Below, piece by piece: positions 1 to 45,110 of a stretch of DNA of 45,110 nucleotides (within the stretch, counting starts at the first letter, position 1; the number at the start of each line of letters is the position of its first letter). The stretch is from Candidatus Omnitrophota bacterium. Its GTDB lineage: Bacteria > Omnitrophota > Gorgyraeia > Aquiviventales > Aquiviventaceae. The translations under genes and the position numbers were made by a program. The stretch is from NCBI GenBank assembly GCA_023247215.1, contig JAHFGX010000006.1, forward strand, positions 1-45,110, given 5' to 3'. The notes below the pieces were generated by a model. That model was not told where the DNA came from, did no database searches, and worked only from the letters and a program-made list of their open reading frames with translations.

Positions 1-2148
1 CTTCAGCTCCGGCTGCTTCGACACCGGGTCATAGGCCTCGATCGTCGCGCGGTTGACCACCGCCTCGCCCCATGAGCCGCCCCAGTGAAACGGCATGAAG
101 CAGGTGCCGCGCGTGATCCCGTCGGTCATCCGGCAGGCGGCGGTGGCCTGGCCGCGCCGGGAGACGACCCTCACCCGGTCCCCCTGAGCGATGCCAAGCG
201 GCGCGGCGTCGTCCGGATGGAGCTCCACGAACGAGGCGGGCGCCTTTTTCATCAGCACGGGGATCTTGCCGGTGCGGGTCATCGTGTGCCACTGGTCGCG
301 CACGCGGCCGGTGGTCAGCACCATGGGAAACTGCGCATCGGGAGGCTCCGCCGGCGGCTCCTGCTCATGGGCGAGAAACTTGGCCTTGCCGTCCGGATGG
401 GCGAAGCGGCCGTTGGTGTAGCGCCGCATCGTCGAGCGATGCGCCGAGGTCGGGCAGGGCCATTGGATCGAGCCCTGCTTCAGCCGCGCATAGGTGACGC
501 CGCGGATGTCCAGGTCCCGGCCGGCGGTCAGTTGCGTGTATTCCTCGTAGACCTCTTGCGCGTTTCGAAACGCCAACCGCTCGCCCACGCCGAACGCCTG
601 GGCGAAGCGGCAGAGAATCTCCCAATCCGGCAGCGCCTCGCCCGGCGGATTCACGACCTGCTCGAGATAGGAGATCGCCCGCTCCGAGTTGGTCACCGTG
701 CCGTCGCGCTCGGCCCACTGGGCGGCCGGCAGGACGATGTCCGCCATCTGCGTCGTCTCGGTGGGATGGTAGATGTCGTTGACGATGACCAGCTCCGCCT
801 TGGTCAGCGCCGCCTGGGCCAGCGCCAGGTTCGGCAGCGAGACCATCGGGTTCGTGCAGAGAATCCACACGCTCTTGACGCGCCCCTCGGCCAGCGCCTT
901 GAAGAGCTCGACGGCCGGCAGGCCGGGCTTCGGGGAGATGCGTCCTGCGGGCAGGCCCCACAGGGCCTCGGTCTCCCGGCGGTCCGCGTCGTTCGCGACG
1001 AGCCGGTGGCCTGGCAAGAGGTGCGACAAGCCTCCGGTCTCGCGGCCGCCCATCGCGTTGGGCTGTCCGGTGAGGGAAAACGGCCCGGCTCCAGGCCGGC
1101 CGATCTGGCCGGTGGCCAGATGGAGATTGATCACGCTGTTGTTCTTGGCGGTGCCGTGCGTGCTTTGGTTCAGGCCCATGGACCAGAAGCTCATGGCGGC
1201 CTGGGCCTTTCCGAACAGCCGGGCCGCGTCGCGGATCGAGTCGGCGGAAACGCCGCAGAGCTCCGCCGCGCGCTCCGGCGTATACCGCTCCGCGAGGACG
1301 GCGGCGGCGTCCCAGCCGGTGGTGCGCTGCTCGATGAAGCGTTGATCCAGCAGCCCGTCTTGGCGAAGGACGTGCAGCAGGGCGTTCAACAAGGCCACGT
1401 CGGTGCCGGGCTGGATGGGCAGATACACGTCCGCGATATCCGCCGTGCGGGTCTTGCGGGGATCCACGACGATCACCTTCACCCGCTGCGGCGCCGCCAG
1501 CTTGCGGCGGCGGATCCGCTCGAAAGTCACCGGGTGGCAGGCGGCGGTGTTGGTGCCGATCAGCAGGAAGCAGTCGGCGAGCTCGATGTCGGCGTAGCAG
1601 CCCGGCGGCGCATCCGCCCCCAGGGAGGTGACGTAGCCGGAGACCGCCGAGGCCATGCACAGCCGCGAGTTCGAGTCCACGTTGTTGGTGCCGAGCAACC
1701 CCTTGGCCAGCTTGTTGACCACGTAGTAGTCTTCGGTCAGCATTTGCCCGGACACGTAAAACGCCACCGCGTCCGGCCCATGGTCTTGGATGATCCGACG
1801 CCACTCGGTCGCAATCCGCTCGAACGCCTCCTCCCACGAGGTTCGCCGGAACTCGGCATCGCGAGTCGCCCGCGTCATGGGATGGCCCAGGCGATCCGGC
1901 GTGCGGACCATCTGGGGCAGCGTCGCTCCTTTACCGCAGAGCAGCCCGTAATTGGCCGGATGGTTCGGATCGCCGCGCACCTTGAGCACGCGGTTCTCCT
2001 TGCTCCCGGCCAAGACACCGCACCCCACGCCGCAGTACGGGCAGATGCTGCGCTTCCAGGTCAGCTTCAAGTCGGCGTCGGTGAGCGGGGTCTCGACAAT
2101 TTCCCCCGTCTCCTGGACGACCTGCATGACCACGCGCTCAACACTCAT
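1..2148 (-). CDS. nasA: Assimilatory nitrate reductase, molybdopterin catalytic subunit (3' end outside window)
   Basis: Reduces nitrate to nitrite in the cytoplasm. The reading frame is open for 716 codons and leaves the left edge without a stop, so the ORF track misses it. Near the N-terminus CPYCGVGC, followed by LLCGKG, supplies the four cysteines of a [4Fe-4S] cluster. SNSRLCMASAV carries the likely Mo-ligand cysteine. WSMGLNQSTHG and the C-terminal CFMPFHWGG and DPVSKQPELK segments are typical of the NasA/NarB branch of the DMSO-reductase family. The ATG lies 3 nt after the transporter stop. It is the last visible gene of the nitrate/molybdenum-cofactor operon. No nitrite reductase is visible and one may lie beyond the edge. 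Family call is firm; the C-terminal extent is unknown. Confidence 0.95.
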   Translation of the reverse strand, partial: MSVERVVMQVVQETGEIVETPLTDADLKLTWKRSICPYCGVGCGVLAGSKENRVLKVRGDPNHPANYGLLCGKGATLPQMVRTPDRLGHPMTRATRDAEFRRTSWEEAFERIATEWRRIIQDHGPDAVAFYVSGQMLTEDYYVVNKLAKGLLGTNNVDSNSRLCMASAVSGYVTSLGADAPPGCYADIELADCFLLIGTNTAACHPVTFERIRRRKLAAPQRVKVIVVDPRKTRTADIADVYLPIQPGTDVALLNALLHVLRQDGLLDQRFIEQRTTGWDAAAVLAERYTPERAAELCGVSADSIRDAARLFGKAQAAMSFWSMGLNQSTHGTAKNNSVINLHLATGQIGRPGAGPFSLTGQPNAMGGRETGGLSHLLPGHRLVANDADRRETEALWGLPAGRISPKPGLPAVELFKALAEGRVKSVWILCTNPMVSLPNLALAQAALTKAELVIVNDIYHPTETTQMADIVLPAAQWAERDGTVTNSERAISYLEQVVNPPGEALPDWEILCRFAQAFGVGERLAFRNAQEVYEEYTQLTAGRDLDIRGVTYARLKQGSIQWPCPTSAHRSTMRRYTNGRFAHPDGKAKFLAHEQEPPAEPPDAQFPMVLTTGRVRDQWHTMTRTGKIPVLMKKAPASFVELHPDDAAPLGIAQGDRVRVVSRRGQATAACRMTDGITRGTCFMPFHWGGSWGEAVVNRATIEAYDPVSKQPELK

Positions 2149-2151
2149 GGC

Positions 2152-3387
2152 TTACTCTTTTTGGGCCGCCAGTTGGGACGGCATCCGCAGCGCCTCGATG
2201 GTTTGGCTCAGCCACGAGCCGTGCCAACCCCGCTGGACCGCGCGCAGCAGCGTCAGACACCCGAGCCCGACCACGCCGAAGCAGAAGAACCCCACCCCGT
2301 AGGATCCCGTCGCGTCTTTCACCACCCCAAGGAACGACGGCAACAGGAATCCTCCCAGCCCGCCCGCGGCTCCGACGACGCCCGTGGCCACGCCGATCTG
2401 GTCGCGGAAGCGCTGGGGAACGAGTTGAAACACCGACCCGTTGCCCATCCCCAGGATGGCCATGACGAGGAACAACAGCGTCGTCACCAACCAGAGCGGC
2501 GGCAGCGCGCCGATCGCCATGAGGCCGAGCGAGGCGCAGAGGAACAAGGCCGTCAGCATCCGTGTGCCGCCGAAGCGGTCGGCCAGATACCCACCGAAGG
2601 GCCGAAGGAAGCTGCCGGCGAAGACGCATAAGGCCGTGAAGTTGCCGGCCATCACCTTCGACAGGCCGTATTGGTCGTGGAAGAAAATGACCAGGAGACT
2701 GGCCAGACCCACGAAGCCGCCGAACGTAAAACTGTAGAACAGGCAAAACCAGAGCGTGTCGTGTTCCCTGCACAGGCCCAGGTAGCTCCGGAGCGGCTTC
2801 GGGGCAGGCTGAGAGGGGCTGTCCTTGGCTAACACAATGAAGGTCATCAGCGTCAGGACGACCGGGATCATGGCCAACCCGAAGACGTTGTGCCAGCCGA
2901 TCGCCTCAGCCAAGCGTGGGGCGAGCAGCGCGGCCAAGACGGTGCCGCTGTTGCCGGCCCCGGCGATGCCCATGGCCAACCCCTGGTGGCGCGGCGGATA
3001 CCACCGGCTGGCCAGCGGCAGGGCCACGGCGAAGCTCCCGCCCGCGATGCCCAGCAACAGGCCAAATGCGATGATCTCATGCAGCGTCCGGCCAAAGAGC
3101 CACGCCCACACCAAGGGGATGAGGACCAACAGTTGGCCCAGGGTGCCGGTCCGCTTCGGGCCGATCCGATCGACAAGAATCCCCAGCGGGATTCTCACGA
3201 GCGAGCCGCCGAGGATCGGGATGGCCACCAGCAAGCCCTTTTGGCTCGCGGTCAACCCGAAGTCGCCGGCGATGTGCACGCCCAGCACGCCGATCAGCAC
3301 CCACACCATGAAGCTGATGTCAAAGTACAAGAACGCCGAGAACAGCGTCGGCGGGTGCCCGCTCTTCGCAAAATCCTTCAATCGCAT
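2152..3387 (-). CDS. narK: MFS nitrate/nitrite transporter, NarK/NrtP (NNP) family
   Basis: An inner-membrane permease of 411 residues, the usual size, with about 12 hydrophobic segments. The NNP signatures are visible: a Gly-rich AGAGNSGT segment near residue 140 and a second GAAGGLGGFLLP near residue 345. An MFS-type loop LVDRIGPKRT follows TM2. It most likely imports nitrate for the reductase encoded 3 nt downstream. The start overlaps the upstream P-II gene by 10 nt, implying translational coupling. Direction (import, or nitrate/nitrite antiport) cannot be read from sequence; the assimilatory partner favours import. Confidence 0.93.
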   Translation of the reverse strand: MRLKDFAKSGHPPTLFSAFLYFDISFMVWVLIGVLGVHIAGDFGLTASQKGLLVAIPILGGSLVRIPLGILVDRIGPKRTGTLGQLLVLIPLVWAWLFGRTLHEIIAFGLLLGIAGGSFAVALPLASRWYPPRHQGLAMGIAGAGNSGTVLAALLAPRLAEAIGWHNVFGLAMIPVVLTLMTFIVLAKDSPSQPAPKPLRSYLGLCREHDTLWFCLFYSFTFGGFVGLASLLVIFFHDQYGLSKVMAGNFTALCVFAGSFLRPFGGYLADRFGGTRMLTALFLCASLGLMAIGALPPLWLVTTLLFLVMAILGMGNGSVFQLVPQRFRDQIGVATGVVGAAGGLGGFLLPSFLGVVKDATGSYGVGFFCFGVVGLGCLTLLRAVQRGWHGSWLSQTIEALRMPSQLAAQKE

Positions 3388-3692
3388 TTGCCCGTCCGGA
3401 TCGTGTACGCCGCTTTCACGTCGCTCAGAAAGATCCGGCCATCGCCCGGATGGCCGGTCCTGGCGGCGGTCATGATCGCCTCGACGGCGGTCGGCGCTTC
3501 GTCATCCTCGACGACCACCATCAGGCAGAGCTTCGAGAGCTCCCCATAGACCGTCCCGCCCATCTGAATGCCCCGTTGCCGGCCGCGTCCAAGGACATCC
3601 CATTTGGTGAGGGCCGAGAGGCCGGCCGCCTCCAACCCGTGGATGACTTCGGTTTCCTTTTCCGGCCGGATCACCGCTTTGATGAGCTTCAT
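3378..3692 (-). CDS. P-II family protein, NifI1-like (copy A)
   Basis: A 104-residue GlnB-fold protein. It opens with MKLIKAVIRPEK and ends with the ATP/2-oxoglutarate-site block TGHPGDGRIFLSDV and a C-terminal AYTIRTG. The T-loop is short and lacks the Tyr51 uridylylation context of GlnB/GlnK. The segment KWDVLGRGRQRGIQMGG is the NifI1 pattern. In methanogens and some anaerobic bacteria NifI1/NifI2 pairs bind and inhibit nitrogenase according to 2-oxoglutarate. Here the gene sits between a NifI2-like gene (4-nt overlap) and a nitrate transporter (10-nt overlap). The target is probably the transporter, the reductase or the operon regulator, but that is inference. Confidence 0.85.
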   Translation of the reverse strand: MKLIKAVIRPEKETEVIHGLEAAGLSALTKWDVLGRGRQRGIQMGGTVYGELSKLCLMVVVEDDEAPTAVEAIMTAARTGHPGDGRIFLSDVKAAYTIRTGKCD

Positions 3693-4042
3693 GTTGCGAC
3701 GACCTCCGTGACTTCCACCGGCGGCTCACGTTCCCCCGTGGACACCCGATAGGCCTCGGCGACCTCGACGACGAAGATCTTTCCGTCGCCGAACTCGCCG
3801 GTTTGGTTCGCGCGGATGATCGCTTCGATGGTCTCCCGCGCCCGATCGTCCTCCACGACCACCGTAAAGAGCAGCTTCGGCAAGAACGACACGCCGTGCT
3901 GCGCCTGCTCGCCGCGAAGCCCGCGTTGCCGGCCGCGTCCCAGCACCGGGAACACGGAATAGCCGGGGCACCCGACGCGGGCAAGCTCCTCTTTCGTGGC
4001 CCGGGCGCGGTTGCGTCGGACGACGGCCAGGAGCTCAACCAT
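3689..4042 (-). CDS. P-II family protein, NifI2-like (copy A)
   Basis: A 117-residue P-II homologue. Features typical of NifI2 are ATKEELARVGCPG, VLGRGRQRGLRG, SFLPKLLFTVVVEDD and the block NQTGEFGDGKIFVVEV before RVSTGE. The Asn-Gln/Arg-Thr-Gly motif distinguishes NifI2 from NifI1. It overlaps the downstream NifI1-like gene by 4 nt (ATGA), so the pair is made together and could form a mixed complex. The order NifI2 then NifI1 is the reverse of classical nif operons. No nif structural gene is in the window. It overlaps the upstream permease gene by 8 nt. Confidence 0.82.
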   Translation of the reverse strand: MVELLAVVRRNRARATKEELARVGCPGYSVFPVLGRGRQRGLRGEQAQHGVSFLPKLLFTVVVEDDRARETIEAIIRANQTGEFGDGKIFVVEVAEAYRVSTGEREPPVEVTEVVAT

Positions 4043-4772
4043 GGGCCACGAGCAGTTTGCCGGAGGCGATGACCAAGACGACGGCCAGCAGCCGACGCAG
4101 CCACAGGCCGGAACAATAGCGCGCCCCGAACCGGGCGCCGACGAGTCCGCCGGCGAAAGCGGTGACGACCAGCGGGAAGAGCGGCCCGACCTGGAGCCGC
4201 CCCGCGAGCAGGCGCCCGGCCAATCCCGCGAGCGAGTTGACGACGATAAACGCGGCGGAGATGGCCGCGGTCCGTTTCACGTCCGCCCAGCGCAGCAGCA
4301 CCATCAGCGGGCTGAGAAAAATCCCGCCACCCACGCCGACGATCCCTGAAATGAGTCCGAGGGCGCCGCCGACAGGGAGCGCGACGGCCAGGGCCGGCGC
4401 CTGAGCACGCGCCCCGTCTTGCGCGGATGGCAGGCACAGGCGCGCGGCTGCGACGAGCAGACAGCCGGCCAGCAGCCATCGGTACGTCTGCGCGGAGACC
4501 GGCAGCCACCCGCCGACCACGGCCGCCGGAACGGACGAGGCCGCGAACGGCCACAGCAGCCGCCACGAGCCGTGGCCGGCGCGCCAAAACGTCATCCACG
4601 CGGTGCCGGCGACGACCAGGTTCAAGAGCAGGGCACTGGCGCTCATCGCGGTCAAGGCATAGCCGCCAACCAGCGACATCGCGGCCAGATAGCCCGACGC
4701 TCCGCCGTGGCCGACCGAGGCGTAGAGCATCGCCATGAGGAAAATTAGGACAAGGAGGGTAAGGAACGGCAT
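4035..4772 (-). CDS. TauE/SafE (TSUP) family membrane permease
   Basis: A 245-residue, strongly hydrophobic protein with about eight membrane segments. It shows the duplicated motifs of the TSUP family: an N-terminal ASVGHGGASGYLA and an internal GLISGIVGVGGGIFLSPL. The family exports or imports sulfite, sulfoacetate, taurine-derived ions and other small anions. Its position between mog and the P-II pair suggests an anion relevant to nitrate use, such as nitrite, molybdate or sulfite, but the substrate cannot be deduced. The start lies 28 nt inside mog and the end overlaps the NifI2-like gene by 8 nt, so it belongs to the operon. Confidence 0.85.
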   Translation of the reverse strand: MPFLTLLVLIFLMAMLYASVGHGGASGYLAAMSLVGGYALTAMSASALLLNLVVAGTAWMTFWRAGHGSWRLLWPFAASSVPAAVVGGWLPVSAQTYRWLLAGCLLVAAARLCLPSAQDGARAQAPALAVALPVGGALGLISGIVGVGGGIFLSPLMVLLRWADVKRTAAISAAFIVVNSLAGLAGRLLAGRLQVGPLFPLVVTAFAGGLVGARFGARYCSGLWLRRLLAVVLVIASGKLLVAHG

Positions 4773-5266
4773 GCGTGCTCCGATTCCGCATACGGGTTTT
4801 CATCGCGCAGCAACTTCACCGCGTGCCCGAGCACGGGGCGCACCACCGCGAAACATTCCCGGGCCGCCTTCGGGCTCCCGGGGACATTGATGATGAGCGT
4901 CTGCCCGCGCACGCCGACGACGCCGCGCGAGAGCATGGCAAACGGCGTCTGCTTCAGGCTCTCCTGCCGGATCGCTTCCTCCATGCCGGGCAGCCGCTTC
5001 TCGATGACGGACGCCGTCGCTTCCGGGGTCACGTCACGGGGAGAGAGGCCGGTCCCGCCGGTGGTGAACACGACCTCGCACCGCGCCTGATCAGCCAGCC
5101 GGATGAGGGCGGGCGCGATCATCGCCGGATCGTCCGGGACGACGATCATCTCCACCACCTCGGCCCCCGCCTCTTCCAACAACTGTTTCAGGACAGGCCC
5201 GCTCCCATCCGGCCGTTCGCCGCGGAAGGAGCGGTCGCTCACCGTGATCACGGCCGCGCGCATCAT
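4745..5266 (-). CDS. mog: Molybdopterin adenylyltransferase, MogA/MoaB family
   Basis: A 173-residue protein that adenylylates molybdopterin before molybdate insertion by MoeA. It begins AAVITVSDRSFRGE and carries the family signature TTGGTGLSPRDVTPEA around residues 68-84. A second conserved stretch, LIINVPGSPKA, lies near residue 125. MoaB and MogA are not separable by eye, hence the family-level call. The start overlaps the moaC stop by 4 nt. The C-terminus runs 28 nt into the TauE/SafE gene. Confidence 0.9.
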   Translation of the reverse strand: MMRAAVITVSDRSFRGERPDGSGPVLKQLLEEAGAEVVEMIVVPDDPAMIAPALIRLADQARCEVVFTTGGTGLSPRDVTPEATASVIEKRLPGMEEAIRQESLKQTPFAMLSRGVVGVRGQTLIINVPGSPKAARECFAVVRPVLGHAVKLLRDENPYAESEHACRSLPSLS

Positions 5267-5742
5267 TCGCTCCGCTGAAACGCCTGCGTCCCGCCGGTCT
5301 TACTGACCAGCTGCAGGTCGGTGATCGTGGCCGCCGGGTCCACCGCCTTGACCATGTCGTACAGCGCCAGCGAGGCCACCGCTGCCGCCACAAACGCCTC
5401 CAGCTCCACGCCGGTCTTGGCCGTCGCGCGCGTCTGCGCGGTCAGCCGGACGGTATGCGTGGCCGCCTCCGGCGTGAAGGTGATCTCCAGATGCTCCAGC
5501 GGCAACCCATGGCAGAGCGGGATCAGCTCAGCCGTCCGCTTGGCCGCCTGGATGCCGGCGAGCTTCGCCACGGTGTAGGCATCGCCTTTGCGCAACCCTT
5601 GCCGCTCGAGCGCCGCAAAGGCCTCCGGCGACAACCGCACGACGCTCTGGACCACCGCCTGCCGGCGGGACACCCGTTTGGCCCCCACATCCACCATCCG
5701 CGCGCGGCCGTGACGATCAAGATGTGACAGCGATGTCTGCAT
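5263..5742 (-). CDS. moaC: Cyclic pyranopterin monophosphate synthase MoaC
   Basis: Converts the MoaA product 3',8-cyclo-7,8-dihydro-GTP to cyclic pyranopterin monophosphate. The 159-residue protein starts at MQTSLSHLDRHGRARMVDVG; the longer ORF-track start has no homology. Catalytic-site segments are AGIQAAKRTAELIPLCHGLPL and the C-terminal KTGVELEAFVAAAVASLALYDMVK. It overlaps mobA by 26 nt upstream and mog by 4 nt downstream. No moaA is present in the window, so the preceding enzyme must be encoded elsewhere. Confidence 0.95.
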   Translation of the reverse strand: MQTSLSHLDRHGRARMVDVGAKRVSRRQAVVQSVVRLSPEAFAALERQGLRKGDAYTVAKLAGIQAAKRTAELIPLCHGLPLEHLEITFTPEAATHTVRLTAQTRATAKTGVELEAFVAAAVASLALYDMVKAVDPAATITDLQLVSKTGGTQAFQRSE

Positions 5743-6325
5743 GGAGTTGCGCCTGGTCCGCCGGAGTGTTGACGTTCGTAAAGCCGCGCCGAAGCTCAGG
5801 GTCATGGATGGGCACCAGCCGCGCGCGCGGCCGGTCCAGCAGCGCCTGCACCGCCCATGCGCCCTCGTCCAACAGCCGTCCCACATCCCGGCAGGCGGCC
5901 CGGCGACAGATCAGCGGAAACGGCTCGATGCGGCGGTCCGGCGTGGAGCTGGCCACCACGTCGGTACGCGCATCGCAGGCCTGCCGCAACCGCGCCAGCA
6001 CGCGCGGATCCACCCAGGGCATGTCGCAGGGCACAAAGACGTTCAGGTCGGTGCCGGTGTGCATCAGCCCGGTGTAGAGGCCCATCAACGGGCCGCGGTC
6101 CGGCACGAGATCCGTCAAGACGGCGTGGACTGACGGAGGTCCATACACGGCTCGAAGGCGGGCGGCGTTGTGCGCGTTGCCGATCATCACCAGCCGGCCC
6201 ACGCTCGGCCGCAGCCGCTCGATGACGAGCTCGACCAGGGGACGGTCCCCGACCGGCATGAAGGCCTTATCCGACCCCATCCGCGTTGATCGCCCGCCGG
6301 CCAGGACATAGCCGGTCACCATCAC
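5717..6325 (-). CDS. mobA: Molybdenum cofactor guanylyltransferase MobA
   Basis: A 202-residue nucleotidyltransferase that attaches GMP to Mo-molybdopterin, giving the MGD form used by nitrate reductases of the NasA type. The N-terminal GYVLAGGRSTRMGSDKA is the GTP-binding signature. DRGPLMGLYTGL and FVPCDMPWVDP are the expected Mg/GTP-binding segments. The C-terminal TNVNTPADQ is family-typical. Start overlaps moeA by 4 nt (ATGA). Presence of mobA fits the bis-MGD reductase at the end of the operon. Confidence 0.94.
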   Translation of the reverse strand: MMVTGYVLAGGRSTRMGSDKAFMPVGDRPLVELVIERLRPSVGRLVMIGNAHNAARLRAVYGPPSVHAVLTDLVPDRGPLMGLYTGLMHTGTDLNVFVPCDMPWVDPRVLARLRQACDARTDVVASSTPDRRIEPFPLICRRAACRDVGRLLDEGAWAVQALLDRPRARLVPIHDPELRRGFTNVNTPADQAQLHADIAVTS

Positions 6326-7542
6326 CTCGATTCCTCCTTGACCAACACCGGCGTTCCCGCAGGCCAGGGCCCCGCCTCAGCCGTGACCCGAATCCATCCA
6401 TCAGCCTCGACGAGGCTCCGGAGGCGATGCGAGGCCTGGCCGGTCAGCGGCTCGGCCACCCGCTGCCGGCGGGCGTCGCATCGGACGCGGACGAAGTGGG
6501 TGCGCCGCGTGGGTGAGAGGTGCAGGTCGCTGGCGAGCGCGGCCGGCACGGCGTACGGATCCTCCCACGCGCGCCCCATCAACCGATACAACGCCGGCTT
6601 GACGAACTCTTCAAAGGTGACGAAGACCGACACCGGGTTGCCCGGCAGGCCAAACAGGCAGGTCCGGCCGCGCCGGCCGAACCACAGCGGCATGCCGGGT
6701 TTGATGTTCACTTGCCAGAAGACCTCCCGCACGCCGCAGCGGCGGGCCGCGGCCCGAACGAAGTCCTTGTCGCCCACCGACACGCCGCCGGCCACGAGTA
6801 GCACGTCATGCCGAAGCCCCCAGCTGATCTTCTCAACGAGCGAGCGCATCTCATCGCGCGCCACGCCAAGGCGGATGACGCGCGCGCCCGCCTGACGGAC
6901 CAACGCCTCCAACAGGATACCGTTGCTGTCATAGATCCGGCCGGGCTTCAGGCGGCGTCCCGCCGGCTGCAACTCATCGCCGGTCGTCAGGATGGCGACC
7001 GCCGGCGGCCGATACACGCGAACCGTCGCGTGGCCGAGCGCCGCCAACAGCGCGATCTCGTGGGGACGCAGCCGTGTGCCGGCGTCCAGCGCCTGGTCCC
7101 CGCGCCGCAGGTCCTCGCCGCGCCGCCGGATGTTGCGTCCCGCCTCCGGCCAGTTGGCGAAGATGATCCGCCCGCCATGTCGTTGCACCTGTTCCTGCAT
7201 GAGCACGCAATCCGCGCCGCGCGGCACCACCGCCCCCGTCAAAATCCGCACCGCTTCGCCAGCCTGCACGGACCGGCGGTAGGGCGACCCGGCGCTGGCG
7301 CATCCGACGACCGGCAGCGCAACAGGGCCCCCGTTGTGCGGCGGGTGACCGTCCCCATCGGGCCGGCGCACCGCATAACCGTCCACGGCCGCCTGATCGA
7401 ACGGCGGCAGATCCAACGGCGAGGTCACCCCCTTCGACAGGACGCAGCCCAACGCGTCCGCGAGCGGGACCAGCGCCGATCGAGGCGCGGGAGCGGCCTC
7501 GAGGATGCGCTGCAGGGCGTCCTCATACGTGAGCATGTTCAC
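6322..7542 (-). CDS. moeA: Molybdopterin molybdenumtransferase MoeA
   Basis: Inserts molybdate into adenylylated molybdopterin. The 406-residue protein has the full domain set. An N-terminal helical region has LPPFDQAAVDGYAVR. The MoCF-biosynthesis domain has TTGDEL, GRIYDSNG and LLVAGGVSVGDKDFV around residues 180-260. The C-terminal domain has MPLWFGRRGRTCLFGLPGNPVS. It starts 20 nt inside moaE and ends in a 4-nt overlap with mobA. Only one MoeA paralogue is visible. Confidence 0.95.
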   Translation of the reverse strand: MNMLTYEDALQRILEAAPAPRSALVPLADALGCVLSKGVTSPLDLPPFDQAAVDGYAVRRPDGDGHPPHNGGPVALPVVGCASAGSPYRRSVQAGEAVRILTGAVVPRGADCVLMQEQVQRHGGRIIFANWPEAGRNIRRRGEDLRRGDQALDAGTRLRPHEIALLAALGHATVRVYRPPAVAILTTGDELQPAGRRLKPGRIYDSNGILLEALVRQAGARVIRLGVARDEMRSLVEKISWGLRHDVLLVAGGVSVGDKDFVRAAARRCGVREVFWQVNIKPGMPLWFGRRGRTCLFGLPGNPVSVFVTFEEFVKPALYRLMGRAWEDPYAVPAALASDLHLSPTRRTHFVRVRCDARRQRVAEPLTGQASHRLRSLVEADGWIRVTAEAGPWPAGTPVLVKEESR

Positions 7543-7975
7543 CTCCCTCTTCCTCGACCCATCGGGAGGTGCCGTCGTCGTAGAGCTCCCGCTTCCAGAT
7601 CGGCACCTGGTGTTTCACCTGCTCGATGAGAAAGGTTGAGGCGGCGTACGCCGCCTGCCGGTGCCCCGCCGCCGTGAGAATGAGCACGCTGATCTGGCCC
7701 GCCTCGACGAGGCCCAGGCGATGCAGCATCTGCAGATGAGTCAGCGCCCAACGGGCGCGGGCTTCACTCGCCAGCCGCTCAAGCTGCGCGTCGGCCATCT
7801 CGGGGTACGCCGCATAGTCAATGGCGCGCACCCGCCGGGGGCCATGCTGATCGCCCCGGACGATTCCCCGGAAGGTCACCAGCGCCCCCGCCGGTTGTCG
7901 GGCGACCTCGCGCTCCAGGCGGGCCAACCGGTTCCAAGGAATCGGTTGCCTCGTGAAATAGCGCATCGCCGTCAT
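7523..7975 (-). CDS. moaE: Molybdopterin synthase catalytic subunit MoaE
   Basis: Transfers sulfur from MoaD thiocarboxylate to cyclic pyranopterin monophosphate. The 150-residue protein has GALVTFRGIVRGDQHGPRRV near the N-terminus and HRLGLVEAGQISVLI in the middle. The active-site stretch IEQVKHQVPIWKRELYDDG carries the conserved lysines near residues 119-127. It overlaps moaD by 4 nt (ATGA), typical of these partner subunits. Confidence 0.95.
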   Translation of the reverse strand: MTAMRYFTRQPIPWNRLARLEREVARQPAGALVTFRGIVRGDQHGPRRVRAIDYAAYPEMADAQLERLASEARARWALTHLQMLHRLGLVEAGQISVLILTAAGHRQAAYAASTFLIEQVKHQVPIWKRELYDDGTSRWVEEEGGEHAHV

Positions 7976-8217
7976 CCGCCGCTCACCGGCGGGAGGAGCC
8001 CGACCTCATCGCCGTCGTGCAGCCCGTGGTCCCAGGGTTGGTAGTCATGGTTGACCGCCAGGCGGGTCACCGTCCAGCACCGTTCCAACTGCGGATAGCG
8101 CGCCGTCAGCGTGGTTTGCAGATCGCTCCCCCGCGCTCCCTGTCCGAGGGTGAGCCGGCATTCCTCGAGGCCGACGGCATCCTGCAGCCACGAAAAAAAA
8201 CGCACCCGCACCCTCAT
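7972..8217 (-). CDS. moaD: Molybdopterin synthase sulfur carrier subunit MoaD
   Basis: An 81-residue ubiquitin-like protein starting MRVRVRFFSWLQDAVG and ending in the Gly-Gly (PPVSGG) needed for thiocarboxylation. The ORF track starts 60 codons too early inside the P-II gene. The ATG at 8217 has a GGAAG ribosome site just upstream and gives the normal length. It lies 13 nt after the NifI1-like gene and overlaps moaE by 4 nt. Confidence 0.93.
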   Translation of the reverse strand: MRVRVRFFSWLQDAVGLEECRLTLGQGARGSDLQTTLTARYPQLERCWTVTRLAVNHDYQPWDHGLHDGDEVGLLPPVSGG

Positions 8218-8230
8218 CTTCCAAGACCCC

Positions 8231-8572
8231 TCACGCGGTGTGACATGCCGGGGCCTCCACCGTCCGGTGTCCCGTCCGGATGGTATAGGCGGCCTCGACC
8301 GAACTGATGAAAATCTTGCCATCGCCATGCTGGCCGGTCTTCGCGCCGGCTTCGATCGCGGCGACCGCGGCGTCCACGTGCGCATCCTCGACGACAATCA
8401 GGAGCTGGACTTTGGGAAGCTCATCGTAGAGCGTCGCGCCGACTTGGACGCCGCGCTGCTGGCCGCGTCCCAGCACGTCCATCTTGGTCAGCGACACCAC
8501 CCCCGCGTTTTCCAGCGCCGCGACCACCTGCTCCTCCCGCTCCGGGCGCACCATCGCGCGAATCAGTTTCAT
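8231..8572 (-). CDS. P-II family protein, NifI1-like (copy B)
   Basis: A 113-residue P-II homologue close to copy A. It has MKLIRAMVRPERE, KMDVLGRGQQRGVQVG, a T-loop ending YDELPK, TGQHGDGKIFISSV and AYTIRTG. As in copy A there is no GlnB-type uridylylation Tyr context. A short His/Cys-containing tail (PACHTA) is unusual. It overlaps the upstream NifI2-like gene by 4 nt and precedes moaD by 13 nt. The operon therefore starts and continues with matched P-II pairs flanking the Moco genes. Confidence 0.84.
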   Translation of the reverse strand: MKLIRAMVRPEREEQVVAALENAGVVSLTKMDVLGRGQQRGVQVGATLYDELPKVQLLIVVEDAHVDAAVAAIEAGAKTGQHGDGKIFISSVEAAYTIRTGHRTVEAPACHTA

Positions 8573-9108
8573 GGCCTGGCTCCTTCCCGGGGCGTCCCCA
8601 GCGCGCCCCAGAGCATCTCGAATGGCAGCTGCGCCTTCAGGGCTTCGGCGTTGCGCTCCCCCGTGCGGATGCGCACCACGCCCTCCACCGGCAGGACGAA
8701 GACCCGCCCATCGCCCACGTGACCGGTCCGATTCGCGTCCATGATCGCGTGGATGAGGGGGGCGACCTGCGGCTCCTCCACGATCCAGGACACCATCCGC
8801 TTGGGGAGATACCGCACGCGCACGTCCGAGGCTGAGCCGGGTCGCGGCCGCATGCGCACGCCCCGCTCTAGGCCTCGGCCGAGCACGCGGTGCTGGGTAA
8901 AGGCGCAGCAGCGCAGCCGCTGCGCGCGACGCTTCGTCTCATGCCACCGCTCCGGCCGAATGATCGCGAGGACTTCTTTCAACAGCGCGACCGGCTCCTG
9001 CGCCGGCGGGTTCCACGCCTGTAAGATGCCCGGCGCGATCGAACGGGCGTACCCGAACTCCCGCCGCGCCTCCACGCGCACGTTGAGATCTTGCGAGGCT
9101 TCCATCAT
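8569..9108 (-). CDS. P-II family protein, NifI2-like with N-terminal extension (copy B), first gene of the operon
   Basis: The P-II core begins about LKEVLAIIRPERW. It continues through RVLGRGLERGVRM, VRYLPKRMVSWIVEE, DANRTGHVGDGRVFVLPVEG and RVRIRTGER-like residues, which is NifI2-type. From the ATG at 9108 there is a roughly 42-residue extension without P-II homology, plus a 25-residue C-terminal tail. The best -10 element (TATAGT at 9113-9118) would place the transcript start at or inside this ATG. Real translation may therefore begin at a TTG at 8982, preceded by CAGGAG, giving about 137 residues. The start is uncertain; the family call is good. Confidence 0.75.
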   Translation of the reverse strand: MMEASQDLNVRVEARREFGYARSIAPGILQAWNPPAQEPVALLKEVLAIIRPERWHETKRRAQRLRCCAFTQHRVLGRGLERGVRMRPRPGSASDVRVRYLPKRMVSWIVEEPQVAPLIHAIMDANRTGHVGDGRVFVLPVEGVVRIRTGERNAEALKAQLPFEMLWGALGTPREGARP

Positions 9109-9131
9109 GGTGACTATAGAACACCACACGG

Positions 9132-9169
9132 GTTACAACGGCATCACGCGGATGTTAACTTGGCGTAAC
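9132..9169 (-). promoter_or_regulatory. GlnR-like four-box operator upstream of the nitrate/P-II operon (site 1)
   Basis: On the minus strand four 5-bp boxes, each separated by exactly 6 bp, read GTTAC, TTAAC, GTGAT, GTAAC. The same arrangement occurs at 33327-33364 and 33719-33756. The centre lies about 42 bp upstream of the ATG at 9108 and ahead of a TATAGT -10 (9113-9118) that lacks a good -35, as expected for an activated promoter. The outer part is also a perfect dyad (GGATGTTA-N8-TAACATCC, 9150-9173). Spacing matches the gTnAC-n6-GaAAC pattern of actinobacterial GlnR. Binding itself is inference. Confidence 0.75.
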
Positions 9170-9208
9170 ATCCCCGCGTCCAAGTTGCCTCAAGGGCGCC
9201 GTTGCGCT

Positions 9209-9874
9209 ATGCTGATGCAACTGATGCCCCAGACCCTTTTGTTCTACCTCATCTTGATCCCGACGCTGATGGCGGCCATCACCTGCCACGAGTATGCGCA
9301 CGCGCGCACGGCGCTCCAGTTCGGCGACGACACGGCGGCGCGGCTCGGACGGGTCAGCCTGAACCCGCTGGTGCACCTCGATCCGATCGGCACGCTCAGC
9401 CTCTTCCTTATCGGCTTCGGCTGGGGCAAGCCGGTCCCGGTGGCCCGCGACCGCCTGCGCGCCCGCTATGCCGATACGCTGGTCTCCGCCGCCGGCCCGG
9501 CCGCCAACTTGATCCTGGCGGCGCTGTGCGCGTGGCCGCTGCGCAGCCCGTCGGCCATGGCCGGGCTGGATCTCCTCGGCGCCGGCGTGGGAGCCCGACT
9601 GCTCCTGACGGCGCTGGTCTCCATCAATATCGCCCTCGCTTGCTTCAACCTGCTGCCGATCGGCCCGCTGGACGGCGCGCACGCCGTCGCCAGCCTGCTG
9701 CCGATCCGCCAGCAGTTCCGATTTGAAGCGTTCAATCATCGCCACGGCTACCTGATCCTGCTGCTCCTCATCCTCCTCGACCACTGGACGCCGTGGTCGC
9801 CGCTGTCCTGGGTGCTGGGTCCGACCATGACGTTTTTCAACAGCCTCTTGCTGGGGCCGTCGGCGGCCGGATGA
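9209..9874 (+). CDS. Site-2 protease-like M50 metallopeptidase, membrane
   Basis: A polytopic membrane zinc protease. HEYAH (within [10 protein letters not shown]) is the HExxH motif in the first membrane segment. [16 protein letters not shown] and a C-terminal [12 protein letters not shown] (the NPDG-like third ligand motif) complete the YwhC-type M50B family. From the ATG at 9209 it is 221 residues. A plus-strand promoter-like TTGCCT-N17-TATGCT (9185-9213) would favour the ATG at 9224 instead, nearly leaderless. Substrate unknown. The stop overlaps the next start by 4 nt. Confidence 0.85.
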
Positions 9875-10125
9875 ATCCCGTCATCCGGATCTTCATCACC
9901 GCCTGGCAGTTGGGGATGGCCATCGCCGCCGTCCTGGGCGTCGGACTGGGGCTGTTGAGCTTCGCAAAGCCGAGGCAATCCATCCAGCTGTATCAGGTGA
10001 TCATGGTCTGGTTCAACTGGCGCGTGGTCCCCATCAATGAGGCGAAGGAACTGCGCAATACGCGGGTCCTGGGCGCCATCTTGGTGTTCCTGAGCCTCGT
10101 GGACGCCTGGCTCCTAACGAAATAA
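9871..10125 (+). CDS. Small membrane protein of unknown function
   Basis: 84 residues, starting at an ATGA overlap with the M50 protease gene rather than at the upstream start in the ORF track. Two hydrophobic segments (about residues 5-30 and 65-82) flank a basic, aromatic central loop with WFNWRVVP. I do not recognise a family. Tight coupling to the protease suggests a shared membrane function, which is inference only. Confidence 0.6.
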   Translation: MNPVIRIFITAWQLGMAIAAVLGVGLGLLSFAKPRQSIQLYQVIMVWFNWRVVPINEAKELRNTRVLGAILVFLSLVDAWLLTK

Positions 10126-10147
10126 CCCGTCACGGAGGATGCGCATC

Positions 10148-10735
10148 ATGCGTAGACGAATCGCAGTCGCCTTGGCTGTCGGTCTGTGGGTCAGCGCGCC
10201 GGCCGCGTGGGCCGCCACCTATACGATTGACCCGGACCACAGCACGGCGTCCTTCAAGATCCGCCACCTCTTTTCCAAGGTGGAGGGGCTGTTCCGGACT
10301 TTCGAAGGCACGGTGGAGTACGAGCCGGGGCACCCGGAGCAATGGAAGACGCAAGCCACGATCCAGACCGCGAGCATTGACACGCGCGTCGAGCAGCGGG
10401 ACAAGCACCTGCGTTCCACAGACTTCTTCGACGCGGAGCAGTACCCCACCATCACCTTCCGCAGCACCGAGGTCACCGACGCCACTCCCACCAACGCGAA
10501 GCTCCACGGCCTGCTGACGATCCATGGGGTGGAGAAGCCGGTCGTGCTGGATCTGACCCTGCGCGGGGTCGGCAAAGACCCGTGGGGCAACGTGCGGGCC
10601 GGGTTCACCGCCACCACGATGATCAACCGCAAGGAGTTCGGGCTGACGTGGAATCAAACGTTGGAAACCGGCCAGCTCCTGGTCGGAGAGGAGGTGGAAA
10701 TCACGTTAGAGATCGAGGGCATCGCCAAACAATGA
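10148..10735 (+). CDS. YceI-family periplasmic protein
   Basis: A 195-residue secreted lipocalin-like protein. The chosen ATG (10148) lies 9 nt after a GGAGG; the ORF-track ATG at 10139 directly abuts that site. Residues 1-23 form a signal peptide ending AWAAT. The mature part begins YTIDPDHSTASFKIRHLFSKVEG and contains the YceI landmarks RDKHLRSTDFFDAEQYPTI, LTIHGVEKPV and FTATTMINRKEFGL. Family members bind isoprenoid or other hydrophobic ligands. Its role beside a bufferin cassette is not established. Confidence 0.92.
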   Translation: MRRRIAVALAVGLWVSAPAAWAATYTIDPDHSTASFKIRHLFSKVEGLFRTFEGTVEYEPGHPEQWKTQATIQTASIDTRVEQRDKHLRSTDFFDAEQYPTITFRSTEVTDATPTNAKLHGLLTIHGVEKPVVLDLTLRGVGKDPWGNVRAGFTATTMINRKEFGLTWNQTLETGQLLVGEEVEITLEIEGIAKQ

Positions 10736-10758
10736 CACGGACGCCACGGAGGAACCCA

Positions 10759-11061
10759 ATGGACAAGCACGCGAAGACGCTCGTGATGGCATCTATGGCC
10801 GGCCTGCTCGCCGGCGCGGCGGCGCTGGTCGGAGGAACGCGCGCCCAGGCCCATTCCCAGGACGATGCCCAACCCCAGAAGCTGGCGCACTGCTACGGGA
10901 TCAACAAGTGCCAGGGCGTGGGCGCCTGCGGCGGCAAAGGCCGCGCCTGCGGCGGCACGAACGCCTGCAAAGGGCAAGGCTACCTGGACCTGCCGGAAGA
11001 GACCTGCCTCAAGATCGAGGGTGGGCGGCTCACCGAAGAGATCGAGCCGCAAGCTTCGTGA
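10759..11061 (+). CDS. Bufferin-type RiPP precursor, Cys/Gly-rich, secreted
   Basis: A 100-residue precursor starting at the ATG preceded by CGGAGGA. Residues 1-31 are a signal peptide (TLVMASMAGLLAGAAALVGG, cleavage near AQAHS). The core has six cysteines (about 45, 51, 57, 64, 70, 83) in Gly-rich spacing: CYGINKC, GACGGKGRAC, GTNACKGQGY. This pattern belongs to precursors modified by MNIO (DUF692) enzymes, known as bufferins, in which Cys residues become heterocycles that bind copper. The MNIO gene follows 1 nt downstream. Metal identity and number of modified Cys are inferred. Confidence 0.8.
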   Translation: MDKHAKTLVMASMAGLLAGAAALVGGTRAQAHSQDDAQPQKLAHCYGINKCQGVGACGGKGRACGGTNACKGQGYLDLPEETCLKIEGGRLTEEIEPQAS

Positions 11062-11062
11062 C

Positions 11063-11902
11063 GTGGCGCTTTCCGCGGCCTCCTGGCCGACACTCGGCTG
11101 CGGGGTGGGACTGCGCAGCGAGCACTATGAGTTCATCACGCAGGCGTGGCCGGCGATGGATTGGTTCGAGGCCATCTCCGAAAATTTCATGGACTCCGGC
11201 GGCCGTCCCTTGGCGATCCTGGAGTCGGTGCGTGCCCGCTACCCGGTGGCGCTCCACGGCGTGGCCCTCTCCATCGGCTCCACCGATCCGCTCGACCGGA
11301 CCTACCTCGCGCGGCTGAAGACGCTGGCGGATCGCATCGAGCCGGCCATCGTTTCGGACCACCTCTGCTGGACCGGCGTCGAGGGCGAACAGTTGCACGA
11401 TCTGCTGCCCCTGCCCTTCACCGAAGAATCCCTCCGCCACGTCGTCGAGCGCGTCCAGCAGGTCCAGGAGGCGCTTGGACGGCGCCTCCTGCTTGAAAAC
11501 GTGTCGGCCTACGTCACCTTCCGCCACTCCACCATGCCGGAGTGGGAGTTCCTGACCGCCGTGGCGCAGCGCTCCGGGTGTGGGATTCTTCTGGACCTCA
11601 ATAACATCTACGTCAACGCCTACAATCATCAATTCGACGCGCGGGACTACCTCCGGCACATCCCCGGCGAGCTCGTCGGGCAGTTCCATCTCGCCGGCCA
11701 CACCGACATGGGCGCCTACCTATTCGACACGCACAGCCGCCCAGTGATTGACGCGGTCTGGGGCCTCTACCGGAATGCGCTCGACCGGTGGGGGCCGGTG
11801 ACGACCCTCATTGAATGGGACGAGGAAATCCCGCCGTTTCCCCGCCTGGCCGAAGAAGCCGCCCGCGCGCGGGCCATCGCGTCGGAGCTCGCACCTCGTT
11901 AG
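11063..11902 (+). CDS. MNIO-family (DUF692) multinuclear non-heme iron oxidase, BufB-like
   Basis: Starts at a GTG one base after the precursor stop, giving 279 residues, the family norm. The longer ORF-track start runs through the precursor. TIM-barrel metal-ligand segments are visible in order: LHGVALSIGS, SDHLCW, LLENVSAYVTF, LLDLNNIYVNAYNH, FHLAGH and LIEWDEEIP. These enzymes oxidise Cys residues of the partner peptide to thiooxazole or related heterocycles using an iron centre. Coupling to precursor and DUF2063 partner supports the assignment. Confidence 0.9.
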   Translation: MALSAASWPTLGCGVGLRSEHYEFITQAWPAMDWFEAISENFMDSGGRPLAILESVRARYPVALHGVALSIGSTDPLDRTYLARLKTLADRIEPAIVSDHLCWTGVEGEQLHDLLPLPFTEESLRHVVERVQQVQEALGRRLLLENVSAYVTFRHSTMPEWEFLTAVAQRSGCGILLDLNNIYVNAYNHQFDARDYLRHIPGELVGQFHLAGHTDMGAYLFDTHSRPVIDAVWGLYRNALDRWGPVTTLIEWDEEIPPFPRLAEEAARARAIASELAPR

Positions 11903-11911
11903 CGGCGCGCC

Positions 11912-12712
11912 ATGCCTGACGCGGTCCCGTCCTTGCGCGATCTCCAGCGCGTTGTGAAAGCCGGCATCCGCGCGCCGTCTTCCTCGCCCAGCGGCGCAGC
12001 CGGCGTGCTGAACCCGCAACGCGGCACACCGGGAGCGGAACGGCTGGCGGTCTACGCGCAGGGATACCAGACGCGGATCCATCAAGCGCTGGCGGAGGCC
12101 TACCCGGCCATCCGGCATCTGCTGGGCGAGCGCACGTTTGCCAAGATGGCGGAGGCCTATGCCCAACGGCATCCCTCGCGTGACTACAACCTCAGCAAGG
12201 CCGGGCGGCACCTGCCGGAGTTCCTTGTCGATTGGTCCGCGACCACCACGCTGCCGTTTTTGCCGGATGTCGCAACGCTGGAGCGCCTGGTCGCGCACGC
12301 GTTCCATGCCGCTGACATGAGTGCGCGTCCCCTTGAGGCGTTGGCGGCGCTTCCGCCAAGCGCCTGGGACGCCGTTCGGCTGGAGTTTCAACCGTGGGTG
12401 GGGGTGTTGGCGTCCGCCTGGCCGGTCTTGGATGTGTGGGAAGCCCGGGCGCAGCCGCGCGCGTCCATCAATATTGCTCTCGAGGACCGGCCGCAGCACG
12501 TCGTGGTGTTCCGGCGAGGCTTCGAGGTGGTTTGCGAGAGGCTGGATCCGTCCGCCTACGCGCTGCTCCACGCCTTGCTGAGCGGCGCGGCGTTGGGAGA
12601 CGCGTGCGCGCAGGCCGCGCAGGGTGAGCCGTCCAACGCATCCTCGACGATCCAGGCGTGGTTCGAGCGCTGGGCGTCACAAGGATGGATTGCGGAGTGG
12701 CGGGAGAGCTAA
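11912..12712 (+). CDS. DUF2063-family peptide-recognition partner, BufC-like
   Basis: 266 residues. The N-terminal DUF2063 domain has RLAVYAQGYQTRIHQALAEAYPAIRHLLGE and FAKMAEAYAQRHPSRDYNLS. The C-terminal half resembles the winged RiPP-recognition part of BufC proteins. It is thought to present the precursor to the MNIO enzyme. The start lies 9 nt after the MNIO stop. The 3' end overlaps the convergent recR gene by 4 nt. Confidence 0.88.
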   Translation: MPDAVPSLRDLQRVVKAGIRAPSSSPSGAAGVLNPQRGTPGAERLAVYAQGYQTRIHQALAEAYPAIRHLLGERTFAKMAEAYAQRHPSRDYNLSKAGRHLPEFLVDWSATTTLPFLPDVATLERLVAHAFHAADMSARPLEALAALPPSAWDAVRLEFQPWVGVLASAWPVLDVWEARAQPRASINIALEDRPQHVVVFRRGFEVVCERLDPSAYALLHALLSGAALGDACAQAAQGEPSNASSTIQAWFERWASQGWIAEWRES

Positions 12713-13314
12713 ACCAGCTCGCGGCGGCCTTCCACGGCGCGAGCCAGGGTGGCATGATCCGCGTATTCGAGGTGGCCGCCGACCGGCAGGCCTGACGCCA
12801 GGCGGGTCAGCTTCACCGGCTGGGCCCGTAGCAGCTTGGCGAGGTAGGATGCGGTGGTTTCCCCGTCTTTATCCACGTCGGTGGCGATCAGGATTTCCCG
12901 GATGCCGCCTTCAGAGGCCGCCACCCGCCGGACCAGCTCGTCAATCTTCAGCAGCTCCGGCCCGATCCCGTCCAGCGGCGCGATCGCGCCCAGCAGCACG
13001 TGATACAGCCCCCGGTACGTCCCGGTCTTCTCGATGGCCAGCACGTCTTTCGGCTCCTCCACCACGCAAATCGTCGAGGGGTCCCGCGCCGCGTCTTGGC
13101 AGACCCCGCAGCGGGGCTCCTCGCTTACGTTGAAGCAGATCTCGCAAAACCGGAGCCGCTCCTTCACGTCGAGGATCGCCTGCGCCAATTGGCCGGTCTG
13201 TTCCTCCGAGACGCGCAGCAGGTAAAACGCGATCCGCTCCGCCGAGCGCGGCCCGACGCCTGGCAATTTCCCCAGCGCTTCCAATAAGCGGAGCAATGGG
13301 CGAGCGTAGGTCAT
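12709..13314 (-). CDS. recR: Recombination mediator RecR
   Basis: A 201-residue gap-repair protein that works with RecF/RecO. The N-terminal helix-hairpin-helix is LGKLPGVGPRSAERIAFYLL. The zinc finger is CEICFNVSEEPRCGVCQD, and the Toprim domain includes ILIATDVDKDGETTASYLAKLL. The Toprim acidic stretch is richer in Asp than the usual TNPTVEGEATA. It overlaps dnaX by 4 nt (ATGA). The YbaB/EbfC nucleoid protein usually encoded between dnaX and recR is absent. Confidence 0.95.
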   Translation of the reverse strand: MTYARPLLRLLEALGKLPGVGPRSAERIAFYLLRVSEEQTGQLAQAILDVKERLRFCEICFNVSEEPRCGVCQDAARDPSTICVVEEPKDVLAIEKTGTYRGLYHVLLGAIAPLDGIGPELLKIDELVRRVAASEGGIREILIATDVDKDGETTASYLAKLLRAQPVKLTRLASGLPVGGHLEYADHATLARAVEGRRELV

Positions 13315-15020
13315 CCCAGCACTGACGGGGGCTGGGGCAAGATCCGGGCGTCAAACAGCTTCACGATATCCCGCACCACCGGCGGAAGCGCCGCCTCCGG
13401 AGCGCTGCCGGCAGGCGGCTCCGGCAGCGGCGAGTAGCGCACCGACAACGCCCGGCCGAGCTGCTCGGACAGCGTCCGCTCGAGCAGGCGCATCGTCTCC
13501 GGCAAGTTCAGGATCTCTTGATGGAGCGGAAAGGGCGGGATGCCCACTTCCACCTGCTGCTGCGCCACGCTGAGCGGCTTCGTCTCTGACAAATAGGCGG
13601 CCAAGGACATCTTCTGCTCTCCGATCCGTTGAATCACGTTCGGCCACCGCGCCGCGAGCGCGTCCAACGTCACCTCTCCCGTCGGGGAGGCCGGCTGGGC
13701 AACCGCGTCCTGGGACACGGGAGGGGCTTCGGCGCGTGCCGACGACGGCGCAGCGGTGGCCGGCGGCGCTGGAGCCTCAGCGCGCGCCGGGGCGGCCGTG
13801 GTGGTGCCAGGCGCGGCCCGCTCCAACCGCTGCAGCATCTGCTCCAGCGAGGCCCACGATTCCCGCATCGCCGCTTGGATCAGCGCGCACTCGATGATCG
13901 CCTGCGCGAAGGGGCTGCGGCGGGCCAGCTCGTACGCCCCGGCCAGGACCTGCGACATCACGATCAATTCTTCCACCGTGGCGTTGGCCGACTGGGCGTC
14001 GAGCCGCGCGCGCGCGTCGTCGGGCAGGTCAATCAATCGCGCCAACAGCTCCGCCCGCGCCGGGGAGTGCGCCGTCGCGCGCGCGATCAGCAGGTGCCGC
14101 AGGTGCCACAACAACCCGGTGAGGATCTGCACCGGCTCTTTGCCCTGCTCCACCTGCTGGGCCAATAGGCTCAGGGCCGCCGGCACGTCGCGGCCCAACA
14201 GGGCGTCCGCCCAGGCCGACAGCACGTCGTGCTCCACATCGCCGAGCAGCTGCGTCACATCGCGCTCGGTGATCGCGCCCTCGCAGAAGCTGGCGAGCTG
14301 CTCCAGCATCACCTCGGCGTCCCGCAGGCTGCCGTCGGAGGCGCGGGCCACGGCGTAGAGCGCGCGCTCGTCCGCGCGCACGCCCTCCGCCTCGATGACG
14401 CGCTGCAGCACCCCGACCACCGTCCGGTTGTCCACGCGGCGGAAGTCAAAGCGCTGGCAGCGGGAAAGGATCGTCGGCGGCACCTTCTGGGGCACGGTGG
14501 TGGCGAAGATGAACTTCACGTGCGCCGGCGGCTCTTCCAGCGTCTTCAGCAGCGCGTTGAAGGCATCCGGAGTGATCTGGTGCACCTCATCGATGATGTA
14601 GATCTTGAACGCGCCCTGAACCGCCGCGAACCTGACCTGGTCGCGCAGCTGCCGGATGTCGTCAATGCCCCGGTTGGAGGCGCCGTCAATTTCGATCACA
14701 TCCAAGTGGTTGCCGCGCGTGATCGCCTCGCAGCTCGGGCAGGTTTGGCAGGGGGTGCTGGTCGGCCCCGTGGCGCAGTTGAGGCACTTGGCGAGGATGC
14801 GCGCGGCGGAGGTCTTGCCCACCCCGCGCTGCCCGGCGAACACATACGCCTGGCCGATCCGGCCGCTGTCAATGGCGCGGGCCAAGGTCATCGTGACGTG
14901 CTCCTGCCCGACGAGCTCCTGAAACGCCTGCGGCCGGTACTTCCTCGCCAGCGCCGCGTGGGGTTGCGGGCGCGCAGTGGCGTCAGGCGTGCGAGCAGGA
15001 GATGCGGATCGTTTGGCCAT
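13311..15020 (-). CDS. dnaX: DNA polymerase III subunits gamma/tau
   Basis: Clamp-loader ATPase of 569 residues from MAKRSASPART. The ORF-track start lies inside a tRNA-Ser gene and is rejected. LARKYRPQAFQELVGQEHV, Walker A GQRGVGKTS, the four-Cys zinc module (CLNCATGPTSTPCQTCPSC), Walker B IYIIDEVHQ and sensor regions are all present. An Ala/Pro-rich linker follows around residues 400-450, then a tau-like C-terminal domain. I saw no slippery A-run for gamma frameshifting. It is part of the conserved serS-tadA-dnaX-recR neighbourhood. Confidence 0.95.
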   Translation of the reverse strand: MAKRSASPARTPDATARPQPHAALARKYRPQAFQELVGQEHVTMTLARAIDSGRIGQAYVFAGQRGVGKTSAARILAKCLNCATGPTSTPCQTCPSCEAITRGNHLDVIEIDGASNRGIDDIRQLRDQVRFAAVQGAFKIYIIDEVHQITPDAFNALLKTLEEPPAHVKFIFATTVPQKVPPTILSRCQRFDFRRVDNRTVVGVLQRVIEAEGVRADERALYAVARASDGSLRDAEVMLEQLASFCEGAITERDVTQLLGDVEHDVLSAWADALLGRDVPAALSLLAQQVEQGKEPVQILTGLLWHLRHLLIARATAHSPARAELLARLIDLPDDARARLDAQSANATVEELIVMSQVLAGAYELARRSPFAQAIIECALIQAAMRESWASLEQMLQRLERAAPGTTTAAPARAEAPAPPATAAPSSARAEAPPVSQDAVAQPASPTGEVTLDALAARWPNVIQRIGEQKMSLAAYLSETKPLSVAQQQVEVGIPPFPLHQEILNLPETMRLLERTLSEQLGRALSVRYSPLPEPPAGSAPEAALPPVVRDIVKLFDARILPQPPSVLG

Positions 15021-15042
15021 GTAATGTGACTGCTCAAGAGAA

Positions 15043-15132
15043 CGGAGAGGCCGGGATTTGAACCCGGGAGGGAGCTTGTGGCCCCCTAGCGCATTAGCAG
15101 TGCGCTGCAATCGACCGCTCTGCCACCTCTCC
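15043..15132 (-). tRNA. tRNA-Ser(GCT)
   Basis: A 90-nt class II tRNA. The acceptor stem is GGAGAGG/CCTCTCC with discriminator G. The anticodon arm is GCGCA-CTGCTAA-TGCGC (anticodon GCT, reading AGC/AGU), with a long variable arm and a GGTTCAAATCC T-arm. CCA is not encoded. It sits 22 nt upstream of dnaX and 9 nt downstream of tadA. Confidence 0.95.
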
Positions 15133-15141
15133 CACAACCGA

Positions 15142-15606
15142 TTACGACGATAGGCGCGCGCTGGTCGGAGCTTTGCGCAGGATGGCGGCGCATTCGAGGG
15201 CCAGCACGCCCTTGACCACGATCAGTTTCTTGTTCAGGCGCTCGTGCGCGGACAGATCAATCACCGATCCGGCCGCGCCTTCCTTGAGGTCATCGCAGCC
15301 GATCACCAGCCGGGACACCCCGCTCAGCAGCACCGCTCCGAGGCACATGCAGCAAGGCTCCTGGGTGACATACACCGTGCAGCCGGTGAGCTGCTCCGAC
15401 TGGAGCGTATTGGCCGCCTGCGTGATGGCGATGACGACCGCATGGGCGGTGGGATCCTGGAGCGTGCGGGTCTGGTGATGGGCGCGGGCGACCACGCGGG
15501 TCTTGTGAACGACCAGCGCCCCCACCGGTTTCTCGCGGACGCTCAAGGCGCGCTCAGCTTCTTTAAGCGCCTCCCGCATCCGCTGTTCGTCAACTTTTGA
15601 GGCCAT
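15142..15606 (-). CDS. tadA: TadA-like tRNA/nucleoside deaminase lacking the catalytic Glu (HAV for HAE)
   Basis: A 154-residue cytidine-deaminase-fold protein with overall TadA layout. Zinc ligands are H55 (DPTAHAVVIA) and C85/C88 (EPCCMC). The proton-shuttling glutamate of the HAE motif is replaced by V57. The codon is GTC, two changes from any Glu codon, so a simple read error is unlikely. Eukaryotic ADAT3/Tad3, the non-catalytic partner of ADAT2, also has Val here. The neighbouring tRNA-Arg has anticodon GCG, which needs no A-to-I editing. It may be a degenerate or repurposed TadA. A second, active copy elsewhere cannot be excluded. Confidence 0.85.
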   Translation of the reverse strand: MASKVDEQRMREALKEAERALSVREKPVGALVVHKTRVVARAHHQTRTLQDPTAHAVVIAITQAANTLQSEQLTGCTVYVTQEPCCMCLGAVLLSGVSRLVIGCDDLKEGAAGSVIDLSAHERLNKKLIVVKGVLALECAAILRKAPTSARLSS

Positions 15607-15631
15607 CGCTCTGTCCGCCCATCAGAAACCG

Positions 15632-15705
15632 TGCGCCCAGGTGGGCTCGAACCACCAACCTTCGGCTCCGCAGGCCGACGCTCTATCCAATTGAGCTATG
15701 GGCGC
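15632..15705 (-). tRNA. tRNA-Arg(GCG)
   Basis: A 74-nt tRNA. The acceptor is GCGCCCA/TGGGCGC with discriminator A. The anticodon arm TCGGC-CTGCGGA-GCCGA places U33 before GCG, so the anticodon is unambiguous and reads CGC and, by wobble, CGU. Bacteria normally use ACG, edited to ICG by TadA. It sits between tRNA-Ser(GGA) and the TadA-like gene. CCA is not encoded. Confidence 0.93.
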
Positions 15706-15735
15706 GAACTCGTCAACAGCGTGTCAAATAAGTGG

Positions 15736-15825
15736 CGGAGAGGCTGGGATTCGAACCCAGGAGCCGCCTTGTGGGCAGCTACACGATTTCCAGTCGTGTT
15801 CTTTCGGCCACTCAGACACCTCTCC
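15736..15825 (-). tRNA. tRNA-Ser(GGA)
   Basis: A 90-nt class II tRNA. The acceptor is GGAGAGG/CCTCTCC, the anticodon arm ACACGA-CTGGAAA-TCGTGT (anticodon GGA, reading UCC/UCU), with a long variable arm. The genomic sequence after the discriminator G happens to read CCA, unlike the other tRNAs here. Confidence 0.95.
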
Positions 15826-15883
15826 GAACGGCTTTGAACCCTTTAGTTTAGACCGAAATCACCGTCCTGAGAAGCGCAAAACC

Positions 15884-15970
15884 CGGAGAGGGAGAGATTC
15901 GAACTCTCGAGGGCCTTACGACCCTACCGCTTTTCGAGAGCGGCGCCTTCAACCACTCAGCCACCTCTCC
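15884..15970 (-). tRNA. tRNA-Ser(CGA)
   Basis: An 87-nt class II tRNA. The acceptor is GGAGAGG/CCTCTCC, the anticodon arm CCGCT-CTCGAAA-AGCGG (anticodon CGA, reading UCG), with a long variable arm and an AGTTCGAATCT T-arm. CCA is not encoded. Confidence 0.95.
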
Positions 15971-16003
15971 AATATAACCCCCGCAAAAACATACACAAAA
16001 ACA

Positions 16004-16093
16004 CGGAGGAGGTAGGATTCGAACCTACGGTCCACCTTGCGGTGGACAGCGGTTTTCAAGACCGCCGCCTTCAACCACTCGAGCCACTCCTCC
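16004..16093 (-). tRNA. tRNA-Ser(TGA)
   Basis: A 90-nt class II tRNA. The acceptor is GGAGGAG/CTCCTCC, the anticodon arm GCGGT-CTTGAAA-ACCGC (anticodon TGA, reading UCA/UCG), with a GC-rich variable arm. Its first base directly follows the TAG stop codon (16094-16096) of the upstream membrane-protein gene, implying release by RNase P from a mixed mRNA-tRNA transcript. CCA is not encoded. Confidence 0.95.
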
Positions 16094-16840
16094 CTACAGG
16101 AACAGCGTCCGAAAGACCGTTACATAGGCGTTGCGGGTCAATCCCACCGCGTCCGCGAAGACGCTCGAGACCGAGACGCCCGGCACCGACGCCGGCAGCG
16201 TCACGACGACCAACGTCAAGCTGCCTAACCCGATCAGCGCGACCGACAACAAGTAGGACGCGAAGGGCACGCGCTCCTTGTTTCCCTTGAGCTCCTGCAG
16301 CTCGCGCGCCGCCATGATCCAGTGGAACATCAGCGCCGCGCCCAGCCAGACGGCCGAGACGGCATCCACCGCGTCGGCCGGCCACCACCCCCGCGCCGCC
16401 CACGCCGCCAGCGCGCCCAGGAGCGTATAGAGCGGCACCAGGTACGGGCTGAGCACCACCAGGGTGGAGCCTGAGGCCGCCGTCCCGGCGCCGGCGACCG
16501 GCTCGGCTTTCGCTTTGCCTTTGGCGCGCTTGCCGGAATCCGCTTGAGCGCCTCCGGTGGCAATCTGCCCGCCGAAGAGCCACGCGGACAACCCAGAGAG
16601 CATCCGGTGCTGCACGCGGAACAGTGCCACCGGCTGGTAGAGAAACAGGTAGACGCCGACCGCACCGACCGCGCCCATAGCGGCCCAGCTTCCGGCCGAG
16701 CGCGAGCCGATCACCACCACGTCCAACTGGCGCAGCGTGCCCGCGATCAGGCCGATCAGGGGCGGGACCAGCGCCAGCCCCACTAGGGCTTTGACGAAGA
16801 GCCCGAACCCCTCACGCAGCTTCGAGGTGGCTTTGCCCAT
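16094..16840 (-). CDS. Multi-pass membrane protein of unknown function
   Basis: 248 residues from MGKATSKLREGF, overlapping the serS 3' end by 29 nt. About six hydrophobic segments are visible: two at residues 15-40, two at 60-85, two near 130-165 and 185-215. A charged Lys/Ala linker (SGKRAKGKAKAEP) sits in the middle. It resembles Yip1/YIPF-like five- to six-helix integral proteins in layout, but I cannot confirm a family. Lying between serS and the tRNA-Ser genes it probably shares their transcript. Confidence 0.65.
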   Translation of the reverse strand: MGKATSKLREGFGLFVKALVGLALVPPLIGLIAGTLRQLDVVVIGSRSAGSWAAMGAVGAVGVYLFLYQPVALFRVQHRMLSGLSAWLFGGQIATGGAQADSGKRAKGKAKAEPVAGAGTAASGSTLVVLSPYLVPLYTLLGALAAWAARGWWPADAVDAVSAVWLGAALMFHWIMAARELQELKGNKERVPFASYLLSVALIGLGSLTLVVVTLPASVPGVSVSSVFADAVGLTRNAYVTVFRTLFL

Positions 16841-18080
16841 GCAGATAGGGACGCAACGCTTCAGGAATCGCGATCCGGCCATCCGCCTGCTGATGCGTCT
16901 CCATCAGGCAGACCACCGTCCGGGCCAGCGCCAGGCCGGAGCCGTTGAGCGTATGCACGGGGGCGACCTTCTTGGTCGCGGCGGCGCGATACCGGATGTT
17001 CGCCCGCCGCGCCTGGAACGCCTCGAAGTTGCTGCAGCTCGACACTTCCAGGAACTGCCCCAGGCCCGGCGCCCACGCTTCCAGATCGTAGCATTTGGCG
17101 GCCGAGAAACCCAGGTCGCCGGCCGCCAGGCACACGACGCGGTAATGCAGCCCCAGCCGCTTCAGGATCGTCTCGGCGTGCTGCACCAGCCGCTCATGCT
17201 CCTCGTAGGAGCGCTCCGGGGTGGTGAGCGTCACCAGCTCCACCTTGTCGAACTGATGGACGCGGATCAGCCCCTTGGTGTCCTTGCCATAGGAGCCGGC
17301 CTCCCGCCGGAAGCAGGGCGTGTACGCCGTGTACTGCAGCGGCAATTGCGCTTCGTCGAGGATCTCATCGCGGTGCAGGTTCGTCACCGGCACTTCCGCC
17401 GTCGGAATCAGGAAGAGGTCGTCGTCCTTGAGCCGGTACATGTCCTCTTCGAATTTCGGCAGCTGCCCGGTGCCGAACATCGAATCGCGGTTGACCACAA
17501 ACGGCGGGGAGATTTCGGTGTAGCCGTGCTCGCGGGTATGGACGTCGAGCATCCAGTTGATGAGCGCCCGCTCCAACCGGGCGCCGGCGCCGCGATAGAG
17601 CGGAAAGTTGGCGCCGGTGATCTTGGCAGCGCGCGGAAAATCGAAGCATCCCAGCCGCTCCCCCAGCTCGACGTGCGTCTTGGGCTGAAACGAGAACGCC
17701 GGGGCGGCCCCGACGGTGCGGATCATCTGATTATGGCTGGCGTTCCCGGCCGGCACGGAGGCGTGCGGGATGTTCGGCACCATGGCCAGCGCCGCCGTCA
17801 GCTGCCGCTCCAGCTCGGCGAGCTGCCGCTCCCGCTGGGTAATTCCGTCGGAGAGCGGCTTCAACTGCGCGGGGGGCGCGGTAGCCCCGGCCGCTTTGTG
17901 GCGGCCGAACGCCTCAGACTCCTGCTTGAGCTTCGCGCGGTCCTGCTCGATCTGGCCGAGCAGCGCCCGTCGCTGTGCTTCCAATTTCACCAGCGCGGGC
18001 ACGTCCGTGGTGTTGCCCCGGGCCGCCATCCCCTTGGCCAGTCCGTCGGCATTGTCGCGGAGCAGCTTCATCTCGTGCAT
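16812..18080 (-). CDS. serS: Serine--tRNA ligase
   Basis: A 422-residue class II synthetase charging tRNA-Ser. The N-terminal antiparallel coiled-coil arm (about residues 25-100) contacts the long variable arm of tRNA-Ser. Class II motif 2 is YTPCFRREAGSYGKDTKG, and motif 3 lies around NGSGLALARTVVCLMETHQ. TAEVPVTNLHRDEIL is the serine-binding TxE region. All four tRNA-Ser isoacceptors lie within 3.1 kb downstream on the same strand. The start follows the DUF71 gene by 3 nt. Confidence 0.96.
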   Translation of the reverse strand: MHEMKLLRDNADGLAKGMAARGNTTDVPALVKLEAQRRALLGQIEQDRAKLKQESEAFGRHKAAGATAPPAQLKPLSDGITQRERQLAELERQLTAALAMVPNIPHASVPAGNASHNQMIRTVGAAPAFSFQPKTHVELGERLGCFDFPRAAKITGANFPLYRGAGARLERALINWMLDVHTREHGYTEISPPFVVNRDSMFGTGQLPKFEEDMYRLKDDDLFLIPTAEVPVTNLHRDEILDEAQLPLQYTAYTPCFRREAGSYGKDTKGLIRVHQFDKVELVTLTTPERSYEEHERLVQHAETILKRLGLHYRVVCLAAGDLGFSAAKCYDLEAWAPGLGQFLEVSSCSNFEAFQARRANIRYRAAATKKVAPVHTLNGSGLALARTVVCLMETHQQADGRIAIPEALRPYLHGQSHLEAA

Positions 18081-18083
18081 CGC

Positions 18084-18788
18084 TTATCCCTTCACCACGT
18101 CCAGCGGAGGCGCCTCCCGCGATTCCAGCAGATCGCAAAACCAAAACCCCTCGCGCTCCACCACCTCGCCGCGCGCCACGCCCACCGGCCGGCGGAAGAT
18201 GGGGCCGTCGTAGACGAAGGTGTGGAACTCGCCGCGCTCGCCGCACGGATCCACCGTGGCCGGCAGGTCCGCCAGCATCGGCCGGTCAAACTCCCGGCCG
18301 CAGAACATCGGGTCGAGCTGCTTGGGGTCCACGCACACCAGGATCGCGCGGAACCCCGCGTCAATAAACTCCCCCGCCAGCTGCTGCGTATCGCGCTGCC
18401 ATAAGGGAAAAATCCCCGACATGCCGATCTGCGCCAGTTGCCGCTCGCGGTAGGAACGGATGTCCTCGAGAAACAGATCGCCGAAGATGACGCGCGACAC
18501 CCCGCGCGCCTGATAGCGCCTCAGGAGACGCTCCATGGCTGCCTCGTAGCTGTCGTTGGAAGCACGGATCGGGATCCGCACCTGCTCCAGCGGCAAGCCG
18601 ATGGCGGCGGCCTGCTGCTCCAGGAGCGCACGGCGCACCCCATGCATGCTGATCCGCTCGTAGCCTTCGGTGACGGTCGTGAGCAACGCTTCCACGCGCA
18701 GGGACGGATCGCGCAGCGCGGCCTGCAAGGCCAAGGAACTGTCCTTGCCGCCGCTCCAGCACATCAGGACCGGCTCCGGATCAGACAT
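18084..18788 (-). CDS. Dph6/DUF71-type PP-loop ATPase
   Basis: 234 residues with the PP-loop motif CWSGGKDSSLALQ at the N-terminus. DUF71 signatures include VIFGDLFLEDIRSYRERQ, FIDAGFRAILVCVD and DPCGERGEFHTFVYDGPIF. In archaea and eukaryotes the family amidates diphthine. Bacteria lack diphthamide, so the substrate here is unknown. It lies 6 nt after the GIY-YIG gene and 3 nt before serS, suggesting one transcript. Confidence 0.88.
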   Translation of the reverse strand: MSDPEPVLMCWSGGKDSSLALQAALRDPSLRVEALLTTVTEGYERISMHGVRRALLEQQAAAIGLPLEQVRIPIRASNDSYEAAMERLLRRYQARGVSRVIFGDLFLEDIRSYRERQLAQIGMSGIFPLWQRDTQQLAGEFIDAGFRAILVCVDPKQLDPMFCGREFDRPMLADLPATVDPCGERGEFHTFVYDGPIFRRPVGVARGEVVEREGFWFCDLLESREAPPLDVVKG

Positions 18789-18794
18789 CCACCA

Positions 18795-19043
18795 TCACCT
18801 TTGCTTCGATACGAGCGCGAGCTTCCGCTGCCGGGTCCACGATTGCACTTCGCGCTCCCGTCGCTGCGCGGCGGACCGGCTCGCGCACGGCTCGACATAG
18901 GCCAGGACCGCGGCTCCGCGGCTCCGGACATATTTCGACCCGCGCCCGGCGTTGTGGCTCGCGATCCGCTTCGACGGGTTCGTGGTCACGCCGGCGTACA
19001 GCGACCCGTCCGCGCATCGCGCCAGATACAAATACCAGGCCAT
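18795..19043 (-). CDS. GIY-YIG nuclease-fold protein, UPF0213/YhbQ type
   Basis: 82 residues from MAWYLYLARCADGSLYAGVTTN, preceded by AGGAG. The longer ORF-track start lies in non-coding sequence. The fold core WYLYL...LYAG corresponds to GIY...YIG, followed by the conserved Arg (KRIASHNAGRGSKYVRSR). The small single-domain YhbQ family acts on DNA in some bacteria. It ends 6 nt before the PP-loop ATPase gene. Confidence 0.85.
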   Translation of the reverse strand: MAWYLYLARCADGSLYAGVTTNPSKRIASHNAGRGSKYVRSRGAAVLAYVEPCASRSAAQRREREVQSWTRQRKLALVSKQR

Positions 19044-19070
19044 GCGTTCTCCTGGATGTAGGAAAAACAC

Positions 19071-19087
19071 GGGCCGCCTGGGACTCG
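19071..19087 (+). repeat. 17-bp partial copy of the tRNA-Lys 3' end
   Basis: The 17 bases GGGCCGCCTGGGACTCG are identical to 19243-19259, the acceptor and T-arm end of tRNA-Lys, in direct orientation 172 bp away. A duplicated tRNA 3' end is what site-specific integrases leave as attL/attR. Only about 155 bp without a gene lies between, so this could be a scar or a chance or rearranged copy. Confidence 0.55.
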
Positions 19088-19158
19088 GCGCCCTCCGTTC
19101 CCCGCCAAAGAACCGTGGCGGATCACTCCGGGTCGGCCAGCCGCCGCTCCCAAGGAAA

Positions 19159-19187
19159 GTCAGCGCTCCCACAACGGTCGCGCTGAC
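19159..19187 (-). terminator. Possible terminator after tRNA-Lys
   Basis: Perfect 8-bp arms (GTCAGCGC/GCGCTGAC) with a 13-nt loop. On the minus strand the second arm is followed by TTTCCTT. Located 55 nt downstream of tRNA-Lys in transcription direction. The loop is long and the U-tract short, so it is only a candidate. Confidence 0.4.
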
Positions 19188-19241
19188 ATCCAGCTTGGTC
19201 GCGGCTCCCTTCTCGTCCCAGGCTCGATTACGAAAAGAAGA

Positions 19242-19314
19242 TGGGCCGCCTGGGACTCGAACCCAGCACCCACAGCTTAAAAGGCTGTTGCTCTGCCAGA
19301 TGAGCTAGCGGCCC
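19242..19314 (-). tRNA. tRNA-Lys(TTT)
   Basis: A 73-nt tRNA. The acceptor is GGGCCGC/GCGGCCC with discriminator A. The anticodon arm is ACAGC-CTTTTAA-GCTGT (anticodon TTT), and the T-arm has GGTTCGAGTCC. CCA is not encoded. A consensus -10 TATAAT lies 40 nt upstream. Confidence 0.96.
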
Positions 19315-19353
19315 AAAATGTTAAAGAACGATGGAAGCAGTCTACCGGAAGGC

Positions 19354-19359
19354 ATTATA
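19354..19359 (-). promoter_or_regulatory. -10 element for tRNA-Lys
   Basis: A perfect TATAAT on the minus strand in the 90-nt gap between frr and tRNA-Lys. I see no convincing -35 at 16-18 nt. Position fits a short tRNA leader. Confidence 0.5.
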
Positions 19360-19404
19360 GCGCAGCCCGCCGTCGTCAGCGCGGATGTCGTGACCCGAGC
19401 GGGG

Positions 19405-19968
19405 TCAGGCGGAGAGGAGCTCGTGCTCTTTCGCTTTGAGGAGTGAGTCGATTTGGCCGATGTGCTGGTCGGTCAGCTTCTGGATCGTGGCTTGGAAGTC
19501 GAAGACGTCGTCCTCGGTGGCCTGCTTGGCGGCTTTGAGCTGCTTGATGGCTTCGTTGGCGTCCCGCCGGACGGTGCGGATCGCCACGCGGTCTTCTTCG
19601 GCCATTTTGTGGACGAGCTTGATCAGCTCGTTGCGCCGCTCCACGGTCAGCGCCGGGATCGGCAGGCGCAGCATCTTGCCGTCCACCTGCGGCGTGATGC
19701 CCAGGTTGGACTGCAGAATGGCCTTTTCGATTTCCTGGACCAGGCTGGCATCCCACGGCTGCACGACCAGCATCCGGGGCTCAGGCGCCGTGATCGCCGC
19801 CAATTGCTTCAGCGGCGTCGGCGTGCCGTAGTACGCCACGGTCAGGTGCTCGGCCAGCGCCGGCGAGGCCCGGCCGCCGCGCACCTCGCCGAACTGGCGC
19901 GTGACGGCGGCGACGGACTTCTTCATTTTCTCTTCGGCATCCTTCAGCACTTGCGGGAGGGTGGGCAT
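19405..19968 (-). CDS. frr: Ribosome recycling factor
   Basis: 187 residues from MPTLPQVLKDAEEKMKKSV, the normal RRF length; the ORF-track start lies inside pyrH. Typical RRF segments are VRGGRASPALAEHLTVAYYGTPTPLKQLA, PWDASLVQEIEKAILQSNLGI and LTVERRNELIKLVHKMAEEDRVAIRTVRRDAN. Last gene of msbA-rpsB-tsf-pyrH-frr, 8 nt after pyrH. A 6-bp hairpin (TGACCC-gagcg-GGGTCA) spans its stop but has no U-tract. Confidence 0.96.
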   Translation of the reverse strand: MPTLPQVLKDAEEKMKKSVAAVTRQFGEVRGGRASPALAEHLTVAYYGTPTPLKQLAAITAPEPRMLVVQPWDASLVQEIEKAILQSNLGITPQVDGKMLRLPIPALTVERRNELIKLVHKMAEEDRVAIRTVRRDANEAIKQLKAAKQATEDDVFDFQATIQKLTDQHIGQIDSLLKAKEHELLSA

Positions 19969-19976
19969 GGGCCGGC

Positions 19977-20723
19977 TCACTTTTCGTTGGTCACGGTGGT
20001 CCCGACGGCTTCTCCGCACACGGCGCGGCGGATGTTGCCGGCGCGATTGAGGTTGAAGACGATGATCGGCAATTGGTGATCCATGCACAGGCTGATGGCG
20101 GTGGCGTCCATCACCTGCAGCCGCCGCTTCAGGACTTCCATGAACGTCAGGCGGGTGAATTTCTTGGCGCGGCGGTCCACGGCCGGGTCGGCGGAGTAGA
20201 CGCCGTCCACGTTCGTGGCCTTCAGGACGACCTCGGCGCCGATTTCCATGGCGCGCAGGGCGGCCGTGGTGTCCGTGGTGAAGAAGGGGCTGCCGATGCC
20301 GCCGACGAAGATCACGACGCGGCCTTTTTCCAGGTGGCGGATGGCCCGGCGCCGGATATAGGGCTCGGCCACCTTGGCGATCTCAATGGCGCTTTGCACG
20401 CGGGTGGGCACCCGAATGCGCTCCAGCGAGTCCTGCAGGGCCAGGCCGTTGATGGCGGTGGCGAGCATGCCCATGTAGTCCGCCGTCGCCCGCTCCATCC
20501 CCGTGGTGGACGAGGCCTTCAGCCCCCGGAAGATGTTGCCGCCGCCGACGACCACAGTGACCTGCACGCCCAGCTCGTGGATTTCCTTGACCTGGTGCGC
20601 CAGCAGCTCGAGCACCTGCGGGTCAATGCCGAACCCCAGCGCGCCTTGGAGCGCTTCGCCGCTGAGCTTGAGGACAATCCGCTTGTAGCGAGGAGCGGGG
20701 GGGGATTGGGCGGCGCGGCTCAT
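19977..20723 (-). CDS. pyrH: Uridylate kinase
   Basis: Phosphorylates UMP to UDP; 248 residues from MSRAAQSPP (a GTG lies one codon earlier). Amino-acid-kinase landmarks are [25 protein letters not shown], the UMP-binding [35 protein letters not shown]-like [13 protein letters not shown], and [10 protein letters not shown]. Gap of 10 nt after tsf. Confidence 0.95.
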
Positions 20724-20733
20724 CACACGCGGA

Positions 20734-21264
20734 TCACTGGCCGGCCTGCTCTCCCAATCCGAAGCGCGTGAAGCGACGGATGACGATGTTCTCGCCCGTC
20801 TTGGCGATCAGGGCCGTCAGCAATTGCCCGATGCTCTGCCCCTGGTCCTTGATGAAGGACTGCTCCAGCAGGCAGGCCTGCTTGATGACGGCTGCGTCCC
20901 GCTGGCCGGCGGGCAACTGCTCCTTGCTGACCACGGAAGGCTGCTGTGAGGCCACCTGCATGGCCACCTCGCGGCAGAACTGTTGGAACTCGGGCAGCCG
21001 CGCGACGAAATCCGTTTCGCAGTTGATCTCGACCAGCGCGCCGACGCGGCCGTCATGGTGGACGTACGACTCCACTCGGCCGAGCGAGGCCGCGCGGTCT
21101 TTGCGCTTCTGCGCGGCTTCCACGCCTTTGCGCTTCAGCAGCTCCCGCGCCTTCGCGGGGTCGCCCCCGGCCTCTTCCAGCGCCGAGCGCACGGTGCCGA
21201 CGGCCGCCCCGGTTTCCTCGCGCAGCGCCTTGATGGCGTCAAGCGGGATGCGCATCGTCGGCAT
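20734..21264 (-). CDS. tsf: Elongation factor Ts (short form)
   Basis: 176 residues, the compact form with one core subdomain as in Thermus rather than the roughly 280-residue E. coli form. The UBA-like N-terminus is [33 protein letters not shown]. The EF-Tu-contacting TDFVAR segment ([18 protein letters not shown]) is intact. It starts 26 nt inside rpsB; an alternative ATG is three codons later. Confidence 0.95.
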
Positions 21265-22036
21265 TGACTTCCGCCACGTCGGCGGTCGGCGGCGTCTCGC
21301 CCTCAGGCGCGTCGTCAGACTCCTGCTCCATCGGCACGATCGGGAGCCCGGCCCCCCGCCGCCCGGCGAGGATCCGGTCGGTCAGCATGGTGGTAATCAG
21401 CCGCACGGAACGGAGCGCATCGTCGTTGCCCGGGATGGGATATGCGATCTGATCCGGGTTGGCATTGGTGTCGCAAATCGCGATGATGGGGAGATTCAAC
21501 CGGTTGGCTTCGTGCACGGCGTTCTGCTCCCGTTTCGGGTCCACCACGTACACGCACGCCGGCAGGCGGGTCATGGTCACGAGCCCGGAGTACTGGCCTT
21601 CCAATCTCTCCAACTGGCGCTCGTGGTGCTTCGCGTCCTTCTTGGTCAACCGCTCGAAGTAGCCTTCCTCCCGCTGCTGGCGCAGGGTCACCAGGAGCTG
21701 GATATTGCGCTTCAGCGTGTTGAAATTCGTCAGGGTGCCGCCCAGCCAGCGCGTCGAGACGCTGGGCATGCCGCAGCGCAGGGACTGCTCGCGGATGATC
21801 ACCTTCGCCTGCTTCTTGGTGCCGACAAAGAGGATCAGCTCCCCCTTGGCCGCCAGGTCCTCCACGAAGTCGCAGGCCCGCTGCATCCCCTGCTCGGTCT
21901 GCTGCAGGTCAATGATGTAGATCCCCGCGCGCCGGCCGAAGATGAACCGCTTCATTTTGGGGTTCCACCGTTTGGTCTGATGGCCGAAGTGCACCCCCGC
22001 ATCCAAAAGCTGTTTGAGCAAGGTGGTTGTTGGCAT
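21239..22036 (-). CDS. rpsB: 30S ribosomal protein S2
   Basis: 265 residues. LLDAGVHFGHQTKRWNPKMKRFIFG near the N-terminus, TRWLGGTLTNFNTLK and NLPIIAICDTNANPDQIAYPIPGNDDA are diagnostic. An acidic 30-residue tail follows IVPME. The start is only 3 nt after the msbA stop, so there is no room for the usual S2-binding leader; it is probably read from the msbA promoter. Confidence 0.97.
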   Translation of the reverse strand: MPTTTLLKQLLDAGVHFGHQTKRWNPKMKRFIFGRRAGIYIIDLQQTEQGMQRACDFVEDLAAKGELILFVGTKKQAKVIIREQSLRCGMPSVSTRWLGGTLTNFNTLKRNIQLLVTLRQQREEGYFERLTKKDAKHHERQLERLEGQYSGLVTMTRLPACVYVVDPKREQNAVHEANRLNLPIIAICDTNANPDQIAYPIPGNDDALRSVRLITTMLTDRILAGRRGAGLPIVPMEQESDDAPEGETPPTADVAEVNADDAHPA

Positions 22037-22039
22037 GGG

Positions 22040-23860
22040 TTACGCGTACGCACTGGACGAGCGCAGCCCGGTATCCGTCAATTGCAGGTCGTGCAACCGG
22101 CGGTACACCACGCTCGACCTCAGAAGCTCCTCATGACGCCCTTCTTCAACCAAACGGCCTTCCTGGATCACCACGATCCGATGGGCCAGGCGCGCCGTGG
22201 ACAGTCGATGGGCGATCAACAACACGGTCCGGCCCTGGCAGAGCCGTTCTAACGCTTCCGTAATCAAATGCTCCGATTCGGCATCCAATTGGCTGGTCGC
22301 CTCGTCGAGAATCAGGATGGGGGGGTTCTTGACGAGCGCGCGCGCGATCGCCAGCCGCTGGCGCTCGCCGCCGGAGAGCAGGTCGCCCCGCTCGCCGATC
22401 ACCGTATCGTATCCCTTCGGCAGCCGGCTGATGAACGCGTGGGCGTTGGCCGCCTTGGCCGCGTCCACAATCTCATTGAAGCTCGCCGCCGGGTTTCCGA
22501 GCGACACGTTGGCCCGCACGGTGTCGTTGAAGAGCTGCGTCTCCTGCGTCACCAGCCCGATCTGCTCGCGCAGCGATCGCACCGTCGCATGGCGCAGGTC
22601 CATGCCGTCCAACAGCACGCGCCCGGCGGTCGGATCATAGAACCGCGGCAGCAGGTTCACCAGCGTCGTCTTCCCCCCGCCGCTGGGGCCCACGAACGCC
22701 ACCACCTCGCCGCGCGGGATCGTCAGCGAGATGCCGCGCAAGACCGGCTGGTCCTGATATTGAAACGACACCCGGTCGTACGTGATCGCCTGGTGGAAGA
22801 CCGGAAGCGGTTTGGCCGACGGCGCGTCCGCGATGGCGGCTTCGAGGTCGAGCACCTCGAAGATCCGCGTCGCCGCCGCCAGCGCCTGCTGGTTCACGCT
22901 GTGCAGCCGGGCCAGCCGCTTGAAGGGCCGGATCAGCATCAGCATCGAGCCGAGAAACATCAGGAACATCCCCAGGGTCATCTCCCCGCTCAGGACCGCG
23001 CGGCCGCCGGACCAGAACACCACCGCCGCGCCCACGCCGGTGATCAGCTCCGAGATCGGGGCGAGCACGTTCATCCGTTTTTGGATCTTGCGGTTGAGGC
23101 GGTAGAACCGCTCGTTCGCGTTGGCGAACTTCAAGCGGGCCGACGGTTCCATCAGGAAGGCTTGGATCACCTGGATGCCGGAGATGGATTCGAGGATCGT
23201 CGAGTTGAGCTGCCCGATCATCGCCTGCGCCTGGCTGGAGAGCTTCTTGAGGACCTTGCCAAGCTGCACCGTGGCCCAGCCCATGGGCCCCACCACGAGG
23301 AAAATGATCAACGCCAGCTTCCAGTTGATGGCGAACACCATCCCGAGGTAGAGGACGATCTGCAAGCTTTGGTAGACCAGATCGGTCAATCCCTCGGTGA
23401 TCGTGTTCTGCACCACGCCCGAGTCGTACAGGATGCGCGACATCGTGGTGCCGGTGGGGTGGGTGGTGTGGTAATCGAGGGAGAGCCGGGTGAACTGGTC
23501 GAACATGCGCTGGCGGATGTCCCGGATCACCTGCTGGGCGGCGTCATTCATGTAGAACGTTTGCAGGAACTCGAACAGCCCCTTCAGGAAAAACAACACC
23601 GGGATCGTGATGGCGAAGAAGGTCAGGAGGCTCCCCGGCTGGATGCCGTTGAACCACGCCACCAGGTGGCCCAGCCACCCCGGCGCCCAGGCGGGGGGCA
23701 TCGGAATCGCCCGGTTGCTGACCACGCGGTCAGCCAGCGGCACAATGGCCCCCAATTGGACCCCGCCAAGCAGGGTGGAGCCCAGCATGAACACGACCGC
23801 CATGCCGAACACGCCGAGATGCGGCTTGATAAACTTCAGGAGCCGGAGATAGGTGCGCAT
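22040..23860 (-). CDS. msbA: MsbA-type lipid A/phospholipid ABC exporter
   Basis: A 606-residue half-transporter, membrane domain fused to ATPase, from MRTYLRLLKFIKPH. The N-terminal 320 residues hold six membrane helices. The ATPase has Walker A FVGPSGGGKTT, Q-loop QETQLF, signature LLSGGERQRLAIARALVKNPP, Walker B ILILDEATS and H-loop LLIAHRLSTARLA. It flips core-lipid A across the inner membrane. Divergent from a Gfo/Idh-lpxB pair and upstream of rpsB. The predicted transcript start leaves almost no leader. Confidence 0.88.
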   Translation of the reverse strand: MRTYLRLLKFIKPHLGVFGMAVVFMLGSTLLGGVQLGAIVPLADRVVSNRAIPMPPAWAPGWLGHLVAWFNGIQPGSLLTFFAITIPVLFFLKGLFEFLQTFYMNDAAQQVIRDIRQRMFDQFTRLSLDYHTTHPTGTTMSRILYDSGVVQNTITEGLTDLVYQSLQIVLYLGMVFAINWKLALIIFLVVGPMGWATVQLGKVLKKLSSQAQAMIGQLNSTILESISGIQVIQAFLMEPSARLKFANANERFYRLNRKIQKRMNVLAPISELITGVGAAVVFWSGGRAVLSGEMTLGMFLMFLGSMLMLIRPFKRLARLHSVNQQALAAATRIFEVLDLEAAIADAPSAKPLPVFHQAITYDRVSFQYQDQPVLRGISLTIPRGEVVAFVGPSGGGKTTLVNLLPRFYDPTAGRVLLDGMDLRHATVRSLREQIGLVTQETQLFNDTVRANVSLGNPAASFNEIVDAAKAANAHAFISRLPKGYDTVIGERGDLLSGGERQRLAIARALVKNPPILILDEATSQLDAESEHLITEALERLCQGRTVLLIAHRLSTARLAHRIVVIQEGRLVEEGRHEELLRSSVVYRRLHDLQLTDTGLRSSSAYA

Positions 23861-23870
23861 TAAACGAAGT

Positions 23871-23899
23871 ATTCTAGCACACGAATTGACGAATGGCAA
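23871..23899 (-). promoter_or_regulatory. Sigma-70-type promoter for msbA-rpsB-tsf-pyrH-frr
   Basis: On the minus strand TTGCCA, 17 bp, TAGAAT. The predicted start is about 23864, so the msbA ATG at 23860 would be almost leaderless. It overlaps the divergent promoter at 23886-23915. Confidence 0.65.
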
Positions 23900-23915
23900 C
23901 GACGTCTGTTAGACT
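23886..23915 (+). promoter_or_regulatory. Sigma-70-type promoter for the Gfo/Idh-lpxB pair
   Basis: TTGACG, 18 bp, TAGACT on the plus strand, giving a start near 23922 and a leader of about 54 nt. It overlaps the msbA promoter in the opposite direction, so the two lipid A transcripts may compete for polymerase. Confidence 0.55.
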
Positions 23916-23975
23916 GGGCAGCATTCCTCTGGGTCTTCCGGAAACGCAGGATGATCATAACTTACATGATGACAA

Positions 23976-24914
23976 ATGGTTAAACCAGTCCGGGTCGCGG
24001 TCATTGGGGTCGGGTACGTTGGGACACTCCATGCCCAGGTCTATGCCAAGCTGCAGGAAGCGCGCTTGGTGGCGGTGTGCGATTCCCAGGCCGAGCGGGC
24101 CAAGGTGGTGGCCTCCCAGCTTGGCTGCGAGGCGGTCACGGACCTCCGGCAGCTCTTCAGCCGGGTGGACGCCGCCAGTGTCGCCGTGCCGACCAGCGCG
24201 CACTATGCGGTCGGGCGCACCCTGCTTGAGCATGGCATCCACGTCCTCATCGAAAAACCGCTGACGACCACCTTGGGCCAAGCCGACCGGCTGCTGGTCC
24301 TGGCCAAACGTGTCCGCCGGATCCTCCAGGTCGGCCACATCGAGCGATTCAACGCCGCCATCCAGGCGGCGCGGCGCTATCTGACGCACCCGCGCTTCAT
24401 CGAGGCGCACCGCCTCTCCCCTTATCCCTTCCGCGGCACCGACGTCAGCGTCGTGCTGGACGTGATGATCCACGACCTGGATTTGGTGCTGCAGCTCGTC
24501 CGCGCGCAGCCGGTCAAGATTGACGCGCTGGGTATCCCGGTCCTGTCCCGAAGCGAAGACCTCGCCAACGTCCGGCTGGTTTTTCCCTCCGGCTGCGTGG
24601 CCAATCTCACCGCCAGCCGGGTCAGCGATGAGTCGCTGCGCCGCCTGCGGATTTTCCAGGAGGACGGCTACTGCTCCATTGACTATAAAGCGCAGACCGC
24701 CAAGCTGGCCCGCAAAGGCGCCGGCGGCATCCAACGGCAAACCCTCGTCGTGCAGCGGCGCCCGCCGTTGGATGATGAGCTGCGCGCGTTCGTCCATGCG
24801 GTGGCCGCCGGCAAGCGGCCGGTCGTCTCCGGCGAAGAGGCGCGCGAAGCGCTGGCGCTGGCCTTACAGATCGAACGCGTCATCCGCCGCGCCCCGCGCC
24901 GCTCGGCGTCATGA
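23976..24914 (+). CDS. Gfo/Idh/MocA-family oxidoreductase of a lipid A locus
   Basis: 312 residues with an N-terminal Rossmann fold (VRVAVIGVGYVGTLHAQ). IEKPLTTTLGQAD carries the family EKP motif near residue 93, and a central alpha/beta domain contains VMIHDLDLVL with the catalytic-type His. The stop overlaps lpxB by 4 nt. Such genes are often found next to lpxB/lpxI; some relatives (GnnA) oxidise the 3-position of UDP-GlcNAc. No aminotransferase partner is in view, so that role is unproven. Confidence 0.85.
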   Translation: MVKPVRVAVIGVGYVGTLHAQVYAKLQEARLVAVCDSQAERAKVVASQLGCEAVTDLRQLFSRVDAASVAVPTSAHYAVGRTLLEHGIHVLIEKPLTTTLGQADRLLVLAKRVRRILQVGHIERFNAAIQAARRYLTHPRFIEAHRLSPYPFRGTDVSVVLDVMIHDLDLVLQLVRAQPVKIDALGIPVLSRSEDLANVRLVFPSGCVANLTASRVSDESLRRLRIFQEDGYCSIDYKAQTAKLARKGAGGIQRQTLVVQRRPPLDDELRAFVHAVAAGKRPVVSGEEAREALALALQIERVIRRAPRRSAS

Positions 24915-26053
24915 CGCAGCTGTGCTTCGTCGCCGGCGATCCCTCCGGCGATGCCCACACCGCCGTCCTCGTCCACGCGCTGCGCCGCCGCGACCCCTCC
25001 TTCACCTTCTCCGGGCTGGGCGGCCCCTGCATGCGAGCCGCCGGGGTGGCGCTGCTGGACGACCTGACGCAAGCCGCGTCCATCGGCCCCTTCGACGCCG
25101 CGCGGCATCTGCGCCGGTTCATTCAAGCCCGACGGCTGCTGCAGGAGCACCTGGCCTCGACGAAGCCTGAGGCCGTCATCCTCGTGGATTTCGGAGATTT
25201 CAACCTGCCGGTCGTCGCCCCGTTGGCCAAGCGCGCCGGCTGCCGCGTCCTCTACTACATCAGCCCACAACTGTGGGCGTGGGGGCGGTTCCGGATGCGC
25301 TTCGTGAAGCGCTACGTGGACCGGATGCTGGTGCTGTTTCCCTTCGAGGAGGCGTTTTATCGTCGGCACAACGTCCCGGTGACCTGGGTGGGCCACCCGC
25401 TGGTGGAAGATCGGCCTGCGGTCCGAACCCGCGAGGCCGCCTTGCAGGAGACCGGGCTCAATCCGTGGCGGATTGCGGTGGGGCTGCTGCCTGGCTCGCG
25501 GGAACGGGAAGTGGCCCGGCATCTGCCGCTGATGTTGGCCGCGGCGCGGCGCATCGCCTGGGAGATGCCGGGAGCGCAGTTCCTGATCCTCAAGGCGCCC
25601 GGCGTTCCGCGCGAACGCTACGAGGCCGCGATGCGGAAGGCCGGGGTGGATGTCACGCTCACCGACAGAGCGCTGGGAGAGATCGCGCCGGCGCTGGACG
25701 GGGCCGTCGTCGCCTCCGGCACCGCGACGCTGCAAACCGCGCTGGCGGGCGTGCCGATGGTCGTCACTTACCGCACGTCCTGGCCGACCTACCTGGCGGC
25801 GAAGGCCGTGGTGCGGGTGCCGTACATCGCGATGGTCAACCTCCTCGCGGAGCAGGAAATCGCCCCGGAGCTGATTCAATGGCGCGCGATACCATCGCGC
25901 ATTGCCGCGGCGCTCGTGCAGATCCTCCGCAGCGAACCCCGCCGCGCCGCCATCCGGCGGCAGCTTCAAGCCGTGGCTGAACGACTCGGGCCGCCGGGCG
26001 CCGTCGAACGGGCTGCCGAAGCGATCGTGCAGGCCATTCAGGATCCCTCGTGA
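24911..26053 (+). CDS. lpxB: Lipid-A-disaccharide synthase
   Basis: 380 residues of GT-B fold (GT19). LCFVAGDPSGDAH at the N-terminus (the family AGExSGD motif with Asp for Glu), SGLGGPCMRAAG, LVDFGDFNL, YYISPQLWAWG, VGHPLVED and LLPGSREREVARHLP are all characteristic. It condenses UDP-2,3-diacyl-GlcN with lipid X and supports an LPS-containing outer membrane. Translationally coupled to the oxidoreductase. The 3' end overlaps a convergent small gene by 16 nt. Confidence 0.95.
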   Translation: MTQLCFVAGDPSGDAHTAVLVHALRRRDPSFTFSGLGGPCMRAAGVALLDDLTQAASIGPFDAARHLRRFIQARRLLQEHLASTKPEAVILVDFGDFNLPVVAPLAKRAGCRVLYYISPQLWAWGRFRMRFVKRYVDRMLVLFPFEEAFYRRHNVPVTWVGHPLVEDRPAVRTREAALQETGLNPWRIAVGLLPGSREREVARHLPLMLAAARRIAWEMPGAQFLILKAPGVPRERYEAAMRKAGVDVTLTDRALGEIAPALDGAVVASGTATLQTALAGVPMVVTYRTSWPTYLAAKAVVRVPYIAMVNLLAEQEIAPELIQWRAIPSRIAAALVQILRSEPRRAAIRRQLQAVAERLGPPGAVERAAEAIVQAIQDPS

Positions 26054-26373
26054 CCGCGATCTCCGGTCATATGCTTGGGTAATTCGCGCAATTTATTGCG
26101 CGCCTTCGCCGGCTTGGCGCGGCGCTCCTGCTTGTGGACTTTCGCCGCCGCGCACCCCGCCACCCATCCGTGCGGCACGGCGCAGGGCGTGGGAAACACG
26201 CGGCACTCTCCCGACCCAGGCAGATGGGCCGTGGTGAGCACCTGAGCACACGGTTCGACGCCCGGCGTGACCACCGCCGCGTCCTGCGCGCCGGCAACGG
26301 CCACCAGGCTCATGCCACTCAGGAGCGCGCCGCTGAGGCCCATCCACCATCGCTGACATCTCCGGAGGGGCAT
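26038..26373 (-). CDS. Small secreted Cys-containing basic protein, unknown function
   Basis: 111 residues from an ATG sharing one base with the glnA stop (TGATG). Residues 1-30 look like a signal peptide (RWWMGLSGALLSGMSLVAVAGAQ). The mature part has four Cys (EPCAQV, GECRVFPTPCAVPHG, AGCAAAK) and a Lys/Arg-rich tail. I know no family. The coupling to glnA and signal peptide support a real gene. The convergent lpxB overlap of 16 nt is tolerable. Confidence 0.55.
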   Translation of the reverse strand: MPLRRCQRWWMGLSGALLSGMSLVAVAGAQDAAVVTPGVEPCAQVLTTAHLPGSGECRVFPTPCAVPHGWVAGCAAAKVHKQERRAKPAKARNKLRELPKHMTGDRGHEGS

Positions 26374-27725
26374 CACAGCAGCGGGAGGTAGGTCTTCAGC
26401 TCGTAGTCCGTCACGATCCGTTGGAACCGCTCGGCCTCGATGATCTTGTTCTTCAGCACGCTGTCGAACACGTGATCCCCCAGCGCCCGCCGCAGGAACG
26501 CGCTGCCCCGCGCCACCGCGATCGCTTCCGACAAGCTGCCCGGGAGCCTCTCGATCTTCCGCTTGGCCCGTTCCTCGTCGCTGAGCTCCGCCACGTTCAC
26601 CTGGGCGGGCGGCGGAAGCTTGGCGCGGCGTCCGATGCCTTCCAGCCCGGCGGCCAGCATGAGGCTGAAGGCCAGGTACGGGTTGCACGCCGGGTCCGGC
26701 GAGCGCAGCTCGATGCGCGCCGAGGACGCTTTCTTCGGCGTGTACGTGGGAATGCGGATCAAATCCGATCGGCTGCGCTGCGCCCAGGTCACGTAGACCG
26801 GCGCCTCATAGCCCGGGATGAGCCGCTTATAGGAGTTCGCCCACTGGTTCAGCACCAGCGTCATCTCCCGCACATGGGACAGCACCCCGGCCAGGAACGC
26901 CTTCGCCGTCGGCGACAGATGCGCCGCGTCCTTTGGATCGTAAAAGACGTTGCGCTCTCCATGGAAGAGCGACATGTTCACGTGCATCCCGGAGCCGTTG
27001 TGGTAGGTGAGGGGCTTGGGCATGAAGCTGGCGTAGGCGCCATGCTTCATGGCGATTTCCTTGACGACCAGGCGATAGGTCATCACGTTGTCGGCCATCG
27101 TCAGGGCGTCGGTGTAGCGGAAATCAATCTCATGCTGGGAGGGTGCGGCCTCGTGGTGGGAATACTCGATGCCGATCCCCATCTCTTCCATCGCCAGGAT
27201 GATGTCCCGCCGCAGATCGGTGGCGGCATCCAACGGTGTGAGGTCGAAGTAGCCTCCGGTGTCCAGCGGGATCGGCTCCTCCGCGCTCTTGAAGACGAAG
27301 AACTCCAGCTCCGGCCCCACATAGAACGTGTAGCCGGCCTTCGCCGCGCGCGCGAGGGTGCGCTTCAGGACCTGGCGCGGGTCTCCCTCGAAGGGTTGGC
27401 CGCCCGGCCGGTGGATGTCGCAGAACATGCGCGCGACCGCGTTCTCTTTGGGGCGCCACGGCAGGATGCAAAAAGTGTTCGGGTCCGGCATGGCCACCAT
27501 GTCAGACTCCTCAATCCGCGCGAAGCCCTCGATGGCGGAGCCGTCGAAGCCCACGCCCTCCTCCAGCGCCTCCTCCAGCTCATCAATCGTGAGGGCCACG
27601 CTCTTCAACATGCCGAGGATGTCCGAGAACCACAGGCGGATGAACCGGACGTCATGCTCCTTGGCGAGCCGGACCACATAGGCCTTGTCTTTCCGCATCG
27701 AATTTCGGCGTAGCTCTGGCATCAC
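26373..27725 (-). CDS. glnA: Glutamine synthetase, type I-alpha-like (second GS)
   Basis: 450 residues, the compact GSI-alpha length. GVGFDGSAIEGFARIEESDM, the ATP/Glu-binding GPELEFFVF, KPLTYHNGSGMHVNMSL, ANSYKRLIPGYEAPVYVTW and ELRSPDPACNPYLAFSLML are all present. The adenylylation Tyr context of GSI-beta is absent (QVNVAELSDEER), so it would escape GlnE control. The start overlaps the amidotransferase gene by 4 nt. It could be a true GS or a GS-like gamma-glutamyl ligase; conserved active-site segments favour GS activity. Confidence 0.88.
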   Translation of the reverse strand: MMPELRRNSMRKDKAYVVRLAKEHDVRFIRLWFSDILGMLKSVALTIDELEEALEEGVGFDGSAIEGFARIEESDMVAMPDPNTFCILPWRPKENAVARMFCDIHRPGGQPFEGDPRQVLKRTLARAAKAGYTFYVGPELEFFVFKSAEEPIPLDTGGYFDLTPLDAATDLRRDIILAMEEMGIGIEYSHHEAAPSQHEIDFRYTDALTMADNVMTYRLVVKEIAMKHGAYASFMPKPLTYHNGSGMHVNMSLFHGERNVFYDPKDAAHLSPTAKAFLAGVLSHVREMTLVLNQWANSYKRLIPGYEAPVYVTWAQRSRSDLIRIPTYTPKKASSARIELRSPDPACNPYLAFSLMLAAGLEGIGRRAKLPPPAQVNVAELSDEERAKRKIERLPGSLSEAIAVARGSAFLRRALGDHVFDSVLKNKIIEAERFQRIVTDYELKTYLPLL

Positions 27726-28447
27726 GATCTCCTGCTGACAATCTGCTCGGCAAACGCCCTGGCGACATGCCGGGCCAATGCCTGCAACCGGACCACATGC
27801 TGCGGGCTCTGCCGGCGGACGGCCAGCGGATCAATGATCCCGCGCAGCGACTTCAACTCCGCGCGGTTGACGGGCGTGCGCATCCACGCCCGCACGATGG
27901 CCTCCGTCACTTCCAGGTGAAACTGCAGCCCATAGATGCGGTCCTGATACCGGAATCCCTGTTCCGGACACACCGGCGAGCCGGCCAGCCGCACGGCGCC
28001 CTTCGGCAGCGCGAACGTATCGCCATGCCACTGGAACACCGTCTCCGTGGATCCGAACGGCTCGAACAGCGGATCGCCGTCGGCGCCGGGCTCCCGCATC
28101 ACCGGGTACCAGCCGATCTCTTTCTGCGGCGCTTTCGTGACCGAAGCACCCAGCGCCGCGGCCAACAGCTGCGCGCCCAGGCACACGCCCAGGACCGGCA
28201 GCTCCTCCGCGACCACCCGCTTCAAGAACGCCAGCTCCGGCTTCAGGAAGGGATGCGTGGCCTGCTCATAGACGCTCTGCGGTCCGCCCATGACGATGAT
28301 CCCGTCCAGCGCCTCCGGGCTGGGCCAGACGGCCTTCGGGTCGGCGGCGTTGAACGGCCGCAGCGCGCAGCCCGCTTGCTTGAATGCGGCCTCAAACGTT
28401 CCCAACCGCTCGTGCGGGACATGCTGGATGACGAGCAGCCGGCTCAT
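27722..28447 (-). CDS. Class I glutamine amidotransferase (GMP synthase-like)
   Basis: 241 residues. Nucleophile elbow LPVLGVCLGAQLLAAALG (Cys near residue 89), oxyanion region IIVMGGPQSVYE, and catalytic His-Glu in YGLQFHLEVTEA. No synthetase domain is fused, so it either hydrolyses a gamma-glutamyl compound or feeds ammonia to a partner. First gene of a three-gene unit with the I-alpha GS and the small secreted protein. A strong hairpin lies between it and the upstream glnA. Confidence 0.85.
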   Translation of the reverse strand: MSRLLVIQHVPHERLGTFEAAFKQAGCALRPFNAADPKAVWPSPEALDGIIVMGGPQSVYEQATHPFLKPELAFLKRVVAEELPVLGVCLGAQLLAAALGASVTKAPQKEIGWYPVMREPGADGDPLFEPFGSTETVFQWHGDTFALPKGAVRLAGSPVCPEQGFRYQDRIYGLQFHLEVTEAIVRAWMRTPVNRAELKSLRGIIDPLAVRRQSPQHVVRLQALARHVARAFAEQIVSRRS

Positions 28448-28469
28448 CGCTTCCCCGATCCGTCACAAA

Positions 28470-28504
28470 GCACAACGGGGCAAGCAGCGCCTGCCCCGTT
28501 GTGC
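28470..28504 (-). terminator. Hairpin terminator after glnA (I-beta)
   Basis: Perfect 13-bp inverted repeat (GCACAACGGGGCA/TGCCCCGTTGTGC) with a 9-nt loop, between the glnA stop and the amidotransferase start. Minus-strand continuation is TTTGTGACGG, a weak U-tract, so termination may be partial. Confidence 0.6.
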
Positions 28505-28529
28505 GGACTCGACGACGCCACCCAATGAA

Positions 28530-30062
28530 TCAGGCGTCGAAATACAGATGGAACTCGTACGGATGCGGCCGCAGGCGGACCTTGTCAATCTCCTGCCGCT
28601 TGTACTCCAGCCAGACGCTGATCACGTCCTTGGTGAACACGTCGCCCTTGAGCAGGAACGCTTGGTCCTTCTCGAGCGCGTCCAGCGACTCGGTGAGGGA
28701 GCCCGGCACCTGCTTGGGCGCGCGGTCCGCCGACATCTCATAGATGTTCTCATTGACGACCGGCTTGCCCGGGTCAATGCGGTTCTGGATACCGTCCAGG
28801 CCCGCCATGAGCATCGCCGCGAAGGCGATGTACGGGTTGCAGGACGGATCGGGCGCGCGGAACTCGACGCGCTTGCTCTTCGGGTAGTCCACGTACATCG
28901 GGATGCGGCAGATCGCCGAGCGGTTCCGGGCCGAATAGGCCAGGTTCACCGGCGCCTCGAAGCCGGGGACCAACCGCTTGTACGAGTTGGTCGTCGGGGC
29001 CGCGAAGGCCAGGATCGCCGGCGCGTGCCGGAGCAGCCCGCCGATGTACCACTTGCACAGCTGGCTGATCAGGGCGTACCCGTTCTTGTCGTAGAACAGG
29101 TTCGTGTCGCCGTTGAAGAGGCTCTGGTGGGTGTGCATCCCGGAGCCGTTGTCGCCGAAGAGCGGCTTGGGCATGAAGGTCGCGACCTTGCCGTGCTTCT
29201 TGGCGACGTTCTTGATGATGTACTTGTAGAGCAGCAGGTTGTCCGCTTGTTTGGTCAGCGTCGTGTAGCGGATGTCGATCTCGGCCTGGCCGGCGGTGGC
29301 CACCTCGTGGTGCTGCTTCTCCACCGGGATGCCCGCCTTGATCATTTTCAGGATCATCTCGGTGCGCAGGTCCTGCTGCGAGTCGTGCGGGGGCACCGGG
29401 AAATAGCCTTCCTTGTAGCGGGGCTTGTAGCCGAGGTTCGGCTTCTCGTCCCGGCCGGTGTTCCACTCACCCTCGACGGAATCCACGAAGTAGTAGCTGG
29501 CGTTCTCGGTCGAGTCGAAACGGATGTCGTCGAAGATGAAGAACTCCGCCTCCGGACCCCAGTAGCTCGTCGTGGCGATGCCCGTCTTCTTCAGGTAGGC
29601 CTCGGCCTTCTTGGCGATGTAGCGCGGATCGCGCGTGTAGGGGCCGCGGGTGATGGGGTCGGCGATGTCGCAGACGATGGACACGGTGGGAATCTCGCAG
29701 GCGGGGTCCACGATCGCGGTGCTGGTGTCCAGGTGGAGGTTCATGTCCGATTCCTGGATCTTCTGGAACCCGCGGATCGAGGAGCCGTCGAAGCCGATCC
29801 CGTCCACCCAGATGCCTTTGTTCGGATTCTGGTCGATCTCGCTGATCGGGATGGTGAAGTGCTGCCAGAGGCCGGGCAGGTCGTTGAACTTCAGGTCCAC
29901 GACCTGCGCGTGGCTCTCTTTGATCAGCTTCCAGACCTTCTTGACGCCTTCTTCAGTGGCTCGGAACCCGTTCGCGCTTTTCACGATGGACTCCGCCGCC
30001 CGCACCGCTGCCGAGCCGCTGCGCCGCGCGCCGGCTCGAGGTGATGTTCGCACGCTTGCCAT
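28530..30062 (-). CDS. glnA: Glutamine synthetase, type I-beta, with N-terminal extension
   Basis: 510 residues from an ATG preceded by AAGGAGCGAG. The first 40 or so residues are Ala/Arg/Ser-rich and not part of the usual 470-residue enzyme. Catalytic segments include [66 protein letters not shown] and [34 protein letters not shown] keeps the Tyr (about 441) at the adenylylation site, so covalent control by GlnE is plausible. Follows glnB and amt in the ammonium-assimilation operon. Confidence 0.95.
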
Positions 30063-30108
30063 AATACGTTCTCGCTCCTTTGCCCTTCGTGTTCCATCAT
30101 CATGCTTT

Positions 30109-30146
30109 GAGGAGACCCGCCCGCGCACCGGCGGGCAGGCCTCCTC
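30109..30146 (-). promoter_or_regulatory. Hairpin in the glnB-glnA spacer
   Basis: Nested arms GAGGAG/CTCCTC and CCCGCC/GGCGGG in the 108-nt gap between glnB and glnA. No U-tract follows. It may be an mRNA-processing or attenuation element, or simply set the ratio of glnB and glnA messages. Function inferred only from structure. Confidence 0.45.
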
Positions 30147-30170
30147 AGGCATGCGATCGTTCACTGCCGA

Positions 30171-30509
30171 TTAGATCGCGATCTCGCCCCGCTCTCCGGT
30201 CCGAATCCGAATCACGTCCTTGACGTCGCTGACGAAGATCTTGCCGTCCCCCACCCCGCCGGTCTTGGCTGCCTTAATGACCGCCTGGATGATCCGTTCG
30301 GCATCGGCGTCGCTGACCACCAGCTCGATCTTCACCTTGGGCAGAAACTCGACGCGGTAGGTCTCGCCGCGCCACTGCTGCACGACGCCTTTTTGCTTGC
30401 CGTGCCCCTGGGCCTCCGTGATGGTGATCCCGGGATAGCCGACGGCCTCGATGGCCTTGCGCACTTCATCCACCTTCTCCGGGCGGATGATGGCTTCGAT
30501 TTTCTTCAT
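30171..30509 (-). CDS. glnB: P-II signal protein GlnB/GlnK, canonical
   Basis: 112 residues from MKKIEAIIRPEKVDEV; the ORF-track start adds 19 non-homologous residues. The T-loop is full length and keeps Tyr51 (WRGETYRVEFLPKVKIE), the uridylylation site. KTGGVGDGKIFVSDV and IRIRTGERGEIAI complete the ATP/2-oxoglutarate site. It lies 60 nt after amt and 108 nt before glnA, the usual GlnK-AmtB partnership. It contrasts with the four NifI-like paralogues at 3.4-9.1 kb. Confidence 0.96.
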   Translation of the reverse strand: MKKIEAIIRPEKVDEVRKAIEAVGYPGITITEAQGHGKQKGVVQQWRGETYRVEFLPKVKIELVVSDADAERIIQAVIKAAKTGGVGDGKIFVSDVKDVIRIRTGERGEIAI

Positions 30510-30569
30510 GGTGGCACTCCTCGTCTTTCCCTGTGGCGGAGTTGATTCGGCGACGGCTTCTAACATCGC

Positions 30570-31913
30570 TCAACTCTTTGCCGGCTGGCCGACGCCGACC
30601 GAATACTCCATCGTGAGCGGAATGGTCTTCCGCGTCACGAAGTCCGGGTAGCAGGAGTTGCCGTGCTCGCCGATGTCCAACCCTTCGATCTCTTCCTGAG
30701 CGCTCACGCGAACGCCCATGAGGGCTTTGATCACGGCCCAGCCGATGAGCGACATTGCGAACACCGCCGCCCCGGCACTCACCACACCGATGATCTGAGT
30801 CACGAGCTGCTGGGCCCCGCCACCGAAGAACAGGCCTGAGGTATGCGCCGGGGTCCACTTCGACTCCGCAAAGAGGCCGACACAGAGGGTGCCAAACACC
30901 CCGTTGACCAGGTGGACCGACAACGCCCCGACCGGGTCATCAATACGCGCCTTGTCGAACAGGATCACGGAATACACCACGATGATCCCCGCGAGCAGCC
31001 CGATGATCGCCGAGCTCTCCACGCTGACGAACGCGCACGGCGCGGTGATCGCCACCAGCCCCGCCAGACACCCGTTGATGGTCATCCCCAGGTCCGGTTT
31101 GCCGAGCAGCAACGTCGCCGCGACCGTGGAGCTGAGCATGGCCATCGCCGCCGCCATGTTCGTAGTGATGCAGATGCGCGAAATGGCCTCCACATCGGCC
31201 GCCATCGTCGAGCCCGGGTTAAATCCGAACCAACCGAGCCAGAGCACGAAGCACCCGATCAAGCCGAGCGACAGATTATGCCCGGGAATGGCGTTGGCTG
31301 ACCCGTCCTTGTTGTACTTGCCGATGCGGGGACCCAGCGTCAGGACGCCGGCGAGCGCCGCCCATCCGCCAATCGAGTGCACCTGGGTGGAGCCGGCGAA
31401 GTCCAAGAAGCCCTTCTGCGCCAACCACCCGCCGCCCCAGATCCAGTGGCCGACGACGGGATAGATGACGGCGGTGAGGAGCAAGCTGAACACAATAAAC
31501 GAGAAGTACTTGATCCGCTCCGCCACCGCCCCGGAGACGATCGTCGCCGCCGTACCGCAGAACACCAACTGGAAAAAGAACTTGGCCAACAACGGCACCC
31601 CGGTCCAGTTCAAGGACGAATAGACGCCTTGATAGGCCTGCGCGACGGCGGGGCTATTGTCGGCCCCATGGAGCAACCACAGGCCTTGCAGCCCGAGGAG
31701 GGGCGAGCCGTCGCCGAACATCACGCCAAAACCGAGCATCCAGAACCCGACGGTCGAACACGCGAACACGATGAAGTTCTTCGAGAGGATGTTCACCGCG
31801 TTCTTCGCCCGGCAAAACCCCGATTCCACACACGCGAAGCCCAAGTTCATGAAGAACACGAGCATCGCGGTGACGAGCACCCACAGCGTGTCCGCGACGA
31901 CTTTCGGATCCAT
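30570..31913 (-). CDS. amt: Ammonium transporter Amt
   Basis: 447 residues, 11 membrane helices. The twin-histidine pore residues sit in AGSTQVHSIGGWAALAG and LSVHLVNGVFGTL. NLGFACVESGFCRAKNAVNILSKN and FGFNPGSTM are family landmarks. No separate signal peptide is obvious. The C-terminal tail with EEIEGLDIGEHGNSCYPDF is the part gated by GlnK. The gene lies between a porin and glnB, all read from the operator-bearing promoter upstream of the porin. Confidence 0.96.
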   Translation of the reverse strand: MDPKVVADTLWVLVTAMLVFFMNLGFACVESGFCRAKNAVNILSKNFIVFACSTVGFWMLGFGVMFGDGSPLLGLQGLWLLHGADNSPAVAQAYQGVYSSLNWTGVPLLAKFFFQLVFCGTAATIVSGAVAERIKYFSFIVFSLLLTAVIYPVVGHWIWGGGWLAQKGFLDFAGSTQVHSIGGWAALAGVLTLGPRIGKYNKDGSANAIPGHNLSLGLIGCFVLWLGWFGFNPGSTMAADVEAISRICITTNMAAAMAMLSSTVAATLLLGKPDLGMTINGCLAGLVAITAPCAFVSVESSAIIGLLAGIIVVYSVILFDKARIDDPVGALSVHLVNGVFGTLCVGLFAESKWTPAHTSGLFFGGGAQQLVTQIIGVVSAGAAVFAMSLIGWAVIKALMGVRVSAQEEIEGLDIGEHGNSCYPDFVTRKTIPLTMEYSVGVGQPAKS

Positions 31914-31940
31914 GGTGCGCCTCCTACGTCAATTCACCAG

Positions 31941-31968
31941 CGTCCCGCCACGCGCCGCGCGTGGGACG
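31941..31968 (-). promoter_or_regulatory. Hairpin in the porin-amt spacer
   Basis: CGTCCC/GGGACG plus inner ACGCG/CGCGT with a 3-nt loop and a 3-nt bulge, 12 nt after the porin stop. No U-tract follows, so it is more likely a mRNA-stabilising or processing element than a terminator. Confidence 0.4.
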
Positions 31969-31979
31969 GGAAAGTTGTA

Positions 31980-33266
31980 TTAGAAGTGGTAGACCACCTC
32001 GGCTGCGACGGTGTCCTGGCTGTTCGCAAAACCGGAGTTCTCTAAGAACACCTTCTCCGTGGAGATATCGTGCCGGTACTCCAGACGAGCCAAGAGATGC
32101 TCGTGCAATTTCCACTGGCTCGTCAGGGTGTACTCGCTTAGTCGCACGCCATCCACCCCCACGCCGTCAAATGCGGTCAACCCGGTGCGGGCGCCGTCGG
32201 CGTCGTTGAACATTTCCCACCGGCCCGCCAGCGCCCATGTGTCGGTCAGATCGTACTTGGCGTACAGCGCGACCCCGCTCCAGTTGGCCGAATCCGAACC
32301 TTTCGCTCCGGTGCTCGTGCGGTGCACCACGTTGCTCTGGTGGCCGTTGTCATAGTTGGCCATCAGGGTGAGCTTGTCCGTCGGCTGCCAGGTCGCGACG
32401 AGATCGAGGACGGTCCGGTCATCCCGGTTATTGGTCCCTAACTCGGCGCCGGTGATGAGGTTCGTCGCCAACGTCACACCCTGGATCGGTGTTAAGGTCA
32501 GGTTACCCAGGATGGTTTTGAACGAGTTGGTCTCATCCACCAAGTCCCAGCCGTTGACCAGCCCCCAGGTCGTGGAGCCCCACTCGCCAAGCGAGTAGGT
32601 GGCCAGCGCGCCGGTGTGCGTGAACGGAATCGCAAAGCCGAACAGGTAGGAGCGCGAGAAGTTCCAGTTGGAAGGGCTTTCGATGACTTCCGCCCCCAAC
32701 AGGGTCACGAACTTCCCGGCCTTCAGATCCAGCCCGTTGCCGATTGGAGCGTGGTAGGTGACGTAGGCTTGCTCCAGGTCGAAGGAGTCCGTGCCTGCGG
32801 CGCCAAGCCCGGTGGAGTGGATCAGCTCCGCATCGTCGCCGTACATCAAGTCGGTTCTGAACCCGACCGGAGAGGCGTCCGACGCGGTCTTCTCAAACGC
32901 CAACTTGGCGACGTGCGGGGTGAAACTATTGCTGTTGATGTCGAAGACCCGGCCCTTGTTGCCGCCCGCCGGTGTGGCCGGCCGGTTGAAATTGAACTCG
33001 TAGGAGGTGTCCACGTAGCCACTGATCGTGACGCCCTGCAGACCGCTCGGCAGGGTGAGAGTCGGTAGGCCGGCTTTGTCGCCCATGCTGGTGGACCCGC
33101 TGCCGGAGGGAACTTGCGACAACTGCCGCTCCAATTGATTCAAGCGCTGCTTGAGGACTTCAATATCCGCCTTCAGCGACGCCGTTTCCGGCTCATCCGC
33201 GAAGGTGTAGGTTGCTGACGACACGACCATGCCGACTGCCGCAAGCCACAGCGCCACTCTCTTCAT
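31980..33266 (-). CDS. Outer-membrane beta-barrel porin
   Basis: 428 residues. Signal peptide at residues 1-23 (LWLAAVGMVVSSATYTFA), then a short coiled coil (ASLKADIEVLKQRLNQLERQL). Alternating amphipathic strands beginning VTISGYVDTSYEFNFNRP follow, ending in Phe (AAEVVYHF), the C-terminal signature of barrel insertion. Resembles the BBP2/DUF1597-type porins that occur upstream of amt in several Gram-negative phyla. It probably admits small nitrogen solutes. Preceded by CGGAGGG. Confidence 0.88.
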   Translation of the reverse strand: MKRVALWLAAVGMVVSSATYTFADEPETASLKADIEVLKQRLNQLERQLSQVPSGSGSTSMGDKAGLPTLTLPSGLQGVTISGYVDTSYEFNFNRPATPAGGNKGRVFDINSNSFTPHVAKLAFEKTASDASPVGFRTDLMYGDDAELIHSTGLGAAGTDSFDLEQAYVTYHAPIGNGLDLKAGKFVTLLGAEVIESPSNWNFSRSYLFGFAIPFTHTGALATYSLGEWGSTTWGLVNGWDLVDETNSFKTILGNLTLTPIQGVTLATNLITGAELGTNNRDDRTVLDLVATWQPTDKLTLMANYDNGHQSNVVHRTSTGAKGSDSANWSGVALYAKYDLTDTWALAGRWEMFNDADGARTGLTAFDGVGVDGVRLSEYTLTSQWKLHEHLLARLEYRHDISTEKVFLENSGFANSQDTVAAEVVYHF

Positions 33267-33326
33267 CGTCCCTCCGGGTTCATGGTTCCACCGAACTAAA
33301 AAAGCCCTATTAGTCTATCGCAGCAC

Positions 33327-33364
33327 GTTACAACCACAAGACGCCAATGTTAAATCTATGTAAC
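33327..33364 (-). promoter_or_regulatory. GlnR-like four-box operator upstream of porin-amt-glnB-glnA (site 2)
   Basis: Minus-strand boxes GTTAC, TTAAC, GTCTT, GTAAC, each 6 bp apart, with the same register as sites 1 and 3. Sites 1 and 2 share GATGTTAC-N6-TTAACAT and a GTTGTAAC 12 bp further on. It lies 61-98 bp upstream of the porin ATG and overlaps the 3' end of the winged-helix gene. A possible -10 (TAGACT) follows without a consensus -35. Confidence 0.75.
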
Positions 33365-33691
33365 ATCACCAGCCAGGAACCGGTAGCCTTCTCCGGCTTC
33401 CTCAATCCACCGCCGCCTCCCATCACGTTCCAGCTTGGATCTCAGGTGCCGGATGTGCTCATCCAGCATCCGCAGCCCCCCCGCATCGTGCCGGCCCATC
33501 CCTTCCTCCAAGAGCCGGCGCTTGGTGACCACATGGTCCGGGTGGGTGGCCAGGTAGACCAGGAGCGCGTACTCCCGGTAGGTCAGCACCACGGGCTGGG
33601 CCGCCAAGAGGACGCGGTAGCGCTCCAAGTCAATGACCAGGTCGCCGAATTGCATGATGAGGGATGCGTCCATGACGTCCGTTGCCGCCAT
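33356..33691 (-). CDS. Receiver-less OmpR/PhoB-type winged-helix DNA-binding protein (GlnR-like candidate)
   Basis: 111 residues consisting almost only of a trans_reg_C effector domain: FGDLVIDLERYRVLL, VVLTYREYALLVYLATHPDHVVTKRRLLE and the recognition helix MLDEHIRHLRSKLE with a wing EEAGEGYRFL. No receiver domain and no frameshifted remnant upstream. It carries a four-box operator 28-65 bp upstream of its own start and another at its 3' end that serves the porin-amt operon. Context makes it the prime candidate for the nitrogen regulator, by analogy with GlnR, also an OmpR-family orphan. The analogy is inference. Confidence 0.8.
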   Translation of the reverse strand: MAATDVMDASLIMQFGDLVIDLERYRVLLAAQPVVLTYREYALLVYLATHPDHVVTKRRLLEEGMGRHDAGGLRMLDEHIRHLRSKLERDGRRRWIEEAGEGYRFLAGDVT

Positions 33692-33718
33692 CTAATGGAA
33701 TGACCATAGCGGCGTGAT

Positions 33719-33756
33719 GTTACGCGCAGATCACGCGGCCGTTAAATCACCGTGAC
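33719..33756 (-). promoter_or_regulatory. GlnR-like four-box operator upstream of the winged-helix gene (site 3)
   Basis: Minus-strand boxes GTCAC, TTAAC, GTGAT, GTAAC with exact 6-bp spacers, the third box identical to site 1. Lies 28-65 bp upstream of the winged-helix start, suggesting autoregulation. Confidence 0.72.
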
Positions 33757-33781
33757 TTCTGTTGGGGAAGCCGCGGGACGG

Positions 33782-34525
33782 TTAGTTGGCAGGACGCTTG
33801 CGACAAAGCGCAATGAGATCAAGGGCCGCCGAGGAGAGATTGTGTGACACGGTGAAATCGCTGGGAGAAGCCTGCTGATAGAATCGCGCTACGAGATTGA
33901 GCTGGGCCGGTCCGATTCTCTCCAACCCCCATCTCTTGAGCCGCTGGTAAAACCGATGCCTCCACGTCAGATGCAGACCGTAGAGCTCAACAGCCGGAAA
34001 CGCCTGCTGGAGCGTCTCTCGAAGCTCTGGCGCCGTGAATTCCTTTTCATGGTAGATCAGTTTTTCGTACGGGCGGCCTGGCTTCATGTTGTGGGCCAGG
34101 TTCAACGTCGAGAGACAACACACGCCCTCGGGCCGCAGGACGCGAGACAGTTCGGACAGGTACCGGCTCAACAGCGACTCAGGGATATGCTCAATGACTT
34201 GGAACGAGCAAATCACATCGAACGAGTCATTTGGAAACTCGAGATAGGTCGCATCCATGTGCTGGAAATGAAGGTTCGGCCGTTGATATTCCGCAGCGGC
34301 TCGAGGAATATTGCCTGGGGCCAGGTCAATGCCGACCACTTCAGGGGCCACCTCCGCCAAATAGTTCGCCCCGTAGCCATTCCCGAATCCCACTTCCAAG
34401 ACCCGCTTTCCCACCGCATACGCCTTCACAAAGGCATAGGCAGAGAGATGCTGGGCGACAAACCGAGGATCATGTTCCTCTGGGTCCAATCCGCAAATAT
34501 GCGCTTCAGCCTGTGCACGAGTCAT
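33782..34525 (-). CDS. SAM-dependent methyltransferase (class I, type 11)
   Basis: 247 residues. Motif I VLEVGFGNGYGANYLAEV, acidic ribose-binding VVGIDLAPGN, motif DATYLEFPNDSFDVICSFQVIEHI and RVLRPEGVCCLSTLN are typical of class I methyltransferases. Substrate unknown; no operon partner. It has its own strong promoter. Slightly lower GC than flanking genes may mean a separate history. Could act on a lipid, sugar or quinone. Confidence 0.85.
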   Translation of the reverse strand: MTRAQAEAHICGLDPEEHDPRFVAQHLSAYAFVKAYAVGKRVLEVGFGNGYGANYLAEVAPEVVGIDLAPGNIPRAAAEYQRPNLHFQHMDATYLEFPNDSFDVICSFQVIEHIPESLLSRYLSELSRVLRPEGVCCLSTLNLAHNMKPGRPYEKLIYHEKEFTAPELRETLQQAFPAVELYGLHLTWRHRFYQRLKRWGLERIGPAQLNLVARFYQQASPSDFTVSHNLSSAALDLIALCRKRPAN

Positions 34526-34542
34526 GGGAGAGTCGGAGGTGG

Positions 34543-34571
34543 ATTATAACATCCTGCTCAAACCACGTCAA
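34543..34571 (-). promoter_or_regulatory. Sigma-70 promoter of the methyltransferase
   Basis: TTGACG, 17 bp, perfect TATAAT. The predicted start is about 11 nt before the ATG. The -10 lies within GGATGTTATAATCC, which resembles half of the nitrogen operator, but the four-box pattern is absent. Confidence 0.75.
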
Positions 34572-34634
34572 AAATTTTGGTCGGGCGGCGGTGGCCGCAC
34601 AGGCCGCCTTGCCGCGGCTCAATCGGGTGAATTG

Positions 34635-35354
34635 TTAGGGGCGTTTGGACGTGCGGCGGGGAGGGGGCGCGTGGTGGTCGTCAGGCGGGGTGAACTTGTA
34701 GCCGACGTTGCGGATGGTGGCGACGTAGATCTCGCCGCCGGACTCGATCTTGGAGCGCAGGCGGCGGATGTGCACGTCCACCGTCCGCGTGCCGCCGTAG
34801 TAATCGTAGCCCCACACCTTGTCCAGCAGCGCCTCGCGGCTGAACACCCGGCCGGGGTGCGCGCTGAGGAATTTCAGCAGCTCAAACTCCTTGTAGGTCA
34901 AATCCACCGGGGCGTCGTTGATGCGCACCTCGTAGCGGTCGAAATCAATGGTCAGCGAGCCCACCTGCAGCCCGTGCTTGAATGCCACCTTCTGGAGCTT
35001 CCAGAGCAGGAACTTCAGCCGCTGGACGAGCCGCTGCACGCTCACCGGCAGGGTGAGGTAGTCGTCCACGCCCCACGAGACGTCCAGATGCTCCAGCTGC
35101 GCTTCGGTCAGCAGCGCCACCACCGGCGATTCTTTGAAGACGTCGTTGCGCTTGATCGCTTGGCACAATCGCCCCGGCGTGACCTGGCACTGCTCCAGGT
35201 CCGCGATGACCAGGTCCGCCTTCGGCGGCTCCAGATCGTCCTTGGTCGCCTCCGCTGAGCCGAGGACCGTCAGGGCGAACCCCGCCTCATGCAAACCGGA
35301 CTTGAGCGGCTTGCGCGCGTCGGCCTGGTCCGTGACCAGCAGGATCCGGTGCAT
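34635..35354 (-). CDS. Atypical OmpR-family response regulator
   Basis: 239 residues from MHRILLVTDQAD; the ORF-track start lies in nadE. The receiver has D9, D52 (VIADLEQ) and T83, but the conserved switch Lys is Leu (DDYLTLPVS) and one of the acidic pair is missing. The effector is a full winged helix (LTYKEFELLKFLSAHPGRVFSREALLDKVWGYDYYGGTRTVDVHIRRLRSK). No histidine kinase is nearby. Start overlaps the nadE stop by one base (TGATG). Such receivers often work without phosphorylation, as in GlnR. It is an alternative candidate for binding the four-box operators. Confidence 0.87.
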   Translation of the reverse strand: MHRILLVTDQADARKPLKSGLHEAGFALTVLGSAEATKDDLEPPKADLVIADLEQCQVTPGRLCQAIKRNDVFKESPVVALLTEAQLEHLDVSWGVDDYLTLPVSVQRLVQRLKFLLWKLQKVAFKHGLQVGSLTIDFDRYEVRINDAPVDLTYKEFELLKFLSAHPGRVFSREALLDKVWGYDYYGGTRTVDVHIRRLRSKIESGGEIYVATIRNVGYKFTPPDDHHAPPPRRTSKRP

Positions 35355-37042
35355 CAGGAGGCCTGGTACCGGTTGGTGATGGGCACGCGGCGGTCCTTCC
35401 CGAACGATTTGGGGGTGATTTTCACGCCCGGCGGCGCCTGGCGGCGCTTGTATTCGCTGCGGTCCACCATGCGGATGACCTGTTGGACGGTCTCCGAGGC
35501 GAACTGGGTCCGCTCCAGAATCTGCTGGAGGCTGCGGTCTTCCTCGACGTAGGCCTTCACGATGGCGTCCAGCATGGGGTACGGCGGCAACGTGTCCTGG
35601 TCCGTCTGGTTCGGCGCCAACTCCGCGGTCGGCGCGCGCGTGAACACCCGCTCCGGAATGGGCCCCCGCCGTTGGCGGGGCAGGCGGTCGGCCCCCCGGC
35701 GCTGCCGAAGGCGCGCCAACTGATAGACCAGCGTCTTGGGCACGTCCTTGATCACCGCGAACCCTCCTGCCATGTCGCCGTAGAGCGTGCAGTACCCGGT
35801 GGCCATTTCGCTTTTGTTGCCGGTCGTCAGGACCAGCCAGCCGAACTTGTTGGAGAGCGCCATCAGCAGCGTGCCCCGGATGCGGGCCTGCAGGTTCTGC
35901 TCCGCTATGTCCGACAGCCGGCCGCCTGCCCCGCCAACGGCCGGGGCCCACAGCGGCTGCAGGGTCTTCAAAAACGCCTTAAAGCACGGCTCGATGGAGA
36001 GCTCTTCACAACGAATCCCCAGCGCCTGCGCCAGCTGCCGTGCATCGTCCTGCGTCTCGGTCGAGGAAAACCGCGAGGGCATCACGACCCCGACCACCTG
36101 CGCCGTCCCCACGGCGTCCGCCGCCAGACACGCCACCAGGCTGGAGTCAATGCCGCCGGAGAGACCCAGGACCACCGTGGCAAATCCGTTCTTGCGCACG
36201 TAGTCCCGCGTCCCCAGCACCAGGGCGTCGTAGATCTCCTCCAGCGGCGGCTGCGCCGGCCGCCGCGTCGGCGGCACTGGAGGCAATTCAGCCGCCGACG
36301 GCGCCGAACCGACGGACAGATCCGCCAGCACCAGGTCTTCGCGGAACTGCCAGCCGTTCGCCACCACGCGGCCGTCCGCGTTCAGGACCAGGCCGGCGCC
36401 GTCAAACACCAGCTCATCCTGGCCGCCAACCAGATTGCAGTACCCGATAGCCATTCGCCCGGACCGGGCGCGCTCAGCGAACAACTGCCGCCGCTGATGC
36501 GCCTTCCCGGCATGATACGGGCTGGCGGACAGGTTGGCCAGCACGTGGCACTTCAGGGCGGCCAAGCGCTTCACCGGCTCGCCCTGCCACAGGTCTTCGC
36601 AAATCGTCACACCCACCCGCACCGACCCCATCCGGAACAGCAGGCTGTCGCGGCCGGGGGTGAAGTAGCGCTGCTCATCGAAGACCCCGTAATTGGGCAG
36701 GCACTGCTTATGGTACACGGCGACCACGCGCCCGTCCGCCAGCACGGCGGCGGCGTTGAACAGCCGCCCCCGCCGGTCGCGATCCACGTAGCCGACGAGG
36801 GCGACGATGCCCTCAGTGGAACGGGCGACCCGCGCTATGGCCGCGAGGTTGTCGTCAATGAAGGCCGGCTTGAGAAGCAGGTCTTCCGGCGGATAGCCGG
36901 TGACCGCCAGCTCCGGCAGGACCACCAGGTCCGCGCGCCAGGCCTTGGCGCGCAGGATGGCCTCGCGGATCCGCTCGGTATTGCCGGATAAATCGCCGAC
37001 CGTCACATTCAGTTGGGCTAAGGCAAGGCGCAGGAACGGCAT
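35354..37042 (-). CDS. nadE: Glutamine-dependent NAD+ synthetase
   Basis: 562 residues from MPFLRLALAQLNVTVGD. The N-terminal nitrilase-type glutaminase has the Glu-Lys-Cys triad in LPELAVTGYPPEDLL, YHKQCLPNYGVFDE and GVTICEDLW. The C-terminal synthetase has the PP-loop LGLSGGIDSSLVA and TTGNKSEMATGYCTLYGDMAGGF. It amidates nicotinate adenine dinucleotide with glutamine-derived ammonia, linking NAD synthesis to nitrogen status. Preceded by GGAGGGGG, very close to the ATG; a TTG five codons upstream is an alternative start. Confidence 0.95.
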   Translation of the reverse strand: MPFLRLALAQLNVTVGDLSGNTERIREAILRAKAWRADLVVLPELAVTGYPPEDLLLKPAFIDDNLAAIARVARSTEGIVALVGYVDRDRRGRLFNAAAVLADGRVVAVYHKQCLPNYGVFDEQRYFTPGRDSLLFRMGSVRVGVTICEDLWQGEPVKRLAALKCHVLANLSASPYHAGKAHQRRQLFAERARSGRMAIGYCNLVGGQDELVFDGAGLVLNADGRVVANGWQFREDLVLADLSVGSAPSAAELPPVPPTRRPAQPPLEEIYDALVLGTRDYVRKNGFATVVLGLSGGIDSSLVACLAADAVGTAQVVGVVMPSRFSSTETQDDARQLAQALGIRCEELSIEPCFKAFLKTLQPLWAPAVGGAGGRLSDIAEQNLQARIRGTLLMALSNKFGWLVLTTGNKSEMATGYCTLYGDMAGGFAVIKDVPKTLVYQLARLRQRRGADRLPRQRRGPIPERVFTRAPTAELAPNQTDQDTLPPYPMLDAIVKAYVEEDRSLQQILERTQFASETVQQVIRMVDRSEYKRRQAPPGVKITPKSFGKDRRVPITNRYQAS

Positions 37043-37065
37043 ACCCCCTCCGGGCAAGCCGCTTA

Positions 37066-37071
37066 ATTATA
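37066..37071 (-). promoter_or_regulatory. -10 element for nadE
   Basis: Perfect TATAAT on the minus strand, 23 nt upstream of the nadE ATG, leaving a short leader with the ribosome site. No good -35 seen. Confidence 0.5.
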
Positions 37072-37105
37072 GCAGGGATTAGCGAAAATGGGGAATGGAG
37101 AGGCG

Positions 37106-37891
37106 CTACTTGGCGCCGATGAGGAGGAAGTCGGTCAGGAGCGCGACGAAGAACCCGAGCAGCAGCCCAACACCGACCACCGCTTCCTCTTTGAGCTGGC
37201 GGCCCAAGTGGAGCAACTCGCCGACGATATAGAGGATCGTCCCGGAGGCCAGCGACAGGCAGAGCACTTCCGTGGGCTCGTTGGTCCACCAGCCGCCCAG
37301 CACCGCCCCCAAGAAGGTGGGGCCGCCGGCGACAAGGCCGGCCAGCCCCAGGAACTTCCAGGACACCCGATGGCCGGAGAGCGGGGCGGCGATCCCGAAT
37401 CCCTCCGTGGCGTTATGCAGGCCGAACCCGACCGCCAGCAGCCAAGCCAGCTTCAGCGCCCCGGACATATAGCCCTGGCCGATCGCCAGCCCTTCGCTGA
37501 AGTTATGCAATCCCAGGCCGATGGCGATCATCATGGCCACCTGCTCCGCCTTGGCCTTGGGCACCGCGCCGTTCTTCGCGGATGCCAGGAAGCGCCCTTC
37601 AAAGTAGACGAGCCCGAGCAGGCCGGCCGAGAAGCCCAGCGCGAATAGCCCGCCGTACTGGATCGCGGGAGCCAGGGACGTACCGTGCTCCACGGCGGCC
37701 TCGATCAGCTCCTCCATCTCCTCCAGCAGGTGGCCGGTGATTTCCACCAGCAGGAAGATCAACACGCCGGTGGAGATGGCGTTCAGCAAGGCGCGGGTTT
37801 TGACCGTGACCGCGCGCATCCGCGCGATGGGCAACCCCAGGAAGATTGTGCCGCCGGCCAACAACCCTAAGAGGAGCTGTTCTGTCTGCAT
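37106..37891 (-). CDS. ZIP-family divalent metal transporter
   Basis: 261 residues with about eight membrane helices. The metal-binding motifs in TM4 and TM5 are GLGLHNFSEGLAIGQG and GFGLHNATEGFGIAAP, diagnostic of ZIP proteins. A His/Glu-containing segment (GHLLEEMEELIEAAVEHG) precedes TM3. Likely takes up Zn, Fe or Mn into the cytoplasm. It follows the TonB-dependent receptor by 9 nt at the end of the fur-exbB-exbD-tonB-receptor unit, suggesting two-step uptake. Confidence 0.9.
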   Translation of the reverse strand: MQTEQLLLGLLAGGTIFLGLPIARMRAVTVKTRALLNAISTGVLIFLLVEITGHLLEEMEELIEAAVEHGTSLAPAIQYGGLFALGFSAGLLGLVYFEGRFLASAKNGAVPKAKAEQVAMMIAIGLGLHNFSEGLAIGQGYMSGALKLAWLLAVGFGLHNATEGFGIAAPLSGHRVSWKFLGLAGLVAGGPTFLGAVLGGWWTNEPTEVLCLSLASGTILYIVGELLHLGRQLKEEAVVGVGLLLGFFVALLTDFLLIGAK

Positions 37892-37900
37892 GGTCCTCTC

Positions 37901-40042
37901 TTAGAAGGTGACGCCCACCCGCAGGCCGGCGTAGAGATTCCGCTCCGAGGCAGGGTCAAGACCCCCGCTGGTGGCCCGGGAGAAATACCGCTCATCGAAC
38001 AGGTTGTTGATCCCTGCGATCAGCGACACATAGTCCTGATACAGCTTCACTTCGCCCGCCAGGTCCCACACTTTATACGAGGGGATCCGCTGGGCGGCGG
38101 TGTTCGCGTCATCGCCGAAATGGTCGTCCCCCAGCACGCTGCTGAGGTTGGCCGTCACGCGACGGCGCCAATCATACTGCAGCCCGGAACGCAGGGTGTA
38201 CTGCGGCGCGTACTGGGGGCGCTTGCCGTCCTGCGGCCCCTTGATGAACTCCGCATCCAGCAGCAGCAGGTTGATGAAGGGCTTGAGGGAACCCCACTGA
38301 TTGCGGTGGTCGGTTCCGGCCCGCGCGTCCGCCCAGCCCACTACGTCCGCGTCGGCGGACACTTCCAGCCCGTGGTGGAGGGCGTGGCCCACGTTGGCGA
38401 TGGTGTTGCCGGCGGTGCCGATCTGGTCGTCGAACCGCATGACGAAATAGCTGGCGTCCCAGCTCAGCAGATCCTCGTACCGGCCGCGCATCCCCACGTC
38501 AAACGCAAAGCTTTTGCCCTCGTCCAAATCGCCGTTGACCACCTGCGTGGCTCCCGTGGGGACCGCCTGGGTGAAGGCCTTCGGCCGGTAGCCTTGCGAA
38601 AGGTTGCTGTAGAGCGTGACGCGCGGCGTCAGGTCATACGCGACGCCCAGGCCGAACAGCGGCACGGCGTCGAATGCCGATTCGTCCGCCAGCGGGGTGC
38701 CGGCGGCTGTCTTATCCACGTTCACCTGCTCTTTCACCTGCTGCCAGAGATGCTCCATGCGGACGCCGGGCGTGAGCGACAGCTTGCCGAACCGGAACAG
38801 ATGCTCGGCGAACAGCGAGAAATATTGCATCTGCCGGTCGCTGTGGTTCCGCAGGCTTCCGGAATCCGCTTCCGGGGTGGACCCCCGCTGGTCTTCGCGC
38901 GGGGAGTCCGAGAAGTAGGTCATGGCGCCGACGGTCAGGGCGTGGCCCTCCTGGCCGAAGGCATCGTAGCTGTGGCGGAACCGCGGCTCCAATCCGAACG
39001 TGTAAAAATCCTGCTCTTGGATCTCGTTGGTGGCGCCGGTGGGCGTAGTGCCGAACCCGCCGCCGCGCTGCCGCTTGCTGTAGCGGCGGTAGTGGCCGCC
39101 GAAGGCGCGCAGCGCGAACGCGTTGTCCTCATCCAGGTCGCGCTCATACCGCAGGACCCCGGCGTAACGCTCCAGGCGGAAGCGGTCGGAGAACCGGTGG
39201 GTGATGTCGCGCCCCTCGCCGTCCGCTTCGGCGCGGGTCAGGCCGCCCGGCTCGCCATGCTCCTCGTGGTACTCATCGTACTCCAACGTGAGGCGGGAAT
39301 CGGTCGTTTGCCCCAAGGTGACTCGCGCGCCTCCGCCGAGGACCTCGAAGTCGCTGTTGGTTTCCCGGAACCCGTTCCCTTCCCGCTCGTGCAGGTACCC
39401 TTGGTAGCCTAGCGGGTCCAGCAGGCCGGTCAGGCGGGTGGTATGGGACATCATCTGGTTGTCGCCGAAGAGGTGCTCGGAATAGGCGGCGAAGGGCGTG
39501 CCGGGCTGCGGCGACTTGGTGATGAAGTTGAGCGCGCCGCCGGGCTGCGGCCCGTACATAAGCGAGGCGCCCCCGTGGACGAACTCGATGCGCTCCACGG
39601 TTTGGAACGGGGGAGTGTAGTAGGCCTCGGGGTAACCGAACAGGTCCGCCTGGATCGGCACGCCGTCCTTGAGCACCTGCATGAACTGCATCCGGTCCGG
39701 CGCCAAGCCGCGGTAGCCGATGCTGACCAGCGGCGTGGTCTCCTCGCTCAGCACCAGGCCGGGGGTTTGCGCCAGCGCCTGGCGGTAGTTATTGTTCGCG
39801 ATGGCGGGACGGGTCCGCAGGTCAATGACCGCGGTCTTCTTGCCGGCATAGATCTGGGTCTGGCTCACATCGGGCAGGAACGGGCGGGTAGGCTGTTCCC
39901 CGGTGACCACCACCTCTTCCAACCGGCGGGAACGCGCCGGCGGCTCCGGCTCATCCGCGTGCGCCGGGAGGGCCATTCCCATCACACCCAGCCACGCCGC
40001 AGCCGCCCATGCGGCCCACACCAACGTTCGGTGTCGCCTCAT
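37901..40042 (-). CDS. TonB-dependent outer-membrane receptor
   Basis: 713 residues from MRRHRTLVWAAWAAAAW, overlapping tonB by 4 nt; the ORF-track start lies in tonB. Signal peptide to about residue 30 (ALPAHADE). A TonB-box-like EEVVVTGE follows, then a plug domain (YRQALAQTPGLVLSE, IGYRGLAPDRMQFMQVLKDG, VERIEFVHGGASLMYGPQPGGALNFIT). The 22-strand barrel ends in Phe (LRVGVTF). Layout resembles FecA-type receptors without the N-terminal signalling domain. Ligand unknown. Confidence 0.93.
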   Translation of the reverse strand: MRRHRTLVWAAWAAAAWLGVMGMALPAHADEPEPPARSRRLEEVVVTGEQPTRPFLPDVSQTQIYAGKKTAVIDLRTRPAIANNNYRQALAQTPGLVLSEETTPLVSIGYRGLAPDRMQFMQVLKDGVPIQADLFGYPEAYYTPPFQTVERIEFVHGGASLMYGPQPGGALNFITKSPQPGTPFAAYSEHLFGDNQMMSHTTRLTGLLDPLGYQGYLHEREGNGFRETNSDFEVLGGGARVTLGQTTDSRLTLEYDEYHEEHGEPGGLTRAEADGEGRDITHRFSDRFRLERYAGVLRYERDLDEDNAFALRAFGGHYRRYSKRQRGGGFGTTPTGATNEIQEQDFYTFGLEPRFRHSYDAFGQEGHALTVGAMTYFSDSPREDQRGSTPEADSGSLRNHSDRQMQYFSLFAEHLFRFGKLSLTPGVRMEHLWQQVKEQVNVDKTAAGTPLADESAFDAVPLFGLGVAYDLTPRVTLYSNLSQGYRPKAFTQAVPTGATQVVNGDLDEGKSFAFDVGMRGRYEDLLSWDASYFVMRFDDQIGTAGNTIANVGHALHHGLEVSADADVVGWADARAGTDHRNQWGSLKPFINLLLLDAEFIKGPQDGKRPQYAPQYTLRSGLQYDWRRRVTANLSSVLGDDHFGDDANTAAQRIPSYKVWDLAGEVKLYQDYVSLIAGINNLFDERYFSRATSGGLDPASERNLYAGLRVGVTF

Positions 40043-40689
40043 TCCAACATAAACCGGATCGGCACCTCCACGACGCACTCCACCGGCACCCCGCCGGTCC
40101 GAGCCGGACGGAACCTCCATCGGCGCACCGTCGCCAGCGCCGATCCGTCCAAGATGGGAAACCCTGAGCTCTGCGCCAACTCCACCTGCCGGGCGCGGCC
40201 GGTTGGCTCAATGGCCACGGACAACACCACGAGCCCGGCTTGCCCGAGGCGCCGCGCCTCGAGCGGATAGGACGGAACCGGGTTCCTCAAGTAATTGGGC
40301 CGGGCATTGGTCTGGCCTCCGCCAGAGGAAGAGAAGGTCGTCTCATCTTCTCCGGGCACCGGGGAGCTGCCATCGCCGACAAACGAGGAGCCGGCGGACG
40401 GGACCGCCGCCGGCGCGGGGTCGGCAAGCGGCTCGGGCTGAAGCGCGTCCGGCGCCACGGCGGAGATGCTCGGCGCCTGGGCGGCGCCGGCGGCGGGCAG
40501 CGCGGCCACCAGCTCGATGGAGATGCCCCCGTGACCCGGCTCGATGCCGTACTCAGCCGGCTGGGCCAAGAGCCGCCCCCCGGCCAGCAGGATGATCAGA
40601 TGGCAGAGGAGCGAAACCGCCCCGCCGAGCAGGCGGTTGCGTGTCATGGCCGCGATGTCCGGCCGCTGTTCCAAGATGGTCGGACTCAT
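40039..40689 (-). CDS. tonB: Energy-transducing protein TonB
   Basis: 216 residues. N-terminal membrane anchor (LLGGAVSLLCHLIILLAGG) contains the conserved SxxxH-type His. An Ala/Pro/Ser-rich periplasmic linker follows. The C-terminal TonB domain has PSYPLEARRLGQAGLVVLSVAIEPTGRARQVEL and ALATVRRWRFRPA. It overlaps exbD and the receptor gene by 4 nt each. Confidence 0.94.
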   Translation of the reverse strand: MSPTILEQRPDIAAMTRNRLLGGAVSLLCHLIILLAGGRLLAQPAEYGIEPGHGGISIELVAALPAAGAAQAPSISAVAPDALQPEPLADPAPAAVPSAGSSFVGDGSSPVPGEDETTFSSSGGGQTNARPNYLRNPVPSYPLEARRLGQAGLVVLSVAIEPTGRARQVELAQSSGFPILDGSALATVRRWRFRPARTGGVPVECVVEVPIRFMLE

Positions 40690-41105
40690 CGAGGCTCCGG
40701 AGCCGGGCGCGTCTGCACGACGATCTTGGTAATGCCGAGCACGCGGAGATCGTCCAATACCCGGATCGCGCTGCCGAAGAGGGTGCGTTCATCGCCGTGC
40801 ACCACCACCCGCAGGTCCGGCTCCGCCGTTTTTCTCGCGTGCAGGCGGGCCTTGAGCGACTCGGCGCTGACCGCCTCCTGGTCCAGATACACCTCGCCGC
40901 GCTCGGTGATCGTGACGGTGGCGGCCGGGATCGGTTCCTGCGGAACACCTGAGGCGGCTGAAGGCAGCGATACCGGGATCCCCTGGTTCTTGATCATCGA
41001 GAGCGAGACCATGACGAAGGTGGCCAGGAGGAAGAACATGATGTCAATCAGGGGGATGATCTCGATGCGCGCGCGGCGCCGCGTGGAGGGGGCCGGCACT
41101 CTCAT
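40686..41105 (-). CDS. exbD: Biopolymer transport protein ExbD
   Basis: 139 residues with one N-terminal membrane helix. PLIDIMFFLLATFVM carries the essential proton-pathway Asp (about residue 21). The periplasmic domain ends in the TolR/ExbD-type VVVHGDERTLFGSAIRVLDDLRVLGITKI. Translationally coupled to exbB and tonB. Confidence 0.95.
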   Translation of the reverse strand: MRVPAPSTRRRARIEIIPLIDIMFFLLATFVMVSLSMIKNQGIPVSLPSAASGVPQEPIPAATVTITERGEVYLDQEAVSAESLKARLHARKTAEPDLRVVVHGDERTLFGSAIRVLDDLRVLGITKIVVQTRPAPEPR

Positions 41106-41719
41106 GTCCGAATCCCGGCTTCCCTTGGCTTCATCAGGAGCAACTCCAGATGGGTGGAGGCGTCCTCGATCGCGTGCCGCGCGTCCTCAAGCTTGGCATG
41201 CAGGTAATTGAATGGAATGAGCGCGGTGATGGCGATGCCCAGGCCGAAGGCGGTGGCAATCAACGCTTCCGCAATGCCGCCGGTGATGGCGGCCGGCGCG
41301 CCCAACTCGTGCGTGCCCAACAGCCCGAAGGAGCGGATCAGTCCGGTCACCGTCCCCAGCAATCCCAGGAGCGGGGCCAGCGTGATGATGGTGTCCAGCA
41401 CCGCCAAGCCGCGGCTGAACCGCTCCAGCTCCTGGTTGGCCGCGCGCAGGAGCGCGTTCGAAAAGGACTGCTCTCGGTGCGACAACCCGTAGCCGAGCAC
41501 CCGCGCCACGAAATCCCGGGACCGGCTCCCGATGCGGATCGCTCCCTCGATGTCGCCGGTCTCGGTGCGGCTGAGCATCTCTCCCACCGCCGCGCGGTCC
41601 CGGCGGCGGCGCTCCCACTCGATGAACAGCAGCCGCTCGACCACCACCGCCAGCGCGATGCACGACGTGGCCAGGAGGGGCCACATGATCGGCCCGCCTT
41701 GGAGGAATACGCGCAGCAT
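41102..41719 (-). CDS. exbB: Biopolymer transport protein ExbB
   Basis: 205 residues of the MotA/TolQ/ExbB family with three membrane helices. TIITLAPLLGLLGTVTGLIRSF and GGIAEALIATAFGLGIAITALIPFNYL are the proton-channel helices. Forms the inner-membrane motor with ExbD and TonB. Starts 40 nt after the fur stop. Confidence 0.95.
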   Translation of the reverse strand: MLRVFLQGGPIMWPLLATSCIALAVVVERLLFIEWERRRRDRAAVGEMLSRTETGDIEGAIRIGSRSRDFVARVLGYGLSHREQSFSNALLRAANQELERFSRGLAVLDTIITLAPLLGLLGTVTGLIRSFGLLGTHELGAPAAITGGIAEALIATAFGLGIAITALIPFNYLHAKLEDARHAIEDASTHLELLLMKPREAGIRT

Positions 41720-41759
41720 CCTCAGCCGTCACTCCGCCGAAGTCCGGCGCTGACTCCGC

Positions 41760-42239
41760 TCACGCCACCATCTCCTCGACGTGCAGGTGCGGCGGCTTGG
41801 CCAGGCGCTTGTCCCCGGCGCCCTGGCACGCGGCGCACAAGCCGTAGAGCTTGTGCGTGTGCGTCAGCAGCTGGTACTTGTAGCGCGTGGCGACCTCGTC
41901 CTGCAGCCGCTCCCACCGCGGCTCTTGGAACTCGATGATCTCCCCGCAGTGCAGGCACATCAGGTGGTCATGGTGCGCTTTCGCGAACGTCACTTCGTAG
42001 TTGGGCGGGCCGTAGCGGAAGTCATGCTTCTCCACCATCCCGGCCTGCTGCAGCATCGCCAGCGTCCGGTAGACGGTGCCCCGCGCCACGGAGGGGTCAA
42101 ACTCCTGCACGTCCTTCACCAACTCCTCGGCGGTGAAGTGGAGGTAGGCCACCGCGCGGCGCACCACCAGCCGGCGCTGGTCGGTGAGGCGAATGCCGTG
42201 GGTCTTCAGCCATTGCTCAACCTCGACGAAGCGTTTCAT
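41760..42239 (-). CDS. fur: Fur-family metal-responsive repressor
   Basis: 159 residues. Winged-helix domain (GIRLTDQRRLVVRRAV, DPSVARGTVYRTLAMLQQAGMVEKHDF), metal-site HHDHLMCLHCGEIIEF and a second CxxC (LCAACQ) for structural zinc. A His-containing tail (PPHLHVEE) is extra. It heads the unit that also encodes ExbB, ExbD, TonB, a receptor and a ZIP carrier, and has a dyad at its own start site. Fur, Zur and Mur are not separable by eye. Confidence 0.9.
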   Translation of the reverse strand: MKRFVEVEQWLKTHGIRLTDQRRLVVRRAVAYLHFTAEELVKDVQEFDPSVARGTVYRTLAMLQQAGMVEKHDFRYGPPNYEVTFAKAHHDHLMCLHCGEIIEFQEPRWERLQDEVATRYKYQLLTHTHKLYGLCAACQGAGDKRLAKPPHLHVEEMVA

Positions 42240-42245
42240 TGTTAG

Positions 42246-42262
42246 TTGAGACTGAGTCTCAA
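42246..42262. promoter_or_regulatory. Fur-box-like dyad in the fur promoter
   Basis: Perfect 17-bp palindrome TTGAGACT-G-AGTCTCAA, close to Proteobacterial Fur sites of the TGAGAATnATTCTCA type. It covers the predicted fur transcript start (about 42263) and first 17 nt, a classic repression position. Confidence 0.75.
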
Positions 42263-42269
42263 GTAAGAT

Positions 42270-42298
42270 ATTTTAGAGAACACCGCTGCGGCTGTCAA
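42270..42298 (-). promoter_or_regulatory. Sigma-70 promoter of the fur operon
   Basis: TTGACA, 17 bp, TAAAAT on the minus strand. The transcript would start directly beside the Fur-type dyad. Confidence 0.8.
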
Positions 42299-42340
42299 GA
42301 ACAACCTGACGTTCTTGTCGGCTTTCCAGAACCGGCGCCG

Positions 42341-42369
42341 TTGACACCCCAGGCGCCACGGACTACACT
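42341..42369 (+). promoter_or_regulatory. Sigma-70 promoter of the ferritin-like gene
   Basis: TTGACA, 17 bp, TACACT, about 28 nt upstream of the ATG, followed by an AGGAGG ribosome site. The Fur-type dyad is about 85 bp upstream, so regulation by it is uncertain. Confidence 0.8.
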
Positions 42370-42396
42370 GCCACCAACCCCACAGGAGGCTTCCAC

Positions 42397-42816
42397 ATGT
42401 CCCTCGACGACGGCAAGATCATCAAGCTCATGAACGAAGGCCTGGAGATGGAGTACGCCAGCTACATCCAATACGTGACGCAGGCGGCGATCACCAGCGG
42501 GCCGTACGCGGAGGGCCTGATGGGACGGTTCGAGGAGATCGCCTCAGACGAGGCCGAGCACGCCAAGCTGCTGCGGCAGCGGATCGTGGCGCTGGGCGGG
42601 GTGCCCACGACGAAGGTGGGGGAGATTCAGATCCACAAGGACTCGCTGCAGGCGGTCAAGATCAACCTGAAGTACGAGCGCGACACCGTGACGTTCTACC
42701 GCAAGCTCCTCAACTTGATCCCGCACGACGAGGTCATCCTCTATGAAGCGATCGAGCACATCCTCCAGGACAGCCAAGAGCACGTCGAGGAGCTCGAGCG
42801 CCTCGTCGGTAAATAA
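42397..42816 (+). CDS. Ferritin-like/bacterioferritin-type di-iron protein
   Basis: 139 residues forming a four-helix bundle. Iron-site residues include E19 (LEMEYASY), E52xxH55 (DEAEHAKLL) and E94. The second ExxH motif reads DSQEH, so one expected Glu ligand is Ser. It may be a ferritin variant or a ferritin-like demethoxyubiquinone/erythrin relative. No haem-binding Met is recognised with certainty. Divergent from fur, in keeping with iron storage or detoxification. Confidence 0.85.
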   Translation: MSLDDGKIIKLMNEGLEMEYASYIQYVTQAAITSGPYAEGLMGRFEEIASDEAEHAKLLRQRIVALGGVPTTKVGEIQIHKDSLQAVKINLKYERDTVTFYRKLLNLIPHDEVILYEAIEHILQDSQEHVEELERLVGK

Positions 42817-42831
42817 TTCAAGGACCCCTGC

Positions 42832-44019
42832 CTACACGGCCTGGCCGGCGGCCCAGCCGGACGACCACGCCCACTGGAAGTTGTAGCCGCCCAGCCAGCC
42901 GGTGACGTCCACCACCTCGCCGATGAAGTACAGTCCCGGGACGGTGTGACACTCCATCGTCTTGGACGAGAGCGCGTTGGTGTCCACCCCGCCCCGCGTG
43001 ACTTCCGCCGTCCCGTAGCCCGCCGTGCCGTGCGGCATAAACGTCCACGCCTTCAGGCCCCGGCAGAGCGATTCGAGCGCGGCCGCCGGCTGCTGCGCCA
43101 GCGACCGGGGCGTCATGTCGTGCAGCTTGTAGAACCGCTCGGCAACGCGCTTGGGCAGCCGCTCAGCCAGCAGCGTCTCCACCTTGGCACCAGATCCGTC
43201 TGTCTTCTTCTCGGCAAACCAACCCCGCAGCTCTTCCATGGACAGCGATGGCAGCAAGTCCACGCTCACCTTCCGGCCCGGCTGCCAATAGAGCGAGGCC
43301 TGCAGCGCGGCAGGCCCGCTCAAGCCGGCGTGCGTAAAGATGATCCCCTCCTCGAAGCGCGCCCCCTGGCAGGTGACGGCGGCCGGCAGAGAGATTCCGG
43401 CCAGCTCCTCGAACCGCCGGCGGTCATTCGCCGAGAAGACGAACGCGTCCAGCGCCGCCGCCGTGGGGATGACGCGCACCCCGAACTGCTCCGCCGCCCG
43501 GTAGCCGAAGTGCGTGGCGCCGATCTTCGGCAGCGACAGCCCGCCCGTGGCAATCACGAGCGCGTCGGCCGAATAGTCGCCGGTGCTGGCCTTCACGAGA
43601 AATTCGTCCGTCTTCTTCAGGGTGTGCACCTGGCAGTTCAGCACGATCTCTACACCGGCGCGGCGGCATTCCTTAACGAGCATGTCAATGACCTGCTGGG
43701 CGGACCGGTCGCAGAAGAGCTGGCCGAGCGTTTTCTCATGGAACGCGATGCCGTGCGAGCGCACCAGCTCCACAAAGTCCTCGGGCGTGTACCGCGACAG
43801 CGCGGAGCGGCAAAAATTTGGATTCGCCGAGACGTACCGCTCGGGAACCACCCCCCGGTTGGTGAAGTTGCACCGCCCGCCGCCGGAGATGCGGATCTTG
43901 CGGCCGATGACGCTGGCATGCTCCAGCAGCGCCACCCGGCGGCCGCGGCGGCCCGCCTCCATGGCGCACATCATCCCCGCCGCTCCGGCGCCGATCACCA
44001 CCACATCGTAGGGGTCCAT
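42832..44019 (-). CDS. HI0933/YhiN-family flavoprotein (NAD(P)/FAD oxidoreductase)
   Basis: 395 residues from MDPYDVVVIGAGAAGMM; the ORF track starts four codons earlier. FAD-binding GxGxxG at the N-terminus, the family signature GRKIRISGGGRCNFTN near residue 40, LVIATGGLSLPKIGA and C-terminal LYFIGEVVDVTGWLGGYNFQWAWSSGW. The biochemical role of this widespread family is not settled. Convergent with the ferritin-like gene (15-nt gap). Confidence 0.92.
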   Translation of the reverse strand: MDPYDVVVIGAGAAGMMCAMEAGRRGRRVALLEHASVIGRKIRISGGGRCNFTNRGVVPERYVSANPNFCRSALSRYTPEDFVELVRSHGIAFHEKTLGQLFCDRSAQQVIDMLVKECRRAGVEIVLNCQVHTLKKTDEFLVKASTGDYSADALVIATGGLSLPKIGATHFGYRAAEQFGVRVIPTAAALDAFVFSANDRRRFEELAGISLPAAVTCQGARFEEGIIFTHAGLSGPAALQASLYWQPGRKVSVDLLPSLSMEELRGWFAEKKTDGSGAKVETLLAERLPKRVAERFYKLHDMTPRSLAQQPAAALESLCRGLKAWTFMPHGTAGYGTAEVTRGGVDTNALSSKTMECHTVPGLYFIGEVVDVTGWLGGYNFQWAWSSGWAAGQAV

Positions 44020-44066
44020 ACGCGACAGCATAGCGGGAATGCCCCGTCCGCGCCAGCGTCAATGGC

Positions 44067-44095
44067 TTGACGCGCATTCCCCGCCGCCCTAAGCT
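44067..44095 (+). promoter_or_regulatory. Promoter of the ABC-F gene
   Basis: TTGACG, 17 bp, TAAGCT. The -35 is one arm of a perfect dyad GCGTCAA-TGGC-TTGACGC (44056-44073), which may be an operator. Confidence 0.5.
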
Positions 44096-44105
44096 AACGT
44101 CTTCC

Positions 44106-45110
44106 ATGGCGGCCATCCTCCAGCTCAGCAAGATCGTCAAGCAGTTCGGCCCGCGCGTTATCTTCGACGAAGCCAGCGTCACGCTGGACTCCGAGAAGAA
44201 GACCGGCTTTATCGGCCGCAACGGCGCGGGGAAATCCACGCTGTGCAAGATCATCATCGGCCAGGACACCGCCGATTCGGGCGAGGTCGTCCACAGCCGC
44301 GACCTGCGGCTCAGCTACCTGGAGCAGCACGACCCCTTCACCCCCGAGGAAACCGTGCTCGATTTCCTGATACGCCATACCGGACAGGAGGCATGGCGCT
44401 GCGGCGAGGTCGCGGGCCGGTTCCAGCTCAAGGGCGACCAGCTCGATGCCCGCGTCACCAGCCTCTCCGGCGGCTACCAGACCCGCGTCAAACTGACGTC
44501 CATGCTGCTGCGCGAGCCGAACTTCCTGATCCTGGATGAACCATCGAACTATTTAGACCTCAAGACCCTCATCCTGCTGGAAGAGTTCCTGCAGGACTTC
44601 GACGGCGGCTTCCTGATCGTTTCTCACGACCGCGAGTTCCTGAAGAAGACGTGCGACCACACGCTGGAGGCTGAGAGCGGGCGGCTGATGCTCTACCCCG
44701 GCACGGTCGAGGAGTACCTGATCTTCAAGGCCGAGCAGCAGGCCCAAGCCATCAGCTACAACCAGACGATCGAGAGCAAACGCAAGCAGCTCCAGGCGTT
44801 CGTCAACCGCTTCAAAGCCAAGGCGTCGAAGGCCAGCCAGGCGCGCTCCAAGATGAAGCAGATCGAGAAGCTCACACCCATTGACCTAGCCGAAGCGCAG
44901 CACAACGTGCAGATCAAGATCCCTGACGTCCCGCGCCGCCAAGGCCCTGCCTTCTCCTGCGACGGGCTCGCCATCGGCTATCCGGAGAAGCTCGTGGCCC
45001 AGGGCATCCGCATCGAGGTGGATCACGGCGCCCACGTGGCGGTGCTGGGCGACAACGGCCAGGGGAAGACGACGTTGTTGCGGACGCTGGCCGGGGAGTT
45101 GGCGCCCAAG
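44106..45110 (+). CDS. ABC-F family ATPase (3' end outside window)
   Basis: 335 codons visible from ATG, leaving the right edge, so absent from the ORF track. First ATPase: Walker A GFIGRNGAGKSTLCK, signature TSLSGGYQTRVKL, Walker B NFLILDEPSNYLD, H-loop IVSHDREFL. A Lys/Arg-rich inter-domain linker (SKRKQLQAFVNRFKAKASKASQARSK) follows, then the second Walker A VLGDNGQGKTTLLR. No membrane domain. ABC-F proteins act on the ribosome E-site; the subgroup (Uup/YbiT/YheS-like) is not resolved. Confidence 0.93.
   Translation, partial: MAAILQLSKIVKQFGPRVIFDEASVTLDSEKKTGFIGRNGAGKSTLCKIIIGQDTADSGEVVHSRDLRLSYLEQHDPFTPEETVLDFLIRHTGQEAWRCGEVAGRFQLKGDQLDARVTSLSGGYQTRVKLTSMLLREPNFLILDEPSNYLDLKTLILLEEFLQDFDGGFLIVSHDREFLKKTCDHTLEAESGRLMLYPGTVEEYLIFKAEQQAQAISYNQTIESKRKQLQAFVNRFKAKASKASQARSKMKQIEKLTPIDLAEAQHNVQIKIPDVPRRQGPAFSCDGLAIGYPEKLVAQGIRIEVDHGAHVAVLGDNGQGKTTLLRTLAGELAPK

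Follow-up and report, generated by a model that had tools for sequence, protein, structure and literature searches.

GlnR has been reviewed as the nitrogen regulator of actinomycetes (PMC10704036). The window examined here, the whole stretch of 45,110 nucleotides, comes from Candidatus Omnitrophota, a phylum placed in the PVC group by NCBI, and the porin and TonB-type receptor genes that the window contains are consistent with an outer membrane. The question raised by this locus is whether three four-box sequences found on its minus strand are operators of a GlnR-type regulator and, if so, which of two OmpR-type proteins encoded nearby would bind them. The three sequences are as follows.

9132-9169, minus strand: site 1, putative GlnR-type operator of four boxes, preceding the operon of P-II, molybdenum cofactor and NarK-type genes
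33327-33364, minus strand: site 2 (site B of the family), putative operator before porin-amt-glnB-glnA
33719-33756, minus strand: site 3 (site A of the family), putative operator before the receiver-less winged-helix gene

The initial annotation had described three in-register sites with exact 6-bp spacers, and all of them were recovered with 0 mismatches: each is a 38-mer in which four 5-bp boxes follow one another as direct repeats, every spacer being 6 bp. These are the sole matches within 3 mismatches in the window, and no site is expected in the shuffled window sequence (100 dinucleotide shuffles, 3 mismatches allowed). The genome scan that the annotation had proposed clarified that the motif is not scattered: no match beyond the three sites was found within 3 mismatches in the whole draft genome (1,456,971 bases, 57 contigs). 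A search of the genome with a 35-site profile also returned the three sites only; because this profile was built from sites including the window's three, it tests the absence of sites elsewhere, not the quality of the three. The actinomycete b-box GAAAC was not found in the Omnitrophota sites, which have TTAAC/GTAAC there. A palindromic arrangement was considered, as the outer boxes in the window (GTTAC and GTAAC) are mutually reverse-complementary, but box 1 is GTAAC in most B sites (position 3 is A in 13 of 17), and the boxes are therefore direct repeats. The 3' end of the receiver-less gene extends into site 2, with its stop codon in the first spacer.

The genes behind and around the sites are listed below.

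2152-8572, minus strand: remaining site 1 operon, with P-II, moaD, moaE, moeA, mobA, moaC, mog, TauE, P-II, P-II and NarK-type MFS transporter genes (moaE and moeA named from sequence)
8569-9108, minus strand: P-II gene, first behind site 1 (PF00543)
26373-27725, minus strand: second glutamine synthetase-type gene (TIGR00653), kept in relatives
27722-28447, minus strand: glutamine amidotransferase-like gene, kept behind glnA in relatives
28530-30164, minus strand: glnA, glutamine synthetase (TIGR00653); the extent of the reading frame is mechanical and the start likely lies downstream
30171-30566, minus strand: glnB, P-II protein
30570-31913, minus strand: amt, ammonium transporter, the only one of the genome
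31980-33266, minus strand: BBP2-type outer-membrane porin (PF07642)
33356-33691, minus strand: receiver-less GlnR-type winged-helix protein of 111 aa (PF00486)
34635-35354, minus strand: predicted GlnR orthologue with a pseudo-receiver and an OmpR-type DNA-binding domain
35354-37057, minus strand: nadE, NAD synthetase (PF02540/PF00795), whose stop codon overlaps the glnR start

This gene content agrees with the annotation, in which the sites had been placed before the nitrate/P-II genes, the porin-amt-glnB-glnA genes and the receiver-less gene. For the first gene behind site 1, the P-II identity was borne out, and the start was revised from 9129 to 9108 (ATG) as the most likely one. The site 1 operon holds four P-II genes, two at its head (8569-9108 and 8231-8572) and two adjoining the NarK-type transporter gene (3689-4042 and 3378-3692), in addition to glnB. 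The nadE/glnR overlap (TGATG) is located at 35352-35358, and nadE adjoins glnR also in families f18, f20 and f45. A methyltransferase gene (33782-34525) lies between glnR and site A in the window; in the relatives whose loci were read, none was seen at that place. Nitrogen control by Sigma-54/NtrC was also considered: no Sigma54_DBD was found in this 92%-complete genome, yet the domain is present in most of the family, so that its absence here is not general and says little.

The motif is also kept in orthologous promoters. Most genera of the window's family carry it, and the order common to the fetched loci is nadE, the two-domain regulator gene, site A, the receiver-less gene, site B, porin, amt, glnB and glnA, with some insertions and contig breaks between relatives. 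Sites A and B are both within 3 mismatches in 14 family loci, and the second site is weaker in three more. When the 38 positions are aligned, the box bases are nearly invariant and many spacer bases vary. The A sites are intergenic or nearly so, while the B sites often reach into the 3' part of the receiver-less gene, and for this reason the conservation of B-site spacers may be partly coding. In several genomes with this overlap, box 1 is translated as Val-Thr, and translation would stop within the spacer or the second box (protein ends such as VTPN and VTSI). Sites in family f8 are weak or three-boxed, and no site was found in four genomes of the window's family that have GlnR (G014, G020, G024 and G026), whose fetched glnR contigs are without the amt cluster. 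Near matches at 3 mismatches on the class level were ignored, as they are as frequent as those of the reversed control pattern.

Scanning the relatives with the profile disclosed other strong sites with nitrogen genes behind them. Among the well-scoring sites with a readable downstream gene, further sites precede GAF-ANTAR genes (five genomes), nirB, a type III glutamine synthetase gene, moaE and the glnA of family f18. The genes behind the well-scoring sites are a nitrogen assimilation set, comprising ammonium, glutamine synthetase and nitrate/nitrite genes; some weaker matches and two sites of family f36 precede genes without a Pfam match. In one genome (G021), the GAF-ANTAR gene is followed by P-II and moaD genes like those behind site 1 of the window. 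The GAF-ANTAR genes behind four-box sites (L033 8089-9348, L034 3544-4317, L035 3086-4312, L233 5358-6128 and L235 6837-8081) encode one or two GAF domains and are of the RNA-binding antiterminator type. A site before such a gene would place nitrate genes under both GlnR and antitermination.

As for the regulator, several lines of sequence evidence identify the 34635-35354 protein as a predicted GlnR orthologue. It matches PF21695 (GlnR_1st) at 29.3 bits against a cut-off of 27 and PF00486 at 96.6 bits, and 10 of the 12 orthologues show PF21695 with E<=1e-3. The best PDB matches of its profile are GlnR structures, 8hih (Mycobacterium tuberculosis) and 8hig (Saccharopolyspora erythraea) at E ~1e-54, with 8hml (S. 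erythraea GlnR) also among the best; the next match is RegX3 at 1.7e-41. For the two regulators, the NCBIfam matches were all of a generic response-regulator kind and far below cut-off. Among 67 proteins placed in a tree, 48 GlnR-type rows from Omnitrophota, Chloroflexota and actinobacteria are separated by a branch of 100/100 from the 19 best-scoring paralogues, which are a limited sample of the outgroup, and the actinobacterial GlnR proteins are nested beside the Omnitrophota rows of families f18 and f45 (95/81). The switch Thr and Lys of the receiver are lost in all GlnR-type rows; the receiver Asp is kept in the window's family and is Asn in family f8. GlnR has been described as working without Asp phosphorylation (PMC10704036), and no histidine kinase gene adjoins the regulator gene, its neighbors being nadE and the methyltransferase gene, or the winged-helix gene in relatives. 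An Arg located two positions beyond the receiver Asp, part of a charge network described as stabilizing the actinobacterial GlnR dimer (Amycolatopsis GlnR), was found in 0 of 30 Omnitrophota rows versus 10 of 10 actinobacterial ones, and it may mark the actinobacterial branch only.

The 33356-33691 protein consists of a single Trans_reg_C domain (PF00486), and an N-terminal receiver was not found in its 111 residues. Its best PDB matches by sequence are GlnR, and a domain tree places it on the GlnR side (96) on a long stem of 2.45; its AlphaFold model (pLDDT 85) shows an OmpR-type winged helix; by fold, GlnR did not stand out from the other OmpR-type domains compared, whereas by sequence it did. 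The protein occurs only in the window's family and its sister family (f1 and f2), outside of which its profile found GlnR-type proteins only, at a much lower score. It is regarded as a DNA-binding domain derived from GlnR. Its recognition helix reads VDVHVRRLR, against DEHIRHLR/K in GlnR, and the wing Arg is replaced. Because these DNA-contact arginines are changed, the protein is more likely a target and modulator of the predicted regulon than its main binder.

The position of the -10 element relative to the operator was then read in 36 Omnitrophota sites. TANNNT begins 10 nt past the last box in 26 of them and 9 nt past it in 5, with 5 occurrences in total at all remaining offsets from 0 to 30; in the other Omnitrophota families, the hexamer is found at 9-10 nt in 14 of 16 sites. 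No -35-like consensus was seen in the operator, where the -35 positions read ATCTGC-like, not TTGACA. The corresponding hexamers in the window are the following.

33703-33708, minus strand: predicted -10 hexamer TATGGT of site 3, 10 nt past the last box
33312-33317, minus strand: predicted -10 hexamer TAGACT of site 2, 9 nt past the last box
9113-9118, minus strand: candidate -10 TATAGT of site 1, read by eye, 13 nt past the last box and an outlier in spacing

As a positive control, amt upstream regions from the class of Nonomuraea and from other actinobacteria were scanned for actinomycete-type boxes. A four-box site beating nearly all shuffles was found in 31 of 37 regions, and in 27 of these 31 amtB promoters NANNNT begins exactly 10 nt past the last box, while none of the other offsets between 0 and 16 has more than 4 occurrences. 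GlnR is an activator at actinomycete amtB promoters. The fixed -10 spacing without a -35 element fits the geometry of an activator that would replace the -35 element. Since the -10 hexamer was neither fitted nor part of any search pattern used to find the sites, the agreement with actinomycete amtB counts as independent support, and we regard it as the strongest argument for a predicted GlnR activator site. In several genomes, about 10 nt separate the -10 hexamer from the start codon of the receiver-less gene (33691-33708 in the window), which suggests a leaderless or nearly leaderless transcript.

Taken with the conservation in relatives, the GlnR orthologue in the same cluster, the nitrogen targets and the amtB-like spacing, which all speak for the GlnR-type operator that had been proposed, the three sites are predicted to be operators of the 34635-35354 protein that activate nitrogen genes in place of a -35 element, a reading to which we assign a probability of roughly 0.86. 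The four GTNAC-type boxes, spaced by 11 bp, would be occupied on one face of the DNA by GlnR monomers, of which there are probably four, arranged as two dimers head to tail. At sites 2 and 3, as in the relatives, a -35 element is not apparent and the last box ends 9-10 nt short of the -10 hexamer, so that bound GlnR would take over the -35 contact and recruit a sigma-70-type RNA polymerase. Under nitrogen scarcity, ammonium uptake and assimilation (porin-amt-glnB-glnA) would be switched on, as would nitrate assimilation with the molybdenum cofactor and P-II genes, and the receiver-less GlnR paralogue, which would probably tune the response.

The alternative that the receiver-less protein is the main binder, with the two-domain protein doing something else, has in its favor that the gene lies between two sites, is retained together with them within the family and encodes a GlnR-type DNA-binding domain; the annotation had also named this protein as a possible binder of the regulon. 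Nevertheless, sites are present where this gene is absent, namely in L057, L038, G005, families f18 and f36, and HRbin24 (unclassified Bacteria at NCBI, grouping with Chloroflexota in the regulator tree), so that the two-domain protein is the likely binder; in addition, the helix and wing arginines common to the two-domain protein and actinobacterial GlnR are those lost in the receiver-less one. We accordingly find this alternative improbable. Sites were found in 20 of 27 genomes with a GlnR orthologue versus 1 of 32 without one, and within the window's family and its sister family in 19 of 23 genomes with GlnR versus 0 of 5 without, although the relatedness of the genomes and the contigs missing from incomplete MAGs confound these counts. 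This co-occurrence also bears on the idea that the sites belong to another OmpR-type regulator, for example a PhoB-like one. Direct repeats of 11 bp are common to the fold, pho boxes have the same period, and such paralogues exist in these genomes; they are, however, present in families without sites, and the targets are nitrogen genes, leaving this idea very little weight.

A different possibility is that GlnR binds the sites and represses, blocking the promoter. A protein bound at the operator would lie over the -35 region and could hinder the polymerase, and actinomycete GlnR represses some genes. Yet the near-fixed spacing of 9-10 nt and the missing -35-like consensus fit an activator, and the actinomycete amtB promoters activated by GlnR have the same spacing; repression thus seems unlikely, if slightly less so than binding chiefly by the receiver-less protein. 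That the sites arose by chance or as an assembly artefact might be supposed of a draft MAG, but the shuffles and the recurrence in independent MAGs make this practically negligible, conservation having already refuted it.

The predicted GlnR system resembles the actinomycete GlnR regulon in its four 5-bp boxes with an 11-bp period, in a two-domain OmpR-type regulator with a pseudo-receiver and an almost identical recognition helix, in its targets (amt, glutamine synthetase, nirB and nitrate genes) and in a -10 element beginning 10 nt past the last box. The consensus of the actinomycete operator is gTnAc-n6-GaAAc-n6-GtnAC-n6-GAAAc, and a GTnAC-n6-GTnAC box is also listed for S. venezuelae (PMC10704036). 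In contrast, the b-boxes in Omnitrophota are TTAAC/GTAAC instead of GAAAC, box 3 is well kept there while being degenerate in most sampled actinomycete amtB promoters, and the Omnitrophota protein is without the Arg after the receiver Asp; an outer-membrane porin in the operon, the receiver-less paralogue, the PVC-group host and the location of glnR beside nadE are further differences. PhoB and its pho box share the OmpR-type fold, the 11-bp direct repeats and an operator in place of the -35 element with the present system, which differs from them in box sequence and target genes, the RegX3/PhoB-type paralogues falling outside the GlnR clade. GlnRII of Streptomyces keeps an almost identical recognition helix and an N-terminal part (PMC10704036): there, too, a single organism has another GlnR-type DNA-binding domain in addition to GlnR, whereas the Omnitrophota protein lacks a receiver and its helix is altered.

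GlnR also appears to be present in the Chloroflexota sampled. The GlnR-like regulators of Chloroflexota and of HRbin24 fall in the same clade as those of Omnitrophota, and four-box sites before amt were found in a Dehalococcoidia MAG and in HRbin24, where the order is glnR, four-box site, amt, glnB and glnA. Unlike in Omnitrophota, the boxes in these organisms are all GTAAC-like, no fixed -10 spacing was found in the few Chloroflexota sites examined, and HRbin24 has neither a receiver-less gene nor a porin gene between glnR and amt. Our literature search found no paper reporting GlnR in Omnitrophota, which is weak evidence of novelty as most subscription journals lay outside the search; papers combining GlnR with Chloroflexi/Chloroflexota concern other matters, to judge by title and abstract. 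The GlnR-type operator and regulon predicted in Omnitrophota are of a known kind, the host phylum and the receiver-less component being new.

A tentative scenario, which we hold to be somewhat less probable than its negation, is that GlnR did not originate in actinobacteria but is an older nitrogen regulator common to Omnitrophota, Chloroflexota and Actinomycetota, and that its DNA-binding domain was duplicated and its receiver lost in one Omnitrophota order, where the product came under GlnR control as a feedback modulator acting through altered binding to DNA or through contacts with proteins. If an uncultured PVC-group phylum has a complete GlnR regulon, with an unchanged distance from operator to promoter, this would change the view of the occurrence and origin of GlnR, and the receiver-less paralogue would add a component new to such circuits. 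The regulon also gives a testable prediction of nitrogen control, and its sites offer a natural, divergent set for studying how GlnR reads DNA. Two minor observations were made in Chloroflexota: in one MAG, a second gene for an OmpR-type DNA-binding domain (L102 9252-9836) lies directly upstream of glnR, and a Dehalococcoidia amt promoter (L212 around 2856-2915) seems to have six boxes at the 11-bp period.
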